Part shown: in pieces, positions 1 through 64,000 of the stretch
How positions within the stretch are numbered: the first letter of the stretch is position 1
How the letters are laid out: every line of letters begins with the position of its first letter
Source: Epibacterium sp. Ofav1-8
GTDB taxonomy: Bacteria > Pseudomonadota > Alphaproteobacteria > Rhodobacterales > Rhodobacteraceae
DNA: 64,000 bases
Direction: 5' to 3'
NCBI RefSeq assembly: GCF_022348185.1
Contig: NZ_JAKRFD010000002.1
Coordinates: 1-64,000, forward strand
Translations under genes and position numbers: made by a program
The notes under the pieces: model-generated
Database searches by the model: none
The model's input: the letters and a program-made list of their open reading frames with translations, nothing else
Told to the model about the DNA's origin: nothing

Positions 1-2610
1 CGCAAGTTCGAATATTCGGCGCTGGAGGGCACCATCGGGGCAGATGGCTTTGACGGCTACACCCGGGATTTTTACAAGGGCGGCTGGTTCCGCAGCGACA
101 AGAACGTCTATGGCGCGGTGGATGCGGAGCTGGATGCGGCGCTGGATCAGCAGGTTGCCGGGCTGACCTCCGGCCTTCTGTCGATGTCGGAGGCGCTGGG
201 GCTGGGCTCCGATGCGCTGGCGGAGTTCGAGGGCTATACGCTGTCGGTGATGACCTCCGGGCGCACGCAGGAGCAGATCCAGCAGGACATCGCCGATCAC
301 ATGGCGGCGGCCTCCGACCAAATGGCGGATCTGATCCTCGGCACCGACGACTTCACCCGCGCCGGGGAAAGCGCCTCGGACACGCTGGCGCGGCTCTCGG
401 GCAGCCTGGTGGCGGTGAATGACGCCATGGATCTCTTGGGCGGCACGGCCTTTGATGTGTCGCTGGCGGGCGGTGATCTGGCCTCTGACCTGCTGGCGGC
501 CTTTGGCGGCTCGGAGGCCTTCTCGGTTGCGATCTCGCGCTATTTTGACGGCTTCTATACCGAGGCGGAGCGCAGCGAGACCGTCCTGCGGCGGCTGGAA
601 GAGGAGTTCGAGGAACTGGGGCTTGCCATGCCCGCCTCGCGCGAAGCCTTCCGCGAGCTGGTTGAAAGCCTCGATCTGAGCACCGAGGGCGGGCAGACCC
701 TCTATGCCGAACTGCTGCGGCTGGCCGGGGCGATGGATGAGGTGCTGCCGCAGGTGGGCGCCTTCACGGCGGAGCTGGCCGGGTTGGCGCAGGAGATCGG
801 CGGCGAGATCGGCGTCCAGATCGATGCGGCCCAGGATATGGTGAGCGCGGCGCGAGAGGCGGCGGCGGATTGGCGGCGGACCTCCGAGGATCTGCGCGGC
901 TTTGTCTCCGACCTGCTCACCACCGAATTGAGCGCGGCCAGCGATGCCCAGACCGCCACGGCGCAGAAGGCCCGCCTCAATGCGGCCTTTGCCGGGGTGC
1001 AGGCGGGGGATGCAACGGCGGCGGCGGCGCTGCCGGATCTGGCGCGCAGCTACCTGCGCAGTGCCCGCGACATGGCGGGATCGGATCTGGATTACCGCCG
1101 GATTGCCGCCGAGGTGCAGGCGCGTCTCACCTACGCGGCGGGGATCGCGGATCTGGAAGCGGGCAATGATGAGGTGCTGGCGGGGCTGTATGAGCAGCAG
1201 ATCGAGGTTCTGACCGCGCTTGGCACCTTCCTGCAGTTCGAGGGGCTGACGGCGGATGAGGTCGCCAATCTGAGCGAGGGCGTCCAGGCGCTGGCCGAGG
1301 ATTGGGATGGCACGGTGGCCTCCTTCGAGGCGTCGCTGTCGGCGCTGGAAAGCGCCATCGAACAGGCCGAGGCCTTCAGCTATGACGATCTGGTCGGCGC
1401 GCTGGATGTGGCGGTGACGCTGGATGACAGCGCCCCGGGCTGGCTGCGCGAGTTGGTCGAACAGGCCGACACCGGCATTCGCACCACGCTCGATTTTATC
1501 ATCCGCCGCGATGACCTGACGCCGGCGGATCGCTGGATTGCCACCCATGCGCTCTCGCAGCATGTGGCGACGCTGGACCTGGTGCTGGGCGCCGATCTGG
1601 ATGCGGAGAGCCGCAGGCTGGCGCTGACCACGGCGGCGGATCTGCGCCGCCGGGTGATGCTGGATCTGACCCGTGACCTCGACCCGGAGACCCGGTCGCT
1701 GGTGCTGACCCGTTCCGCCAACCTGTCGCGCCGGGTGACTGTGGCCCTGACCGGGGCGGGGGCCGACACGGTGGCGCGGCTGAGCGAGATCGCCGGGCTG
1801 ATCGGCGATGGCGGCGGCAGCGGTCGGCTGACCTTTGGCGGCGGCGTGGTGCTGGAGGCCGATGATGTCTTTGCCGATCTGGCGACACAGACCGAACGGC
1901 TGCAGGACCCGCTGGACCGGCTGCGCGGCATGCTGGGCGAGCTGCGCGATGCGGTAGAGGCGGATCGGCTGGCACGGGCGGCGCAGACGCAGATTGCCGC
2001 GCTGCAGGCGCAGGGGCAGACCGTGGCCAGCAGCCTTGCGGATCGCAGCGAGGCGGCGGGGCTGATCGGCCAGATCGAGGCGCTGGAGCGCCGCACCGGC
2101 GTAAGCCTGACCCGTTCCGGCGGCCGCGACGCGGAGCTGCGGCTCTCAGAGGTCTCGGGGCGGATCATCTATGACGCGGATTACCTCACCTATGGGGGCG
2201 GGGCGGATCTGGCGGGCTTTCGCTCTGCCTTCCGGGGTGCGGATGGGCTGGAGGCACAGATCCGCGCCTACAACCAGCGCTACAACGGCAACGAGGATCA
2301 GATCGAGACCCTGCGGGCGCAGATCCGGGATCTCGGCGGCATTCCCGCCTTTGCCCGGGGCGGGGCGCATAAGGGCGGCGCGCGCATCGTTGGCGAGCGC
2401 GGCTGGGAGATCGAGCACACCGGCCCCGCGCGCATTCACAGCCATGCGGAATCGGTGGCGATGCTCGACAACCGACCGCTGGCGCGGGGGGTCGAGGATC
2501 TGACCCGCCATGTGGTGGCGCAGGGCCAAGCGTTGCAGCTGATCGTGGACCGGATCGCCAATCAGATGGATGATTGGGACGAGATCGGCCTGCCGGGGGA
2601 GCGGAGCTGA
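1..2610 (+). CDS. Phage tail tape-measure-like protein (5' end outside the window)
   Basis: The reading frame is open from base 1, so the true start lies upstream and only the C-terminal 869 residues are seen. The protein is long, Ala/Leu/Glu-rich and mostly helical, with short repeats of the type 'LDxESRxLxLTxxAxLxRRV' near bases 1560-1760. Its end carries the tape-measure signature of a Gly-rich 'FARGG' stretch followed by 'VGERGWEIEHTGPARI' (about 2350-2440). Tape-measure proteins set tail length and are ejected during infection. Size, composition and position just before tail-tip and lysis genes support the call. The following gene starts inside the stop codon (TGATG), which suggests translational coupling. 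Confidence 0.8.
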   Translation, partial: RKFEYSALEGTIGADGFDGYTRDFYKGGWFRSDKNVYGAVDAELDAALDQQVAGLTSGLLSMSEALGLGSDALAEFEGYTLSVMTSGRTQEQIQQDIADHMAAASDQMADLILGTDDFTRAGESASDTLARLSGSLVAVNDAMDLLGGTAFDVSLAGGDLASDLLAAFGGSEAFSVAISRYFDGFYTEAERSETVLRRLEEEFEELGLAMPASREAFRELVESLDLSTEGGQTLYAELLRLAGAMDEVLPQVGAFTAELAGLAQEIGGEIGVQIDAAQDMVSAAREAAADWRRTSEDLRGFVSDLLTTELSAASDAQTATAQKARLNAAFAGVQAGDATAAAALPDLARSYLRSARDMAGSDLDYRRIAAEVQARLTYAAGIADLEAGNDEVLAGLYEQQIEVLTALGTFLQFEGLTADEVANLSEGVQALAEDWDGTVASFEASLSALESAIEQAEAFSYDDLVGALDVAVTLDDSAPGWLRELVEQADTGIRTTLDFIIRRDDLTPADRWIATHALSQHVATLDLVLGADLDAESRRLALTTAADLRRRVMLDLTRDLDPETRSLVLTRSANLSRRVTVALTGAGADTVARLSEIAGLIGDGGGSGRLTFGGGVVLEADDVFADLATQTERLQDPLDRLRGMLGELRDAVEADRLARAAQTQIAALQAQGQTVASSLADRSEAAGLIGQIEALERRTGVSLTRSGGRDAELRLSEVSGRIIYDADYLTYGGGADLAGFRSAFRGADGLEAQIRAYNQRYNGNEDQIETLRAQIRDLGGIPAFARGGAHKGGARIVGERGWEIEHTGPARIHSHAESVAMLDNRPLARGVEDLTRHVVAQGQALQLIVDRIANQMDDWDEIGLPGERS

Positions 2611-3515
2611 TGGACTTCAACATCATTGCACCGATGCCCGTGAGCGAGGTGGAGCTGATTGCCTCGAACATCCCGGAGGATGATCATCCGGACTGGGACA
2701 GCGCCGCCACCTATGACCAGGGCGCGCGGGTGATCTCCACCCTGTCGCACCGGATCTATGAAAGCCTGGTGGACAACAACCAGGGCCATGACCCGCTGGG
2801 GGATGACGGCAGCCATTGGCTGGAGATCAGCGCCACCAACCGCTGGCGGGCCTTCGATCAGCGCCGCTCCAACACCGCAAAACAGGCGGACCGCATCACC
2901 TATTCGGTGGTGCCGACGCAGGATTGCGATGCGATTGCGCTCTTTGGTCTGACCGCGGGCACGGTGCGGATCGAGGTCTGGGACGGGGCGGCGCGCATCT
3001 ATGACCGGAGTTTTGCCATGGCCGACACCGGCCATGTGGTCAGCGCCTATACCTGGTTCTTCGGCGGCGTGGTCTATGCCCGCCAGAAGGTGCTGAACGG
3101 CTTTCCCGGTTATATCGGCCACCGCATCGACATCACCATCGATGCCACCGGTGCGGTGGCCGAGGTCGGCCATATCGTCATGGGGCGTAACAATCTCCTG
3201 GGGCGGGTGCGCAACCGGCCCACGGTCCAGTTCGTCAGCCACAGCCGCAAGGGCTATGACGACTTTGGCAATGAGATCCTGGTCAAGCGCGGCTCCACCC
3301 GCAAGGTCGACCTGTCGCTCCTGGTGCCGACGCATCAGGCGCAGCGGGTGATGGACATCGTGGCCGAGGTCGATGGTCTGGCGACGGCGTTTTACGTCTC
3401 CGGCGATGCCCCGTCCTTCGGGATCGAGGGCCTGGGATTTGTCGATGACCACAGCCAGCCCATCGATGTGGCCGGCGAGTCCGTCTTCCCCCTGATTTTG
3501 AAAACCTTAAAATAG
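2610..3515 (+). CDS. Phage tail/baseplate-region protein
   Basis: A 301-residue protein. I chose the ATG that overlaps the tape-measure stop as TGATG over an upstream TTG at 2574, because coupling is common in phage tail operons. The N-terminal part has the pattern 'YDQGARVISTLSHRIYES' then 'GSHWLEIS', resembling the small carbohydrate-binding (CBM5/12-like) modules of tail proteins. The remainder looks beta-rich with no further recognised domain. Its place between tape measure and tail fibre suggests a tail-tip or baseplate component. The exact role is not known from sequence. Confidence 0.65.
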   Translation: MDFNIIAPMPVSEVELIASNIPEDDHPDWDSAATYDQGARVISTLSHRIYESLVDNNQGHDPLGDDGSHWLEISATNRWRAFDQRRSNTAKQADRITYSVVPTQDCDAIALFGLTAGTVRIEVWDGAARIYDRSFAMADTGHVVSAYTWFFGGVVYARQKVLNGFPGYIGHRIDITIDATGAVAEVGHIVMGRNNLLGRVRNRPTVQFVSHSRKGYDDFGNEILVKRGSTRKVDLSLLVPTHQAQRVMDIVAEVDGLATAFYVSGDAPSFGIEGLGFVDDHSQPIDVAGESVFPLILKTLK

Positions 3516-3528
3516 GAGAGTGCCACAG

Positions 3529-4470
3529 ATGAGCATTCCTGGCTTCTCACCCTTCCCTGAGATCCCCCAGCGCAGCACGCCGGAGGCGGATTTTGACGCC
3601 AAGATGTACGCTCTGTTCCAGCACTTCGCGACCACCCATCGCAATGAGCTGCTGGCCTTTATCGAATTCTTGGAAACCAACTCCGTGGTCATCGGCGCGG
3701 CGCTGAATGGCACAACCATCGGTCTTAGCGATCCGGCGGCGGCGAAGTTCACCACGCTGGAGGCCGACAGCATTGGCGGTGCAGCGGTGCAGGCGAATGC
3801 GACCGATGCGAGCGACGGCAAACTGCTTGCGGTCGGGGCAGGGGGCATTCTGGCCACCAACCCGCCGAACCTCGCGGACCCCGCGCAACTGGATGTGCCC
3901 GCCGGTCTCTACAGCATTGCCGCGTCGGACGGCTGGCCCTTTGACGGCGCGCTCCTGCAACTGCGGCGGAACGCGGGGCGCGGGGTTCAGATCGCGGCGC
4001 GGGGATCGTCCTCGGCGCCCAATGCCTCCAGCGAGATCCTTGTGCGCACCTCCGGCAACAGCTTTGGCGGGTGGGCGCAGTTGATCCATGCCGAAAACCT
4101 TCTCGGCACTGTCTCGCAGTCCGGCGGCACGCCTACGGGCGCAGTGATCGAGCGCGGCAGCAACGCCAATGGCGAATACGTCCGCTTCGCCGATGGCACC
4201 CAGATCTGTTGTTCGGGAGACTGGTCGGAAGATGTGACGACGGCACAAGGGGCACTTTATCGCAGCGCGGCTCCGAAAATCTGGACGTTCCCGGCCTCGT
4301 TCTACTCGTCAAGCGGTTTGGTCGGCCATGTCGGCGCTACTGGAAACTCGCAAACCCATTGGGGGGTCGTGCGGACCACATCCCCATCTGACGCTCAGAT
4401 CACGATTTTTAGCCATTCGCAGTATACGGATCGCACGGTCCGCGCCACGGCAATTGGCCGCTGGTTCTGA
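3529..4470 (+). CDS. Phage tail fibre-like protein
   Basis: A 313-residue protein starting at the ATG about 10 nt after an AGGAG ribosome site (3514-3518). A GTG at 3520 would also be in frame but lies too close to that site. The N-terminus 'MSIPGFSPFPEIPQ' leads to Ala/Gly/Thr/Asn-rich low-complexity sequence. The C-terminal half contains 'NANGEYVRFADGTQICC', a pattern often seen in receptor-binding tail fibres, and ends in an aromatic beta-rich tail. The likely role is host recognition at the tail tip. The distal part is the section expected to vary between related phages. Confidence 0.65.
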   Translation: MSIPGFSPFPEIPQRSTPEADFDAKMYALFQHFATTHRNELLAFIEFLETNSVVIGAALNGTTIGLSDPAAAKFTTLEADSIGGAAVQANATDASDGKLLAVGAGGILATNPPNLADPAQLDVPAGLYSIAASDGWPFDGALLQLRRNAGRGVQIAARGSSSAPNASSEILVRTSGNSFGGWAQLIHAENLLGTVSQSGGTPTGAVIERGSNANGEYVRFADGTQICCSGDWSEDVTTAQGALYRSAAPKIWTFPASFYSSSGLVGHVGATGNSQTHWGVVRTTSPSDAQITIFSHSQYTDRTVRATAIGRWF

Positions 4471-4483
4471 AGGAGGACATCGC

Positions 4484-4807
4484 ATGCAAATCTCATTTAC
4501 CCCCATGCGCCTTGACCGGGCGCTGAGCGTCAGCCGCCAGGGCGATAGCCTGACAATCAATGGCGAGACCTTCGACTTCGCGCCGCTCCAGGAGGGCGAC
4601 GTGCTACCCCGCGCGGCTGTGGCCTGCGACTGGCTGGCCGCCGATGTGACCCGCGAGGGCGGCGTGATCCGCCTGACCCTGATCCTGCCCCATGGGCCGG
4701 ATGCGCCGGAGGCCACCCGCTTTCCGCAGCCCCTGAGCCTGACCGGCGACGGGCCGGTGCCGCTCCCCGCCTATCAGACCACCGCCACAGAGGACCCCGT
4801 GCCATGA
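4484..4807 (+). CDS. Small phage tail-region protein, unknown function
   Basis: A 107-residue protein preceded by a strong AGGAGG ribosome site (4471-4476). It looks beta-strand-rich ('MQISFTPMRLDRALSVSRQG', then 'GETFDFAPLQEGDVLP') and resembles small head-to-tail or fibre-accessory proteins of roseophages. No catalytic motif or membrane segment is visible. It overlaps the next gene by four bases (ATGA), which fits coupled translation of a structural or assembly pair. Confidence 0.55.
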   Translation: MQISFTPMRLDRALSVSRQGDSLTINGETFDFAPLQEGDVLPRAAVACDWLAADVTREGGVIRLTLILPHGPDAPEATRFPQPLSLTGDGPVPLPAYQTTATEDPVP

Positions 4808-5211
4808 GCACCATCGACTTCTCCCAGGTCATCACCGCCCAGGATCGCACCGAGGCGGCACGGGCACAGGCGCTGGCCGATCTGGCCGATCTGCGCTGGA
4901 AGCGCACACTTGCGGGCGTGACCCTGCCCGGCGGCCTGCACATGCCCGGCGATGAAACCACCCGCCTCGCGCTCTCCGGTGCGGTCAGCGCGCTTGACCA
5001 GGGCATGATCGCCGCGCCGGTCGCCTGGAAGACACCGGCAGGCTTTGTCGAGCTGACGCAAGAAGAGATCAAGGTCGCAGCGGCGGCAGTGGTGCAGCAT
5101 GTCCAGGCCTGCTTTGCCGCCGAGGCTGTAGTGGCCGCGCAGGTCGCAGCCAGCGCGGACCCGGCGGGGCTGGATGTTGAGGCGGCCTTTGACGCCGTAT
5201 TCGCAGGATAA
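4804..5211 (+). CDS. DUF4376-like phage protein
   Basis: A 135-residue protein whose ATG overlaps the preceding stop. 'LRWKRTLAGVTLPGGLHMPG' followed by 'DETTRLALSGAVSAL' and 'WKTPAGFVELTQEE' matches the pattern of DUF4376, a domain common at the C-termini of tail-fibre assembly proteins. The C-terminal third is Ala-rich helix. It is probably an accessory protein of the fibre genes immediately upstream. Confidence 0.6.
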   Translation: MSTIDFSQVITAQDRTEAARAQALADLADLRWKRTLAGVTLPGGLHMPGDETTRLALSGAVSALDQGMIAAPVAWKTPAGFVELTQEEIKVAAAAVVQHVQACFAAEAVVAAQVAASADPAGLDVEAAFDAVFAG

Positions 5212-5223
5212 GGGCACAGAAGA

Positions 5224-5550
5224 ATGGCCATGATTGAAAACAGCGATCGCGGGATCACCATGAACAAATCCCTTGCCTGGACGGTGGCCTGCGGGCTGGT
5301 CGGGGCAGGGCTCTGGGTCGGCATTCAGGTGGCGACCTTACGCGGGGAAACCGCCGGTCTGTCCAGGACCATCAACGCCCTGCGCGCGGATCTGACCGCC
5401 TCCGAAGCCCGCCAGGTGACCCTGACCGCCCGCGTGCGCACCAATGAAACCGCGCTCGCTCGCCAGGATGAACGCCTGTCGCTCATCCTCTCTACCCTCA
5501 ACAAAATCGACAACCGGCTCGAACGTATGGAACGCGCTCCGATCCGCTGA
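5224..5550 (+). CDS. Small membrane protein with coiled coil, phage lysis region
   Basis: A 108-residue protein if the first ATG is used. An in-frame ATG at 5260 (MNKSLAW) would place the membrane helix directly at the N-terminus and is a reasonable alternative. One transmembrane segment (about residues 16-34) is followed by a charged heptad-like helix ending 'LNKIDNRLERMERA'. One helix plus an exposed coiled coil just before an endolysin gene resembles inner-membrane spanins or accessory holins. No lipoprotein partner was seen, so the role is inferred from position. Confidence 0.5.
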   Translation: MAMIENSDRGITMNKSLAWTVACGLVGAGLWVGIQVATLRGETAGLSRTINALRADLTASEARQVTLTARVRTNETALARQDERLSLILSTLNKIDNRLERMERAPIR

Positions 5551-5626
5551 TCCACCCCCCGACATTCTGAAACCACCCCGTCTCGCCAAGGTCACCTTGC
5601 GCGGGGCGTTCTCATTTGGAGGCGGC

Positions 5627-6394
5627 ATGACCGACATTCTCACCTTTGACACCCTGGAAAAGATCACCGGCAAGATCCCTAAAGCCAGCGCGCAGGAGGC
5701 AAACGCCTGCTCGTTCCTGCTGTCGCTGAACACCTATGGCGGCGACCTCGGGCTGAACCGGCGGCACCGCCTGTCCTGTCTTCTGGGGCAGGTGCTGCTG
5801 GAAAGCGGGGCGTTTCGCTATGACCGCGAACTCTGGGGGCCGACACAGGCGCAGCAGCGCTATGACACCCGCACGGATCTCGGCAATACGCCGGAGCGCG
5901 ATGGCGATGGCTACCTGTTGCGTGGACGCGGGCCGATCCAGATCACCGGGCGCTGGAACTATCGGGCGTTCACCGCCTGGGCGCGTGGCCTCGATCATAC
6001 CGCGCCGGACTTTGAGGCCGATCCCGATGCGGTGCTGACCGATCCCTGGGAAGGGCTGGTTGCGCTTTGGTACTGGACCGTGCGGGGGCTGAACGCGCTG
6101 GCCGATCTTGGCGACGTGCGCGGGATCACCCGCAAGGTCAACGGCGGCTTCAACCATCTGGCAGAACGGCAAGCCTGGACCGACCGGGCACAGCTTGTCT
6201 TGCTTGGCCATGCGCCCACGGATGCGCGCGCCTTCCAGCGCTCTGCTGGCCTGACCGTGGACGGGGTAATCGGCTCGAAGACCCGCGCCGCGCTGCATCA
6301 AGCGCTGCTCACCCTGCCGCCTGTACCCACACTCCCGAAACCCGCGCCGCGCCCGAACTGGCTGCGGCGCGTCCTCGCCTTCCTCTGCAGCTAA
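5627..6394 (+). CDS. Phage endolysin, GH19-type with C-terminal peptidoglycan-binding domain
   Basis: A 255-residue protein starting at an ATG preceded by a GGAGG-type site. The catalytic part shows the GH19 (chitinase/lysozyme-like) pattern: 'GQVLLESGAFRYDRELWGP' with the likely general-acid Glu, then 'RGRGPIQITGRWNY'. It should cleave the glycan strands of peptidoglycan to free progeny phage. A short peptidoglycan-binding repeat follows ('FQRSAGLTVDGVIGSKTR'), then a Pro-rich linker and a short hydrophobic tail. There is no signal peptide, which fits holin-dependent release by the downstream holin-like gene. Confidence 0.85.
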   Translation: MTDILTFDTLEKITGKIPKASAQEANACSFLLSLNTYGGDLGLNRRHRLSCLLGQVLLESGAFRYDRELWGPTQAQQRYDTRTDLGNTPERDGDGYLLRGRGPIQITGRWNYRAFTAWARGLDHTAPDFEADPDAVLTDPWEGLVALWYWTVRGLNALADLGDVRGITRKVNGGFNHLAERQAWTDRAQLVLLGHAPTDARAFQRSAGLTVDGVIGSKTRAALHQALLTLPPVPTLPKPAPRPNWLRRVLAFLCS

Positions 6395-6438
6395 GCGGTG
6401 GTCGGCTTTCTTCTCCCTGAAATCGAAAGGATTGACTG

Positions 6439-6780
6439 ATGAATGACATCTTGCAGGAATTGCTGCCGGTGGCCCTGAGCGGGCTGAGCGTGCTGTTGAC
6501 GGCGCTGATCGGCAGCGCGGCCCATACCGCCAAACGGCGCTGGGGTCTCGACATCGAGGCCCGCCACCGCGACGCGCTGCACAGCGCCCTGATGAGCGGC
6601 ATCCGCGCCGGTCTGGAGCGCGGCCCCAATGAGGCGGCGGAGGTCCTGATCCGCGAGGCCGTGGATCACGCAAAGGCCTCTGTTCCCGACGCGATCCTGC
6701 GCCTGGGGCCGAACGATCAAGTGTTGCAGAACCTCGCCCGCAGCAAGCTCGCCAGTGTGGTGGGCGGCCTCATTCAATGA
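6439..6780 (+). CDS. Holin-like phage protein
   Basis: A 113-residue protein with one N-terminal hydrophobic helix (about residues 5-27) followed by a charged helical tail. Size, topology and position directly after the endolysin resemble LL-H-type phage holins, which permeabilise the inner membrane. Family assignment is by pattern only. It is the last clear phage gene before the terminator at 6790-6811. Confidence 0.55.
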   Translation: MNDILQELLPVALSGLSVLLTALIGSAAHTAKRRWGLDIEARHRDALHSALMSGIRAGLERGPNEAAEVLIREAVDHAKASVPDAILRLGPNDQVLQNLARSKLASVVGGLIQ

Positions 6781-6789
6781 CGAAAACGG

Positions 6790-6811
6790 ACTGGCGACAA
6801 TCGTCGCCAGT
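6790..6811 (+). terminator. Terminator closing the prophage lysis operon
   Basis: Perfect 9-bp stem ACTGGCGAC / GTCGCCAGT with loop AATC, followed by a pyrimidine-rich stretch (TCGTTCCTTT). It lies 10 nt after the holin-like stop codon and marks the boundary between phage late genes and cargo. Confidence 0.75.
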
Positions 6812-7351
6812 TCGTTCCTTTAGTGCAGCAAGCTCGAACGGCGGCAAAGCGCAGTTAGCGTCATTCTCAAACTCGGCCCTTTGGCGCAACCAGCCGAGGT
6901 TTTTTACTGCCGCGCGGCCCGTGGTTCCTGCCGTTTGCTGCGACTGCGAGGTTCCGGAGCTGGTGAGTTCACACAGTGCCGAACAAACCGGCCTTTCGTT
7001 TATGCCACTATTGCTGACTCGGAAATCCCTCGCTCCCGCGGTAGGAGACTTATGACAGTGCGGCAAATTTCCCGTCCTTCGGTCATTCGGGCAAGCAGAA
7101 ATCGACGAAGGCTCAATGCCTGATACTGCGCGCATTCGACCGATAAGTCGCGAAGATCCAGGCTCGCACTACCCTTCACACAATCGCTACATAGTTCTTG
7201 GCATGCCTGTCAAAGAACCCGTAGGGTAACTCTGTATGGGGATCGGGGAAGCACGTCCGTTACACGATTGTTGAAACAAATCCGGTGTTATTCAGAATTG
7301 CTATCGCGCAGTGTGTCACAACGCGCTTGAAAAAAAGAGATTGGATTCATA
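6812..7351. other. Intergenic stretch between phage lysis genes and cargo, no convincing gene
   Basis: Open frames exist on both strands (for example minus 6770-7135), but none has a good ribosome site or recognisable protein. The segment near 6845-6875 ('gcaaagcgcagttagcgtcatt') read in reverse resembles part of 15190-15230. Both may be decayed copies of a dispersed non-coding element. The last 90 bases are AT-rich and could hold the promoter of the gene at 7352. Confidence 0.4.
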
Positions 7352-8176
7352 ATGGTAAGCGTAATCAAAGATAACATGCAAAGAATTTTTTCTGACGTTA
7401 TCTCAGCCGATTGCTGGTTCAGCAGCGTCGAAGGCGAGGAAAGCAGGTACAGGGTCTTTGCAGACATCAGCTTTTCGCAGGCCTGCCTAAGCGGACAAAG
7501 CGAAGCCCCGATCTACTTTGATTTGTCAGTTAAATCGGCTAGTGTTCGGTTGTTTCTTCATGATCGCGAGGGTTTTTTTGTACCCAAAATGAGCGTAAGG
7601 GAGGACGATCATCTTGTGGAAATCACTTCTGAAAACAAAATCTTGTCCTCAAAAGAGGTTGAGGCCAGCTTGAACGTTTCGCTGCTTCCTAAAAGAGGCG
7701 GCTCGGAGCTACCATTAAACGCAGGGATGAATTTTCAGGGGTCAGAAGTACTTACTGGGGATTCTGTGCTGGCGACAAAGACGAACAGGACGATCCAAAC
7801 AAGGTCATTGGTCCAGCCGAATGGCCAGTACCAGTGGTTGCTAAAGCCGCTGGTCGTGAATGAACTACTTGGGCGGGCTTGGTCAAGAAGCAGTTCCCTT
7901 GCTGACTTTATTGCTGTCAACGCTGAAAGCTTGGACAATAATCCGGTGCGTGTCACTGTTACGTGCAAAAATGAAGACCTTAACATTAGCAATATTCGTG
8001 CAAAATGTGGCGCGGACGAATGGTTGAAAATATTTAAATCTTCCCCAAAGAGAGCAGCTGCCGCACACTATATTAGGCGGAAGCTGTTGGAGGGTGGGCT
8101 TGAGTTCCGAGACGTAGAAGACCCTTATTGTGAAGTTACGTTGGCTGACGTGATGCTCTCGGAAGCACAGCTATGA
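7352..8176 (+). CDS. Unknown cargo protein coupled to a CNBD protein
   Basis: A 274-residue protein I do not recognise. It starts at an ATG after AT-rich sequence with a weak AAAGAGA site. The first two thirds look beta-rich (alternating hydrophobics, 'YRVFADISFSQACLSGQ', 'SVRLFLHDREGFFVPKMSV'). The last third is helical and charged, with 'WLKIFKSSPKRAAAAHYIRR'. There is no signal peptide, membrane helix or clear catalytic motif. Base composition is clearly more AT-rich than the phage genes. Its stop overlaps the next start (ATGA), so it is made with, and probably works with, the cyclic-nucleotide-binding-like protein. Confidence 0.75.
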   Translation: MVSVIKDNMQRIFSDVISADCWFSSVEGEESRYRVFADISFSQACLSGQSEAPIYFDLSVKSASVRLFLHDREGFFVPKMSVREDDHLVEITSENKILSSKEVEASLNVSLLPKRGGSELPLNAGMNFQGSEVLTGDSVLATKTNRTIQTRSLVQPNGQYQWLLKPLVVNELLGRAWSRSSSLADFIAVNAESLDNNPVRVTVTCKNEDLNISNIRAKCGADEWLKIFKSSPKRAAAAHYIRRKLLEGGLEFRDVEDPYCEVTLADVMLSEAQL

Positions 8177-8847
8177 AAGAAAACTACTTGAAAGCCGCGT
8201 ACAGCCTCCTTGTGGCAAATACAGATGACCTCAGGGAACTAGCTGTTTTAGCGGGTGAGGACCCAGCCACTTTCTACGAATATTGTGATTTTTCCGGAGT
8301 TGATCTCCGCGGCCAAGATTTTACAGGAGTCAGTACTCTTGGAGCGAATTTTATGGGAGCATTGATTGATGAAACTACTAAGTTTGATGAAGGAAATATT
8401 GTCGATGAGGCATTTGAAAGCTCGAATGACTTGAAAATTCGTCTGCTAAGGGAGTGTGATTTGTTCACCCACGCATCCGAAGACGTTTTAGAAGAATTGT
8501 TCAGTTTTTCTCGTTGGGTAATGTTTGATGCAGAAGATGTTGTCTTTGAAAAAGGCGAATCTTCCGCTTCTGGTGCATACCTTGTCGTTGAAGGTGAAGC
8601 CGACTTAATGCTGCCGGATGAGCATGGGGTAAAAAGACTGATTGTGAAAATTGGACCGAATAGACTTGTCGGCGAACTCGGCTTGATTCGTGGAGAGCCT
8701 CGCCAGTTGGCAATGGTGGCGAGCAAACCCCTTAAGTGTATTCTAATTGACGGAAAAGGGTTTAATGAATTGCTGCGAAAAGAAGGGGAGTTTTGCTTTG
8801 GGGTGCTGCAGGAAGTTGCAGGATATGTTTCCAGTCAATCTGGTTGA
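8173..8847 (+). CDS. Pentapeptide-repeat plus cyclic-nucleotide-binding-domain protein
   Basis: A 224-residue protein in three parts: an N-terminal helical stretch (1-35), a short pentapeptide-repeat run ('CDFSGVDLRGQDFTGV', about 38-65), and a complete cNMP-binding fold (about 96-215). The phosphate-binding cassette reads 'GELGLIRGEPRQLAMV' (167-182) and keeps the Gly-Glu-Leu and Pro-Arg expected of ligand-binding members. There is no helix-turn-helix after it, so it is not a Crp-type DNA-binding regulator. It is coupled to the unknown upstream protein. A role as sensor or adaptor, possibly in phage defence, is inference. Confidence 0.75.
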   Translation: MKENYLKAAYSLLVANTDDLRELAVLAGEDPATFYEYCDFSGVDLRGQDFTGVSTLGANFMGALIDETTKFDEGNIVDEAFESSNDLKIRLLRECDLFTHASEDVLEELFSFSRWVMFDAEDVVFEKGESSASGAYLVVEGEADLMLPDEHGVKRLIVKIGPNRLVGELGLIRGEPRQLAMVASKPLKCILIDGKGFNELLRKEGEFCFGVLQEVAGYVSSQSG

Positions 8848-9015
8848 TGAAAGCAATAAAGTACCACAGGTTTTGTCGCTTCTTTCTTGGAATGTTTGGT
8901 GTCTAGATATCTTCGGCGTTTGCTCGAACTTGAGGCGACAACCAAGTGAGCTTTGCGGGATTCTGCAAATTCTGCTTCTGCGCTTCGCTGACATCCGTGC
9001 CAAACGCAGTATCGC

Positions 9016-9855
9016 CTAGTGTCAGGATGCATTGATTTCTCGAGCGTTGCGTGATCCACGGCCCCGAAAACGGAGCGGTGACATGAGCGACCTTTTCTGG
9101 CTGAACGACGAGCAGATGGCCAAATGGGCCCCTTTTTTCCCTAAGTCGCATGGCAAACCAAGAGCCGACGACAGAAGGGTTCTTAGCGGGATTATCTTCA
9201 TCAACCGTAATGGGTTACGGTGGCGCGATGGGCCTGCCGCCTATGGTCCACACAAGACATTATACAGCCGATGGAAGCGTTGGAGCGAGAAAGGTATTTT
9301 CGCGCGGATGATGACCGGGTTGGCTGCGGAACACGGCGAGGAAAAGACCGTGATGATTGACGCAAACTACCTGAAGGCACACCGAACCGCGACCAGCATG
9401 GCCGCGAAAAAGGGGGGGGGCGTGGCCGCCTGATCGGTTGGACAAAGGCGGTATGAACACCAAACTCCATGCCATCTGTGAAAGTCTAGGACGACCTATC
9501 GACCTCTTTGCCACCGCCGGGCAGGTGAGCGATTATATCGGCGCGCGAGCTCTGCTCAGCGGCTTGCCAAACGTCAAATGGCTGCTCGGGGATCGCGGCG
9601 ATGACGCTGACTGGTTCAGAGAAGAGTAGCAACACAAAGGGATACGTCCCTGTATCCCCGGGAGAACGCAACGAAAGACGCCCGTCAAATACGACAAACG
9701 CTGTTACAAGCGGCGCAATCGCATCGAGATCATATTCGGCAGGCTTAAGGATTGGAGACGCGTGGCGACACGCTACGTCTGCTGTCCCAAGGTCTTCCTC
9801 TCGGCCATCGCTCTCGCCGCCCTCGTAATCTACTGGTTATGAATCCTGACCCTAG
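9016..9855 (+). mobile_element. IS5-family (IS427-type) insertion sequence, decayed
   Basis: The element spans about 9020-9851 (832 bp). Imperfect inverted ends read inward as TGTCAGGATGCAT on the left and GGTCAGGATTCAT on the right. Both are flanked by CTAG (9016-9019 and 9852-9855), the 4-bp target duplication expected for this group. It lies between the CNBD gene and the KAP genes and does not visibly interrupt either. The inner transposase is broken, so the copy is not autonomous. Confidence 0.85.
9083..9842 (+). pseudogene. IS5-family transposase, frameshifted and with an internal stop
   Basis: The N-terminal part runs from ATG 9083 ('MSDLFWLNDEQMAKWAPFFP') to a frameshift in a nine-G run at 9412-9420. 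The frame then changes again near 9438 and continues to a stop in codon 'tag' at 9627-9629. Beyond it the same frame keeps the C-terminal DDE part ('YKRRNRIEIIFGRLKDW') to TGA at 9840-9842. The catalytic residues are scattered over the pieces: Asp in 'VMIDANYLKAH', Asp in 'LLGDRGDDAD', Glu in 'RIEIIFG'. Some IS427 elements use programmed frameshifting, but two shifts plus a nonsense codon indicate true decay. Confidence 0.85.
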
Positions 9856-9945
9856 GCTATTGCTAAACTTGTCGCACTCTAGTGAAGTCAGTACCAAATT
9901 GAAAAAGGAGCCGCAATTAGAATCCTTTTCAAGTTGAGAGGTGTT

Positions 9946-11427
9946 TTATTCGTCTCCCGACGGTCCCGAAATGTTCGCCATTTGATCTAGTATTCGAGCG
10001 TACTCTTGTCCGACAGATTCTTCCCTGCGGTTCACTTGGGTCACTCTGAATAGCTCCTTGAGCTCAGCATAATTCTTTTTCTGAATCCAGTGTTCAAGGC
10101 TATTTTGGGGATCTGAGTTGTTAAAGTTGTCAATTGAATTGCGCTCGATATCTCTCCACACGTCTTTGTACTTCTTTTGAAAAAATCTTCCCCCCCCTTC
10201 TCGCGACCTGGAAGTGAAGGCGAAAGTTATGTTCGCGAGATCACAATTGTCCAGCTGTGAGTCTGAAAGGTTGAAGTGTCTTTTATATACCTGTGGCAGG
10301 AGACTCGCTATATCAATTTTCCTAGTGCTTACAGGCATTGTAGCTACAAAGGTGCCAATGATTTCAACTATTTGCCTTATGTCGCGGGCTTCGGTTTTGC
10401 CTTTGCTAAAGCATTCGGATAAAAATGTGATAACGTCGTATCCTGGTAGGGGTACAAAGTTTTCAACACTTAGCCCATTTCTCTTAAGCGCAAAATCGAT
10501 AAGCTGGTTTTTTGGCGAGTCTTGGAAGTGGTAGGTCCGATCAACGAAACGTTTCAGGTAGCGTTCACCGTCAAATTCAGAGCCGTATACACCTTTGATA
10601 GCATTCGCTAGCTGTCGAGTGTCTGTTCCAAGAATGAAGACGAAGTTTTCAAGGGAAAAGATGTGCTTTACTCGTTCTAAAAGTTCTATGGCATAGCTCG
10701 GTCGGCACCTGTCCAGTTCATCGATTAGGATGAAAATCGGCGTTTCTATGCCATCTTGATTTAGAACGTCCTTACCGATTTCGGTGAGTTGGCACCGGAA
10801 ATTTTCTTGAACCTCTTTCTGTAGCCGAAATTGCGATAGCAACTCTGAACCGGCTGTATCTACCGCGCTATCGACAGCTATTCGAATGGATTCTTCAATT
10901 TTGTTGCTTTCACCGTTTCCGAAATCAGTATTGGGATCATCGTTTTCCCATAGCTCGGAAATACCCTCAATGGCTTCTTGCCCGATATACTTTACAGCCC
11001 AGTGCTTCCCGCCGGTAAACAAAGCCCCGCCAATGATTCTGATCGCTGACTTCCTGAAGGGAGCAGTCCTCTCCAGCATTACTTCAGGTGTTACTTTTTC
11101 AGACAAGCGAGCGGAAAGCTCAGCCTGAATCTCATCGACCACGGTCATGAACGGATCGTTGGAGTGGTCATTCTCCCAGGCATTCACATAGACAGAAATA
11201 TGGCCGTGCGCCTCAAGGTGCTTCTTGAAACGGTTCAGGAAGAACGACTTACCAGCGCCCCAGTTAGCATCCAAGTTAAGGACGTATGTCCGTGGCTCGC
11301 CTGCATTCTCACGCAAGTTTAAATGCCCGATGGTGAAGGTCCTGAGTATCTCAGCATCCTTGGACCTGTTTAGGGCGTCTCCCTCCCAAATCTTGGCCAT
11401 CGTAGTTGTGTGTTTTTCTTCTACCAT
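9946..11427 (-). CDS. KAP-family P-loop NTPase, soluble form
   Basis: A 493-residue protein. I chose the ATG at 11427 (MVEEKHTTT), preceded by GAGGGCGAG; a later ATG at 11400 is possible. Walker A is 'ANWGAGKS' (54-61). Walker B is 'IFILIDELDR' (231-240), followed by 'CRPSYAIELLERVKHIF' and 'FILGTDTRQLANAIKG', the typical KAP arrangement. No transmembrane helix is evident. KAP NTPases include PifA of plasmid F, which excludes phage T7, so a defence role is plausible. It is transcribed behind the larger KAP gene after a 145-nt gap. The gene is AT-rich like the rest of the cargo. Confidence 0.85.
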   Translation of the reverse strand: MVEEKHTTTMAKIWEGDALNRSKDAEILRTFTIGHLNLRENAGEPRTYVLNLDANWGAGKSFFLNRFKKHLEAHGHISVYVNAWENDHSNDPFMTVVDEIQAELSARLSEKVTPEVMLERTAPFRKSAIRIIGGALFTGGKHWAVKYIGQEAIEGISELWENDDPNTDFGNGESNKIEESIRIAVDSAVDTAGSELLSQFRLQKEVQENFRCQLTEIGKDVLNQDGIETPIFILIDELDRCRPSYAIELLERVKHIFSLENFVFILGTDTRQLANAIKGVYGSEFDGERYLKRFVDRTYHFQDSPKNQLIDFALKRNGLSVENFVPLPGYDVITFLSECFSKGKTEARDIRQIVEIIGTFVATMPVSTRKIDIASLLPQVYKRHFNLSDSQLDNCDLANITFAFTSRSREGGGRFFQKKYKDVWRDIERNSIDNFNNSDPQNSLEHWIQKKNYAELKELFRVTQVNRREESVGQEYARILDQMANISGPSGDE

Positions 11428-11572
11428 GCTCGCCCTCAAATAGTTTGCTTAAAGGTAGGTCGTCCGAGGTAAGAGGAACCGCGCTCAGACCCCGATTGGT
11501 ACAACAGCGCTGCAGAACTCAACCAGGTATGAGATTGCGGATTAATTCAAGCGTTACTTGCCTTTGTGCCGG

Positions 11573-14500
11573 TTATGCTCCGTTTTGGTTGCCGTCGGAT
11601 GGGTCATTACCCAAGGGCTTCAAATTAATACCTAGCTGTCCGGCTAGGATATTAATGCGATGAGCCTCAACCTCGGAACGAACGCTTTCAATCACTTCTA
11701 CAAAGTGGCCTCTTTGTTCGTCGGTAACCTTTTCGAGCGCGGACCTCAACGATGTAGAATGCCTCTCAACAAAAGCCACACCTTTCTCTCTCGCGGATGC
11801 GATGGCCGGCGTGGCAAAATTCCTTACTTTTACATCATCCGATGACTTGGAATAAATTTGGTCGACAAGTTCTGGAAATACTTCTTGTACGTATCCGAAT
11901 GTTTCTTTGTTTGTGGAGACGTTGGCCATACGGTCCGCGATAGCCTTAGGCATCGCCGCTCGTGCCCTAGGCGGTATCGATTTCAGGACTTGCTCAGACA
12001 AATTTGGCCTACTGTCCAGCTGAGCTTGTCCAGACATCAACTCAACCACCAGATCAGAAAAAGGCTCTTGGAACCTATGTGCGGGCAGCTTGAAGTCTCT
12101 CAGCGTCGCCTCAACCGACAATACCGTAAGCACAACACTGTCGGAAGCTAGGTGGTTTTTCCAGTTCTCGTCCAAAGAATCCGTAAGAGCTTTTTCCACA
12201 GCGGTGTGGAAAAGCTTCCAACCGTCTTCTTCACGATTAGCCGTATCCCGCAACAGTGCGATGGGTATCGAGCCAAGATCTATATTCTCCAATTGATCAC
12301 TTCGAACAATTCCGCTGGTGTTTGTGAGAACTTGATCGATCCTATCTCCAAAGATTTTATGTATCTGATCGTAGTGGTTAAGCAGTGTTGCTATAGGCAA
12401 AGAATACAGGTCATCTCTCTCACTTAGGCGTTCGAAAACGGAGGAATAGATCCTTTGATAGGGTGAAGCCTCGGCAGCTAATCCTATCCAGCGAGAGACC
12501 ATTTTCTGGCTAATAACATAAGAAGCCAAATGATCGATCACTGCATCCGAAAACTCGACGGAACCACTTAATACTTGACTTAGCCAATGTCGTGCTGGGT
12601 GAAGATTGCCAAAAGGTGGTTGGTTTGTGTTTCCGCCAACTTCAAACGTCGCCGTTTTGAGATTCTGCAGCGTCAACCATACCGTTGCGGCCAAGGCTCC
12701 ATCCGCTTCACTTGACTGTTTTGTGGCGTATGCATGCCATGCCAGAGTGCCGTTGTTTGAAAGCGCTCCAAGCAATTCATTGGCTTTCTTTAGACTTGAA
12801 ATTTCCCCATAAGTAGCAATGAGATTTTCCGCGCGACAGGCGAAATAGTCTTCGTCACCACCGAAGGTTTGGCTCGTGAGCTGATCGTGCTGGTGTTGCA
12901 GAAGCGCCAAAAGCTCAGATGCATTCAATGATTTCGCCGACTTTAGCTGCTTGAAAACGTAGTGAAAAGTTAATGGATCGTCTGAACAGATCTCTTTGAG
13001 GGGCTCCAAGAATGCCTTCGAAGAAATGGAATGCTTGAACCGTGAGAACGAAAGGCCAATTTCATCACAATCATAGGCAACTCCGAGTACAAACCGTACA
13101 TTTGGGGGCAACTGTAACGCATTGAGCAATGGATCGGCGAACGCTTCGACCCTTCTATCGGTGTTATTAATCAGCATGCCGAGCGACTTGACCCAAATAT
13201 TGCCATCGTCGAAAGTCGCTTCCTTAGCGTCAAAGCAGTTCGTCATCCATTCAGCCAAGCGAAGTGACACAGACGAACGCTGATTGTTTGGGCATAGATC
13301 AACTATCGCGCGTAGGCTCTGCACGTCTTCGGGGGTCTCAATTTCTAGGGTACTCAGATCTTTCAGCCCCGAAAGGTAGAGCGCGAGCACATGAGTCGAG
13401 GTCTGAACATCTAGAGCAATGGAACTTAGATTTTTTGCAACTTGGGCATAGGTGACTGCTGATTCCTTTGCCCAACTTGATGCCTGTGTCTCCAAAATCC
13501 CTATCAGAACCTGTGGGAATCCCGGGGCACGCGAGACGTTTTTAATTTGTTCGGGGTCTTTGTCCACAAGCGCTGCAGAGACAGGACCTTCCAGCAAGAC
13601 TTGGTAGGCCAACTGTGGCTCAACGTTGTAGGCAATCGCCGCTAGATGCCGATTCAAGTCAACATCATTCGAATTGACTAAATACGGTGCCAGCTGGCTC
13701 GATAAATTGTTTAGTGATTGCGGCTTGCGTTCTATATCCTCTCTGAAAACTTGAAAAATGGCTATCGTGTCTAGAGGTATTCTTCCTCCCCATTGAGCAA
13801 ATATGCTCGAAATTTCATTGATGAATGAAATGACTTGTCTTGGTGTGACGGGGCGACCTTGTAGATGTGTTGACCGCTGAAAGATTTTTGTTACGTTGTA
13901 GATTGCGTTTTTATCATTGAAATTGGGCAGCCCTTTTCGAAGTGTGGCTTCAACATGCGCGGATATATTCGAAGCAACCGGAGGAGACACCCGAAATATT
14001 TCATCGAAGGTTTTTCGGAATAAGTCCTTTTCGGAATAATTGTTATTCTTTCCATCAGATATCGCCTCGAAAACGTGATCTCTGTCGTATGGAACGATCG
14101 CAGTGCACGCGCGTGGCCCCGTGTTCAGGCTGGCCGGATCGCCAGAAAAAACTGCCCGTATATCTGCCCAAGCGTTCGAAATACCATCCTTTGGAAGGCG
14201 GTCGATGTTGTCGAATACGACGACAATTCGGTCATTATCTTCTTGAAGAACCTGCAGAATATCCAGTAGTGTGATCTCAAATTCATACTCGTTTGGATCT
14301 TCTTCTCGAATGTTTTGGGTGGTTGTTTCATTCTCTTGCTGTTTGGTGAATAGCGACGCCGACATTGAGAGTGCGTCGGTAAACTTTATGCTTTCATCCT
14401 CGGCGCGTTTCCAAACTCTGACAATGAAAGCTACATAAAGGAAACCGACCAGAAGAATTGCCACGGACCAAGCCGGTACACAGAATCCGAAAATCGAAAG

Positions 14501-15025
14501 CGACAAGGCTGAACCGCTCGTGGGGTTAATCGAGAATGGGCTGAGCCAAGCAAAAGCCAAAGGCAGCATTGGTCCAAGTAAAATGAAGAGAACCCCAAAC
14601 CAATCAAGTCGTCTGAAAGATTTAGACTCTGTTGTAACGGTTCTGTCACGAACCCTGTCGAGTAGTTCATTAAGTTTATCAACGCGGGACTTGTCGTCTG
14701 TGAATTCGCGCTTTCCCCAGTCTATCAGTTTCTCAAGGAAGGTGCGGCGAAAGGGGCTCGTTTGGTTGCTCCACATATCAAAAGTGAAGAACCGATAGTT
14801 TCTTTTTTTTATCTCAGACAATTCGTTGGCGGCGAGTTGAACAACTGTTGATTTCCCTGCCCCCCAATCTCCCTCCAACCCAATAGAACGATCTTCGTTG
14901 TCAAATTCTACAATGGTCCTGGCCAGTTGATGAGCCGTCCGTAGGTGGCCTTTACCTTCGAAAACGTCCTCGCGAGCCGGTTGATCGACGACTATGTGGC
15001 GCTCAAAAATTTCTTCTTCACTCAT
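11573..15025 (-). CDS. Large membrane-anchored KAP-family P-loop NTPase
   Basis: A 1150-residue protein if the ATG at 15025 (MSEEEIFERH) is the start; the frame stays open to 15130. Walker A is 'GDWGAGKST' (52-60). Two hydrophobic helices (about 143-162 and 183-203) are inserted between it and Walker B 'IVVVFDNIDRL' (267-277), the classic KAP topology that anchors the NTPase to the inner membrane. The NTPase part reaches roughly residue 450. The remaining 700 residues are helical with no recognised domain and may form a sensor or effector scaffold. It precedes the 493-residue KAP gene on the same strand, suggesting a two-ATPase system. Function is unproven; an anti-phage role is inferred from family and location. 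Confidence 0.85.
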   Translation of the reverse strand: MSEEEIFERHIVVDQPAREDVFEGKGHLRTAHQLARTIVEFDNEDRSIGLEGDWGAGKSTVVQLAANELSEIKKRNYRFFTFDMWSNQTSPFRRTFLEKLIDWGKREFTDDKSRVDKLNELLDRVRDRTVTTESKSFRRLDWFGVLFILLGPMLPLAFAWLSPFSINPTSGSALSLSIFGFCVPAWSVAILLVGFLYVAFIVRVWKRAEDESIKFTDALSMSASLFTKQQENETTTQNIREEDPNEYEFEITLLDILQVLQEDNDRIVVVFDNIDRLPKDGISNAWADIRAVFSGDPASLNTGPRACTAIVPYDRDHVFEAISDGKNNNYSEKDLFRKTFDEIFRVSPPVASNISAHVEATLRKGLPNFNDKNAIYNVTKIFQRSTHLQGRPVTPRQVISFINEISSIFAQWGGRIPLDTIAIFQVFREDIERKPQSLNNLSSQLAPYLVNSNDVDLNRHLAAIAYNVEPQLAYQVLLEGPVSAALVDKDPEQIKNVSRAPGFPQVLIGILETQASSWAKESAVTYAQVAKNLSSIALDVQTSTHVLALYLSGLKDLSTLEIETPEDVQSLRAIVDLCPNNQRSSVSLRLAEWMTNCFDAKEATFDDGNIWVKSLGMLINNTDRRVEAFADPLLNALQLPPNVRFVLGVAYDCDEIGLSFSRFKHSISSKAFLEPLKEICSDDPLTFHYVFKQLKSAKSLNASELLALLQHQHDQLTSQTFGGDEDYFACRAENLIATYGEISSLKKANELLGALSNNGTLAWHAYATKQSSEADGALAATVWLTLQNLKTATFEVGGNTNQPPFGNLHPARHWLSQVLSGSVEFSDAVIDHLASYVISQKMVSRWIGLAAEASPYQRIYSSVFERLSERDDLYSLPIATLLNHYDQIHKIFGDRIDQVLTNTSGIVRSDQLENIDLGSIPIALLRDTANREEDGWKLFHTAVEKALTDSLDENWKNHLASDSVVLTVLSVEATLRDFKLPAHRFQEPFSDLVVELMSGQAQLDSRPNLSEQVLKSIPPRARAAMPKAIADRMANVSTNKETFGYVQEVFPELVDQIYSKSSDDVKVRNFATPAIASAREKGVAFVERHSTSLRSALEKVTDEQRGHFVEVIESVRSEVEAHRINILAGQLGINLKPLGNDPSDGNQNGA

Positions 15026-15506
15026 TGAAGTATCCGTATTGCAATCGCTCTGTTTAGAGTTGTGTCGCCAACCTATCCGCCTTCGAGAACAAAGACAAAA
15101 CTTATTGTAGTTCAACCAATCTACGGTCATTTCAAGTGCGGCGAATGTCTCGGAAGCGCGCTACTACCGCAGCATTGGCTGGGCCAGGTCAATGGCCAGT
15201 ATGGGCCGCAATGGTCGCTAACTCCGCTTTGCGGTCCTTGAGCCAGAACATAGGAAGATCGACTTTACGCCCTTTCGTTAACACGCAGCTCCAGCTGCTA
15301 TATGCACGATGGATTTGGAAGGTTTGGTTTCTCGTCCAAGAAAACCTGAATGAAGCAGGGATGGTCTGAGTAGACTCGTCTAAGGTCGCGACCTAATCAT
15401 GAGGCGCCAACTCTTTGAGCGCCGTACTCGCCGTTCTGCTCGGACCGCATTGATCCGAATATTTAGAAGTTCTACTTATGTTCCGTCATGCGAAGCGGAG
15501 CAGTGA
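15026..15506. other. Intergenic stretch upstream of the KAP genes, no convincing gene
   Basis: It must contain the promoter of the leftward KAP operon, but no clear promoter boxes stand out. Around 15150-15320 the sequence has the look of a decayed dispersed intergenic element and partly resembles 6845-6875 in inverted orientation. Open frames here have no ribosome site or recognisable product. Confidence 0.35.
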
Positions 15507-15731
15507 ATGCCTCTTTTTCTTCACATCTGGTGTGAGTGCGGTCACGTTGGCAAGATCGAGGTAAGCCTCCACGACAACCATCATGCAGTTTTTCGGAAAG
15601 CGGGATGTAGGATCCTTCGCTCCGCGGGGTACCGGGGAATTCCTGTCAAGGCCGTGCTGGGGTGGGATCACGAATGCGATTTAGAGGGGGAGGTTGACGT
15701 GTTGAGGGGACGTGTGCCTCACATCAGCTGA
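15507..15731 (+). CDS. Small Cys/His-containing protein, unknown
   Basis: A 74-residue frame starting at ATG with a weak CGGAGC site upstream. The N-terminus 'MPLFLHIWCECGHVGKIEV' has a C-x-C-G-H cluster that could be half of a zinc ribbon, followed by 'NHHAVFRKAGCRILRSAG'. Only a few metal-ligand candidates follow, so zinc binding is uncertain. It lies in the cargo zone, pointing toward the attachment site. It may be a real small prophage gene or chance. Confidence 0.4.
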   Translation: MPLFLHIWCECGHVGKIEVSLHDNHHAVFRKAGCRILRSAGYRGIPVKAVLGWDHECDLEGEVDVLRGRVPHIS

Positions 15732-15878
15732 ATGCTACGCTGCTCGATCTGACCTTGACCTGTTCTCGCGCTCCGACGCTTCAGCTCTCGCGCTGGTCCT
15801 GTTACGGATGCTGGCGGCAAAGCAAAGCGCTGATAGAGCTCGCAAGTCGTGAAACAGGCCGAGCTGAGGGGAGAGTTG

Positions 15879-16070
15879 ATGAGCGTAGACAAAATCAAGG
15901 TTGAGCGGCTGGAGAATGGGCAGGTCAGCGTTCGAAAGGGAACTTGGTCCGATGTCTTCCCCGAAGACCGGAGAGAGCCATGGGCGGCATGGTATGAGCG
16001 GATGCATGTCGAATATAGCTATCTCGGGTATCTGGATATGGCGAAAGCTCTGCGGGATCTACCAACATGA
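15879..16070 (+). CDS. Small acidic prophage-edge protein, unknown
   Basis: A 63-residue protein starting at ATG after an AGGGGAGAG ribosome site. The sequence 'MSVDKIKVERLENGQVSVRK' and 'WAAWYERMHVEYSYLGYLDM' has a normal protein composition and no membrane helix. A hairpin terminator follows its stop within 4 nt. A good ribosome site plus a terminator make this a convincing small gene. It is the last gene before the tRNA fragment, where excisionases or small regulators often sit, but no such homology is visible. Confidence 0.6.
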   Translation: MSVDKIKVERLENGQVSVRKGTWSDVFPEDRREPWAAWYERMHVEYSYLGYLDMAKALRDLPT

Positions 16071-16073
16071 TAA

Positions 16074-16100
16074 CCCCGGACTTCATCGTGAGGTCCGGGG
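16074..16100 (+). terminator. Terminator after the small gene at 15879
   Basis: Perfect 8-bp stem CCCCGGAC / GTCCGGGG with an 11-nt loop, then CTCATTTTCT. It lies directly downstream of the stop codon and 50 nt before the tRNA fragment. Confidence 0.7.
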
Positions 16101-16149
16101 CTCATTTTCTCGTGGCACCAACACTCTGAAAATAAAGGCAAACCTACCT

Positions 16150-16203
16150 ACTTAAAATCCCCAGGCTTTAGCCGTGCGGGTTCGAGTCCCGCCGCCCGTA
16201 CCA
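16150..16203 (+). other. 3' fragment of tRNA-Leu(TAA): attachment site of the prophage/island
   Basis: The segment reads as the 3' part of a class II tRNA: anticodon loop CTTAAAAT (anticodon TAA), a variable arm with GGC-TTTA-GCC, the T arm GCGGG-TTCGAGT-CCCGC, an acceptor strand CGCCCGT, discriminator A and an encoded CCA. The 5' half (acceptor, D arm) is absent: the preceding bases are unrelated AT-rich sequence. This is the usual scar of tyrosine-recombinase integration into a tRNA gene, with the intact gene at the other end. I therefore place the right attachment site here. Confidence 0.85.
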
Positions 16204-16693
16204 ATCTGAAGATAATAGATTTTTCCCAACAATGAGTTTGCCTTCAAAAGCGTTCGGTACACGAGTTGGTACAGGTTGCGTTCTCAGCCTCGTCGTTTCC
16301 TGATTTCTACGATCTTCGACGCCCCACCAGAGCGGTCCCGGGGGGAGGTGGTGCCCTCAGTGTGCTGGTCTACGGGCTTCAGGGGGGTGGGACCCATCTG
16401 TGGGGTTTTCTGCGGGCCGAGAAAGGTGTGTTCTGTGCGGCCCTGTGTATGGTGAAAACGATCCGGTCAACCTTGGGGCGGCGGACCGGCAAAAGGGTAA
16501 TACGCGCGGGGCGATGCCCGTTGGCGCGGTTGCCAAGGCTGGCGCCCACTGAGGCAGATTGGAAAGTGATCGACCGCCTGCGGGCCTTGGCGGAACCTGG
16601 CGAAAACGGGGGCGTGAAGGGATAAACCCTTTCGTCGTCCCGTGAGAGGACCGGCAGCAGGATCTTTGCTGCCAGCCAAGGTGACTCCGCGCG
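16204..16693. other. Chromosomal intergenic stretch after the attachment site
   Basis: An open frame on the plus strand (16266-16625) has no ribosome site and an unlikely composition, so I do not call it. A 7-bp hairpin GGCAGCA / TGCTGCC (16653-16673) just before the alcohol dehydrogenase stop codon may serve as its terminator on the minus strand, though the T-run is weak. Nothing else stands out. Confidence 0.4.
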
Positions 16694-17731
<1,038 letters not shown>

Positions 17732-17871
17732 CGGGGTGTCTTTCGGTTCTGGTGTTTGATCAAGGCGATCATATCGTTTCCTGTGGAAAGACACCTGCCA
17801 ATCTTGCAGAAATCCAGGTGATCCTGAGCGGGATCTCCTTTCTATTCCTCATTTTCTGAAAGTTTCTGCCC

Positions 17872-18352
17872 TTGCCTGACCTTGATGCCGTAAACGTTCA
17901 CCTCCTGTCCTTGCTGCAAGAGGATGGCCGTATGACCAATGCGAAACTGTCCGAAACCCTCGGGATGAGCGAAACACCCTGCTGGCGCCGCTTGAAAAAA
18001 ACTGGAGGAAAGCGGGGTCATCGAAGGTTATCAAGCCAATCTGAACCGCCGCAAGCTGGGGCTGGGCGTCATGGCGTTTGTACAGCTGCGCTGTTCAGAA
18101 CACGATCAGGCCGCCACGGCGGAGTTCCAGCGGATTGTCGAGACAACCCCGAATATACTGGCCTGTCACAACACCACCGGAGCGGACGATTTTCTGCTGA
18201 TCGTCGTGGCGCGGGATCTGGACGATTACAGCGCCTTTGTCGACAGCACCCTGCGTCGCCTGCCGGGGGTCACCAGCATTCGCTCGAACCTTTCACTGAA
18301 AGAAATGAAAGCGTCCAACAAACTGCCGGTGAGACCGTCTGCGAGGACATGA
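17872..18352 (+). pseudogene. Lrp/AsnC-family regulator, frameshifted in an A7 run
   Basis: The N-terminal part (start TTG 17872 or CTG 17866) carries the Lrp helix-turn-helix: 'LDAVNVHLLSLLQEDGRM' and 'LSETLGMSETPCWRRLKK'. One extra A in a run of seven (17995-18001) then throws the frame. Without it the sequence continues as 'LEESGVIEGYQANLNRRKLG' into the effector-binding domain 'FVQLRCSEHDQAATAEF' and ends at TGA 18350-18352. Both halves are otherwise intact, so this is recent loss, slippage-based switching or a sequencing error. It is divergent from the alcohol dehydrogenase gene. Confidence 0.8.
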
Positions 18353-18531
18353 CACCAATGACATGACGCGGCGAACCCGCGTTGCGACATCCGTCCGCCG
18401 TCGTCGGTACAGCCGCGACGGATCACCGAAGGGATATGAGGGGTGCGTTGCTGCCCTGCGCGGCGACGGTGCAAACGACGGCTGTGTCAAACGGGAGGCT
18501 GGCCGCTCAGTCTCGCTATCCGGCAAAGAAC

Positions 18532-18711
18532 TCAGGCTCCGGGCCGCCAGGGTATATCCGTAGCGCGATAGTGCACCTTCAGCGCACTGGTGACCTGGCT
18601 ACGATGGTGTGGTCGCGGGTCTGTCCCGATATCGTCGCAGCATTTGAAGAGGCTATCGTTCTGCCAGCGAGAATAGGCCGCCATTTCCTGAATGTAGTCG
18701 CTTGTGATCAT
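18532..18711 (-). pseudogene. Truncated DinB-family protein remnant
   Basis: From ATG 18711, preceded by GAGAG, the frame reads 'MITSDYIQEMAAYSRWQNDS', which matches the conserved start of DinB-family (DUF664-like) proteins. Similarity is lost after about 28 residues and the frame stops at 59 codons, whereas such proteins are about 165 residues long. I take it as the 5' stub of a deleted gene. Confidence 0.45.
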
Positions 18712-18858
18712 CGTGCTCTCTCGAAACTGTCCGGTTGTCTGAACGTTACAAAGCCCTGCCGGTCATCGCGGTGAAACAGGTTTGCGTATGATTGGCCGGT
18801 GGAGTGTTGTGCAGAGATCCGTATCGCCTTGGGCGACGGGCCGCCCTGTGGCCCGGTG

Positions 18859-19104
18859 TTACCCGCCGTCCGTGACAACGAACCGGTGGAGGATGCGGCG
18901 CACGATGGGCGCGACGACCAGCACGGTGGGAAAGGCAATGGCCCAGGAGGGCAGCCAGGCGGAGAGCCAACGCGGTACAAAATCGGCTGCAAAGCCGATG
19001 GCCAGGAATGTCGCCACGGCAGATATCAGCAGCGACATGAAGCAGGACAGAAGAAAGCCAAAAGCAATATGCTCAAGCTTGCGTGGAATGAACGCGCGTA
19101 TCAT
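18859..19104 (-). CDS. DUF2798 two-helix membrane protein
   Basis: An 81-residue protein with two hydrophobic helices ('IAFGFLLSCFMSLLISAVAT' and 'WLPSWAIAFPTVLVVAPIV') and the N-terminal 'PRKLEHI' typical of DUF2798. Function is unknown for the family. It follows the SulP transporter gene on the same strand after 56 nt and may be co-transcribed with it. No signal peptide cleavage site is evident. Confidence 0.75.
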   Translation of the reverse strand: MIRAFIPRKLEHIAFGFLLSCFMSLLISAVATFLAIGFAADFVPRWLSAWLPSWAIAFPTVLVVAPIVRRILHRFVVTDGG

Positions 19105-19160
19105 GGAACCTCTGCATGGGTTTGACAGGGGGAACGGCGGTTGTGGACATGCAGCTTGGT

Positions 19161-20894
19161 CTATTCGGCTGCGGCGCGCGTGTCATCTGTAAGGGCGGTC
19201 CATGCATCGTTTTGTGACAGGAAGATCCGGCCGTTCAGATCATCGATCAGATGCGACCGTTTCAGCCGATCCATCACCGGGCCTTTGACCTCGGACAGAT
19301 GGAGGCCGACACCCATATCCCTGAGCCGGGCGTTCACCGCTTCAAGGCTTTCGAGGGCGGAATAGTCGACCTCATTCACCGCTGAGAACATCAAGACGAC
19401 ATGCGCGATGCTGCATCCTTCGGTGACGCGGGACTGGACAAGATCCTCCAGAAAACGCGCGTTGACGAAATAGAGGCTTTCGTCGATCCGCAGGCTGAGC
19501 ACGCGAGGGTCGGTTTCCACGTCATGGCGCAGCACGTTGCGAAAATGCTCGCTGCCGGGGACGCGGCCGACCTCGGCCACATGGGGCCGCGAGGTTTTGT
19601 AGAGATGCAGCAGGACGGACAGGATGACCCCGGCTGCGACGCCAACCTCGACGCCGAGCGTGAGGGTCAGCACGATGGTTGCGGCAACGGCGGTAAAATC
19701 CGCGCGGCTGTAGGTCCAGGTTTTTTGCAGGATCGACAGATCGATCAGCGACAGCACCGCCACGATAATGGTCGCAGCGAGGGCAGCGTTTGGCAAATAG
19801 TAGACCAGGGGCGTCAGCGCGACGGCTGCAATCGCCAGGCCAAGGGCGGTGAAGGCCCCGGCGGCCGGGGTTTCCGCGCCGGCGTCAAAGTTCACGACGG
19901 AGCGCGCAAAGCCACCGGTGACGGGATAACCGCCGGTGAAGGCCGCCCCGAGGTTGGCGGCGCCCAGGCCGATCAGCTCCTGATCCGGGTCGATCCGCTG
20001 ACGTTTCTTGGCGGCAAGTGTCTGGGCGACCGATACGGATTCGACAAACCCGATGATCGAGATCAGGATTGCGGGCACCAGGAGCGCCTGCAAAAGCTCG
20101 GCGGAAAACCCCGGACGTGTCAGCGGCGGCAGGCTTTGCGGGACGGCGCCCACGATCTTGACGCCGTGGCCGGCGAGATCGAGCGCCCAGACCACGACCG
20201 TGGTGCCGACAACGGCGGCGACTGGCCCGGCCTTGGCTGCAATCTCGGTGACCAGCGTCGCAGCCCCAAGCCGTTTAAGCGTCGGTTTCAGGCCCGTGCG
20301 GACCCAGAACAGGAATGCGGTCGCCGTGACGCCGATGGCCAGCGTGATCCAGTTGATCTCATGCAGCTGCGTCGAGAGCGCCACCAGTATGTCCGGCAGC
20401 GTATGCCCATGGGCCGGGACGCCCAGGATATGCTTCAGCTGGCTGGTTGCGATAAGAATGCCCGAGGCGGTGATGAAACCAGCGATCACAGGGTGGCTGA
20501 GAAAATTGGCAAGAAACCCCAGCCGGAACACCCCCATAAGGACCAGAAAACCGCCCGACAGGAACGCAAGCGTCAGCGCCGCGATCGCGTAGCCCGCGGT
20601 GCCTTGCTCTGCAACCTGACCGATGGCCGAGGCGGTCAACAGCGAAACCACCGCGACCGGGCCGACGGCCAGCGCACGGCTGGTCCCGAAGAGCGCGTAG
20701 AGCATGATCGGCGCGATCGAGGCATAGATCCCGGCCTCTGGCGGCAGACCTGCCAGAAGGGCATAGGCAAGGCTTTGCGGGATCAGCATGATCGTGACGA
20801 TCAATGCGGCGATCATATCGTTGGAAAACGCCTTGCGGTCGTAAGTGCGCCCCCAGTCGAGGACCGGCAGGTAGCGGCGTAGAAGTCGGGTCAT
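19161..20894 (-). CDS. SulP-family anion (sulfate) transporter with STAS domain
   Basis: A 577-residue inner-membrane protein starting at MTRLLRRYL. The SulP signature 'MLIPQSLAYALLAGLPPEAG' lies near the N-terminus, followed by about 11-12 hydrophobic helices. A C-terminal STAS domain is present ('VVLMFSAVNEVDYSALESLE', roughly residues 450-560). SulP proteins move sulfate, bicarbonate or other anions. Its place at the end of a sulfide-oxidation gene set suggests export or exchange of the sulfate or sulfite produced. The substrate is inferred from context. A gap of about 105 nt separates it from the SQR gene. Confidence 0.85.
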   Translation of the reverse strand: MTRLLRRYLPVLDWGRTYDRKAFSNDMIAALIVTIMLIPQSLAYALLAGLPPEAGIYASIAPIMLYALFGTSRALAVGPVAVVSLLTASAIGQVAEQGTAGYAIAALTLAFLSGGFLVLMGVFRLGFLANFLSHPVIAGFITASGILIATSQLKHILGVPAHGHTLPDILVALSTQLHEINWITLAIGVTATAFLFWVRTGLKPTLKRLGAATLVTEIAAKAGPVAAVVGTTVVVWALDLAGHGVKIVGAVPQSLPPLTRPGFSAELLQALLVPAILISIIGFVESVSVAQTLAAKKRQRIDPDQELIGLGAANLGAAFTGGYPVTGGFARSVVNFDAGAETPAAGAFTALGLAIAAVALTPLVYYLPNAALAATIIVAVLSLIDLSILQKTWTYSRADFTAVAATIVLTLTLGVEVGVAAGVILSVLLHLYKTSRPHVAEVGRVPGSEHFRNVLRHDVETDPRVLSLRIDESLYFVNARFLEDLVQSRVTEGCSIAHVVLMFSAVNEVDYSALESLEAVNARLRDMGVGLHLSEVKGPVMDRLKRSHLIDDLNGRIFLSQNDAWTALTDDTRAAAE

Positions 20895-20999
20895 GTTCTT
20901 GTCCAGAAAACAGGGCAGGGGGCTGATCTGTGCACGCAGGCGCCCCGCGCCGGGCGCGCGCATCCGGGTGGCGATGCGCGCGGGTCAGGTCTTGGTGTC

Positions 21000-22679
21000 T
21001 CAGTCCGTTGCGGGGTTGAGCTTTTCAGGCTTGGCCATCCATTCCTTGCCCTTCAGCATGGCCTTCCAATAGATCGGCGGCAGCATCTTTTCCTTCAGGA
21101 ACCAGGCCAATCGCGTCGGCTGTGTGCCGTCCAGCAGCACCGAGGGGAAGCTGGGTTTGAGCACGCCGCCATAGCCGAACTCCGCCAGCACGATCTTGCC
21201 GCGCTCGACGGTCAGCGGGCAGGATCCGTAGCCGTCATATGCGGCGGTGGGGGACCGCCCGGCAATATCGGCGACGATGTTTTCCGCGACTGTTGGCGCT
21301 TGTTTGCGCGCGGCCGCGGCGGTCTTGGCATTTGGGGCGTTCATGACATCGCCAAGCGACCAGATGTTGTCGAAACTCTTGTGGCGCAGCGTGGTCTGAT
21401 CCACATCCACCCAGCCCGCAGCATCGGCAAGCGGCGACACACGGATGAAATCCGGTGCGGTCTGCGGCGGGCAGACGTGCATCATGTCAAAATCGACCGT
21501 GACGGTTTCGGGGGTGGTGTCCGGTTTGGAGACCTTGAACGTCGCGGTCTTTGCAGGCCCATCCACGGCCACCAGATTGTGGAAGAAGTTCAGCGTCGCA
21601 TCGTATTTCTCGACGTATTTCTCCAGCGCCGGAACGTAGTCTTTGACACCAAACAGAACACCGCCGGCAGTCATGAACTGGATGTCGATATCCTTGAGCG
21701 CCCCGGTGCGGAACCAGGCATCGCCGGACAGATACATTGCCTTTTGCGGCGCTCCGGCACATTTGATCGGCATCGGCGGCTGGGTGAAAAGCGCGCGCCC
21801 TTCATTCAATCCCTGCACCAACTGCCAGGTGTAGGGCGCAAGGTCGTAGCGGTAATTCGAGGTCACGCCATTGCGACCAAGCGTGTCTTCGAGGCCTTCG
21901 ACCGCGTCCCAGTCCAGCTTCAGGCCGGGGCAGACGACCAGCCGGTCATATTTTACCACCCGGCACCCATCCAGGATGACCGCGTTGTTGTCCGGCTCGA
22001 ATGCGGCGACGGCGGACTTGATCCAGGCCACGCCGCGCGGGATGAGCGACCCCATGGTCTTGGCGGTTTCGCGGGCCTCGAAGATCCCGCCGCCGACCAT
22101 GGTCCAGCCGGGCTGGTAATAGTGAATCTCCGCAGGATCGATGATGGCGATCGACAGGTTCGACTGTCGCGACTGAAGGCTCGCGGCCACCGAGACGCCA
22201 CCGGCGCCGCCACCGACGATGACCACATCATATTTGGCGTCACCGGTGTCCGTCGGGGTCTTGCCGCCGTTGGCAATCCGCCTTGCAACCCCGTTCATGT
22301 CATAGCCCGCAGCCTTGGTCGCCGCGAGGATCTCCGGCATCGGGCGTTTCTTGCTCTCATGGAACGACCAGAGCGTCGCCGACCGCGTGCCGGTCCGGCA
22401 ATAGGCCAGAACCGGACGTGGCAGATCGGCAAGCGCGGTGCTGAACGCCGCCACATCCGCATCCTGCACCAGACCGGATTGCACAGGAACATAGGCCGCC
22501 TTGATCCCGACAAGATCCGCAGCCGCAGCGATTTCCGCAAAACTGGGCTGGTCTGCGCCTTCCCCGTCGGGGCGGTTGCAGATAATGGCGCGAAAGCCGG
22601 CCTCCTTGATGGCGGCGATATCTTCGACCGTGATCTGGGGGGTGACAGAGGTTTTGTCGCTGATTTTCCGGATGTCCAT
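21000..22679 (-). CDS. Rhodanese/PTP-like domain fused to sulfide:quinone oxidoreductase
   Basis: A 559-residue protein. Residues 1-125 form a DUF442/TIGR01244-type domain with the loop 'CRTGTRS' (C94), a sulfur-transferase or phosphatase-like active site. Residues 150-559 form a flavoprotein resembling mitochondrial-type SQR: FAD motif 'VVIVGGGAGG', redox Cys in 'PIKCAGAPQKAMYL' (C307), 'ADAAGWVDVD', and the C-terminal 'YDGYGSCPL'. It should oxidise sulfide or persulfide and pass electrons to quinone. The position of the second SQR cysteine (human 'GDCTNLP') reads 'GDVMNAP' here (V445). It lies 11 nt downstream of the persulfide dioxygenase gene. Confidence 0.85.
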   Translation of the reverse strand: MDIRKISDKTSVTPQITVEDIAAIKEAGFRAIICNRPDGEGADQPSFAEIAAAADLVGIKAAYVPVQSGLVQDADVAAFSTALADLPRPVLAYCRTGTRSATLWSFHESKKRPMPEILAATKAAGYDMNGVARRIANGGKTPTDTGDAKYDVVIVGGGAGGVSVAASLQSRQSNLSIAIIDPAEIHYYQPGWTMVGGGIFEARETAKTMGSLIPRGVAWIKSAVAAFEPDNNAVILDGCRVVKYDRLVVCPGLKLDWDAVEGLEDTLGRNGVTSNYRYDLAPYTWQLVQGLNEGRALFTQPPMPIKCAGAPQKAMYLSGDAWFRTGALKDIDIQFMTAGGVLFGVKDYVPALEKYVEKYDATLNFFHNLVAVDGPAKTATFKVSKPDTTPETVTVDFDMMHVCPPQTAPDFIRVSPLADAAGWVDVDQTTLRHKSFDNIWSLGDVMNAPNAKTAAAARKQAPTVAENIVADIAGRSPTAAYDGYGSCPLTVERGKIVLAEFGYGGVLKPSFPSVLLDGTQPTRLAWFLKEKMLPPIYWKAMLKGKEWMAKPEKLNPATD

Positions 22680-22690
22680 CGTCCCGCCCC

Positions 22691-23572
22691 TCAAAGCCCG
22701 TTCACGGGCACTTTGAGCATGGGGTTGCCGTCCTTGTCGGTCGGCACTTCGCCCGCGCGCATGTTCACTTGCAGCGAGGGGATGATCAGCCTTGGCATGG
22801 CCAATTGCGCATCCCGTTCGGTGCGGAACTTGACGAACTCCTCCTTCGTCTTGCCACCGCCGACGTGGATGTTGTGGGCTTTCTCTTCGCCCACCGTGGT
22901 TTCCCACTGGATGTCGCGACCGTTGGGGCCGTAGTCGTGGCACATGAACAGACGCGTCTCGTCCGGCAGGGCCAGGACCTTCTGGATGCTGTCATAGAGC
23001 TCGCTCGCGTCGCCACCGGGGAAGTCGGCACGGGCGGAGCCGCCATCCGGCATGAACAGCGTATCCCCCACAAAGGCGGCATCGCCCATCACATGCACCA
23101 TGCAGGCGGGCGTGTGGCCGGGCGTGTACATCGCAAAGGCCTGCATCTCGCCGATCTGATAGGTGTCGCCATCTTCGAACAGCGCGTCGAACTGGGACCC
23201 GTCACGCTGGAACTCGGTGCCTTCGTTGAAGACTTTGCCAAAGGTATCCTGGACCACCATGATCTTTGACCCGATGCCGATCTTGCCGCCCAGCCGGGAC
23301 TGGATGTACGGGGCCGCGCTCAGGTGGTCGGCGTGGACGTGGGTTTCGATGATCCACTCCAGTTTGAGGTTTCGGGCCTCGATCTGGCGGATCAGCTCAT
23401 CCGCGTGGTCGTAGGTGATCCGCCCGGCAGCATAGTCGATGTCCATGACGCTATCGACGATGGCACAGGCGGTCGATGACGGGTCTTTCACGATGTAGCT
23501 GATCGTGTTCGTGGCCTCATCAAAGAAGGCCTGCACCTCCGGCTTGATGTTCATGTTGACGGGGTAGGTCAT
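22691..23572 (-). CDS. blh: Persulfide dioxygenase-like metallo-beta-lactamase-fold protein (Blh/ETHE1 type)
   Basis: A 293-residue MBL-fold protein starting at MTYPVNMNIKPEV. The metal motif is 'ETHVHADHLSA' (HxHxDH), with later ligands in 'YTPGHTPACMVH', 'FVGDTLFMPD' and 'FMCHDYGPNG'. This pattern belongs to the ETHE1/Blh group, mononuclear-iron enzymes that oxidise glutathione persulfide to sulfite. The neighbours (SQR fusion downstream, YeeE/YedE upstream) fit a sulfide detoxification pathway in which SQR makes the persulfide and this enzyme removes it. The name blh follows the usual bacterial label. Confidence 0.85.
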   Translation of the reverse strand: MTYPVNMNIKPEVQAFFDEATNTISYIVKDPSSTACAIVDSVMDIDYAAGRITYDHADELIRQIEARNLKLEWIIETHVHADHLSAAPYIQSRLGGKIGIGSKIMVVQDTFGKVFNEGTEFQRDGSQFDALFEDGDTYQIGEMQAFAMYTPGHTPACMVHVMGDAAFVGDTLFMPDGGSARADFPGGDASELYDSIQKVLALPDETRLFMCHDYGPNGRDIQWETTVGEEKAHNIHVGGGKTKEEFVKFRTERDAQLAMPRLIIPSLQVNMRAGEVPTDKDGNPMLKVPVNGL

Positions 23573-23601
23573 GCTGTGTCCTCCGGTTGCGGGGTCAGGG
23601 G

Positions 23602-24030
23602 CTAGGGGGTTACGTGGCGCGGTTTGCGGCCAGCCAGGCGGCGCAGAAAGAAGCCGGCTGTGACCGACACCAGGAACAGGGCGACCTCCCAGCGACCGGT
23701 GCCAAGTGCAGGGATGGCGGCGCCCGGGCAGAACCCTGCGATGCCCCAGCCCACACCAAACAGGGCCGCGCCGCCGATCAGCCTGCTGTCGATACGCGTT
23801 GATGTCGGCACTTGAAAGCTCTGCCCAAAGAGCGGTTTGGACCGGCGCCAGACCCACCGGTAGCCGATGGATGTCACGATCAGCGCACCGCCCATGACGA
23901 ACATCAGGCTCGGGTCCCATGTCCCGGCAATGTCAAAGAAGTTCAGAACCTTGGCCGGGTCCATCATGCCGGAGATCGCAATCCCGGTGCCAAAGACAAG
24001 GCCGGTCAGAAGCGCAAACAGATGTTTCAT
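23602..24030 (-). CDS. YeeE/YedE half-transporter B (DUF6691-like)
   Basis: A 142-residue membrane protein with about four helices and the YeeE/YedE signature 'GVGWGIAGFCPGAAIPALG' containing the conserved Cys. YeeE (TsuA) imports thiosulfate through relayed Cys residues. Here the transporter is split over two genes, as in PmpA/PmpB pairs. It begins one base after the stop of the partner gene, so the two are coupled. It probably moves thiosulfate or another sulfane-sulfur compound. Confidence 0.8.
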   Translation of the reverse strand: MKHLFALLTGLVFGTGIAISGMMDPAKVLNFFDIAGTWDPSLMFVMGGALIVTSIGYRWVWRRSKPLFGQSFQVPTSTRIDSRLIGGAALFGVGWGIAGFCPGAAIPALGTGRWEVALFLVSVTAGFFLRRLAGRKPRHVTP

Positions 24031-24031
24031 C

Positions 24032-24463
24032 TCAACCTCCAAGGACGTGGCGGATCACAAAGACGGTGATGGCGGCGGTCGCCATGAAGGTCGGCACGGC
24101 CACCAGCGACCGGATCGACAGGCGCGACAGGCCGCAGACGCCGTGACCCGACGTGCAGCCGGAGCCGAGGCTGGCACCAAAGCCGACGATGACACCGCCG
24201 ATGATGATCATCATCGGGCTCACCGGCACCGTCAGCGCAGGCATCGCGCCTGTCACCGCAAAGATCAGCACCGGGGCGAGGATCATGCCCAGGATCACGG
24301 CGATGCGCCATGACATCTCCTGCCGGTTTTCGACGAGGACCGCGCCGGACAAGATTCCGGTTGCGCCAAAGATCCGTCCCAGGCCCAGCATCAGCAAGAC
24401 CGCGCCGAGACCGATGAGCAGACCGCCCCCGAGGGACGCGAAAGGTGTGAACACGGTTTCCAT
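24032..24463 (-). CDS. YeeE/YedE half-transporter A
   Basis: A 143-residue membrane protein with four to five helices, starting METVFTPFASLG. The conserved Cys-rich loop 'GCTSGHGVCGLSRLS' is the family's sulfur-relay motif. It is paired with the downstream half-transporter; together they would form one complete YeeE/YedE unit. It follows the DUF2892 gene after 4 nt and is controlled by the operator region at 24699-24751. Confidence 0.8.
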   Translation of the reverse strand: METVFTPFASLGGGLLIGLGAVLLMLGLGRIFGATGILSGAVLVENRQEMSWRIAVILGMILAPVLIFAVTGAMPALTVPVSPMMIIIGGVIVGFGASLGSGCTSGHGVCGLSRLSIRSLVAVPTFMATAAITVFVIRHVLGG

Positions 24464-24467
24464 CGCG

Positions 24468-24680
24468 TCAGGCCCGGCAGGTCTTGAAGCCAAAGATGGA
24501 ATAGATCGGGCACACGCGGATGGCGGCGACGATCAGCATCACACAGCCAACAAGCGCTGCGCCATATTTCAGAAGCCCCCCGTCAAATGCGGGCACCCCG
24601 CTCAGAAAGGCGAGATAGAGCAAGCCAACGCCAAGGGCTGCGCGAAGGAGGCGGTCAAGGGTGCCGACATTGGTGGTCAT
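24468..24680 (-). CDS. DUF2892 (YgaP-like) small membrane protein
   Basis: A 70-residue protein starting MTTNVGTLDRLLRAALG with two hydrophobic helices and ending 'VCPIYSIFGFKTCRA', as is typical for DUF2892. In YgaP this domain is fused to a rhodanese, and stand-alone copies are common in sulfur-oxidation loci. Its two C-terminal cysteines could take part in sulfane-sulfur handling, but that is inference. It is the first gene of the transporter/dioxygenase/SQR operon. Confidence 0.8.
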   Translation of the reverse strand: MTTNVGTLDRLLRAALGVGLLYLAFLSGVPAFDGGLLKYGAALVGCVMLIVAAIRVCPIYSIFGFKTCRA

Positions 24681-24698
24681 GGGGGTCTCCAATCCGAT

Positions 24699-24721
24699 AA
24701 CTTGGAGAACAGATATAAGTT
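24699..24721 (-). promoter_or_regulatory. 23-bp dyad operator, copy 2, before the DUF2892 operon
   Basis: Read on the minus strand it begins AACTTATAT and ends AAGTT, an imperfect inverted repeat ending 19 nt before the DUF2892 ATG. It agrees with the dyad at 25920-25942 at 17 of 23 positions, including the first nine. It is likely the binding site of the Rrf2-type regulator encoded by the neighbouring gene. Confidence 0.65.
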
Positions 24722-24736
24722 TGCGGTGCGCGCTTC

Positions 24737-24751
24737 AGTGACAATGTCACT
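24737..24751. promoter_or_regulatory. Perfect 15-bp palindrome, candidate Crp/Fnr-type site
   Basis: AGTGAC-AAT-GTCACT, with 6-bp arms and a 3-nt centre, lies between the stop of the Crp/Fnr gene and the DUF2892 operon. GTGAC/GTCAC half-sites are typical for this family, though the centre is shorter than in E. coli CRP sites. It could be the autogenous or operon target of the adjacent regulator, or a small transcript hairpin. Confidence 0.5.
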
Positions 24752-24772
24752 TAGCAGGCACAAAGTGGAACG

Positions 24773-25435
24773 CTACGCCGAAGCGGCAAGGGCGCGCAAA
24801 GCCGGTTTGTCCAGCAATTCTATGCGGCCACGCGACTGTGCGATCATCTCGCGTTTCTGGAAATCCTGCAGGATGCGACTGATGACTTCGCGCGCGGTGC
24901 CCAGCTCGCTCGCGAGATCCTGATGCGTGGCGGCGACCTCTTTGAAATCACCCGCCAGTGCAATGAGCCGTTCCGCCAGACGCACATCCATATGCCCAAA
25001 GGCGACATCATCCACGACGCGCAACAAGTCGATCAACCGCCGGGAGTAGGCGGCAAAGACAAACTTTCGAAATGCGTCTTCTTCCGCCACCAGCCGGTCA
25101 AAGTCCGGCTTGGGCAGAACGATGGCGGTGATGTCGGTCTCGGCGATGCCTTCGGCGTTGTAGGCCTCTTCGGCCAGCATGCAGGCGGTGGTCAGAACAC
25201 AGCTTTCGCCGGCATCCACGCGGTAGAGCACGATCTCCCGGCCGGTGTCAGAGCTTTGCGACACGCGGATGCGGCCCTCGTAGAGGAAAAACAGGCTGTC
25301 GGGGATGTTTGCCGGTCCAAAGACCTGCGCGCCCGCGGGGATTTGAATTGCGCGCGCAACCTTCTGCAACCGGTCCCGCACCGGGCGCGGCAAGGCCGCA
25401 GTGCCCTGAAAGCGCTCTGTCCAATCGGCGATCAT
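24773..25435 (-). CDS. Crp/Fnr-family transcription regulator
   Basis: A 220-residue protein with an N-terminal cNMP-like sensor fold (about 30-140) and a C-terminal winged helix with the recognition motif 'LGTAREVISRILQDFQKR'. The Fnr iron-sulfur Cys cluster is absent. Two cysteines, C79 and C85 in 'GESCVLTTACMLAEE', lie close enough to form a thiol or persulfide switch; that reading is inference. Its start overlaps the Rrf2 gene stop (ATGA), so both regulators come from one transcript. It probably controls the downstream sulfur operon. Confidence 0.85.
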   Translation of the reverse strand: MIADWTERFQGTAALPRPVRDRLQKVARAIQIPAGAQVFGPANIPDSLFFLYEGRIRVSQSSDTGREIVLYRVDAGESCVLTTACMLAEEAYNAEGIAETDITAIVLPKPDFDRLVAEEDAFRKFVFAAYSRRLIDLLRVVDDVAFGHMDVRLAERLIALAGDFKEVAATHQDLASELGTAREVISRILQDFQKREMIAQSRGRIELLDKPALRALAASA

Positions 25436-25902
25436 CGTGCTTTGCGCATCGGTGCGACGATGCCCTCCTCAAGCGGGGCGATACGCGCCAGCAGATCATC
25501 GCGGTTGGAGGCAATGTCGGCGAGTGTCAGATCGTCCAGAACCTCCATGAAGGCGCGCGCGGCCCGCTGCAGCGCCCGCGACAGTTTGCAAACCCCGATC
25601 AGCGGGCAGGTGTTGTGTTCGGGATTGAAACACTCCACCAGTTCGAGCGGGCCTTCTGTCAAGCGCACGACATCCCCGATCACGATGTCTTCGGCGGGTT
25701 GTCCCAGACGAAACCCACCATTGCGCCCGCGTTGTGTCACAACATACCCCGCAACGCCCAGTTCATGGACGATTTTGACGATATGCGGCCGCGCCAGCCC
25801 GTGTACGCGCACGACATCATCGACTCTGATCAGGTCCGGGGACTTCAGCGCCGCCAACTGCAAAGAACGCAGCGCGAAATTGGTGTAGGACGTCAGTTTC
25901 AT
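25432..25902 (-). CDS. Rrf2-family regulator, NsrR-like
   Basis: A 156-residue protein starting MKLTSYTNFALRSLQ. The winged helix-turn-helix contains 'RPHIVKIVHELGVAGYV' and the wing 'GRNGGFRLG'. Three cysteines, C91-x7-C99-x5-C105 in 'ECFNPEHNTCPLIGVCKL', match the iron-sulfur-ligating loop of NsrR-type regulators, which respond to nitric oxide or redox state. The sulfur gene context suggests it may sense sulfide or NO, but the signal is not readable. A 23-bp dyad 18 nt before its ATG is a likely autoregulatory site. Confidence 0.85.
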   Translation of the reverse strand: MKLTSYTNFALRSLQLAALKSPDLIRVDDVVRVHGLARPHIVKIVHELGVAGYVVTQRGRNGGFRLGQPAEDIVIGDVVRLTEGPLELVECFNPEHNTCPLIGVCKLSRALQRAARAFMEVLDDLTLADIASNRDDLLARIAPLEEGIVAPMRKAR

Positions 25903-25919
25903 CGCCTCTCCTCGCCCGA

Positions 25920-25942
25920 AACTTATATTTGCACTATATGTT
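25920..25942 (+). promoter_or_regulatory. 23-bp dyad operator, copy 1, before rrf2-crp
   Basis: An imperfect inverted repeat AACnTATA-N7-TATAnGTT, AT-rich in GC-rich surroundings, starting 18 nt before the Rrf2 ATG. The second copy precedes DUF2892. Its position would block the promoter or early transcription, fitting Rrf2-type autorepression. Confidence 0.65.
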
Positions 25943-26283
25943 ATTGCAAGATGGGTGGAACCGTCTTGTTGCTCTGTCCGTGCGGCGGCCGATGCCGGCT
26001 TGGACACCAAATCAGCCTGCGCTCCCCGGACAGCACGCGGATCGCCCTTGGAAACCGCCGCAAGGGGCGTGCTCGACGCCATGCGGATCCAAGCTGCAGC
26101 GCCGTGTCGGCGGAAATACGCGGCTTGGGGCAGGGGCAGGGTCCGGCGTCGACATCGGGCTTGGCAGCGCCTCCGTGGTGCCCATAGGATAGTGTTGTCC
26201 GGCACCCGTTGCGGCGCCTTTTGGGGCGGTGTGACAAAGTGGTGCCGGGCAAAAACCGATGACGTTGGCGTGGGTTACACGAT
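25943..26283. other. Intergenic stretch between the sulfur locus and the DUF4123 gene
   Basis: GC-rich with no convincing gene. A long minus-strand frame continues upstream of the Rrf2 start, but it is Arg/Ala-rich and lacks a ribosome site. The promoters of the leftward regulators and the rightward DUF4123 gene must lie here. No clear boxes were identified. Confidence 0.4.
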
Positions 26284-27207
26284 TTGACCGAAGATTTTAT
26301 TGCAAGAGCAACGCTGCTGGATCAGGGGTATTCGATCCAGGGGCTCTACGCGGTCCTCGACGGCGCTTGCCTGCCCGGATTGCCAGAGCGGCTGGAGGTG
26401 TCGAACGCGGCATTTGAGTGCCTGTTTCAAGGAGACGCAGCAGAGGATCTGCGTGACGTTGCCCCCTATCTGGTGGAGGTCGCGCAGGGTGGGGAGTTGC
26501 TGCGAGATTTTGTCGACACCCAGGACACCCCGCAGGCCATGTGGCACAAACGCCCCGGCATTCTGATCGCGACCGATATGGAAATTGCCCCGCTGCGCAA
26601 GCACTTGCGCCGCTTTCTTCGGGTCACGGTCGAGGCGCGCCCCTATCTGTTCCGGTTCTGGGAAGCCGCGCCCGCAAGGGTCTATTTCCAGGCGGTCCAA
26701 ACGCAGGAGCGGCGCTCTCGCTGGTTTCTGCCGCGTGACGGGGGGCGTGTGGACGCCTTCCTGCTCCCGGACCCGGAGAAAGACGGGCTATGGGTCGCGG
26801 GGCCGGGGCCCTCCGGCGCGGTGGATGAGACCGCCGCCGCCCCGCTGCGGCCCTTCAACCTGTCGGAGCCAGAGCTTCTGGCGCTGCGCAGCGCCCGCAC
26901 GCGTGACAATCTGGCGGAAATGGTGGCGCTTCTGACGCAGACCTTTCCCGAGCAGGTCGCGGGGAAAGAGCCCGCCGGGCTGGAACGTCAGGTGCAGCGG
27001 TCCGTCGGCCGAGCCTGGGAGTTCGGGATCCGCCAGCGCGCGAACGCATTTCGCATTGCGGCGTGGGATTTGCATGCTGAAGGGGCGTTCGAAGATCTTG
27101 ATCCCGAAGCCAAAATTCGTGCGATCCTTGAGCTGCCCGTCGGTGAGGCGGACAAGATGCGCCGTCTCGCGGCGCGGGTGGCAGAGCTGGATCGCCCCTC
27201 GCTGTGA
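26284..27207 (+). CDS. DUF4123-domain protein, type VI secretion effector adaptor
   Basis: A 307-residue protein. TTG 26284 is the only start in frame after an upstream stop at 26260, and no strong ribosome site is seen. Residues 15-140 fit DUF4123: 'GLYAVLDGACLPGLPERL', 'DVAPYLVEVAQGGELL', 'HLRRFLRVTVEARPYLFRFW'. DUF4123 proteins load toxic effectors onto VgrG spikes. The C-terminal half is helical and may be effector-specific. Oddly, it converges with the putative effector gene (stops 2 nt apart) instead of preceding it. No VgrG, Hcp or sheath gene is in the window. Confidence 0.75.
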   Translation: MTEDFIARATLLDQGYSIQGLYAVLDGACLPGLPERLEVSNAAFECLFQGDAAEDLRDVAPYLVEVAQGGELLRDFVDTQDTPQAMWHKRPGILIATDMEIAPLRKHLRRFLRVTVEARPYLFRFWEAAPARVYFQAVQTQERRSRWFLPRDGGRVDAFLLPDPEKDGLWVAGPGPSGAVDETAAAPLRPFNLSEPELLALRSARTRDNLAEMVALLTQTFPEQVAGKEPAGLERQVQRSVGRAWEFGIRQRANAFRIAAWDLHAEGAFEDLDPEAKIRAILELPVGEADKMRRLAARVAELDRPSL

Positions 27208-27209
27208 TC

Positions 27210-28643
27210 CTAGACCGCTTGGCCCGGGTCGTTGTCATATTCGACCCTGACGTGGTTCGTTTCCGGGCCGTGGCCCTGATGATCGGCGCTCAGGAAATCG
27301 CCGTCCTTCATCGAAACATGGCCGAAGTTGCGCAAAATGGCGGCCCGGTCCGCCGATGAGATGGACCCACTGCGCATGGCGGCCTCATAGGGTTTCAGCC
27401 CCTCGGGAATTACGTAATTCTCGTCAGTGCTCGGCAATTCCAGGAACGCGCCATCGACCTCCGCCACGGCGGCCTCGTGCATCATGTGCAGCGCGACCCG
27501 CGACAGGCCAAGCTGCACCCAGGGGCGATGCAGGGCCAGTTGCTCGTCATAGGTGAAGGTCTGGCGGGTGATGGTTTCGAACCCGTGCTGGACCGTGACC
27601 GTCCGTTCGACGATCGGGGTCATCACGCGAAGCACCCCGCCTTCGGTTTCGTTCGGACCAAGCCAGCCCTCGCGCACGAACACCGCTTCCAGATCGCGAT
27701 GCGCTCCCGGTTGCAGATCCGCCTGCTCGACGGCAGCGCGTGCGGCCTCGGCCTCGGCCCGCTGATAGTAGAATTGCCCCCTCGCGCTTTCGAGAGGGGC
27801 GGTGTCACCGGGATCGGCGTAGCCGCCGCCGACATCGGAATGCGCCCCGGGCAGTTCGAATGTGTCACCGCCGCCGGGAATGTTGCGGTTGAGGCGGAAG
27901 TTCTTGCGGTATTCATCCCCCGCAGTCAGATGGTAAATCCGGTTGCTGGCCTGATCGCTGCGCAGATGCACGTTCACCGGGTCGTTGTCGTCATCTGTGG
28001 CCTTGCCGATCGCGGCGACGGTGTCGAAGATACCAACGAAGCGAATGGAGACGGGGAGGTCTTCGGGCCAGGTTTCCTCGTAATCGCCAATGCCCCAGGG
28101 GTCATAGGTTGCCCGTCCGGCGCGGATCGAGTTCACGAAATGACGCGCCCCCGCGGCGCCGCGCGAAAACCCGAACACGTCGAGCACCACCTCCTTGAGG
28201 TAGGGCGCGCCGCCGAGGAGGTTGACGCGACGCAGAACTTCTCTGAAGCCTTCGAGGACGCGCGCTTCGACACCGCTTTGACGGCCCTGGCCAAAGGCAT
28301 AGCCCATGGTGTCGTCGGCTTCGCCAGCGGTCGAACCGGGGCCTTGGACATAGACCGACCGGAACGCGCGCGCGGTGCCGCCGCAGGCATTGGGTTCGTC
28401 GAAATCGGGATCGTTCTTGTAGCGATCATAGAGCAACGCCGGGTTCGACAAGGCATTCTGGTAGCTGCCGTCCTCGCGCCCGCCGGACAGCACGTTGAAG
28501 CGATTGTTCAGCGTCCCATCGAAGAACACGCCGATTTCAAGCGTCGTCTTGGGGCAGGTCTGGGCAATGTTGCCGGTCTCTCCGGACATGCCGGCCTCCG
28601 CCGACGCGCCCTGCGCCGCGGTATCAATATCGGTCAGACCCAT
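27210..28643 (-). CDS. DUF2235 lipase, Tle1-type type VI effector candidate
   Basis: A 477-residue alpha/beta-hydrolase-like protein starting MGLTDIDTAAQG. DUF2235 hallmarks are 'IGVFFDGTLNNRF' (about 37-49), nucleophile elbow 'VFGFSRGAAGARHF' with S160, Asp in 'FVGIFDTVAAIG' (D207) and His in 'PGAHSDVGGGY' (H268). Together these give a plausible Ser-Asp-His triad. Tle1 proteins are phospholipases delivered by type VI secretion to rival cells. The two downstream genes on the same strand are candidate immunity genes. Delivery is inferred from the DUF4123 neighbour. Confidence 0.8.
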   Translation of the reverse strand: MGLTDIDTAAQGASAEAGMSGETGNIAQTCPKTTLEIGVFFDGTLNNRFNVLSGGREDGSYQNALSNPALLYDRYKNDPDFDEPNACGGTARAFRSVYVQGPGSTAGEADDTMGYAFGQGRQSGVEARVLEGFREVLRRVNLLGGAPYLKEVVLDVFGFSRGAAGARHFVNSIRAGRATYDPWGIGDYEETWPEDLPVSIRFVGIFDTVAAIGKATDDDNDPVNVHLRSDQASNRIYHLTAGDEYRKNFRLNRNIPGGGDTFELPGAHSDVGGGYADPGDTAPLESARGQFYYQRAEAEAARAAVEQADLQPGAHRDLEAVFVREGWLGPNETEGGVLRVMTPIVERTVTVQHGFETITRQTFTYDEQLALHRPWVQLGLSRVALHMMHEAAVAEVDGAFLELPSTDENYVIPEGLKPYEAAMRSGSISSADRAAILRNFGHVSMKDGDFLSADHQGHGPETNHVRVEYDNDPGQAV

Positions 28644-28656
28644 GTTATCCTCGCGG

Positions 28657-29283
28657 TTACGGGCAGTGGGACGATCCGTCCTCAGCTGCGCTGTTGCTGT
28701 CGATGCCCTCAAGAAGACGGGGCAGTTCTGGGAATTGCCCTGTCTCAAGGCGCCAGGCCTTGTCGGCCGCGGGCGCCCGGGTGCCGCAGACCCGTGCCAG
28801 GTCATTCTGAGCGGAGCGGTCGGGCCGGGCCTCGTCAGAGCCGATCAGAAGTTCGCCATTCGGCCCCAGGATCACCAGCAGGTGATAGGTGGATGTGTCG
28901 CGCACCAGATCCTCGATCGCGATGGTTGCCGAGGCGGTCCAGGCCTTGTCGGTCGGCAGCTCCACCCATTCCACCGAAATCGTCCATGTCCCGTCCCCCC
29001 CGACATCGTTGGGAAGTGACAGGACCGATCCGCCGGCGGAATCGCGCGGTATGTTTATATCCGCGCTTCCGGAGGCGATCAGCGGCTGAATGGGCGTGAG
29101 CGGCTGTTCGATGGCAAATTGGGTCACCACGGCGGGGGCGGTCCGATAGGCCTGAAATCCCAACGACACGGCGCGATGCGGCGGCGTCGAGAGCCACAGG
29201 GCGAGACTGCCGCCCCCGGCCAGCCCCATGACGGCGAGGAGCGCAAGCCCGTAGGTGCGCCGCGAAAGGGAGGAGCCAGCCAT
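28657..29283 (-). CDS. Membrane-anchored protein, candidate immunity to the Tle1-like effector
   Basis: A 208-residue protein with an N-terminal membrane anchor ('YGLALLAVMGLAGGGSLALW') and a periplasmic-looking remainder. 'TWTISVEWVELPTDKAW' and 'HLLVILGPNGELLIG' resemble the DUF2931/DUF3304-like proteins that often accompany Tle lipases as immunity factors; this match is by pattern only. It lies 13 nt upstream of the effector gene on the same strand. A periplasmic inhibitor of a phospholipase would fit this anchor. Confidence 0.55.
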   Translation of the reverse strand: MAGSSLSRRTYGLALLAVMGLAGGGSLALWLSTPPHRAVSLGFQAYRTAPAVVTQFAIEQPLTPIQPLIASGSADINIPRDSAGGSVLSLPNDVGGDGTWTISVEWVELPTDKAWTASATIAIEDLVRDTSTYHLLVILGPNGELLIGSDEARPDRSAQNDLARVCGTRAPAADKAWRLETGQFPELPRLLEGIDSNSAAEDGSSHCP

Positions 29284-29291
29284 GCCCGGAC

Positions 29292-29939
29292 CTACCGTTT
29301 CACAAAACGCAGCATCGGATTGGCGCGCGCCCAATCGACGATGCTGACCTGATAGGCGGTATAGAGGTCCTCCAGGCAGGTCTCCAGCGGCACGATGCCG
29401 TAGTCCTCGATCGGTCGGCCGCCGGGGCGCGGGGGCAGGATCTTGGGCGCGTAGACCATGCCATCGGGCAAGGGGCCAAGCGCGGCTGCAAGCCGGTCAT
29501 AAAGCGGCTGCTGCGCGCCGTCGTGTACTTCGATCATCTGCGGCGGAATTTGCAGCAGGCGTTCGCGGATCTGCCGGTCCGCCGGGATGGCCGTGTCGCC
29601 GGTCAGGTTCGGCATTTCCAGCGTTGACAGGATCGGGGACAGAAAGCCGAAGCCATGACGTTGCGACCAGACCATCAGCTCGCCGAGGTTGCCATAGGCG
29701 ATGGCGTGGGTATCTCCGGCAAGCTCGGGGTCATTGCCAAAAATGAAATCCATCAGTCCGGCCAGCCGCGCGGGCTCCAGCAGGTGAACGCGGCCCATCG
29801 CCACGGAGACAAGGCCATAGGTGGCCCAGACCTCAATCAGCAACGGGGGCAAACGCGGCTGCCACCGCGCCAGTGTGTCTGGGGCCACGGGCATTGCATC
29901 GTCCGGGACCGGGCCAAGCACAGAGAAAAGATCGGACAT
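29292..29939 (-). CDS. GAD-like/DUF1851-domain protein
   Basis: A 215-residue soluble protein. The N-terminal GAD-like part ('LPPLLIEVWATYGLVSVAMG') precedes a DUF1851-like part ('FGNDPELAGDTHAIAYGNLG' through 'DGMVYAPKILPPRPGG'). This combination is frequent among immunity or accessory proteins next to secreted toxins. It heads the three-gene leftward operon with the candidate immunity and lipase genes, with 8 nt to the next. It may protect against the lipase or against a toxin no longer present. Confidence 0.65.
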   Translation of the reverse strand: MSDLFSVLGPVPDDAMPVAPDTLARWQPRLPPLLIEVWATYGLVSVAMGRVHLLEPARLAGLMDFIFGNDPELAGDTHAIAYGNLGELMVWSQRHGFGFLSPILSTLEMPNLTGDTAIPADRQIRERLLQIPPQMIEVHDGAQQPLYDRLAAALGPLPDGMVYAPKILPPRPGGRPIEDYGIVPLETCLEDLYTAYQVSIVDWARANPMLRFVKR

Positions 29940-30297
29940 GCTGACTCACAAATGCTTCAAAAAAATAGACTGTCGGTGCACCAGAGGCTGCGACCGCAAG
30001 TGCTTTTATCTGTACTCGACCAAAGGTTGTTTCGCAATCCGCCGCCAGCGCAACGGCGCCCTGTTGCCGATGCCGGTCAGATTAAAAAATTCCCTTCCTG
30101 CGCGCCGGGCCGGACATGCAGGTGCGCATCGGTCTGGTGCTAGGGCGCTGATAAATCGCGCGTTTTGCGGCGGGCGGGTCAAGGCGGGCACAGTGGCGCC
30201 GCCACATCAGCTTGTGTAACACTGGCGGGCGCGATCGACATCGCGTATCCCCCATGCTAATGTGTGAGAATCAAACGTGAACGAAGGGCGCTGAAAG
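29940..30297. other. Divergent promoter region between toxin and restriction operons
   Basis: 358 bases with no gene that I can support. It includes AT-rich patches (around 29955 and 30080) between GC-rich segments. It must hold promoters for the leftward GAD-like operon and the rightward restriction-modification operon. No controller-protein box was recognised. Confidence 0.4.
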
Positions 30298-31635
30298 TTG
30301 AGACCGATCGCAGTCGAGTTGTTTGCGGGCGCAGGTGGCCTCAGCCTCGGGTTTGAGCAGGCAGGGTTCGACGTCCGGGCCGCGGTGGAAATCGACCCGG
30401 TCCATTGCGCCGTTCACAAGTTCAACTTCCCTCATACGGCGGTTCTGGCGCGCTCTGTCGAGGGGTTGAGCGGCGATCAGATCCGCGCGGCGGCGGGCCT
30501 GGGCGATGCGCAGATCGACTGTGTCTCCGGAGGGGCGCCCTGCCAGGGGTTTTCCATGATCGGCAAGCGGGTGCTGGATGATCCGCGCAACCGCCTGGCG
30601 ATGGATTTCCTGCGCATTGTCAAGGAACTGGATGCCCGGTCCTTTGTGTTCGAAAACGTCAAGGGGCTGACGGTCGGCAAGCACAAGCAGTTCCTGGAGG
30701 AGCTGGTGGCGGCCTTTGATGCTGCCGGTTATGCCTGCCAGACCCCGTGGAAAGTGCTCAACGCCGCCCATTTCGGCACGCCGCAATCGCGTGAGCGGCT
30801 GATCCTGATGGGGGTCAAGAAAGGCCTGCCGTTGCCTCAATACCCGGCGCCGCAGACCAACATCAGCGGCAAGCCCAAGACCTTCGAGGGGCTGCCCGAC
30901 GGGCCCAGCTGCCACGAGGCGCTGGGGGATCTGCCGGATGCGGAACGTTTCGACGCGCTGCTGGACAGCGATGCCACGCGCGGTGTGCGGTTCGGCAAGC
31001 CATCGGACTACGCGGCAGAGCTGCGCGGGCTGACCAATGACGCCTGGCATCACGGCTATGTGCGCGACTGGCAGCCCAAGGTGCTAACCTCCAGCGCCCG
31101 CACCGGCCACACCGAGATCACCCGCCGTCGCTTTGCCGAAACCGCCGAAGGCGCGGTGGAGCCGATCAGCCGTTTCTTCAAGCTGGCCCGGGGGGGCGTC
31201 TCCAACACGCTGCGGGCGGGGACGGATGGCGCGCGCGGCGCGTTCACCAGCCCGCGCCCGATCCACTACAAGTACAACCGCTGCGTCACCGTGCGCGAGA
31301 TGGCGCGGCTGCACGGCTTTCCCGATTGGTTCCGCTTCAACGCCACCAAATGGCACGGCGCGCGCCAGATCGGCAATTCGGTGCCGCCGCCGCTGGCCCG
31401 CGCCGTGGCCGCTCAGATGATGGCGGCGCTTGGTCATGCACCACAGCGTCCCGAGGGTGTCATGCAGCTGGGCGACCCCGATCTGCTGCAATTCGACCTG
31501 ACCCGCGCCGCCGCCCATTTCGAGGTGGATGCCATGCCATCGCGCCGCGACCGCAAGAGCGGCGCAACCAAACGGCGCCAGGCGGATATCGAGCTGGAGC
31601 GCGCCGCAGCCGCCCCCAAGAGCGCCAATGGCTAA
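30298..31635 (+). CDS. DNA (cytosine-5) methyltransferase of a restriction-modification operon
   Basis: A 445-residue m5C methylase. TTG 30298 is used because TGA precedes it two codons upstream. Motif I is 'VELFAGAGGLSLGFEQAG', motif IV 'GGAPCQGFS' with catalytic C82, motif VI 'FENVKGL', motif VIII 'TPQSRERLIL' and motif X 'ARQIGNSVPPPLARAV'. The target-recognition region lies between VIII and IX. A basic tail of about 60 residues follows motif X. It overlaps the endonuclease gene by 8 nt and forms one operon with an m6A methylase. Confidence 0.9.
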   Translation: MRPIAVELFAGAGGLSLGFEQAGFDVRAAVEIDPVHCAVHKFNFPHTAVLARSVEGLSGDQIRAAAGLGDAQIDCVSGGAPCQGFSMIGKRVLDDPRNRLAMDFLRIVKELDARSFVFENVKGLTVGKHKQFLEELVAAFDAAGYACQTPWKVLNAAHFGTPQSRERLILMGVKKGLPLPQYPAPQTNISGKPKTFEGLPDGPSCHEALGDLPDAERFDALLDSDATRGVRFGKPSDYAAELRGLTNDAWHHGYVRDWQPKVLTSSARTGHTEITRRRFAETAEGAVEPISRFFKLARGGVSNTLRAGTDGARGAFTSPRPIHYKYNRCVTVREMARLHGFPDWFRFNATKWHGARQIGNSVPPPLARAVAAQMMAALGHAPQRPEGVMQLGDPDLLQFDLTRAAAHFEVDAMPSRRDRKSGATKRRQADIELERAAAAPKSANG

Positions 31636-32422
31636 GCGACAGAACCGCTACAGCGCCCTGATCGAGAAGATCTTTGTCGAGCGCTACAGCGAGGGCGCGA
31701 CCGAGTTCGGCTTCACCCGCGAAGAGCTGGAGCAGGCGGCGGCGGAACTGGCGATCAAGCTGCCCAAGAACCTGGGCGATGTGCTCTATTCCTTTCGTTT
31801 TCGCAATGCGCTGCCCGAGGCCATCGTCGCCACCCAGCCCGAGGGGCGCGAATGGGTGATCGAACTGGCCGGGCGCGCGGTCTATAAATTCAGCCTGGTG
31901 AAGATCAACCGCATTCTGCCGCAGCAGGATCTGGAGGTCATCGACATCCCGGATGCCACCCCCGCCATCATCCGTGCCTATGCGCTGGATGACGAGCAGG
32001 CGCTGCTGGCGGTGGTGCGCTATAACCGGTTGATCGACACGTTTCTGGGCCTCACCACCTACAGTCTGCAGAACCACCTGCGCACCACGGTAAAGGGCAT
32101 GGGCCAGATCGAGATCGACGAATTGTATATCGGGCTCGACCGGTACGGCTGCCACACCATCATTCCAGTGCAGGCCAAGGGCGGCAAGGATCAGATCGGC
32201 ATCGTGCAGGTCAGTCAGGACATCCGCTATGCGGAGGCCAAGTTCCCCGGCATGCGCTGCCGCGCCATCGCCGCGCAGTTCATGGAGGATAGCGTCGTGG
32301 CGCTGTTCGAACTGGCGGTGCAGGGGGACGAGATCCAGGTGCTGCAGGAACGCCACTACCGGCTGGTCGCCGCCAATGCGCTGAGCTACACGCGGCGGAT
32401 CGCCTATCGGGACGAGGTCTGA
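31628..32422 (+). CDS. Putative type II restriction endonuclease
   Basis: A 264-residue protein starting MAKRQNRYSALIEKI, overlapping the m5C methylase stop (ATGGCTAA). A PD-(D/E)xK-like core is visible: 'GQIEIDELYIG' (E162/D164/E165) followed by 'IIPVQAKGGKDQIG' with Q182-A-K184 in the place of the usual (D/E)xK. The N-terminal part contains 'KNLGDVLYSFRFRNALPEAI', seen in several type II endonucleases of similar layout. Position between two methylase genes makes this call strong even without naming the specificity. Confidence 0.8.
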   Translation: MAKRQNRYSALIEKIFVERYSEGATEFGFTREELEQAAAELAIKLPKNLGDVLYSFRFRNALPEAIVATQPEGREWVIELAGRAVYKFSLVKINRILPQQDLEVIDIPDATPAIIRAYALDDEQALLAVVRYNRLIDTFLGLTTYSLQNHLRTTVKGMGQIEIDELYIGLDRYGCHTIIPVQAKGGKDQIGIVQVSQDIRYAEAKFPGMRCRAIAAQFMEDSVVALFELAVQGDEIQVLQERHYRLVAANALSYTRRIAYRDEV

Positions 32423-32426
32423 GGGG

Positions 32427-33302
32427 ATGGACGCGTCGGCGCCCGTGGCGGGCGTGGAACAGGTCGCCCCGTTCAAGACCCAGTTGCTGAAATGGGTCGG
32501 CAACAAGCAGCGCTTTGCCCATGAGATCGTTGCCCATCTGCCCAAGGACTACGGCACCTATTTCGAGCCGTTTCTGGGGGCGGGCGGGGTGATGGCCAAT
32601 CTGCGGCCCCAGCGTGCGCTCGGCTCCGACATCTACCCGCCGCTGGTGGAGATCTGGCAGGCCTTGCAGGAAGACCCCGACCAGCTGAACCACTGGTATC
32701 AGGCGCGGTATGAGGCCTTCATGGCCGGGGACCGTGTGGCGGTCTACGAGGCGATCAAGGCCCGTTACAATGCCACGCCCAATGGGGCGGATTTCCTGTT
32801 CCTGTGCCGGGCCTGCTACGGCGGTGTGGTGCGGTTTCGCCGCAAGGACGGCTATATGTCCACACCCTGCGGCAGCCACCCGGTGATGAAGCCGCATAAA
32901 TTCGCGGAACGGGTGGAGATGTGGCGCGACCGGATGGCGGGCGCGCGCTTTGCCTGTCTGGATTACCGCGCCGCGATGGCGCAGGCGCGCGCGGGCGACG
33001 TGATCTATTGCGATCCGCCCTATGCGCATTCGCAAACCATTCTCTATGGCGCGCAGACCTTCCGGCTGGAGGAGCTCTTTGCCAGCATCGCCGCCTGCAA
33101 GGCGCGCGGGGTGCAAGTGGCGATGTCGATCGACGGCACCAAGAAATCCGGGGACGTTTATTGCGATATCGAAATCCCGCAGGGCCTGTTCGACCGCGAG
33201 ATCCTCGTCAATATGGGCCAGTCAATGCTAAAGCGTTTCCAGATGAGCGGCCAGCGGATGGAAACAGAGATGGTGAGGGACCGGTTGCTCCTCACCTACT
33301 GA
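32427..33302 (+). CDS. DNA adenine methylase, D12 class (Dam-like)
   Basis: A 291-residue N6-adenine methyltransferase. AdoMet motif I reads 'FEPFLGAGGVMANLR' after the N-terminal 'LLKWVGNKQRF'. Catalytic motif IV is 'VIYCDPPYAHS'. The alpha-group order (motif I before DPPY) matches Dam/D12. It starts 4 nt after the endonuclease stop and completes a three-gene operon. A cytosine plus an adenine methylase for one endonuclease suggests an asymmetric site with each strand protected by a different enzyme, as in HphI (GGTGA). Confidence 0.9.
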   Translation: MDASAPVAGVEQVAPFKTQLLKWVGNKQRFAHEIVAHLPKDYGTYFEPFLGAGGVMANLRPQRALGSDIYPPLVEIWQALQEDPDQLNHWYQARYEAFMAGDRVAVYEAIKARYNATPNGADFLFLCRACYGGVVRFRRKDGYMSTPCGSHPVMKPHKFAERVEMWRDRMAGARFACLDYRAAMAQARAGDVIYCDPPYAHSQTILYGAQTFRLEELFASIAACKARGVQVAMSIDGTKKSGDVYCDIEIPQGLFDREILVNMGQSMLKRFQMSGQRMETEMVRDRLLLTY

Positions 33303-33310
33303 CCCGGCCT

Positions 33311-33366
33311 CTTCTAACCCCAAATATCCCGGGGGAGGCCCCCAAAGGGCCGGGGGCAGCGCCCCC
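33311..33366. repeat. Dispersed intergenic hairpin repeat, copy A
   Basis: An AAATAT core is followed by GC-rich inverted sequence (CGGGGGCAGCGCCCCC). Related copies occur at 40547-40580 and 60129-60173, all between genes and near gene ends. This copy lies between the convergent adenine methylase and hydrolase genes and may act as a bidirectional terminator. Confidence 0.6.
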
Positions 33367-33382
33367 AATACCGGTTCCGCGA

Positions 33383-34141
33383 TCACGCGTTCAGGAAGCT
33401 GCGCACTGTAGCTTCAAACTCACGCGGTTTTTCGGCGTGCAGCCAATGGCCTGCACCGGGGATCTTGGCAAAGCGAGCGCCGGGAAACAGCGATTTGATG
33501 CGGCCGCGATGTTCCGCCAGCACGTATTCCGAATTGGCCCCGGTCAGGAACAGTGCCGACCCGTCCCAATGGGTATCGACCTCCGGAAACGACAGGATGT
33601 GCGGCATCTCGCGCTCCAGCGTGTCGAGGTTCAACCGCCAGCATTTGTTTTCCACATCAAGGGACTGGGTGAAGAAGCTCTGCAACATCGCGTCCACGCC
33701 AGCCTCTGCCAGCTGTTCTTGCGCGTCCGAGCGGCGCGTCACGCGCGACAGATCCACGCTGCGCATGGCGGTGATGAAATGCGCCTGTGTGTGCTGATAC
33801 CTCACCGGCGCAATATCGGCGACCACCAGACGGTTCACCGCCTCCGGGTGGTTGAGTGCCAGCATCATCGCCGCCTTGCCGCCCATGGAATGTCCCACCA
33901 CATCCATGCGACCGCCATGGGTGGCGATCACCTCCGCCAGATCCTCGGCCAGATCGACATAGGTGTGGCTCTCGGTTTGCGGACTGAGGCCGTGGTTGCG
34001 CATATCCACGGCGATCACCTGCCGTTCGTCCGAAAGCCGCTTGGCAATCACCCCCCAATTGCGTCCGGAGCCATAGAGGCCATGCGCGATCAGCAGGGGT
34101 GGTTGGTCCGTCGGGGTGCCATGTAGGATCGTGTTCAACAT
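33383..34141 (-). CDS. Alpha/beta-fold hydrolase (YbfF/esterase type)
   Basis: A 252-residue hydrolase starting MLNTILHGTPTDQPP. The oxyanion-hole motif 'LIAHGLYGSGRNWG', nucleophile elbow 'DVVGHSMGGKAAMM', and late 'IPGAGHWLHAEKP' supply the Ser and His of the triad; the Asp is probably in 'ALFLTGANSEYV' or nearby. The closest pattern is YbfF-type acyl-CoA or ester hydrolases. The substrate is unknown. It is transcribed toward the restriction operon and stands alone. Confidence 0.8.
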   Translation of the reverse strand: MLNTILHGTPTDQPPLLIAHGLYGSGRNWGVIAKRLSDERQVIAVDMRNHGLSPQTESHTYVDLAEDLAEVIATHGGRMDVVGHSMGGKAAMMLALNHPEAVNRLVVADIAPVRYQHTQAHFITAMRSVDLSRVTRRSDAQEQLAEAGVDAMLQSFFTQSLDVENKCWRLNLDTLEREMPHILSFPEVDTHWDGSALFLTGANSEYVLAEHRGRIKSLFPGARFAKIPGAGHWLHAEKPREFEATVRSFLNA

Positions 34142-34265
34142 ACCGCGGTGATAGCGGGCAGAGGACAGGCTGTCAGCCCCCAACCGCCCCCCTGCGGCAT
34201 TGAGATCCCGACAGGCGATGGCTATGGTCGGGCGCGTTGCATCTGCTGAACGAGGGCAAAGCGCC

Positions 34266-34631
34266 ATGCGCGAGACGTTACAGAGTGAGTTGGACCAGAT
34301 CCGCGCGTTGCTGGAAAAGCGGCTGAAGCTCTCAGGCGACCTGTCGGAGAGTTTGCGCCGCGCCCGGCGTCATTTGCCGCATCGGTTACGCAAAGCGGCG
34401 GATGATCTTATGTCTGCCGAGGAGAGCTTTGCCCATCCACGTCTGGCCGCGGCCCTGGATGAGGACCGACTGGTCAAGAAAGCGCGCCGCCTGCGGGCCT
34501 ATCTTGCGGAGCTGGACCTCAAGGACAGGCGCAAGGGGCGCCTTCTGGATATGGCCGCCACCTCTGCCTTTGCCGTATTGTGCGTCATAGCGCTTCTGGT
34601 GGTCGTGCTGCGCTGGCGGGGGTTCGTCTGA
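34266..34631 (+). CDS. Small single-pass membrane protein, unknown
   Basis: A 121-residue protein. A charged helical N-terminal part ('ELDQIRALLEKRLKLSGDLS', then Arg-rich) leads to one C-terminal membrane helix ('SAFAVLCVIALLVVVLRW'). No family was recognised. Its 3' end overlaps the convergent DUF817 gene by 47 nt. The tail-anchor topology suggests a cytoplasmic domain held at the inner membrane. Confidence 0.65.
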   Translation: MRETLQSELDQIRALLEKRLKLSGDLSESLRRARRHLPHRLRKAADDLMSAEESFAHPRLAAALDEDRLVKKARRLRAYLAELDLKDRRKGRLLDMAATSAFAVLCVIALLVVVLRWRGFV

Positions 34632-35514
34632 TCCCGTGTGACCCGACCGGGCGGTAAGGTGCGCGTGAGAGCGCGTCGCGCACCACCAGGGTGACGGTGA
34701 CAAAACTCACATATAACAGCAGATACCAGCTGCCCATTTTGGCGATACTGACCCATTGATCACTGTCCTGCCCGGCATAGAGCCATGTGCGCGTGCGGGT
34801 GCCGACGTTTTCCGCCACCCATAGGAAGAAACTGGACAGGAAGGCCGCCAGTGGCAGTGGCATCCAATAGGCGTGGCCGCCGATATAGAACCAGATCCGG
34901 GTGCGGATAAAAATCACCACCGTGGCAACAAACAAGGCCAGCCTGATGTCCGGCAGGAAATGGTGGCTGAAGAAATTCACATAGATCGCCACCGCAAGGC
35001 CCGTCGCCATCCAGAGCGGCGGGTAGGGGGCAAAGCGCATGTCAAACAGGCGGATCACCCGCGCCATGTAGGATCCCACCGAGGCATACATGAAGCCCGA
35101 GAACAGCGGCACACCCCAGAGTTTCACCAGACCATCACCGGGATAGGCCCAACTGCCGGCATCGACCTTGAAGATTTCCATGATCGTGCCGGTGAGGTGA
35201 AACAACAGGATCACCCGCACCTCGCGCCAGCTTTCCATGCCAGTGGCCAGAAACACCACCTGAAGCCCCAGCGCATAGATCAATAGCGCATCATAGCGCG
35301 CCAATGCCCAGTCCGCTTGCCAGATACGGCTGGAGATCAACAGCCCGCCCAGAAGCAGGATACCAAAGATCGCAGCCCAACCCTGTTTCAGAGTGAACAT
35401 CACAAATTCCGACAGATAATGCGGCAGCCGCGCGCGCATCCAGTCCCCAAGGGCGCGCTCAAGGCGGCGTGTGCGGTTGGCGCTGGCGGGCGGCTGGGGT
35501 GTCTGCTGGGTCAT
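34585..35514 (-). CDS. DUF817 (YoaT-like) integral membrane protein
   Basis: A 309-residue protein with about eight hydrophobic helices. The family-typical stretch 'GSWAYPGDGLVKLWGVPLFSG' followed by 'FMYASVGSYMARVIRLFDMR', and a conserved 'FSHHFLPD', place it in DUF817. Function is unknown. The first 25 residues are polar and Pro/Ala-rich. It converges with and overlaps the preceding small membrane-protein gene. Confidence 0.8.
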   Translation of the reverse strand: MTQQTPQPPASANRTRRLERALGDWMRARLPHYLSEFVMFTLKQGWAAIFGILLLGGLLISSRIWQADWALARYDALLIYALGLQVVFLATGMESWREVRVILLFHLTGTIMEIFKVDAGSWAYPGDGLVKLWGVPLFSGFMYASVGSYMARVIRLFDMRFAPYPPLWMATGLAVAIYVNFFSHHFLPDIRLALFVATVVIFIRTRIWFYIGGHAYWMPLPLAAFLSSFFLWVAENVGTRTRTWLYAGQDSDQWVSIAKMGSWYLLLYVSFVTVTLVVRDALSRAPYRPVGSHGIRRTPASAARPPEAL

Positions 35515-35651
35515 ATGAGCGAAATGACTGCAAAACGGCCATGAAGTCTATGTGCTTTTGACGCGCGGAGGACCTTTGAGGGCGGGATTTGCATTTGAGG
35601 GGACATGCGGCCTATAGACGGGCATGGCGTGAACGCGGTTCAGGAAATCGG

Positions 35652-36257
35652 ATGAGTAAGATGGCAACAAAGGCAGAGCAGCGCAGGGCGGACCTTCGAG
35701 AGAAGCTGGTGAATGCAGCAGAAGCGCGTATTCGCGACGCAGGCGTCACTTCGCTCAGGGCGCGGGATCTGGCCAAGGATGCAGGCTGCGCGGTGGGGGC
35801 GATCTACAACGCCTTTGACGATATGACAGCCTTGGTCATGGTAGTAAACGGGCGCACGTTTCAGCGGCTCGGGGCAGAGGTCGAGGCCGCCGTGGCCGCA
35901 TCACAGGGTGCCGCCGCCAGTGAACGGCTGATCCGGATGAGCGAGGCCTATCTGGACTTTGCCAGCGCCAACAATCGCCTGTGGCGCGCTTTGTTCGATC
36001 TGGAGCTGCCAGCCGACGGGGAAGTGCCCGATTGGTATCGCACCGCACTTGATCGCTTGTTTCAGCATATTGCCGGCCCGGTTGCCGAGCTGTTTCCAGA
36101 TCAGCCCCGCGCGGAGCAGGCGCTGACCGTGCGGGCGCTGTTTTCTTCTGTGCATGGCATTGTGCTGCTGGGGTTGGAAAACCGCATCTCTGGCGTGCCC
36201 CCGCAAGAGATCCGGCGCATGATTGCACTGGTGCTGTCACAGTTGACGGTAAGGTAA
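35652..36257 (+). CDS. TetR-family regulator (WHG-type C-terminal domain)
   Basis: A 201-residue repressor. ATG 35652 (MSKMATK) is chosen; ATG 35661 is nearly as good. The TetR helix-turn-helix reads 'RARDLAKDAGCAVGAIYNAF'. The ligand domain contains 'LWRALFDLELPADGEVPDWY', the pattern of the WHG/TetR_C_33 group. It lies 100 nt before pspA on the same strand. Three GAAC-N3-GTTC repeats in that gap are its probable operators, so it likely controls the pspA-yiaAB genes. Confidence 0.85.
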   Translation: MSKMATKAEQRRADLREKLVNAAEARIRDAGVTSLRARDLAKDAGCAVGAIYNAFDDMTALVMVVNGRTFQRLGAEVEAAVAASQGAAASERLIRMSEAYLDFASANNRLWRALFDLELPADGEVPDWYRTALDRLFQHIAGPVAELFPDQPRAEQALTVRALFSSVHGIVLLGLENRISGVPPQEIRRMIALVLSQLTVR

Positions 36258-36267
36258 ACCTTACCTT
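36251..36267. promoter_or_regulatory. Perfect palindrome at the tetR stop codon
   Basis: AAGGTAA-ACC-TTACCTT, 7-bp arms with a 3-nt centre, overlapping the TetR stop codon. It could be a small hairpin ending the tetR message or an extra operator. The lack of a T-run makes a terminator only a weak reading. Confidence 0.4.
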
Positions 36268-36270
36268 TGT

Positions 36271-36339
36271 GAACATTGTTCATTTTTGTTCTTGAACGAC
36301 GTTCAGGAATTCCGTACATCCTCCATATGAACGATGTTC
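36271..36339. promoter_or_regulatory. Three GAAC-N3-GTTC operator repeats before pspA
   Basis: Copies at 36271-36281 (GAACATTGTTC), 36294-36304 (GAACGACGTTC) and 36329-36339 (GAACGATGTTC). The copies begin 23 and 35 nt apart and the last ends 18 nt before the pspA start codon. They are probably sites for the upstream TetR-family repressor, covering the pspA promoter. Confidence 0.7.
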
Positions 36340-36357
36340 ACGAATGGAGGAATGATC

Positions 36358-37032
36358 GTGTTCTCAACGCTCAAAACCCTGATGGTCGGTGCAAACCGCC
36401 GCGCCGAAACCCAGGTGCGCCAGCAATTTTCCATCGAGTTGATCGAGGAAAAGATCGCCCAGGCCAATGATGATCTGAAGTCGGCCAAATCCACATTGGT
36501 CAGCCTGATCCAGAAGGAACGCGCCGAAGGGCGTCAGATTGCAACGCTGACAACGCGGATCAATGATCTGACCCTCCGCGCCAAAGCCGCACTGGCAGAT
36601 GGGCGCGAAGATCTGGCGACAACCGCCGCAGCCGCCATCGCCGAGATGGAGAACGAACGTCGCTTGCGTCAGGAGACACAAGCGCGACTGGAAGCCCGCA
36701 TTCTGCGTCTGCGCCAATCTGTGGAAACCGCCAGCCGCCGTCTGATCGACCTGCGTCAGGGGGCCATCGCCGCCAAAGCCGTGCGGGGCGAGCATCGCGC
36801 GCAGGCGTCTCTGGGACACGTGCTCCACGGTCGGCCAATGGATGAGGCGGCAGAGCTTATTCAGGAGGTGCTGGGACAGGAAGATCCCTTTGAGGCCTCG
36901 GAAATCCTCAACGAGATTGAAACCAGCCTCACGCCCCATTCCGTTGCAGATCAACTGGCAGACGCGGGCTTTGGTGCCGCCACCCGCAGCACTGCCAATG
37001 ATGTGCTGAGCCGTCTGAAATCCGACAGCTGA
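36358..37032 (+). CDS. pspA: PspA/IM30-family phage-shock-like protein
   Basis: A 224-residue coiled-coil protein. GTG 36358 (MFSTLKTLMVGANRRAE) has GGAGG 7 nt upstream and matches the family N-terminus better than ATG 36352. Long amphipathic helices run through 'IEEKIAQANDDLKSAKSTLV' to 'RILRLRQSVETASRRLIDLR', as in PspA/Vipp1, which assemble on damaged inner membranes. The PspF/PspBC partners are absent. Control by the adjacent TetR-type repressor would be an alternative wiring. It is followed by a YiaAB membrane protein. Confidence 0.85.
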   Translation: MFSTLKTLMVGANRRAETQVRQQFSIELIEEKIAQANDDLKSAKSTLVSLIQKERAEGRQIATLTTRINDLTLRAKAALADGREDLATTAAAAIAEMENERRLRQETQARLEARILRLRQSVETASRRLIDLRQGAIAAKAVRGEHRAQASLGHVLHGRPMDEAAELIQEVLGQEDPFEASEILNEIETSLTPHSVADQLADAGFGAATRSTANDVLSRLKSDS

Positions 37033-37122
37033 CCTGAAAACTCTGCGGGGCAAAGACGCCCCACTCCATATGGGCAAACGCCCGGTATTATCTGACTAAT
37101 TTCAAGTCAAAGGACCTAACTT

Positions 37123-37410
37123 ATGTCTAACATGCGCAACGAAAACGCTCTGATCACCAACCTCAACATTGCTGGCGTCGTCATCGCTTATGGGATGCTC
37201 GGCATTTCGCTCTGGCTCTCGACCGAGGTGCCGCTGTCGACCAAAGGGTATTGGGCCATGGGCATCCTGCTGCTGACCCTGAGCCTCATCAACGTGGTGA
37301 AGTACCGCTTTGACATCCGCCAGAGCGAAGACCGTATTCGCCGCATCGAGGATATTCGCAACGAGCGCATGCTGGAAGACGCGCTGAAAGAGCCGACGTC
37401 CGAGGGGTAA
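37123..37410 (+). CDS. YiaA/YiaB-type two-helix inner membrane protein
   Basis: A 95-residue protein with two hydrophobic helices ('IAGVVIAYGMLGISLWLS' and 'YWAMGILLLTLSLINVVKY') and a charged helical tail. 'STKGYWAMGILLLTLSLINV' fits the YiaAB domain. It follows pspA by 90 nt on the same strand. The association suggests a membrane-stress role, possibly as the PspA membrane partner; that is inference. Confidence 0.75.
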   Translation: MSNMRNENALITNLNIAGVVIAYGMLGISLWLSTEVPLSTKGYWAMGILLLTLSLINVVKYRFDIRQSEDRIRRIEDIRNERMLEDALKEPTSEG

Positions 37411-37435
37411 CCCCGCAATACAAGGAACATATTTC

Positions 37436-37470
37436 GGGCCGGAGCCAGCTCAGATGAGCGGCTCCGGCCC
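37436..37470. terminator. Bidirectional terminator between yiaAB-like and SRAP genes
   Basis: Perfect 11-bp stem GGGCCGGAGCC / GGCTCCGGCCC around a 13-nt loop. It lies after the rightward yiaAB-like gene and overlaps the last codons of the leftward SRAP gene. No long T-run is visible on either side. Confidence 0.5.
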
Positions 37471-38142
37471 GATGTCTTCGATCAGCTCCGGTCCATCGTC
37501 CTCAATCCCGAACCGCGCCACCTGATGAAACCGCATGCGTCCGTCCCAATTGGTGCCGAGGTCTGATTTTGCCGTGTCCCGGTCGATCTCGCCACTCAGC
37601 CATGCCTGAAGCTGCCCATCTGCCAGAATGACCGGAGAGCGCGGGTGCAGATGGGCCGTTTGCGTCAGCGCCGGGCGGGTCAGGATCGAACAGGTCCGAA
37701 GCCCGCTCTCCAACCGTGTTTGCAGCCCTGCAAAAAACAGCATCGGCGCATTGCTTTGCGTGGTGATCCACCACGGCTGCTTTTGCCCTTTGTCACCTGT
37801 CCATTCGAAATACCCGCTGGCCGGAATTGCGCAGCGGCTGGCGCCGCGAAAGCTCGGCAGGGTGTCGGCGGTCTCGATCTTGGCGTTGAAGGTGGTGGCC
37901 TTCCAATCCTTCGGCGCGCCCTTGAACCACTGTGGCACCAGCCACCAGCGCGCATTGGCGGCGACGAGGGCGCCCTTGCGGACAAAAAACGCATCTACGG
38001 TTTGGGTGGGTTTGACGTTCCAACTCATGACCAGATCGTCAGAGCCGTCCTCGCGGAGGATGTCGAGCCAGTCGAACTCGCCGCGCTGCCACGCCACGAA
38101 TTGTTTCCACGTCAACTGGGGAAGGCCGATTCTACCACACAT
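37450..38142 (-). CDS. SRAP-family protein (HMCES/YedK), abasic-site DNA-protein crosslinker
   Basis: A 230-residue protein starting MCGRIGLPQLTW, with the catalytic Cys2 exposed after Met removal. Conserved 'NARWWLVPQWFKG', 'TFNAKIETADTLPSFRGA', 'CAIPASGYFEW' and 'LHPRSPVIL' (active-site His) define SRAP. These proteins crosslink to abasic sites in single-stranded DNA and shield them during replication. The N-terminus is decisive for choosing this start over upstream in-frame codons. Confidence 0.9.
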   Translation of the reverse strand: MCGRIGLPQLTWKQFVAWQRGEFDWLDILREDGSDDLVMSWNVKPTQTVDAFFVRKGALVAANARWWLVPQWFKGAPKDWKATTFNAKIETADTLPSFRGASRCAIPASGYFEWTGDKGQKQPWWITTQSNAPMLFFAGLQTRLESGLRTCSILTRPALTQTAHLHPRSPVILADGQLQAWLSGEIDRDTAKSDLGTNWDGRMRFHQVARFGIEDDGPELIEDIGPEPLI

Positions 38143-38196
38143 GCCAGTATGATAGCGGTCTCTGCCACACCGGGCAAAGGTGGCCCCCACAATGAA

Positions 38197-38226
38197 AAAC
38201 CGCCGCGCAATCTGGCGCGGCGGTTT
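38197..38226 (-). terminator. glyA terminator
   Basis: Perfect 12-bp stem AAACCGCCGCGC / GCGCGGCGGTTT with a 6-nt loop, followed on the minus strand by a T-rich tail. It lies 25 nt past the glyA stop and could also stop transcription from the other side. Confidence 0.85.
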
Positions 38227-38251
38227 GATTTTTACCCGTAATGGGGATGGA

Positions 38252-39547
38252 TCAGAGGTTCGGGTAGAGCGGGAAGCGGGCGCAGAGCGCCGCGACCTTG
38301 CCGCGCACCGCTTCTTCAACCGCGCCGTTGCCGTCTTCACCATTGGCGGCGAGACCGTCGACCACTTCGACAATCAACTGCGCGATTTCGCGGAACTCAG
38401 CCTCGCCAAAGCCACGGGTGGTGCCTGCCGGGGTGCCCAGACGAATGCCGGAGGTCACGGTGGGCTTTTCCGGGTCGAACGGGATGCCGTTCTTGTTGGT
38501 GGTGATATGCGCGCGGCCCAGGGCCTTGTCGACGATGTTGCCGGTCACGCCCTTGGGACGCAGGTCGACCAGCATCACATGGGTGTCGGTGCCGCCGGTC
38601 ACGATGTCCAGACCGCCCTTGATCAGCTCATCCGCCAGCGCAACCGCGTTTGCACGCACCTGTTTCTGGTAGGCCTTGAACTCGGGCTTCAGCGCTTCGC
38701 CGAACGCGGCGGCCTTGCCGGCAATCACATGCATCAGGGGACCACCCTGGATGCCCGGGAAGATGGCGGAGTTGAACTTCTTCGCCAGATCCGGGTTGTT
38801 GGTGACGATCATACCACCGCGCGGACCGCGCAGAGTCTTGTGGGTGGTGGTGGTGGCCACATCCGCATGCGGGAAGGGCGAGGGGTGCTCGCCTGCGGCC
38901 ACGAGACCGGCGAAATGCGCCATGTCGACCATCAGCCAGGCGCCGACGCTGTCGGCCACGGCGCGGAACTTGGCAAAGTCGATCTGACGCGGAATGGCGG
39001 AACCACCGGCGATGATCAGCTTGGGCTGGTGCTCGGTGGCGAGCGCCTGCAGCTGGTCATAGTCGATCAGGTTGTCGTCTTCGCGCACGCCGTAGTGCAC
39101 CGCGTTGAACCATTTGCCAGACTGGTTCGGCGCCGCGCCATGGGTCAGGTGACCGCCGGAGGCCAGATCCATGCCCAGGATGGTGTCGCCGGGTTGCAGC
39201 AGCGCCTGGAACACGCCCTGGTTGGCCTGAGAGCCGGAGTTCGGCTGCACATTGGCGAATTCGCAGTTGAACAGCTGTTTGGCGCGGTCGATGGCGAGGT
39301 TTTCCGCCACGTCCACATGCTGGCAGCCACCGTAGTAGCGGCGGCCCGGGTAGCCTTCGGCGTATTTGTTGGTGAGCACGGAGCCCTGTGCTTCCATAAC
39401 GGCAGCGGAGACGATGTTCTCAGAGGCGATCAGTTCGATCTCGTCGCGCTGACGGCCAAGTTCGTCGGTGATTGCGCCGAACAGCTCCGGGTCGCGCTCC
39501 GAGAGGCTTTGGGTGAAGAAACCGGTGTCACGGGGGGTCTCAGTCAT
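38252..39547 (-). CDS. glyA: Serine hydroxymethyltransferase
   Basis: A 431-residue PLP enzyme converting serine and tetrahydrofolate to glycine and methylene-tetrahydrofolate, in the cytosol. Landmarks are '[19 protein letters not shown]', '[16 protein letters not shown]', the PLP lysine in '[16 protein letters not shown]', and '[13 protein letters not shown]'. Length is as usual for the family. The start [11 protein letters not shown] is 8 codons before the conserved region begins. It is divergent from nadK and closed by a strong terminator. Confidence 0.95.
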
Positions 39548-39722
39548 GCTGGCTCCGTCTGGTTGGGGGTGATCTTTGCGAGATTTCCTATCGGAAACTT
39601 CACAGATCTGAAAGGCTGTAAAGCGACGAAACGGGACAGGTGAACGGCAACTCTGGTCTTCGGGGAAAACCTGTGCTTGTTTCGGAACCGTTTGGACCCT
39701 TCCGGAAACAGGACCGCGCCTT

Positions 39723-40478
39723 ATGAGAATCGCATTTCTGGCCAGCGAGGCCCCTTTGGCGCAAACGGCCCTGTCTGTCCTGAGCAAGCGCTATGGCTCT
39801 GTCGCGGTGGAGGCGGCGGATGTGATCGTCGCCCTGGGCGGCGACGGCTTCATGCTGCACACGCTGCGGGATACGGTGAACCTGAACATTCCGATCTATG
39901 GGATGAACCGTGGCACGGTGGGGTTCCTGATGAACTCCTACGGCGAGGGGGAGCTTCTGGAGCGGCTGGAGGCGGCCAGCGAGGAGATCATCCATCCCCT
40001 GCGTATGTGTGCCAAGGACCGCGCCGGCAAGATGCATGCGGCGATGGCGATCAACGAGGTGTCGCTGTTGCGGCAGGGGCCGCAGGCGGCCAAGCTGAAG
40101 ATCTCGGTCGATGGACGTCAGCGCATGGCGGAGCTGGTCTGCGACGGGGCGCTGGTGTCGACGCCTGCGGGCTCCACCGCCTATAATTTCTCCGCCCATG
40201 GCCCGATCCTGCCGATCGGGGCGGATGTGCTGGCCCTGACCGCGATCGCGGCGTTTCGCCCGCGGCGCTGGCGCGGGGCGTTGCTGCCAAGTGGTGCGAC
40301 GGTGCGGTTCGACGTGATCGATGCCGCCAAGCGGCCGGTGATGGCAGAGGCGGATTCGGTGTCGTTCAAGGAAATCGACTGGGTCGAGATCCAGAGTGAA
40401 CGCCGGATCAGCCACAAGATCCTGTTTGATCCTGGCCACGGGCTGGAAGAACGGCTGATTTCCGAGCAGTTCAACTGA
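39723..40478 (+). CDS. nadK: NAD kinase
   Basis: A 251-residue enzyme phosphorylating NAD to NADP. It has the diagnostic '[15 protein letters not shown]' (GGDG) and '[12 protein letters not shown]', then '[18 protein letters not shown]'. It is somewhat shorter than E. coli NadK, as is usual in alphaproteobacteria, which lack the N-terminal extension. It stands alone between divergent glyA and a strong hairpin terminator at 40520-40541. Confidence 0.95.
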
Positions 40479-40519
40479 GATCGGTGCCAAGCGGGCGCGC
40501 TGGCGCGCGACAGGGTAAG

Positions 40520-40541
40520 CCCCGGACCGGTTGGTCCGGGG
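40520..40541 (+). terminator. nadK terminator
   Basis: Perfect 9-bp stem CCCCGGACC / GGTCCGGGG with loop GGTT, 42 nt after the nadK stop. A dispersed repeat follows immediately. Confidence 0.7.
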
Positions 40542-40546
40542 CCGTT

Positions 40547-40580
40547 GCCTCCGGCGGAGGTATTTAACAAAAAGATGAAG
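40547..40580. repeat. Dispersed intergenic hairpin repeat, copy B
   Basis: CCTCCGGCGGAGG followed by TATTTAACAAAAAGATGAAG. The right part matches, in reverse complement, the left part of the copy at 60129-60173. The small CTCCGGCGGAG hairpin with AT-rich tail could end transcription of the facing amidase gene. Confidence 0.6.
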
Positions 40581-40602
40581 GGCATAGGGGCGGAGCCCTG
40601 CG

Positions 40603-42024
40603 TCACATCCGCTCCCACAAGAGCGGAGCCATCTGACCGATGCGGTCCTCGATGGCGATGGCGGCGTCCACGGCCATATCCTCGCGCCAGCGTTGGGCCA
40701 CGATCTGCACATTGATGGGCTGCGGGCCTTTGGGCAGCTGCGCCAGCCGGGACGGCACGCAGGCGGCGGGCAGCCCCATGTAATTCATGGCGTAGGAATA
40801 GACCGCACAGCCGAGCACATCATGCGCGCCCTCAACACCCTCGCGGTCGCGGTCCGGGGCAAAGAACGGATGCGGCAGGAAAGGCGTCAGCACCAGCGGG
40901 TAGTCCGCCATGAACATCGCCCACTGACGGGCGTAGTGGCTGCGTTTGGCGTACATCTTGAGGAGGTCTTCGCCGAGGAAGGGGGGGAACTCCTGAAAAT
41001 AGGTGTCGAACATGGTGCGGATGACCTCGGACCCCATCGCGTCGAGATCCGGTTTCATCAGCGCGTGGATTTCGCCCATGAGCGCGCGATAGCCGGTGCG
41101 TCCGGCCTCGAATACATTGGGGGGCTCGACCTCCTCGACGATATAGCCCGCATCCGACAAGGCATCGCGGGCCGCCAGCAGCGCGGCCTCGACCTCCGGG
41201 TGCAGATCATAGCCATGGGTGTTGCGGGTGAAGGCCACCTTGATGGGGGGCTCCGGGGTGGGGCCTTGCCACGGAACCGGCGCATGGAAGGGATCGCGAA
41301 TGTCTGGCGCGATCATTGCGGGCATGGCGAGATGCAGGTCGCGGGCACTGCGGGTCATCAACCCCTGCACGCTCATCAGCTGTGCCAGCAACCCGCGTTC
41401 GGCTTTCTGGCTGGGGTTCCAGGCCGGCACGCGGCCCAAGCCCGGTTTAACCGTCACCGCGCCATTGGCGGCCGCGGGAAAGCGCAGGGAGCCGCCGATG
41501 TCGTTGCCATGCGCCAGCGGGCCGATCCCGGCCATGACTGCGGCACCGCCGCCCCCCGAAGAACCGCCGGGAGAGATATGCTGCCCCCAAGGGTTATGGG
41601 TGCGCCCGTAAAGCGGATTGTCGGTGTCCGCGCGGAAAGAAAACTCCGGCGTGTTGGTGCGTCCGATCACAACCGCGCCCGCACGTTCCAGATTTTGCAC
41701 CACCGGGGCATCATCGGGTGCGATCAGATCCTTGAGCGCGGGAATGCCATTGGAGGTGGCGTGGCCGGTCTGATCCACGTTGATCTTGATCGTCACCGGC
41801 ACGCCATGCAACGGCCCGCGCGCGGTCTCTGGCGTGCTGTCCAGAACCTCGGCCCGGGCGAGCGCCTCATCCCGCAGATCCTCAACCACCGCGTTGAGGG
41901 CCGGGTTCACCGCATCCATCCGCGCCAGTGCGGAGGCAACCGCCTCGCTGGGGCGGACCGCGCCACTGCGGGTCAGGGGGGACAGTTCAGTTGCGCTCAG
42001 GCGCCAAAGTTCCTGATTTGACAT
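40603..42024 (-). CDS. Amidase-signature family amidohydrolase
   Basis: A 473-residue amidase starting MSNQELWRLSATEL. The Ser-cisSer-Lys triad is visible: Lys in 'GVPVTIKINVD', cis-Ser in 'HISPGGSSGGGGAAVM', and the nucleophile Ser in 'GNDIGGSLRFPAAANG'. This matches stand-alone amidases rather than GatA, since no gatB/gatC is near and the C-terminus differs. The substrate is unknown. It begins after AAGGAGATTATTA, a strong ribosome site. Confidence 0.85.
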   Translation of the reverse strand: MSNQELWRLSATELSPLTRSGAVRPSEAVASALARMDAVNPALNAVVEDLRDEALARAEVLDSTPETARGPLHGVPVTIKINVDQTGHATSNGIPALKDLIAPDDAPVVQNLERAGAVVIGRTNTPEFSFRADTDNPLYGRTHNPWGQHISPGGSSGGGGAAVMAGIGPLAHGNDIGGSLRFPAAANGAVTVKPGLGRVPAWNPSQKAERGLLAQLMSVQGLMTRSARDLHLAMPAMIAPDIRDPFHAPVPWQGPTPEPPIKVAFTRNTHGYDLHPEVEAALLAARDALSDAGYIVEEVEPPNVFEAGRTGYRALMGEIHALMKPDLDAMGSEVIRTMFDTYFQEFPPFLGEDLLKMYAKRSHYARQWAMFMADYPLVLTPFLPHPFFAPDRDREGVEGAHDVLGCAVYSYAMNYMGLPAACVPSRLAQLPKGPQPINVQIVAQRWREDMAVDAAIAIEDRIGQMAPLLWERM

Positions 42025-42246
42025 GTTAATAATCTCCTTGGGGGCGAGCCTAGTGCCGGTTCCCCGGGCTGGGAAGGGCAAATTCCGGGCACAGCGCGCC
42101 CGCCTTTTGGAGCACGGCACATTGCGGGGGGCGAAAAATATTCTGCATCCCGCGGGAACAACTGCGGGCCGGCGGCGTTATCAGGTCAAGCAGCAAGCGT
42201 TTGAAAACGCACTGTGATCCGACCTGAACGTAAAGGAGCAGAGATC

Positions 42247-42456
42247 ATGAACTGGGATATTATCGAAGGCAAATGGAAGCAACTCAAGGGTGAGACGCAG
42301 ACCCAGTGGGGCAAGCTGACCGAAGACGAGATCGATCAGGCCGCAGGGGACCGTTCGAAGCTGGCGGGTCTCATTCAGGAGCGCTATGGCGTGGCCAAGG
42401 ATGAGGCCGAGCGTCAGATCGACGAATTTGCGGAGCGCCTCAAAGATCGCGTCTGA
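42247..42456 (+). CDS. CsbD-family stress protein
   Basis: A 69-residue, highly charged protein starting MNWDIIEGKWKQLKGETQTQ with AAAGGAG upstream. 'WGKLTEDEIDQAAGDRSKLA' and 'LIQERYGVAKDEAERQIDEF' are the CsbD signature. The family is linked to general stress responses; its molecular role is not known. It stands as a single gene between two leftward genes. Confidence 0.9.
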   Translation: MNWDIIEGKWKQLKGETQTQWGKLTEDEIDQAAGDRSKLAGLIQERYGVAKDEAERQIDEFAERLKDRV

Positions 42457-42522
42457 TCTTGGGTCTCCCACTGGCGAGATTGGCAAAAGCGGCCCTCGGC
42501 GGGGCCGCTTTCTGCTTGAGGG

Positions 42523-44415
42523 TTACCGGCTTGCGTAGCCGAGGCTTTGCAGGGCGGTGGTAATCTCGTCCAGAATGGCCGGATCATCAATGGTGGCCGG
42601 CATCTTCCAATCGGTGCCGTCGGCGATCGACACCATGGTCGCGCGCAGGATCTTGCCCGAGCGGGTCTTGGGCAGGCGATCCACCACGCAGGCGAGTTTG
42701 AACGCTGCCACCGGGCCGATCTTCTCGCGGACCAGTTTCACCACCTCTGCGGTGATCTCGGCATGGGGGCGGTTGCAGCCCGCGTTGAGACAGAGGAACC
42801 CCAGCGGCATCTGGCCCTTGAGCTGATCCGCCACGCCAATCACCGCACATTCCGCCACATCGGGGTGGCCTGCCAGAACCTCTTCCATCGCGCCGGTCGA
42901 CAGGCGATGGCCTGCGACGTTGATCACATCATCGGTGCGCGCCATGATGTAGAGATAACCATCCGCGTCCATCATCCCCGCATCGCCGGTCTCATAGTAG
43001 CCGGGGAAGGTGGTGAGGTAGCTTTTCTTGAACCGATCCTCCGCATTCCACAGGTTTGGCAGCGTTCCGGGGGGCAGGGGCAGTTTGACCGCAATCGCGC
43101 CAAGCTCTCCCGGCGGCATGGGGTGGCCACCCTCATCCAGGATCTGCACGTCATAGCCGGGCATCGGCACCGCCGGAGAGCCCAGTTTCACCGGCAGTTC
43201 CTCGATCCCGAGCGGGTTGGCGGCAATGGACCAGCCGGTTTCGGTCTGCCACCAGTGATCGATGACCGGCACGCCCAGCTGGTCCTGCGCCCAAGTGATG
43301 GTGTCGGGATCGGCGCGCTCGCCTGCCAGATAGACCTGCTCCAGACAGGAAAGGTCGTATTTGCCGACAAACTCGCCCTTGGGGTCTTCGCGCTTGACGG
43401 CGCGGAAGGCGGTGGGCGCGGTGAAGAAGCTCTTGACCTTATGTTCCGAGATCACCCGCCAGAAGGTGCCCGCATCCGGCGTGCCCACGGGCTTGCCCTC
43501 AAAGACCACAGTGGTGTTGCCGTGAATGAGGGGGCCGTAACAGATGTAGCTGTGACCCACGACCCAGCCCACGTCGGACGCGGCCCAGAACACATCGCCG
43601 GGGTCGACGTTATAGATGTTCTTCATCGACCAGTTGAGCGCCACCAACTGCCCGGCGGTGTGGCGGATCACGCCCTTGGGCTGCCCGGTGGTGCCAGAGG
43701 TATAGAGGATATAGGAGGGATGATTGCCCTCGACCGGCACACAGTCCGCAGGCTCCACGCCATATTGGAACCCGTGCCAGTTCACATCGCGGCCCTCGAT
43801 CAGCTCTGCCACTTCCTGCTCGCGCTGGAAGATCACGCAGAAGTCGGGCTTGTGGGTCGCCAGTTCAATCGCCCCATCCAGGAGCGGCTTGTAATGCACG
43901 GTCCGCCCCGGCTCGATCCCGCAGGAGGCGGCGATGATCGCCTTCGGGGTCGCGTCGTCAATCCGCACCGCAAGCTCCGAGGAGGCAAAGCCGCCAAAGA
44001 CCACCGAATGCACCGCGCCGATCCGGGAACAGGCGAGCATCGCCTCCAGCGCCTCGGGGATCATCGGCATGTAGATGATGACGCGGTCGCCTTTCTCCAC
44101 CCCCTTGGCCCGCAGCGCACCGGCCAGTGTCGCAACCCGGTTGCGCAGCTCGACGAATGAAATCTCGCGCTTAGTGTGGGTGACGGGGCTGTCGTAGATG
44201 ATCGCGGTCTGCTCGCCGCGCCCGGCCTCAACATGGCGGTCGACGGCATTGTAGCAGGTGTTGACCTTGGTATCGGCAAACCACTCATACAGCCCGCCGC
44301 CCAGATCGCTCAGCGCCTTGGTCGGGGCCTTGTCCCAGCTGATGGCGTTTGCAGCCTCCATCCAGAACCCCTCCGGATCTGATTTCCACTGCGCGTACAC
44401 CTCAGAATAGGTCAT
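42523..44415 (-). CDS. prpE: Propionate-CoA ligase
   Basis: A 630-residue acyl-CoA synthetase with the PrpE layout: an N-terminal ACAS domain ('MTYSEVYAQWKSDPEGFWME'), AMP-binding loop 'YILYTSGTTGQPKGVIRHTA', 'DHWWQTETGWSIAANPLG', and the C-terminal Lys in 'PKTRSGKILRATM'. The 'SDVGWVVGHSYICYGPLIHG' stretch separates PrpE from acetyl-CoA synthetase. It activates propionate for the methylmalonyl-CoA pathway. TTTGCAAA elements upstream suggest control by a ScfR/PccR-type short-chain acyl-CoA regulator. Confidence 0.9.
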   Translation of the reverse strand: MTYSEVYAQWKSDPEGFWMEAANAISWDKAPTKALSDLGGGLYEWFADTKVNTCYNAVDRHVEAGRGEQTAIIYDSPVTHTKREISFVELRNRVATLAGALRAKGVEKGDRVIIYMPMIPEALEAMLACSRIGAVHSVVFGGFASSELAVRIDDATPKAIIAASCGIEPGRTVHYKPLLDGAIELATHKPDFCVIFQREQEVAELIEGRDVNWHGFQYGVEPADCVPVEGNHPSYILYTSGTTGQPKGVIRHTAGQLVALNWSMKNIYNVDPGDVFWAASDVGWVVGHSYICYGPLIHGNTTVVFEGKPVGTPDAGTFWRVISEHKVKSFFTAPTAFRAVKREDPKGEFVGKYDLSCLEQVYLAGERADPDTITWAQDQLGVPVIDHWWQTETGWSIAANPLGIEELPVKLGSPAVPMPGYDVQILDEGGHPMPPGELGAIAVKLPLPPGTLPNLWNAEDRFKKSYLTTFPGYYETGDAGMMDADGYLYIMARTDDVINVAGHRLSTGAMEEVLAGHPDVAECAVIGVADQLKGQMPLGFLCLNAGCNRPHAEITAEVVKLVREKIGPVAAFKLACVVDRLPKTRSGKILRATMVSIADGTDWKMPATIDDPAILDEITTALQSLGYASR

Positions 44416-44538
44416 GGGGGTCCTCCTCACTGTCTCCTCCGCGTCAGAGCCTAGGCGGAGGGTTCGAAGTCCCGCAAGCGTGCTGCGCGACCCTGCGTCA
44501 CATTGGAGCGGATTTGCGGAATATTTTGCCCCGATGGG

Positions 44539-44612
44539 TTGCAAAGATTTGCAAAGCCTCTGGGATACAAGAGTTTCGCTAAGTAACTTGCCGGTTTCTG
44601 CAAATTTGCAAA
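44539..44612. promoter_or_regulatory. prpE: Paired TTTGCAAA elements upstream of prpE
   Basis: First pair: TTGCAAA (44539-44545) and TTTGCAAA (44548-44555). Second: CTGCAAA (44598-44604) directly followed by TTTGCAAA (44605-44612). TTTGCAAA pairs are the described target of PccR/ScfR regulators that control propionyl-CoA use in Rhodobacter. They lie 124-197 nt before the prpE ATG and also upstream of the divergent YceI gene. Confidence 0.65.
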
Positions 44613-44759
44613 ATCGGTGTTTGCGCTCGCAGTTGAAAACGGCAGGTGGGGTAGACTGGTGCGACTCACCCGTGTCGGGGCTGTTTCAAAGGAATTCTGC
44701 CCCGGTCTCGAATAATGCGCCGCCCTTGATCGTTATCCCGGCACAAAGGAGAAACGTTC

Positions 44760-45338
44760 ATGACCAAATCATTTCTGATCCCCCTGTTTGCGGCCGCGAT
44801 ACTGGCGGCGCAATCGGCGCTGGGCGCGCCGGCCGTGTTCGATTTGAACACGGATAAAAGCGTGGTGGCCTTCACCTATTATCTGGATGGCACCCCGACC
44901 GAAGGCCAGATGCCGGTGAGTGCTGCGGAGCTCTCGCTGGATCTCGACAACATCGCGGCCAGCCAGATCGACGTGACGCTCAGCCCGGGCGGCGCACGGG
45001 CCGGGTTCCTGATCGCGACCGAAGCCTTGAAGAGCGCCAGCGTGTTGGATGCGCGGCGTCATCCGCGTATCCGGTTTGTGGCGCGCAAGATCACCGGGTC
45101 GCTTGCCGGTGCGCAGGTGTTCGGGGATCTGACGGTGAAGGGCGTGACGCGGCCGGTGACCCTGTCGGCGCAGCTTTATCGGCAACGCGGGACCGATGCG
45201 GGGGAGCGGGACCACCTGGCGATCCTGCTGACCGGCAGCCTTGATCGTACCGCATTTGGCGCGGCGGGCTATCCGGAACTGGTCGGCTCGCAGATCGATC
45301 TGCGCATTCTGGCCCAGGTGGACCGGGCAGGCCGCTGA
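44760..45338 (+). CDS. YceI-family periplasmic protein
   Basis: A 192-residue protein with a cleavable signal peptide (about 1-22, ending 'AAQSALGA'). The mature part is a YceI lipocalin-like barrel: 'FDLNTDKSVVAFTYYLDG', 'SVLDARRHPRIRFVARKI', 'VFGDLTVKGVTRPVTL', 'DRTAFGAAGYPELVGSQIDL'. YceI proteins bind isoprenoid or other lipids in the periplasm; the ligand here is unknown. It has a good AAAGGAG ribosome site and is divergent from prpE. Confidence 0.9.
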   Translation: MTKSFLIPLFAAAILAAQSALGAPAVFDLNTDKSVVAFTYYLDGTPTEGQMPVSAAELSLDLDNIAASQIDVTLSPGGARAGFLIATEALKSASVLDARRHPRIRFVARKITGSLAGAQVFGDLTVKGVTRPVTLSAQLYRQRGTDAGERDHLAILLTGSLDRTAFGAAGYPELVGSQIDLRILAQVDRAGR

Positions 45339-45416
45339 GGCAACGGCCCCTATACGCAACGCTCAAGACAGGCGGGTTCGAGATGGCCCGCCTGTCTTGG
45401 TCTTGTCTGTCCGGCC

Positions 45417-47696
45417 TTAGCCGTAATGCGCCACAGGGGTGCCAGCGATGGCGGCCATGTTCAAAAGGCCGCGCGCCGTGATCGAGGGCGACACGATATG
45501 GGCGCGGTTGCCCATGCCCATCAGGATCGGCCCGACCTCCAGCCCGCCGGAGCGCATCTTCAGAATGTTGCGCACGCCAGAGGCCGCATCCGCATGGGCA
45601 AAGACCAGCACATTGGCGGCCCCTTCCAGACGCGAATTGGGGAAGATCCGCGCGCGCAGCTCCGGGTCGAGTGCGGTGTCGATGTTCATCTCGCCCTCAT
45701 AGACGAAGTCGCGACGCTTATCATCGAGGATTTCCAGCGCCGCGCGCAGGCGGGCACCGGTGTCACATTGGATGTTGCCGAACTGACTTTGTGAACAGAG
45801 CGCGATCTGCGGTGTCAGGCCAAAGCGGCGCACATGGCGTGCGGCACCGATCACCGTCTCTGCGATCTCTGCGGGGGTCGGTTCGATCCGCACCTGGGTG
45901 TCGGCAATGAACAGTGGCCCGTCTTCGAGGATCATCATCGACAGCGCCCCATGCGGCGCATAGGAACCGCCGCCCAGGATCTGCTGCACGTAGTTCAGGT
46001 GCCAGCGATATTCACCAAAGGTGCCGCAGATCAGGCTGTCCGCCTCACCGCGATGCACCATGATGGCGCCGATGGCGGTGGTGTTGGTGCGCAGGATCGC
46101 CTTGGCGAGATCCGGGGTCACCCCCTGGCGCTGCATGATGCGGTGATAGCTGGTCCAATAGTCGCGGTAGCGCGGATCGTTTTCCGGGTTCACGATCTGC
46201 ACGTCCTGTCCGGGCCGGATCGACAGGCCAAGCCGTTCGGCGCGACTCTCGATCACCTCGGGACGTCCGATCAGGATCGGGGTTTCGGTGGTTTCGCGCA
46301 GGATCTCCTGCGCGGCCCGCAGCACGCGCTCATCCTCGCCCTCGGCAAAGACGATCCGGCGGGCGGCCGCGCGGGCGGCCTCGAACACCGGTTTCATCAG
46401 AAGGGCGGATTTGAACACGCTCTGGTTCAGTTTTGCCCGATAGGCGCCGAGGTCCTCCATCGGGCGCTTGGCCACGCCGCTGGACATGGCGGCACTGGCC
46501 ACGGCGGAGGACACGACGGCCACCAGACGCGGGTCAAAGGGCTTGGGGATCAGGTAATCGGCCCCAAATGTCAGCTGTTCGCCCTTATAGGCGGCGGCGG
46601 CTTCGGCCGAGGTGGTGGTGCGCGCCAGCTCTGCGATGCCGTCGACACAGGCGATCTGCATCTCGTCGTTGATCTCGGTTGCACCGACATCCAGCGCGCC
46701 GCGGAAGATGAACGGGAAGCACAGCACGTTGTTGACCTGATTGGGGAAATCGCTGCGCCCGGTGGCGATGATTGCGTCCGGTGCCACCTTGCGCGCCACA
46801 TCCGGCATGATCTCGGGCGTCGGATTTGCCAGCGCAAAAATGATCGGACGTTTGGCCATTTTTGCGACCATTTCGGGCTTTAGCACATTGGGGCCGGAAA
46901 GGCCGAGGAACAGATCCGCGCCGTCGATCACCTCATCCAGCGTGCGCTTGTCAGAAGCTTGTGCAAAGGCCGCCTTATGCGGGTTCATGTCCTCTTCGCG
47001 GCCCTCATGGACCAGCCCGTGAATGTCGCAGAGCCAGACGTTTTCGCGCTTCACGCCGAGTTTGAGCAGCATATTGAGGCAGGCAATCCCTGCCGCGCCG
47101 CCACCGGTTGAGACGATCTTGATGTCTTCAAACTTCTTGCCGGCTACATGCAGCGCGTTTTTTGCAGCAGCACCCACAACAATCGCAGTGCCGTGCTGGT
47201 CGTCGTGAAACACGGGGATGTTCATCCGCTCGCGGCAGAGTTTTTCGACGATAAAACAATCCGGTGCCTTGATGTCTTCAAGGTTCACCGCGCCAAAGGT
47301 CGGTTCCAGTGCACAGACGATATCAGCCAGTTTTTCCGGATCGCTCTCGTTCACCTCGATATCGAAACAGTCGATATTGGCGAAATTCTTGAAGAGGACC
47401 GCCTTGCCCTCCATCACCGGTTTGGAGGCCAGCGCGCCGATATTGCCAAGGCCCAGAACCGCAGAGCCGTTGGAGACCACCGCAACCAGATTGCCGCGGG
47501 CGGTGTAGCGCGCGGCGTTGACCTCATCCTCCTTGATCTCGACGCAGGCCTCGGCCACGCCGGGGGAGTAGGCGCGGGCAAGGTCATTGCCAGTGGCCAG
47601 CGGCTTGGTGGCGCGGATTTCCAGTTTACCGGGACGCGGGAACTCGTGATAACGCAGGGCCGCGTCGCGCAGGGATTCCGAAGTCTTGTCGGTCAT
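45417..47696 (-). CDS. maeB: NADP-dependent malic enzyme with phosphotransacetylase-like domain
   Basis: A 759-residue fusion. The malic-enzyme part covers about residues 1-430 ('[13 protein letters not shown]', '[20 protein letters not shown]', '[18 protein letters not shown]'). The phosphotransacetylase-like part covers about 430-759 ('[18 protein letters not shown]'). It decarboxylates malate to pyruvate with NADP; in characterised MaeB proteins the PTA domain is regulatory, not catalytic. Length is as expected. A perfect MarR-like dyad lies 20 nt before its ATG. Confidence 0.95.
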
Positions 47697-47716
47697 GAAT
47701 AGGCGCTCCTGATGGT

Positions 47717-47738
47717 GATAGTTTAGTGTTAAACTATC
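47717..47738. promoter_or_regulatory. maeB: Perfect 22-bp dyad upstream of maeB, MarR-type operator candidate
   Basis: Arms GATAGTTTA and TAAACTATC, 9 bp each, separated by GTGT. The pattern resembles MarR-family operators (ATAGTTTAA-type). It ends 20 nt upstream of the maeB ATG, where a bound repressor would block transcription. No marR gene is in the window. Confidence 0.6.
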
Positions 47739-48145
47739 TTGAGGCTCAGGGAAACAGGCTTTCCGCGCCTTTGTGGGCAGCGGCAGAGAAGCGCTGAACG
47801 GGCCTGGCCGACCCGTCCGAAGCGACGCCATGTCGGGGGAAGGGGGGCGCTCCCGCCCCCGCGCGGGCCAGCGCCTGCGGCGTGACCCGCTGGCGGCGTT
47901 GGGCCGCGCCCGCAGCGCGCAAGGCGCGCTGCGGGCGGTGGCGCGCGACGCGACCGGATCACGCGTAAAGACCGCCGGGCAGGGGAGGCGGGGGGCATGA
48001 AACGCTGCGGGCTACAGAGCCCATCCGCAATGAAGCGCGAATGCCGGTGAGGCGAGGATCTGCTGGCCTTCGCCCTTGAATACCGTACGGGGAGCGCGCA
48101 GGGTGGCGACACATCACGATATCACCAGCCTCAAGGGAGTGCACC
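47739..48145. other. GC-rich intergenic stretch between maeB and the glyoxalase-cupin gene
   Basis: No gene supported. The plus-strand frame 47773-48000 is Arg/Gly/Ala-rich without a ribosome site. Sequences such as GCGGCGTTGGGCCGC (around 47894) can fold, but no T-run follows. The promoters of both flanking divergent genes must be here. Confidence 0.4.
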
Positions 48146-49261
48146 ATGGCCGACACGGTCGCCGAGATCCTGCTGCCCACATCCGAGTTAAGGGATGATA
48201 TTCCCTTTTATACCAAGGTTCTGGGAATGAAGCTCGACATGATCTACCCGGCGGACGACCCGCGCGTGGGGGTATTTTCCGGCCATGGGTTGCGGGTGCG
48301 GATCGACCGGGATGCACAGACCGCGCCCGGGGTCATCCGGATCCTGACCGATGATCCCGATGGCTTTGCCGCGGGGCAGCGCGATCTGGCTGCGCCGAAT
48401 GGGACGCGGGTTCTGATCGACGCGCGCAATCCGCCTCTGGTGATGCCCGCAACCGTGCACAGTTTTGTCGTGCGACGGCTGAAGGACCAGGCTCCGTGGA
48501 TCATCGGACGCGCGGGCATGCAGTATCGCGACCTGGTGCCGGATCGGCTCGGAGGCTCGATCATTGCCAGCCATATCCGCATTCCGGACGGCGGCCCGGT
48601 GCCGGATATGGTGCATTTTCACAAGGTCGGGTTTCAGCTGATTTTCTGCATCCACGGTTGGGTCGATGTGGTCTACGAGGATCAGGGCGACAAGATGCGG
48701 CTCACCGCCGGGGACTGCTTTATCCAGCCGCCGGAGATTCGTCACCGGGTTCTGGAAGCCAGCGACAACGTTCAGGTGATCGAGATCGGCGTGCCTGCGG
48801 AGCATGTCACCGAGATCGACCACGATATGCGCCTGCCGACGCCGCATTACCGGCCGGAGCGGGAATGGGACGGGCAGCGCTTTGTCTATAACACAGCCGA
48901 GGGCGCGGCGTGGCAGGCGTTCCGACTGCCGGGGTTTCTGTGCCGTGACACCACCATTGCCGAGAACACCAAGGGCGTTGCCGGGGTGCAGGTGGTGCGT
49001 CCGGCTCCCGATGGGGGCACCAGCCCCTGGGCGGCGCATGATACCGATATTCACTTTGCCTTTGTGATGGCGGGCACGGTGACGCTGGAAGGAGAGGGCC
49101 GAGCGCCCTATGATCTGGAACAGGGCGATGCGTTTGTGATCCCGCCGCATATGAAGACCCGGCTCAGTGCCGCCTCGGCGGATCTGGAGATCCTGGAGGT
49201 CACCTTGCCCGGGCAGTTCGACACCACGCTGGAGCAGGATGCGGAGCCGCAGCGGGCTTGA
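48146..49261 (+). CDS. Glyoxalase-domain plus double-cupin fusion protein
   Basis: A 371-residue protein in three parts: an N-terminal glyoxalase/VOC module ('EILLPTSELRDDIPFYTKVL', about 5-95), a first cupin (about 140-230, 'VHFHKVGFQLIFCIHGWVDV', 'AGDCFIQPPEIRHRVL'), and a second cupin (about 285-360, 'HDTDIHFAFVMAGTVTLEGE', 'EQGDAFVIPPHMKTRL'). The first cupin keeps the His-x-His and late-His metal pattern; the second keeps fewer ligands. Such fusions occur in Rhodobacteraceae, but the reaction is unknown. A GGGAG site precedes the ATG. Confidence 0.8.
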   Translation: MADTVAEILLPTSELRDDIPFYTKVLGMKLDMIYPADDPRVGVFSGHGLRVRIDRDAQTAPGVIRILTDDPDGFAAGQRDLAAPNGTRVLIDARNPPLVMPATVHSFVVRRLKDQAPWIIGRAGMQYRDLVPDRLGGSIIASHIRIPDGGPVPDMVHFHKVGFQLIFCIHGWVDVVYEDQGDKMRLTAGDCFIQPPEIRHRVLEASDNVQVIEIGVPAEHVTEIDHDMRLPTPHYRPEREWDGQRFVYNTAEGAAWQAFRLPGFLCRDTTIAENTKGVAGVQVVRPAPDGGTSPWAAHDTDIHFAFVMAGTVTLEGEGRAPYDLEQGDAFVIPPHMKTRLSAASADLEILEVTLPGQFDTTLEQDAEPQRA

Positions 49262-49401
49262 CCTTCGCCGGCAGATCCTATTTGACCATTTGGTTAAAAT
49301 AAGAACAGATATCTGCGGGGCCGCCCTGCCGGCTCCGTCATCAATCCGGAACACCGCCGCAAGAGCACCTTGGCGCCGGTGTCGCAACTGGGAGTGCAGC
49401 C

Positions 49402-49818
49402 ATGTCTCACGTCGAAAAATCCACCAGCTCTTTGCGGTCGTCTGCGGCTGCGGTGCGTGAGAATGCCCATGCACCCTATTCGAATTTCAAGGTCGGCGCG
49501 GCGATCCGGGCCGCATCCGGTACCGTCTATGTGGGCTGCAACGTCGAGAATGTTGCCTACCCCGAAGGCACCTGTGCCGAAGCGGGCGCCATTGCCGCCA
49601 TGGTTGCGGCGGGCGAGACCGAACTGGTGGAGGCTTATGTCATCGCCGATTGTCCCAGCCCGGTGCCGCCCTGTGGCGGTTGTCGCCAGAAACTGAAGGA
49701 ATTCGGCGCCGCCGATGTTCCGGTCACGCTGGCCACGACCGATGGCACGGAGATGGAGACCACCATCGGGGCCTTGCTGCCCGGTGCCTTTGACGCGGGC
49801 CACATGGAACGGAGCTGA
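49402..49818 (+). CDS. cdd: Cytidine deaminase
   Basis: A 138-residue enzyme converting cytidine or deoxycytidine to uridine or deoxyuridine. Zinc and catalytic residues are in 'ENVAYPEGTCAEAGAI' (C-A-E) and 'PSPVPPCGGCRQKL' (PCxxC); the substrate motif is 'YSNFKVGAAIR'. It is of homotetrameric length. It begins the pyrimidine salvage block cdd-deoA-deoB-upp, with 5 nt between its stop and the deoA start. Confidence 0.9.
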   Translation: MSHVEKSTSSLRSSAAAVRENAHAPYSNFKVGAAIRAASGTVYVGCNVENVAYPEGTCAEAGAIAAMVAAGETELVEAYVIADCPSPVPPCGGCRQKLKEFGAADVPVTLATTDGTEMETTIGALLPGAFDAGHMERS

Positions 49819-49823
49819 GAGCG

Positions 49824-51128
49824 ATGGATGCACGATCTGTCATCGCCAAGCTGCGCCAGCGCCAGGTGCCCACCGCGCCGGAGCTGTCTTGGTTTGCCGA
49901 GGGGCTGGCCGGAGGCGCGGTGAGTGATGCGCAGGCGGGCGCCTTTGCCATGGCCATCTGCCTGACCGGCCTGCCGGCCGAGGCGCGTTCGGCCCTGACA
50001 TTGGCCATGCGCGACAGCGGTGATGTGCTGCATTGGGATTTGCCGGGACCGGTGGTGGACAAGCATTCCACCGGCGGGGTCGGCGATTGTGTCTCGCTGC
50101 TGCTGGCGCCGGCCCTGGCGGAATGCGGGGCCTTTGTGCCGATGATCTCGGGCCGGGGCCTGGGGCATACCGGCGGTACGCTGGACAAGCTGGAGGCCAT
50201 TCCCGGCCTGTCCACCCAGGTGCCGCAGGATCGACTTGCCAAGATCGTGGGGGATGTCGGCTGCGCGATCGTCGGGGCGACCGCACGTATCGCCCCTGCG
50301 GACAAACGGCTCTATGCGGTGCGGGATGTGACGGCGACGGTCGAGAGCCTGGACCTGATCACGGCGTCGATCCTGTCGAAGAAACTGGCGGCCAGCCCGC
50401 AGGCGCTGGTGCTGGATGTGAAGATCGGCTCCGGCGCGTTTATGAAAACGGTCGAGGAGGCCCGTGCCCTGGCGGTCTCTCTGGTGGAGACGGCCAAGGC
50501 TGCGGGCTGTCCGACGCAGGCGCTGATCACCGATATGAACCAGCCGCTGGTGCCCGCGCTTGGCAATGCGCTGGAAGTCGCGGAGGTGATGCGGGCGCTG
50601 ACCGGGCAAAGCGGCGGAGCAATCATCGACATCACCGTGGCGCTGGGGGGCGCCCTGTTGCATCAGGCGGGGCTTGCCGACAGTGCCACGGCCGGAGAAG
50701 CGCAGATCGCGGCGGTACTTGCCGACGGGCGCGCGGCGGAACGCTTTGCCCGGATGGTGGCGGCCCAGGGCGGGCCGGTCGGGTTTGCCGACGACTGGGC
50801 GCAGCTGTTGCCGGAGGCCCCGGTTATTCACGAAGTGACGGCGCAGACACCCGGGCAGATTGCGGCGATCGACGGCGAGGCGCTCGGGCTGGCGGTGGTG
50901 CGGCTCGGTGGTGGGCGCATGGTGGAGAGCGACCGTGTCGACCCGGCGGTGGGCATCGCGGATCTGCTGCCCCTGGGGAGTACCGTCGCCCCGGGTGATG
51001 TGATCGCCCGCATCCATGCCGCCCGCGCCGAGGATGCGCAACAGGCGGCGTCGGCCCTGCGGGCGGCGGTGACCGTTGCGCCTGCGGCCCCCGATCTGCC
51101 GCCGCTGTTGCATGAAAGGATCTCCTGA
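49824..51128 (+). CDS. deoA: Thymidine phosphorylase
   Basis: A 434-residue enzyme splitting thymidine to thymine and deoxyribose-1-phosphate. The signature 'DKHSTGGVGDCVSLLLAP' is followed by 'SGRGLGHTGGTLDKLEAIPG' and 'VKIGSGAFMKTVEEA'. Length matches the E. coli enzyme. Its stop codon overlaps the deoB start (TGATG), so translation is coupled. Confidence 0.95.
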   Translation: MDARSVIAKLRQRQVPTAPELSWFAEGLAGGAVSDAQAGAFAMAICLTGLPAEARSALTLAMRDSGDVLHWDLPGPVVDKHSTGGVGDCVSLLLAPALAECGAFVPMISGRGLGHTGGTLDKLEAIPGLSTQVPQDRLAKIVGDVGCAIVGATARIAPADKRLYAVRDVTATVESLDLITASILSKKLAASPQALVLDVKIGSGAFMKTVEEARALAVSLVETAKAAGCPTQALITDMNQPLVPALGNALEVAEVMRALTGQSGGAIIDITVALGGALLHQAGLADSATAGEAQIAAVLADGRAAERFARMVAAQGGPVGFADDWAQLLPEAPVIHEVTAQTPGQIAAIDGEALGLAVVRLGGGRMVESDRVDPAVGIADLLPLGSTVAPGDVIARIHAARAEDAQQAASALRAAVTVAPAAPDLPPLLHERIS

Positions 51129-52345
51129 TGGCGCGCGCTTTCCTGGTGGTCATGGATTCGGTCGGGATCGGCGGTGCGCCGGACGCCGGCGCCTATTTCA
51201 ACAAGGATCTGCCCGATCTGGGCGCCAATACCGTGGCGCATATCGCTCAGGCCTGTGCGGCAGGGCGCGCCGAGGAAGGGCGCAGCGGCCCGCTCCAGGT
51301 CCCGACGCTGGATCGGCTGGGGTTGGGCGCGGCGCTGCGTCTTGCCACGGCCCAGCCCGCACCCGGGCTGGAGGCGGAGCCAGCGGGGCTCTGGGGTGCT
51401 GCCCGCGAGATCAGCACCGGCAAGGACACCCCCTCGGGGCATTGGGAGCTGGCGGGGCTGCCGGTGCCCTGGGCCTGGCATTACTTCCCCGAGGACGGCG
51501 ATGCCTTTGACGCCGATCTGGTTGCGCATGTGGCGCAGGCGGCGGGCACCACGGGCGTGCTGGGCAATTGTCATGCCTCCGGCACCGAGATCATTGCAAA
51601 GCTGGGCGAGGCCCATATGCGCAGCGGCCTGCCGATCTGCTATACCTCTGCCGACAGCGTCTTTCAGATCGCCGCGCATGAGGAGAGTTTTGGCCTCGAC
51701 CGGCTGCTGGCACTCTGTGCCGAGGTGGCGCCCTTCCTGCACCGGATGAAGGTCGGTCGCGTGATTGCGCGGCCCTTTGTCGGTACGGCAGAGACCGGGT
51801 TCACCCGCACCGCCAACCGGCGCGATTTTGCGATCACGCCACCGGCACCGATCCTGACGGATTGGGTGCAGGCCGGCGGTGGCCGTGTGCACGGGATCGG
51901 CAAGATCGGCGACATCTTCTCCATGCAGGGCATAGATACTCTGGCCAAGGGCACTGATGCGGAGCTGATGAACCATCTCCGTGCGGCGGTGAACAGCGCC
52001 GAAGAGGGCAGCCTGACCTTTGCCAATTTTGTCGAATTCGACAGCCATTTCGGGCACCGGCGTGACATTGCGGGCTATGCCCGCGCGCTGGAGTGGTTTG
52101 ATGGCGAAATCGCCCGCGTCCTGGAGGAGCTGCGCGACGGGGACCTGCTGATCCTGACCGCCGATCACGGCAACGATCCAAGCTGGCCGGGCTCCGACCA
52201 TACCCGCGAGCAGGTGCCGGTGCTGATCGCAGGGGCGGGCACAGGCAGTATCGGCAGCATCCGCTTTGCCGATGTCGCAGCCTCTGTTGCCGCCCATCTG
52301 GGGGTCCCAGCACAGGGGCCCGGGCGGAGCTTTCTGCCCGCATGA
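51128..52345 (+). CDS. deoB: Phosphopentomutase
   Basis: A 405-residue metal enzyme of the alkaline-phosphatase superfamily interconverting (deoxy)ribose-1- and 5-phosphates. It has the N-terminal 'VMDSVGIGGAPDA' with a metal Asp, the acceptor Thr in 'GKDTPSGHWELAG', and 'LTADHGNDPSWPGSDHTREQ' near the C-terminus. It supplies the step after DeoA. It overlaps the deoA stop. Confidence 0.95.
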   Translation: MARAFLVVMDSVGIGGAPDAGAYFNKDLPDLGANTVAHIAQACAAGRAEEGRSGPLQVPTLDRLGLGAALRLATAQPAPGLEAEPAGLWGAAREISTGKDTPSGHWELAGLPVPWAWHYFPEDGDAFDADLVAHVAQAAGTTGVLGNCHASGTEIIAKLGEAHMRSGLPICYTSADSVFQIAAHEESFGLDRLLALCAEVAPFLHRMKVGRVIARPFVGTAETGFTRTANRRDFAITPPAPILTDWVQAGGGRVHGIGKIGDIFSMQGIDTLAKGTDAELMNHLRAAVNSAEEGSLTFANFVEFDSHFGHRRDIAGYARALEWFDGEIARVLEELRDGDLLILTADHGNDPSWPGSDHTREQVPVLIAGAGTGSIGSIRFADVAASVAAHLGVPAQGPGRSFLPA

Positions 52346-52428
52346 ACCACCGGCATGCGCCGGAAAACGCCTTGCCTGCCCCCGGGTGCGGCGCTTAAGA
52401 GAACCAAAAGCAAAATGGAGAGCGCCCG

Positions 52429-53061
52429 ATGAGTGACCACCTGACCGTCGTTGACCACCCGCTGGTGCAGCACAAGCTGACCATCATGCGCGACAAGGCC
52501 ACATCCACTTCGGAATTCCGCCAGTTGCTGCGCGAACTGACCCAGCTGCTGGCCTATGAGGTCACCCGCGAACTGCCCCTGACCACCACCACCATCGAAA
52601 CCCCGATGGAAGAGATGGAAGCGCCGATCCTGGCGGGCAAGAAACTGGCGCTGGTGTCGATCCTGCGCGCAGGCAACGGCATGCTCGACGGGGTGCTGGA
52701 ACTGGTGCCCTCGGCGCGGGTCGGGTTTGTCGGCATGTACCGGGATGAAGAGACGCTGGAGCCGGTGCAATACTACTTCAAGGTGCCGCAACAGATCTCT
52801 GACCGGATGGTGATCGCGGTGGATCCGATGCTGGCCACCGGCAATTCCTCTGTCGCGGCGATCGATCTGTTGAAGAAGGCGGGGGCGAACAATATCCGCT
52901 TCCTTTGCCTGCTGGCCTCGCCCGAAGGGGTGGCCCGCATGAAAGAGGCGCATCCGGATGTGAAGATCATCACCGCCTCGCTGGACCGCCAGCTGAACGA
53001 GAAGGGCTATATCCTGCCCGGTCTGGGGGACGCCGGGGATCGTATGTTCGGGACCAAGTAA
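52429..53061 (+). CDS. upp: Uracil phosphoribosyltransferase
   Basis: A 210-residue enzyme making UMP from uracil and PRPP. The PRPP loop is '[17 protein letters not shown]', and the C-terminal uracil-binding part is '[17 protein letters not shown]'. It follows deoB by 83 nt with its own ATGGAGAG ribosome site. Together the block salvages pyrimidine nucleosides and bases. Confidence 0.95.
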
Positions 53062-53075
53062 CGCCCGACCTGCAG

Positions 53076-53114
53076 GGCGCGCGCAGGGCCAGCTCGGCAC
53101 CGCCCGCGCGCGCC
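53076..53114 (+). terminator. Possible upp terminator
   Basis: GGCGCGCGC-A-GGG pairs with CCCGCGCGCGCC (12 bp with one bulge) 14 nt after the upp stop. It has no T-run, so it may be a pause or processing hairpin. Confidence 0.4.
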
Positions 53115-53259
53115 TGACCCGGGGCCCGAGCGGGCCTGCCGGATCTGAGCGCCAGGTTGTGGCGACGATCTGCCGGAACCTGCCATATTGTTGCCAGCAT
53201 TTCCTTTACTCAGCGGGGCTTTTCAGGCATCCTGCCGCCATATATTGTGGGGCAGTTCC

Positions 53260-54498
53260 ATGAAAATAACTAGAATTACGGCAGTATCCCTTATCTGGGC
53301 GGTTTCAGGTGGGGCGGGTCTTTACGCGCAGACCATTCAGCCCATCGCGCGCCCTGCGGAGGTCCCTCCGGCGTCATTTGAGGGGCGTCAGTTCGTGGAC
53401 AGCAAGGGCTGTGTGTTTATCCGTGCCGGTGTCGACGGCAATGTCGCGTGGATTCCGCGGGTGAACCGGGCGCGACAACAACTCTGCGGTGCCACGCCGA
53501 CAGAGATCGCCGGGGCCCGCCCCGCCGCGGAGGTTCCCCCGTCACCCGCCCCCGAAGTGATTTCACTGGCGCCCGGAACCGCAGCAGGATCCGACGCGGC
53601 CTCCGCGCCCGCCGCCTCCGCAGCTACCTCTGTCGCGCCGGTGACGCCGGTGGTGAAACCGCAACGTGCGGCCGAGAGCACCTCTGCGGCGCAGACGGCG
53701 GTGAACCTGTCGCCGGTGCGCCCCGCTCGCCCGGTCTCCGCACCCCGGGCGCCCACATCCGGCACCCGGCCTGCGGTGGTCCCCGTCGCACGCCCGCAGA
53801 CCGCCGCGGCCTCCGCCGATCCCTTGTCCCGCATCACGCCGAACACACGCATCCTGCCGGTTCATATCTATCTCGAACGCCGCAAGAGCGAGGGGCTGCA
53901 GGTGCCCGAGGGGTATCGCGTGGTGTGGGAAGATGACCGCCTGAACATCCACCGCGCCGAGCAGACCATACGTCCCACGGTTCTCAGTGATCGCATGGTG
54001 GTCCCGGACGGCTACGCCCCTGCCGATCGCGCCGACAACCGCATGAACGCCCAGCGGGGCGTGCGGACCCCGCAGGGCGATGCGCAGATGGCGCAGGTCT
54101 GGAGCGAAGAGCTGCCCCGTCGGCAGGTCGAGCGACCGCTGGACAAGACACCCTTTGTTCTGTGGGACGCGAAGGCGAAATATGGCATCGTGCCGCCGCG
54201 CCGGGGTGGGACAGGGTCCGCCATCTCGAGCCGCTCTGCTCCCGATGCAACCTTGCCCGAGGCCGCTCCCGTGGCGCGCCGTTACGTGCGTGCCGCAACC
54301 CTGTCGGATCCGGCCGAAGCCCGGCGCGTGGCGCGGGATCTTGCCTCTGCCACCGGATTGCAGATGCGGCTGGGCACGCTGAAACGGAACGGGCAGACCT
54401 ACAAGGTGGTGCTTGCCGGTCCCTTCACGGTCGGAGCTCAGCAGGCGCTTCACCGCATTCGTGCGGCTGGCTTCAGCGGCGCGCGCCTCAGCAAATAG
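53260..54498 (+). CDS. SPOR-domain envelope protein
   Basis: A 412-residue protein with an N-terminal signal peptide (about 1-23, 'LIWAVSGGAGLYAQ'). A short region with two cysteines follows ('GCVFIRAG', 'QLCGATP'), then a long Pro/Ala/Ser/Thr-rich linker (about 90-215). A conserved middle leads to a C-terminal SPOR domain ('RYVRAATLSDPAEARRVARD' to 'VVLAGPFTVGAQQALHRIRA'). SPOR domains bind denuded peptidoglycan at the septum, so a cell-envelope or division role is likely. The start is set by the signal peptide. Confidence 0.85.
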   Translation: MKITRITAVSLIWAVSGGAGLYAQTIQPIARPAEVPPASFEGRQFVDSKGCVFIRAGVDGNVAWIPRVNRARQQLCGATPTEIAGARPAAEVPPSPAPEVISLAPGTAAGSDAASAPAASAATSVAPVTPVVKPQRAAESTSAAQTAVNLSPVRPARPVSAPRAPTSGTRPAVVPVARPQTAAASADPLSRITPNTRILPVHIYLERRKSEGLQVPEGYRVVWEDDRLNIHRAEQTIRPTVLSDRMVVPDGYAPADRADNRMNAQRGVRTPQGDAQMAQVWSEELPRRQVERPLDKTPFVLWDAKAKYGIVPPRRGGTGSAISSRSAPDATLPEAAPVARRYVRAATLSDPAEARRVARDLASATGLQMRLGTLKRNGQTYKVVLAGPFTVGAQQALHRIRAAGFSGARLSK

Positions 54499-54625
54499 GC
54501 GCGCGCAGGCGCAAGGGCGACCAGAGCTGCCTAGCTGTCCCACGCCGGGCGGAACCTCGGTGCCAAAGCGGATGTCGTATGCGGGGGGCTTAAGGGCTGT
54601 GGCGCGTCAGCGCCGGGGGCTGCGC

Positions 54626-55636
54626 CTAGCCGCAGATGTTCTGCAACTGCACCCAATCCCGGTCGTTCAGCACCGGCGCCAATTCCCGCCCGGCCATCGG
54701 ATCGGCTTCGATCAGTCCCAGCGTGGTTTCGCCGGTGACATCGCGGGCGTAGGCATAGGGAGTGGAGGGAATGGCCGCGCGGGCAAATTCCGCCAGTAGG
54801 GTCTCCACATCGACGCCGGGGCGCGGCGAGGCCAGCATGGTCTCCGAATAGCGGTCCAGGGTCTCGCGCCGGATTTCGCCGGTGGTCAGCAGGCGGAAGG
54901 TGGCGCCGATGCCGCCAATGTCGAGGATCTCGGCCATCGGGTCGCGCGTATCAGCCCGCACATGTTCCACCAGCACTGCCCCGGCAGCCACCGCCGGGTC
55001 CTCGTAGTCTTCGACAAAGGAGCGGTGGATCAACACGATGCCGCCGGGTAAGGTCAGGCTTTCGGCAATACCGGAGCGCAGCACCACCACGCGGCGCACA
55101 TCGGTGCGATCCGCGAGCTTTCTCAGGATCGGTTCCGCCTCGGCCGTGGAGCAGGCCTGCCCGGAGACCCGCTCGATGCGCCCGAGAAGGGCCTGACCAA
55201 TGGCCTTGCGATGCACGTCCGACACCGCCGCGAGGGTCTGCGTGCGCATGGTCTGTGGCAGGCCAAAGGCCAGCAGCGTGGCAACACAGGCCAGAATGCC
55301 AAGACCGCCATAGAGCCGCAGCCGCCCGGGATGCGGGCGCGCGCGGTCGATGGCGGTCTGCACCGTCTCGATCGCCTCGCGCATGGTGACCTCATCCTCG
55401 GCCAGTTCCAGCGTCTCGCCGGGGTCGCCATCGGGATGATAGAGGGCAGGAAACGCGCCCGGATTGGCCCGCTCGACCGCGGCCAGCGACCAATGGGCGA
55501 GGGGGCGATCCTGCATATCGGTAATGGTGAGCGTCGCATCCCCGAGCGAGACAATCACGTCGCGCCGCTGCTCTGACGGCGAAGGCCGCCAGATGCCCAC
55601 CGCCTCAAGCCGCTGAAATTCACGGAGTACCGTCAT
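54626..55636 (-). CDS. Membrane protein with degenerate M48-like peptidase domain
   Basis: A 336-residue protein. The N-terminal cytoplasmic part ('IVSLGDATLTITDMQDRPLA') is followed by one membrane helix (about 107-126). The C-terminal domain contains 'SLTLPGGIVLIHRSFVED' (about 193-210), the strand that precedes the zinc motif in M48 peptidases. Where HExxH should be, it reads 'AVLVEHVRADTRD' (220-232), so zinc binding is doubtful. I take it as a pseudo-peptidase; the role is unknown. It converges with the SPOR gene. Confidence 0.7.
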   Translation of the reverse strand: MTVLREFQRLEAVGIWRPSPSEQRRDVIVSLGDATLTITDMQDRPLAHWSLAAVERANPGAFPALYHPDGDPGETLELAEDEVTMREAIETVQTAIDRARPHPGRLRLYGGLGILACVATLLAFGLPQTMRTQTLAAVSDVHRKAIGQALLGRIERVSGQACSTAEAEPILRKLADRTDVRRVVVLRSGIAESLTLPGGIVLIHRSFVEDYEDPAVAAGAVLVEHVRADTRDPMAEILDIGGIGATFRLLTTGEIRRETLDRYSETMLASPRPGVDVETLLAEFARAAIPSTPYAYARDVTGETTLGLIEADPMAGRELAPVLNDRDWVQLQNICG

Positions 55637-55976
55637 CGACCGGGATTGCCTGCTCCTGTTGTTCTAGATGGTATTTAACATGCAAGCCGCATCGGCGGCA
55701 AACCGCTTTGCGGCTCAAATGGCGGCGCTTGAGTGTTTTTCTAAGCGTTGAGAGGGCGTTGAGGTGGAAAGGAGCCGGATGTGGACGTGCAAGACGTGCC
55801 GTTGGACTGTTGACGAGCATACCAGAGGGCACCTGCGAAGGCAGACGGGCGGGATGGTGTGTCAGGCACGGATGCGAGGGGGGTGGTGTCTGAGCTTGGC
55901 GATATAGAGACCATGTACGAGATATCTGTTATTCGTGTTGCGTGTCGCGACTTTTTGGGTCTGAGCCTATATTGAC
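55637..55976. other. Intergenic stretch, one possible very small ORF
   Basis: No clear gene. A 42-codon frame at 55779-55907 (MWTCKTCRWTVDEH...) has a strong AAAGGAG site and a C-x2-C pair, but nothing else supports it. The rest is mixed-composition sequence upstream of two leftward genes. Confidence 0.35.
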
Positions 55977-56618
55977 CTAGAGCCTGTCCGATCTGTCCGA
56001 CATCCAAGTCCGATACCTGCTTTCAAGCTCGTTTATCTTTCCGGGTAGCAGACTTATTATATCGAAGCCTCCTCCATACGGCGCGAGCACAGTTTGTGTG
56101 TTCTCTGAGAATAGAACTGCTCGTTCTCGGTCATTAGCAATTTCACCAAACAATCCGTCCAGCGATCTTGGCTTCCAATCATGTACCTTCGCAAAGAACG
56201 TTATCTCGAATTGATCTGAAGGATCTTCGCTCTCGTCGATCCAATTCATGGCCTTAGTCATACTCATGCGGACCGGTAAGCCATTGCCTTTAGGCATCAA
56301 GTCAGCGAAATAACCGGTTACCACCCATACGCGCGCATGATCTCCAAAACACTCGGTTGTAAGAGTGTTGGCCCTAGATAAAACAGTGTCCCAGTCATGG
56401 TTGGCATCTGCATATCGCTTGGATTCTGGGAGCGCATGAAATCTCGTCCAGTAGTCGGAAAAGTCATACCTCAAAACGTGCCCGAGCGGCGGAGTCTCAC
56501 TGAATAATCGCCGCCAAACTTGCGAGAATTCGGCTGGAGGGGGCGGTGTAGTAGAATTCGGCATGTCAGCTTGGTAGCCCATAGGTACCAACTGCAGCAA
56601 TGTCCGCGTATCTTTCAT
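55977..56618 (-). CDS. DUF3885-like protein
   Basis: A 213-residue soluble protein. 'DYWTRFHALPESKRYADANH' , 'VLSRANTLTTECFGDHARVW' and 'VLAPYGGGFDIISLLPG' fit DUF3885, a family of unknown function often found singly in accessory positions. Base composition is more AT-rich than its neighbours, suggesting acquisition. The start is uncertain: internal ATGs at codons 13 and 19 are also possible. No operon partner is seen. Confidence 0.65.
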   Translation of the reverse strand: MKDTRTLLQLVPMGYQADMPNSTTPPPPAEFSQVWRRLFSETPPLGHVLRYDFSDYWTRFHALPESKRYADANHDWDTVLSRANTLTTECFGDHARVWVVTGYFADLMPKGNGLPVRMSMTKAMNWIDESEDPSDQFEITFFAKVHDWKPRSLDGLFGEIANDRERAVLFSENTQTVLAPYGGGFDIISLLPGKINELESRYRTWMSDRSDRL

Positions 56619-56732
56619 CTATGAATGCCGTGGTGAATGCCAGCAATCGCAGCTTCACGCCCGGTCTGACAGATCTTCGCCATCCAGTCTCATTTCACAA
56701 AAGTGGCCCCAATTCGCGGCTGGAAGTTGCCC

Positions 56733-58364
56733 TCAACTCCCCCCGGCGAAGCGTTTCCTCAGTTCAAACTTCTGGATCTTTCCGGTCGAGGTCTTGGGCA
56801 ATTCCCCAAAAACCACCGCTTTCGGGGTCTTGAAACCGGCAAGCGTCTGGCGGGCGAAGGCGATCAGGGCGGCTTCGTCGACCGCTGCGCCCTCTTTCAG
56901 CTCCACAAAGGCACAGGGCACTTCGCCCCATTTTTCGTCGGGTTTTGCCACCACCGCAGCAAGGTTCACATCCGGGTGGCCCATCAGCACACCTTCGACC
57001 TCTACGGAGGAGATATTCTCTCCGCCTGAAATGATGATGTCCTTGGCCCGGTCGGCGATCTGGATATAGCCATCGGGATGCTGCACCGCGATGTCGCCGG
57101 AGTGGAAATAGCCGCCGGCAAAGGCCTCAGCGGTGGCCTCCGGGTTCTTCAGATAGCCTTTCATGACCGAATTGCCGCGCATCACGATCTGTCCCTGCGT
57201 CTGACCGTCCTTGGCGACTTGCGTCAGGGTCTCGTCCAGAACGGTGACATCTTCCATCATCGGAAAGGCCACGCCCTGACGCGCCTTGATCGCGGCACGC
57301 CCGGCGGTGTCGAGCGTGTTCCAGCTGTCGCCTTTCCAGAGGCATTCGGTGACATGGCCGTAGGTTTCCGTCAGACCGTAAACCTGTGTGACGTGAAACC
57401 CCAGACGCTCGATCTTCTCCAGCGTCGCCGGGGCAGGGGGCGCGCCTGCGGTAAAGACCTCGACCGTGTGGTCAAAGGCGCGCCGCTCCGTGTCCTTGGC
57501 GTTGACGATCATATTGAGCACGATGGGCGCGCCACCAAAATGGGTCACGCCCTCATCGGCGATGGCATCATAGATCGCCTCGGCGGTTGTGTTGCGGCAG
57601 CAGACCACGGTGCCGCCCAGCACCGGCATCATCCACGTGTGATTCCAGCCGTTGCAGTGAAACAGCGGCACGATGGTCAGATAGACCGGGCGCATTTGCA
57701 GCCGCCACGAGATCACCGTTCCCATGGTCATCAGATAGGCGCCGCGATGGTGATAGACCACGCCCTTGGGCCGCCCGGTGGTGCCGGAGGTGTAGTTGAG
57801 CGCAAGGCTTTCCCATTCGTCCTCGGGCATGATCCAGTCGAAATCATGAGGGGCCGCAGCGAGGAGTTCATCATAGGTGGCATGGCGTCCGCTTGCGGGC
57901 ACACTCGCCTCGGGATCGGGCACCTCGATGAGGATCGGGCCCTCGCCCTGCATCCGCGCCTTGGCGGCCTCGGCCAGTTCCAGAAACTCACTGTCAACCA
58001 GCGCCACCTTGGCCTCTCCGTGGTCAAAGATATAGGCGACGGTATCCACATCCAGCCGGATGTTGATTGTGTTGAGCACCGCACCACAGGCCGGCACGCC
58101 AAAATGCGCCTCGGCCTGTGCCGGGATATTCGGCAGCAAGGTTGCAACCACATCGCCGGGTGTCACCCCCATGCCGGCCAGCGCTGCCGCCAGCCGGGTA
58201 CAGCGGTCGTAGTAATGCGCGTAGGTGCGCCGGGTTTGGCCGTAGACCAGGGCCGTGTCCTCGGCAAAGACATGCGCCGCGCGCTGCAAGTGTGAGAGCG
58301 GCGTCAGCGGCACATAGTTCGCCGCCGTCCGCTCCAGCCCGGTTTCATCTGCCAGCCACCCCAT
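56733..58364 (-). CDS. Acyl-CoA synthetase (medium/long-chain or DmdB-like)
   Basis: A 543-residue AMP-forming ligase starting MGWLADETGLERTAANYVPL. AMP-binding loop 'LNYTSGTTGRPKGVVYHHRG', 'QVYGLTETYGHVTECLW', 'YFHSGDIAVQHPDGYIQIAD', and the catalytic Lys in 'ELPKTSTGKIQKFELR'. The subfamily includes fatty-acid ligases and the DMSP-pathway enzyme DmdB (methylmercaptopropionate-CoA ligase); sequence alone does not separate them. It is divergent from a sulfotransferase gene. Confidence 0.85.
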   Translation of the reverse strand: MGWLADETGLERTAANYVPLTPLSHLQRAAHVFAEDTALVYGQTRRTYAHYYDRCTRLAAALAGMGVTPGDVVATLLPNIPAQAEAHFGVPACGAVLNTINIRLDVDTVAYIFDHGEAKVALVDSEFLELAEAAKARMQGEGPILIEVPDPEASVPASGRHATYDELLAAAPHDFDWIMPEDEWESLALNYTSGTTGRPKGVVYHHRGAYLMTMGTVISWRLQMRPVYLTIVPLFHCNGWNHTWMMPVLGGTVVCCRNTTAEAIYDAIADEGVTHFGGAPIVLNMIVNAKDTERRAFDHTVEVFTAGAPPAPATLEKIERLGFHVTQVYGLTETYGHVTECLWKGDSWNTLDTAGRAAIKARQGVAFPMMEDVTVLDETLTQVAKDGQTQGQIVMRGNSVMKGYLKNPEATAEAFAGGYFHSGDIAVQHPDGYIQIADRAKDIIISGGENISSVEVEGVLMGHPDVNLAAVVAKPDEKWGEVPCAFVELKEGAAVDEAALIAFARQTLAGFKTPKAVVFGELPKTSTGKIQKFELRKRFAGGS

Positions 58365-58523
58365 GATTCCTCCTCCCGGTCTTGCCGATTTGCGCCTGAG
58401 ACCGAATATTGCGCTGGAGATTTGAAAATTGAAAGAGATTGCGTACCTGGGCGGTATTTCTACTGGCTTCGCCCCAAGCGCTCCGATGTTTCCCAATGCT
58501 CTGTAATGGGTTAGCCTCTGCGC

Positions 58524-59189
58524 ATGATCCTTTCGCGCGGGCGCAACTACGTCTTTATCCATATCCCCAAGACCGGCGGCACCGCGCTTGCGCTGGCGCT
58601 GGAGGCGCGCGCCATGGCCGGGGATGAGATGCTGGGCGACACGCCGAAGGCCGTGAAACGCCGCCGCCGCCTGCATGGCACCCAGACGCGAGGGCGATTG
58701 TGGAAACACTCAACCCTGGCCGACATCGAAGGCCTCGCCAGCCGCGAGGAGCTGCGGCAGATGTTTGCCTTCACGTTGGTGCGCAATCCCTTTGATCGCG
58801 TGGTGAGCCTCTATCACTGGCTGCAAGGACAGACGTTTGACCATCCAATGGTGCCACTGGCCAGATCGCGGTCGTTTTCCGGCTTTGTCACCGACCCTTT
58901 GGTGATGCGCGCGCTCAGGGCCCAGCCTGCGCCCTCATATATGCAGCAGTCGGACGGGTATGAGCATTGCAGCCTTTATATACGGCTCGAATCCTTCGCC
59001 ACAGATGCCGCACCCTTGTTCGATCACTTGGGATTCGCACTGGATCTGCCTCGTGTGAACGGGTCACAGCGTGATCCCGACTGGCGCGTTTACTATGATA
59101 CACAGGCGATTACTGCCGTTCAGGATTGCTGCGCTACTGAATTGGAGCGATTTGAATACTCTTTTAACGATTCCCCCCTATCCCTTTGA
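58524..59189 (+). CDS. Sulfotransferase-family protein
   Basis: A 221-residue protein. The PAPS 5'-phosphosulfate loop 'NYVFIHIPKTGGTALALAL' at the N-terminus and the 3'-phosphate motif 'FTLVRNPFDRVVSLYHWL' define a sulfotransferase family 2-like fold. It would transfer sulfate from PAPS to a glycan or lipid, acceptor unknown. It is short for the family but complete in its core motifs. It ends 128 nt before a Hint-domain gene. Confidence 0.8.
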   Translation: MILSRGRNYVFIHIPKTGGTALALALEARAMAGDEMLGDTPKAVKRRRRLHGTQTRGRLWKHSTLADIEGLASREELRQMFAFTLVRNPFDRVVSLYHWLQGQTFDHPMVPLARSRSFSGFVTDPLVMRALRAQPAPSYMQQSDGYEHCSLYIRLESFATDAAPLFDHLGFALDLPRVNGSQRDPDWRVYYDTQAITAVQDCCATELERFEYSFNDSPLSL

Positions 59190-59316
59190 GACAGAGCGGC
59201 TCCGTTAGAGACCGCGCCCAGGCCCGCCCGGTTTGCTACAACGTATTCACGGAACGGCGATTGGAGCTTCGAGCCCCCGAGGTCCGGAGCAACTCAAAGG
59301 TCGAAAGGACAGGAAC

Positions 59317-60009
59317 ATGCTGGATTGGTTTGCAAAACGGAATGCCTCCCCGATGGCAGAAGCGTTCACCACCGAATTCCCGATGGTGGCCACCGGTCAG
59401 GCCGGCTTTCTCGCCGGGACCATGGTTGCCACCGCGACCGGTTGGCGCCCCGTTCAGGCGCTGTCCATCGGCGACGAGGTGCTGACCTTCGACCACGGCA
59501 TGCGCCCCATCAAATCGATCACCCGCCGCACTCTGGTTCTGGGCGACACCGCCTCCGCTCAGGAAATGGCACCGGTCTATATTCCCCGCGATGCGCTCGG
59601 CAACCGCAACCCGATGTGGGTCAAGCCGGAGCAGGGCGTTCTTCTGGAGCATGACCTGCTCGAAGATAACCTGGGCGATCCCTTTGCCGTCGTTCCCGCC
59701 TGCGCGCTCGAAGGCTACCGCGGCATCACCCGCGCACCGCAGCAGGTGACCATGGAAACCATCCTCCTGACCTTTGACGAGGACGAGGTGGTTTACATCG
59801 AGGCCGGCGTTCTCGCCTTCTGCCCCGCAGATCACGACCTGATGCACTACTGCGTGACCGCCCAGTCCGAGGAACTCTACACCATTCTCTCCGCCGGCGA
59901 AGCCCGCGAACTGGTGATCGACATGATCACCGAGGACAGCTTCTGGACCTCCGGCGCGATGGCGGGCACCGGCGGCACCGGCGAGCCGCAATACGCAACC
60001 TTCGCCTGA
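59317..60009 (+). CDS. Hint-domain protein lacking the N-terminal catalytic Cys
   Basis: A 230-residue protein starting MLDWFAKRNASPMAEAF after GGACAGGAAC. A Hint fold is indicated by 'GTMVATATGWRPVQALSIGD' followed by 'EVLTFDHGMRPIKSITRRTL' and 'NPMWVKPEQGVLLEHDLLED'. In active Hint domains a Cys opens this fold; here the position is Gly ('GQAGFLAGTMVATATG'). Self-cleavage therefore looks impossible. Such stand-alone Hint proteins are frequent in roseobacters; their role is unknown. Codon use is typical of highly expressed genes. Confidence 0.75.
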   Translation: MLDWFAKRNASPMAEAFTTEFPMVATGQAGFLAGTMVATATGWRPVQALSIGDEVLTFDHGMRPIKSITRRTLVLGDTASAQEMAPVYIPRDALGNRNPMWVKPEQGVLLEHDLLEDNLGDPFAVVPACALEGYRGITRAPQQVTMETILLTFDEDEVVYIEAGVLAFCPADHDLMHYCVTAQSEELYTILSAGEARELVIDMITEDSFWTSGAMAGTGGTGEPQYATFA

Positions 60010-60128
60010 TCACACGCTCTCTCTCACACCCCTCCAGAGCAGACGACCCGCCAGCCGATCCTTTCGGTGGCGGGTCTTCGTCATCTTGGCACATGCGCGA
60101 ACTGTCAGGGCCTCAAGGAACCCCGGTT

Positions 60129-60173
60129 CTTCATCTTTTCACAAATATCTCGGAGCGCGAGGCAGAGCCTCGC
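60129..60173. repeat. Dispersed intergenic hairpin repeat, copy C
   Basis: CTTCATCTTTTC-ACAAATATCTC followed by a hairpin GCGAGGC-AGA-GCCTCGC. The left half is the reverse complement of the right half of copy B at 40560-40580. It sits between the convergent Hint gene and fadJ operon. Confidence 0.6.
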
Positions 60174-60187
60174 ACAACTAAAAAAGC

Positions 60188-60203
60188 CGCCCCGTGAGGG
60201 GCG
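60188..60203 (-). terminator. fadJ operon terminator
   Basis: Stem CGCCCC / GGGGCG with loop GTGA, followed on the minus strand by GGCTTTTTTAG. It lies 28 nt after the fadJ stop. Confidence 0.8.
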
Positions 60204-60231
60204 ACTGTTTTAGATCATATGTGCGCAGAGA

Positions 60232-62433
60232 TCAGGCCGCCTGATCCTCTTCCGGCGCAAAACGGCCATAGAAGGTCTGGCCTTTCTCCGCCATCTCACG
60301 CAGCAGCGGCGGGCAGGCAAAACGGTTGCCATAAGCCTGTGCCAGCTGGTCGCAGCGTTCCGCCGCATAGGGGGTGCCGATGATGTCGAGCCACGAGAGC
60401 GGTCCACCGGACCACGGCGCAAAACCCCAGGCCAGAACCGCGCCCACATCCCCCTCGCGGATGTCCATCAACACGCCTTCTTCCAGCGCCCTCACGGCCT
60501 CCAGGACCTGCGCAAACATCAGCCGTTCCTGCACTTCGATCAGGTCAGGTTGCTCTGCCGCCTGCGGGTATTTCTCCGCAAGGCCTTTCCAGTACTCAAC
60601 GCGTTTACCTTTGTCATCATAATCAAAGAAGCCCGCATTGGCCTTGCGCCCCAGACGACCCTGATCTTCCATCCAGAAGATCAGATCATCCGCCGGGCTT
60701 TCGGGATAGGCATCGCCCATCGCCGCCTTGGTGGCCCGTGCGATCTTTGCGCCCAGATCGATCGAGGTCTCATCGGTGAGCTGGATCGGCCCCACCGGGA
60801 AGCCCAGTTGACGCGCCGCATTGTCGATCAGCACCGGCGAGACACCTTCGGTGATCATCCGCGCGCCCTCGTTGATATAGGGGATGATGCAGCGGTTGCA
60901 GTAGAAGAACCGCGCATCATTCACCACGATCGGCGTCTTGCGGATCTGGCGGACATAGTCCAGCGCCTTGGCCACCGCGCGATCCCCGGTTTTCTCGCCT
61001 TTGATGATCTCCACCAGGAACATCTTCTCCACCGGCGAGAAGAAGTGAATGCCGATGAACTGCTCGGGCCGGACCGAGGCCTCGGCCAGGCTGGTGATCG
61101 GCAGGGTCGAGGTGTTGGAGGCAAAGATGCAGTCTTCGGGGATGATCGCCTCGACCTTCTTGGTCATCTCGGCCTTGACCTTCGGGTCCTCGAACACCGC
61201 CTCGATGATCAGATCGCAGCCTTTGAGGGCGTCCAGATCCGGTGTTGCCGTGATCTGCGCCAGCAGCGCCTCTTTCTTCTCCGGCGTGGCTTTGCCGCGC
61301 TTGATGCCCTTGTCCATATAGGCGGCGGAATAGGCCTTGCCCTTGTCGGCAGCGTCCTGGTCGCGGTCGATCAATACGACCTCCATCCCAGCCTGCGCCG
61401 AGACCAGCGCAATACCTGCGCCCATCATGCCTGCGCCGAGCACACCGATCTTCTTGACGGTCTGATCCTCGATGCCCTTGGGACGCACCGCGCCTTTTTC
61501 CAGCGCCTGTTTGTTGATGAACAGGGACCGGATCATGGCTGAGGACGACGGGTTCATCAGCACATGGGTAAACCAGCGCGCCTCAATGCGCAGCGCGGTG
61601 TCGAAATCCACCAACGCGCCCTCATAGACAGCCGACAACAGCGCCTTGGCCGCCGGGAACGCACCTTGGGTCTTGCCATGCACCATGGCAGAGGCGCCGA
61701 CATAGTTCATGAACCCAGCCGGATGATAAGGCGCGCCGCCGGGCATTTTATAGCCCTTCTGGTCCCACGGCTTGACGATATCGGCGTCCTTGGCATTGAG
61801 CACCCACTGACGCGCCGCCTCCAGCGGGTCGGCGGCAACCTCATCCACAAGGCTTGCGGATTTCGCCTTCTTGGGGTCCAGCATCTTGCCTTCGAGAAGC
61901 ACGGGGGCGGCGTTCACCGCGCCCACCATGCGCGAATAGCGGATGGTACCGCCGCCACCGGGGAATATGCCCAGCAGGATCTCCGGCAGGCCGATCTTGG
62001 CCTTCGGGTTGTCGGTCATGCTGCGGTAATGACAGGCCAGCGCAATTTCGGTGCCGATGCCCGCACAGGTGCCATTGATGGCGCAGGCAATCGGTTTGCC
62101 GCCCTTGTTGGTCTTGGCGTCCATCCCGGCGCGCTCCAGCTTGCGCAGGATGCGGTGGCCGTTCATGGTAAAATCAAACAGGCCCTGAGCCGGGTTTTCG
62201 CCAGACTCCTCGCGAATGGTGGCCAGCACGTTCAGATCCATGCCGCCGGCAAAGTCTTTCTTGCCGGAGGTGATCACCACGCCCTTGACCGCGTCATCGC
62301 CAAGCGCACGGTCGATATACTCCTCCACCAGGCCAAAGGCCTCGCGGGTCAGCACGTTCATGCTCTTGTCGACTGCATCCCAGGTGATGATGGCAATGCC
62401 GTCTGCGTCCACGTCATATGTGAAATCACTCAT
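60232..62433 (-). CDS. fadJ: Fatty-acid oxidation multifunctional protein (enoyl-CoA hydratase / 3-hydroxyacyl-CoA dehydrogenase)
   Basis: A 733-residue protein. The N-terminal crotonase domain (about 1-300) has 'ACAINGTCAGIGTEIALACH' and 'PEILLGIFPGGGGTIRYSRM'. The NAD domain begins 'KKIGVLGAGMMGAGIALVSA' (about 328), with 'IGIHFFSPVEKMFLVEIIKG' and C-terminal HAD helices. It performs the hydration and dehydrogenation steps of beta-oxidation. It overlaps the upstream cupin gene by 4 nt and lies in one operon with a thiolase. Confidence 0.95.
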   Translation of the reverse strand: MSDFTYDVDADGIAIITWDAVDKSMNVLTREAFGLVEEYIDRALGDDAVKGVVITSGKKDFAGGMDLNVLATIREESGENPAQGLFDFTMNGHRILRKLERAGMDAKTNKGGKPIACAINGTCAGIGTEIALACHYRSMTDNPKAKIGLPEILLGIFPGGGGTIRYSRMVGAVNAAPVLLEGKMLDPKKAKSASLVDEVAADPLEAARQWVLNAKDADIVKPWDQKGYKMPGGAPYHPAGFMNYVGASAMVHGKTQGAFPAAKALLSAVYEGALVDFDTALRIEARWFTHVLMNPSSSAMIRSLFINKQALEKGAVRPKGIEDQTVKKIGVLGAGMMGAGIALVSAQAGMEVVLIDRDQDAADKGKAYSAAYMDKGIKRGKATPEKKEALLAQITATPDLDALKGCDLIIEAVFEDPKVKAEMTKKVEAIIPEDCIFASNTSTLPITSLAEASVRPEQFIGIHFFSPVEKMFLVEIIKGEKTGDRAVAKALDYVRQIRKTPIVVNDARFFYCNRCIIPYINEGARMITEGVSPVLIDNAARQLGFPVGPIQLTDETSIDLGAKIARATKAAMGDAYPESPADDLIFWMEDQGRLGRKANAGFFDYDDKGKRVEYWKGLAEKYPQAAEQPDLIEVQERLMFAQVLEAVRALEEGVLMDIREGDVGAVLAWGFAPWSGGPLSWLDIIGTPYAAERCDQLAQAYGNRFACPPLLREMAEKGQTFYGRFAPEEDQAA

Positions 62434-62915
62434 GTGTCGTCTCCGATCTGCTCAGCCGTCAGCGGGCTGCCGTCTTTACGGGTGAAGGTGAAAGCGCCAT
62501 CGGCAACCTTCACCATCATGTCGAGGTCGCTGTAGAAGCCCGTCTCTGTCTCGGTCCGTGTGCCGATCACGAGGAAGGAGGCCAGCGCGTCGCTCTTGTT
62601 GATAAGGTGGTGGCCGTTTGCATCGCCCTTGGGGAAGGCGGCGCAATCGCCCGGGTTCATGTCATGTTCGCCTGCGTCATCCACCAGCACCAGCGTGCCG
62701 GCGGTGACCATGACGAACTCGTCCTGTTCCATGTGGTAATGGCGCAGGGAGGACAGCGCCCCGGGCTCCAGATGCACGAGGTTCACACCATATTGGCTGA
62801 TCCCTGCGGCATCGCCCAGGCGCTGTGCCGTCCGTCCCGCAACGCTCTGGGCCAGCTTGCCGGGATAGGTCGAGCCGCCCTTTGCAGGGATTTGGGAAAG
62901 GTCCAGTTTCGGCAT
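62430..62915 (-). CDS. Cupin protein inside a beta-oxidation operon
   Basis: A 161-residue single-domain cupin. Motif 1 is 'LRHYHMEQDEFVMVTAGTLV' (H-x-H with a later Glu) and motif 2 is 'NPGDCAAFPKGDANGHHLIN' with the last His. It starts MPKLDLSQIPAKG on TGATG overlap with the thiolase stop and overlaps the fadJ start by 4 nt. The tight coupling suggests a role tied to fatty-acid oxidation, but its ligand or reaction is unknown. Confidence 0.85.
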   Translation of the reverse strand: MPKLDLSQIPAKGGSTYPGKLAQSVAGRTAQRLGDAAGISQYGVNLVHLEPGALSSLRHYHMEQDEFVMVTAGTLVLVDDAGEHDMNPGDCAAFPKGDANGHHLINKSDALASFLVIGTRTETETGFYSDLDMMVKVADGAFTFTRKDGSPLTAEQIGDDT

Positions 62916-64000
62916 CAGACGCGCTCGATGATGGTGGCGGCCCCCATGCCCGAGGCGATGCAGAGCGTGGCAAGGCCACATTCCTTGTCCTGCCGCTCCA
63001 GCTCGTCCAGCAGCGTGCCGATGATGATCGCGCCGGTCGCGCCCAGCGGGTGTCCCATGGCGATCGAACCGCCGTTCGGGTTCACAAGCCCCGGGTCCAC
63101 GTCAAACGCCTGCATGAAGCGCAGCACCACCGAGGCAAAGGCTTCGTTGACCTCAAAAAGATCCAGATCGGAAATCTTCATGCCGGTCTCGGCGAGGATC
63201 TTTTCGGTGACGGGGACTGGGCCGGTCAGCATGATGGTCGGGTCGGTGCCGATCTTGGCGGTGGCCTTGATACGGGCGCGCGGCTTCAGCCCATGGCGCT
63301 CGCCAAATTCCTTGTTGCCGATCAGAACTGCCGCGGATCCATCCACGATTCCGGAGGAGTTGCCCGCGTGGTGGATGTGGTTGATCTTCTCCAGATGCGG
63401 ATACTTCAGCTTTGCCACCGCATCAAAGCCCGGCATCACCTCGCCCATCATCTGGAAGGAGGCATTGAGCGCACCAAGCGCCTGCATGTCGGTGCCGGGG
63501 CGGATGTATTCGTCGTGATCCAGGATCGAAAGCCCGTTCTGGTCGCGCACGGTGATGACGGATTTGGCAAAGCGGTTGTCATCCCAAGCGGCCTTGGCGC
63601 GGCGCTGGGATTCCACCGCCAGCGCATCGGCCTGCTCGCGGGTAAACCCATACTCGGTGGCGATGATGTCGGCCGAGATGCCTTGCGGCACGAAATAGCT
63701 GTCCATTGCCAGTGTCGGATCGACGGCAATCGCCGCCCCGTCCGAACCCATGGCGACACGGCCCATCATCTCGACGCCACCGGCGATATAGCCATCACCC
63801 GCACCGCCCCTGACCTGGTTTGCAGCAAGGTTCACCGCTTCCATGCCAGAGGCGCAGAAGCGATTGATTGCAAGGCCCGGAATGGATTGATCCAGATCGG
63901 AGGCCAGCACCGCAGAGCGCGCCAGACAGCCGCCCTGTTCCATCACCTGCGTGACGTTGCCCCAGATCACATCCTCGACCGCATGGCCTTCAAGGTTGTT
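62915..64000 (-). CDS. Acetyl-CoA acyltransferase (thiolase), 5' end outside the window
   Basis: The frame runs through the right edge, so the N-terminus is missing; 361 residues are seen. The acyl-accepting Cys is in 'INRFCASGMEAVNLAANQ', the His in 'GGSIAMGHPLGATGAII' and the second Cys in 'LATLCIASGMGAATII'. It catalyses the last, thiolytic step of beta-oxidation (FadA/FadI type). It is the first gene seen in a leftward thiolase-cupin-fadJ operon. Confidence 0.95.
   Translation of the reverse strand, partial: NNLEGHAVEDVIWGNVTQVMEQGGCLARSAVLASDLDQSIPGLAINRFCASGMEAVNLAANQVRGGAGDGYIAGGVEMMGRVAMGSDGAAIAVDPTLAMDSYFVPQGISADIIATEYGFTREQADALAVESQRRAKAAWDDNRFAKSVITVRDQNGLSILDHDEYIRPGTDMQALGALNASFQMMGEVMPGFDAVAKLKYPHLEKINHIHHAGNSSGIVDGSAAVLIGNKEFGERHGLKPRARIKATAKIGTDPTIMLTGPVPVTEKILAETGMKISDLDLFEVNEAFASVVLRFMQAFDVDPGLVNPNGGSIAMGHPLGATGAIIIGTLLDELERQDKECGLATLCIASGMGAATIIERV

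Follow-up and report, generated by a model that had tools for sequence, protein, structure and literature searches.

Two neighboring KAP NTPase genes in the cargo of an Epibacterium prophage are probably independent single-gene phage defenses

Tmn, a KAP NTPase with two transmembrane (TM) domains, acts against several phages (Gao 2020 as cited in PMC11846954), and the citing paper maps escape from Tmn to a missense mutation in a phage gene for DNA modification, deletion of which gave no escape. The tmn gene is reported to be frequent on IncHI1 plasmids of Salmonella (PMC11305592), and PADLOC is reported to call it (PMC12479173). PifA of plasmid F is likewise a KAP NTPase and acts in phage exclusion; the title of a cited paper links it to permeability lesions in infected cells. 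QatA of qatABCD is described as a KAP NTPase with a C-terminal domain of its own (PMC12424860). PDC-S20 is a one-gene, computed phage-defense candidate, which the papers listed by our search do not mention by name. The idea of superinfection immunity by prophage-borne KAP proteins is not new, since it was earlier proposed in Campylobacter (PMC3995785).

We analyzed a stretch of 64,000 nucleotides from Epibacterium sp. Ofav1-8 (the window; contig NZ_JAKRFD010000002.1), in which a sequence-only reading had pointed out two intact, adjacent KAP NTPase genes on one strand. This description was upheld: both ORFs are free of internal stops, both match Pfam KAP_NTPase (PF07693; 130.9 and 63.6 bits, cut-off 20 bits), and both contain a Walker A motif and a Walker B with the D..DR motif. 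The larger gene (11573..15025, minus strand) encodes a TM-KAP NTPase of 1150 aa with a KAP core at residues ~10-450 (Pfam: 2.4e-17, residues 31-407) and a helical repeat tail at ~415-1130. Its Walker A (GDWGAGKS, residues 52-59; 14849..14872, minus strand) is conserved in the alignment, as is the Walker B with the KAP motif (IVVVFDNIDRL, residues 267-277; 14195..14227, minus strand). The membrane segments claimed for this protein were recovered by hydropathy as two TM-like segments (residues 140-166 and 172-208; 14402..14608, minus strand) between Walker A and Walker B, within the NTPase domain (Kyte-Doolittle mean >1.6), and in a rough hydropathy count at least two hydrophobic segments occurred in 50/55 proteins of the large-KAP family and at 71/79 genome loci. 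The AF2 model (pLDDT 83.6, the tail mostly ~90) places helices at 142-161 and 182-211, at the TM-like segments, with low confidence there. The C-terminus of ~700 residues, called unknown in the sequence-only reading, is indeed long, but it is modeled by AF2 as an alpha-helical (HEAT/ARM-like) repeat (residues 415-1130; 11636..13783, minus strand), and Foldseek returned mostly helical-repeat scaffolds for it, at low TM-score. Walker A, D-N-x-D-R at Walker B, T-P-R, and N403 are invariant in the alignment of 39 large-KAP relatives. An alternative start at 15130 would give 1185 aa, and no clear ribosome-site-like stretch was seen upstream of the large-KAP start; the 1150-aa start is favored because a methionine stands at that place in 39/39 aligned relatives. 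The values of dN/dS against L024 and L025, the two closest relatives with DNA (0.110/0.750 and 0.138/0.895, at 80% and 77% identity, respectively; custom script), come to ~0.15, and the gene is therefore under purifying selection.

The smaller gene (9946..11427, minus strand) encodes a KAP NTPase of 493 aa (Pfam KAP_NTPase: 7.6e-38) with no TM segment by hydropathy, in agreement with its earlier description as soluble. Its Walker A (ANWGAGKS, residues 54-61; 11245..11268, minus strand) starts with A and not G, and its start at 11427 has a ribosome-site-like GAGGG stretch upstream. It matched the PADLOC profile PDC-S20 (5.4e-73, 245 bits), residues 8-377 aligning to profile positions 10-342 of 464, and also PHROG 8614 (unknown function). 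The lengths are similar (464 vs 493), and we filed the small KAP as a likely new member of the PDC-S20 kind. A second PDC-S20-like KAP (27% identity; L127, 8052-9335) is present in the same genome, ~7 kb away from a place where the window's lysis module recurs in truncated form.

Both genes lie between the last lysis-cassette gene of a prophage and a tRNA-Leu attR. The window starts at the contig end, inside phage tail genes that include part of the tape measure gene (PHROGs), and the tail and lysis genes bordering the cargo run from 118 to 6780 on the plus strand, with the endolysin at 5444-6394 and the last lysis-cassette gene at 6439-6780 (stop at 6780), both also on the plus strand. The variable cargo region, delimited by GC content and sibling comparison (6840..16149), holds, besides the two KAP genes, a pair of cNMP genes and an IS4/5-type ORF, and ends at attR, the last 54 nt of tRNA-Leu(TAA) (16150..16203, plus strand; tRNA and sequence comparison), which is the right end of the prophage. 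GC content is 0.66 in the phage part and 0.62-0.63 in host DNA but only 0.463-0.473 across the KAP genes (0.473 and 0.465) and the cNMP pair. These values, the 54-nt tRNA-Leu remnant and the divergence of seven sibling stretches at 6747-6839 bear out the claim that the KAP genes are prophage cargo. No intact tRNA was found within the window; an intact tRNA-Leu lies on another contig of the same genome (C31; L161, 7392-7475), followed by a recombinase-like ORF (7567-8799), read by eye as a tyrosine recombinase, and by later ORFs read by eye as phage early genes (HNH, small terminase) close to the contig end. The match between C31 and the window at tRNA-Leu (115 columns, 88.7%) extends ~60 bp beyond the tRNA end. 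The simplest reading is a single prophage whose attL and integrase would lie on C31 and whose attR is at 16150-16203; it would have been broken in assembly because the genome has sibling copies. The endolysin had five matches in the same genome (counting the window's own; one is truncated), along with two in G201, a single one in G208, and a weak one in G200. Scanning for promoters and terminators gave counts at about chance level (6 vs 6.2 and 11 vs 7.7) and was thus uninformative on whether the genes form an operon.

Similarity to the window ends at 6747-6839, close to where the last lysis-cassette gene stops, in 7/7 sibling stretches, and the content behind the lysis cassette varies among the siblings (ten of their proteins were scanned). 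In a related prophage of a congener (G208 C87; L185, 5317-13694), three ORFs of GC 0.62-0.65 are followed by an FRG protein with a PDC-S15 match, a GmrSD_N protein, the Olokun proteins OloA (3.2e-84) and OloB (7.3e-175), and a pair of C5 methyltransferase and Vsr. In a sibling prophage at the other end of the window's own contig (C22; L180, 11579-16197), the lysis cassette is followed by a 423-aa AAA protein and a 1117-aa AAA/TPR protein, NLR-like in outline, and then tRNA-Gly. The cargo of G201 C5 includes a T5orf172-domain protein that matches PDC-S57 weakly, and that of G201 C12 a DUF4238 protein with no PADLOC match, after whose gene comes a stretch matching the window's attR (16072-16213, 77%). 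On the own contig C36 no cargo was seen behind the lysis cassette; a match to window 9706-9849 comes immediately, and the genes after it resemble host genes by eye. Sibling C20 (4.2 kb) is too short for its cargo to be read, and sibling C1 is rearranged, with a truncated lysis module. The KAP genes thus sit in a region that is variable among siblings, and one sibling there holds a firmly named defense system.

By published description, the large KAP resembles Tmn in being a two-TM-segment KAP NTPase encoded by one gene on mobile DNA, and differs in being prophage-borne. It is a probable new member of the TM-KAP (Tmn-like) kind. A sequence link may come from L130, a KAP of an IncHI2A plasmid with relatives on Enterobacteriaceae plasmids: an alignment of seven KAPs headed by L130 matched that of the large family across 975 columns (probability 100, 15% identity). 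Three plasmids inspected for the L130-type KAP have IncHI2A, IncHI2A, and IncHI1B replicons, and relatives of L130 occurred in 138/72,556 plasmid records (122 over 80% of its length) and 8/5426 E. coli genomes (6 over 80%). Because of the 975-column alignment and the reported frequency of tmn on IncHI1 plasmids (PMC11305592), L130 may be Tmn, and the large KAP of the window may be a distant relative of it. The L130 tail matched the large-family HMM marginally (i-E 0.044), with values of 1e-4, 9e-6, and 2e-4 for its relatives L131-L133. Against a Tmn identity, profile scans of L130, the window protein, and the other KAPs scanned gave no Tmn match, although PADLOC is reported to call Tmn. Two plasmid-type KAP genes were found disrupted, one split into two CDS on an E. 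coli chromosome (L169, 5896-9138) and one interrupted by an IS on an Enterobacter plasmid (L271, 2980-7095).

The likeness to PifA is looser: the best profile match of either KAP is confined to part of the KAP core (residues 26-105 of the large and 206-298 of the small KAP, against a profile of 720 positions), and identity with PifA was rejected. As a positive control, a viral contig (L110, 9950-12223) gave a full-length PifA match, so PifA is also carried by prophage-like contigs. Both KAPs matched the QatA profile weakly (29.2 and 47.4 bits, cut-off 600 for NCBIfam NF041923), and this identity was likewise rejected. In VIA-align, covering the families listed in the fold tables, RdrA of RADAR came first for both KAP cores by a small margin, other RdrA chains tying with ORC/Cdc6; the KAPs differ from RdrA in their 12-13% identity and, for the large KAP, in the TM-like segments. 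No gene for an RdrB-like adenosine deaminase was found among the window proteins scanned, a subset of the neighboring ORFs. A sequence search of solved structures returned nothing useful, and the viral fold library gave weak rows for the large model, apart from one KAP protein from a giant-virus sample.

Relatives of the large KAP were encoded in 193 genome-contig stretches, and the best 80 of these, which gave 79 loci, range from Alphaproteobacteria to Bacteroidetes, spirochaetes, and others; with 8 viral loci they make up the 87 large-KAP loci. At E 1e-5, the large KAP matched no record among 50,697 phages and had 106 matches among 72,556 plasmids (1 over 80% of the protein); the small KAP had 5 and 54 matches, respectively, none of the latter over 80%. 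Relatives of the small KAP were encoded in 118 viral-contig stretches, 80 of which were kept as loci; such genes are frequent in prophages, often close to an integrase. At many of these viral loci the neighbors read by eye as a P2-like late control gene (gpD), repressor, or integrase. An integrase-like ORF is present at 32/80 of them and lies within 1 kb on the same strand at 16/99 small-KAP loci, a count that leaves out 3 of 19 entries with distances below -2000. We clustered ORFs of at least 80 aa within 8 kb of the large KAP at the 87 loci and found no constant partner family, none occurring at more than 15/87. Read by eye, the widest cluster is recombinase-like (15 loci), the next are type I restriction-modification (RM)-like subunits (5-6 loci each), and a 5-locus cluster consists of short-chain dehydrogenases, a sign of chromosomal background. 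With HMMs seeded from the KAP loci themselves, integrase-like genes were detected at 15/79 genome loci, hsd-like genes at 7/79, a methyltransferase-like ORF at 4/79, and a helicase-like ORF at 3/79, and none in 15 random Rhodobacterales stretches (a weak control). In the literature covered by our searches, which included few subscription papers, we found no mention that names the large family apart from Tmn.

We regard the two genes as probably being independent single-gene anti-phage defenses that a single prophage carries among its lysogeny cargo. The likely defense role, already proposed in the sequence-only reading, is suggested by the PDC-S20 match of the small KAP, the Tmn-like architecture of the large one, and the known defense genes that one sibling has at the corresponding place. 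What did not hold is the proposal that the pair forms one unnamed defense system. With family HMMs built from 30 small-KAP and 55 large-KAP relatives, a small-KAP relative was found beside the large KAP at 0/87 loci (72 of which have at least 2 kb downstream), the sole small-KAP HMM match being L110's own KAP, the PifA; conversely, a large-KAP HMM match was found at 0/99 small-KAP loci (80 viral, 19 from Rhodobacterales genomes; 83 with at least 4 kb upstream). Such lack of co-occurrence in relatives had been named beforehand as evidence against the pair. Among 196 genomes of the order, the large gene was found in 3 and the small gene or a relative in 24, both together only in the window's own. 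Each gene also resembles something described: the large one Tmn, by architecture, and the small one PDC-S20. BLASTP between the two KAPs gave no significant match (best patch Walker A, E 0.13), and the profile comparison of the two families aligned 193 columns (probability 88). A two-gene system was rejected on both co-occurrence and sequence. A true two-component system peculiar to this lineage, in which a ring of the soluble KAP would act as the sensor, dock on the membrane KAP and activate it, seems very improbable: the two genes share a strand, are 145 bp apart (large-KAP stop to small-KAP start), are alike in GC content, and encode proteins that are both RdrA-like by fold, but the counts above weigh against it, and L024 and L025, the relatives of the large KAP at 80% and 77% identity, have no small KAP in the stretch examined.

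A second alternative takes the large KAP as a guard of restriction, firing once type I or other restriction has been blocked by a phage, in the manner of PrrC. Three loci of distant family members (L092, L096, and L100) have the order hsdM-hsdS-KAP-hsdR on one strand (subunit identities by eye), with the hsdS and KAP frames abutting or overlapping and a gap of 3 to ~1090 bases before hsdR; two others that appear near-identical by eye (L082 and L084) have hsdS-KAP, and hsd-like genes lie beside or near the large KAP at L045 and at L026, which at 48% identity is the closest relative of this kind. At L056, L061, L080, and L091 a large methyltransferase-like gene is near the KAP, accompanied at three of the four by a helicase-like gene, possibly a further defense set. 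These arrangements favor a guard and make such a role directly testable, but hsd-like genes are restricted to the 7/79 genome loci, most relatives have no such neighbor, and none of the eight window proteins scanned is an RM protein, so that we consider a guard function doubtful for the window's protein, somewhat more so than a role outside defense. Across the tip order of a 77-protein tree, RM-linked members lie scattered. A role outside defense (prophage maintenance, replication control, or partitioning) is itself unlikely. ORC/Cdc6 chains score level with most RdrA chains, and a neighbor resembling a replication initiator by eye is common to four large-KAP loci, both as such a role would have it; against it are the members within type I RM-like operons or beside the methyltransferase-helicase set, the status of the small-KAP relatives as a listed phage-defense candidate, Olokun in a sibling prophage, and the C36 sibling in the same genome, which has neither gene behind its lysis cassette.

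If the two genes are independent defenses, both KAPs would be expressed in the lysogen and the NTPase core would assemble into a ring. The large KAP would then act like Tmn, and loosely like PifA, as an inner-membrane KAP NTPase whose tail may sense a phage product or a phage-disturbed host process; an NTP-driven, RdrA-like assembly would disturb the membrane or replication, and this disturbance would stop the infection. The permeability lesions of PifA and the escape mapping of Tmn may serve by analogy as leads for output and trigger, respectively. The small KAP would be a cytosolic, RdrA-like NTPase akin to PDC-S20 that the lysogen produces and that keeps other phages out. On these terms the large KAP would be a diverged branch of the Tmn-like TM-KAP family, its RdrA-like core would give a structural reason for asking whether Tmn forms a ring, and a cargo region that differs between the sibling prophages of one genus would be a cheap place for finding further defenses. 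We also put forward, as a long shot, that TM-KAPs with a helical tail serve generally as membrane-tethered, RdrA-type sensors of infection, standing alone on prophages and plasmids (Tmn-like) and, between hsdS and hsdR in type I operons, as a second line when restriction fails or is inhibited.

The KAP cargo region also contains a low-GC two-gene unit (window 7352-8847), which is possibly another defense or signaling cargo. One of its products (274 aa) found no match in four libraries, and the other (224 aa) is a pentapeptide and cyclic-nucleotide-binding protein. Between this unit and the KAP genes lies an ORF (window 9032-9433) that matches the IS4/5-type DUF4096 transposase domain.
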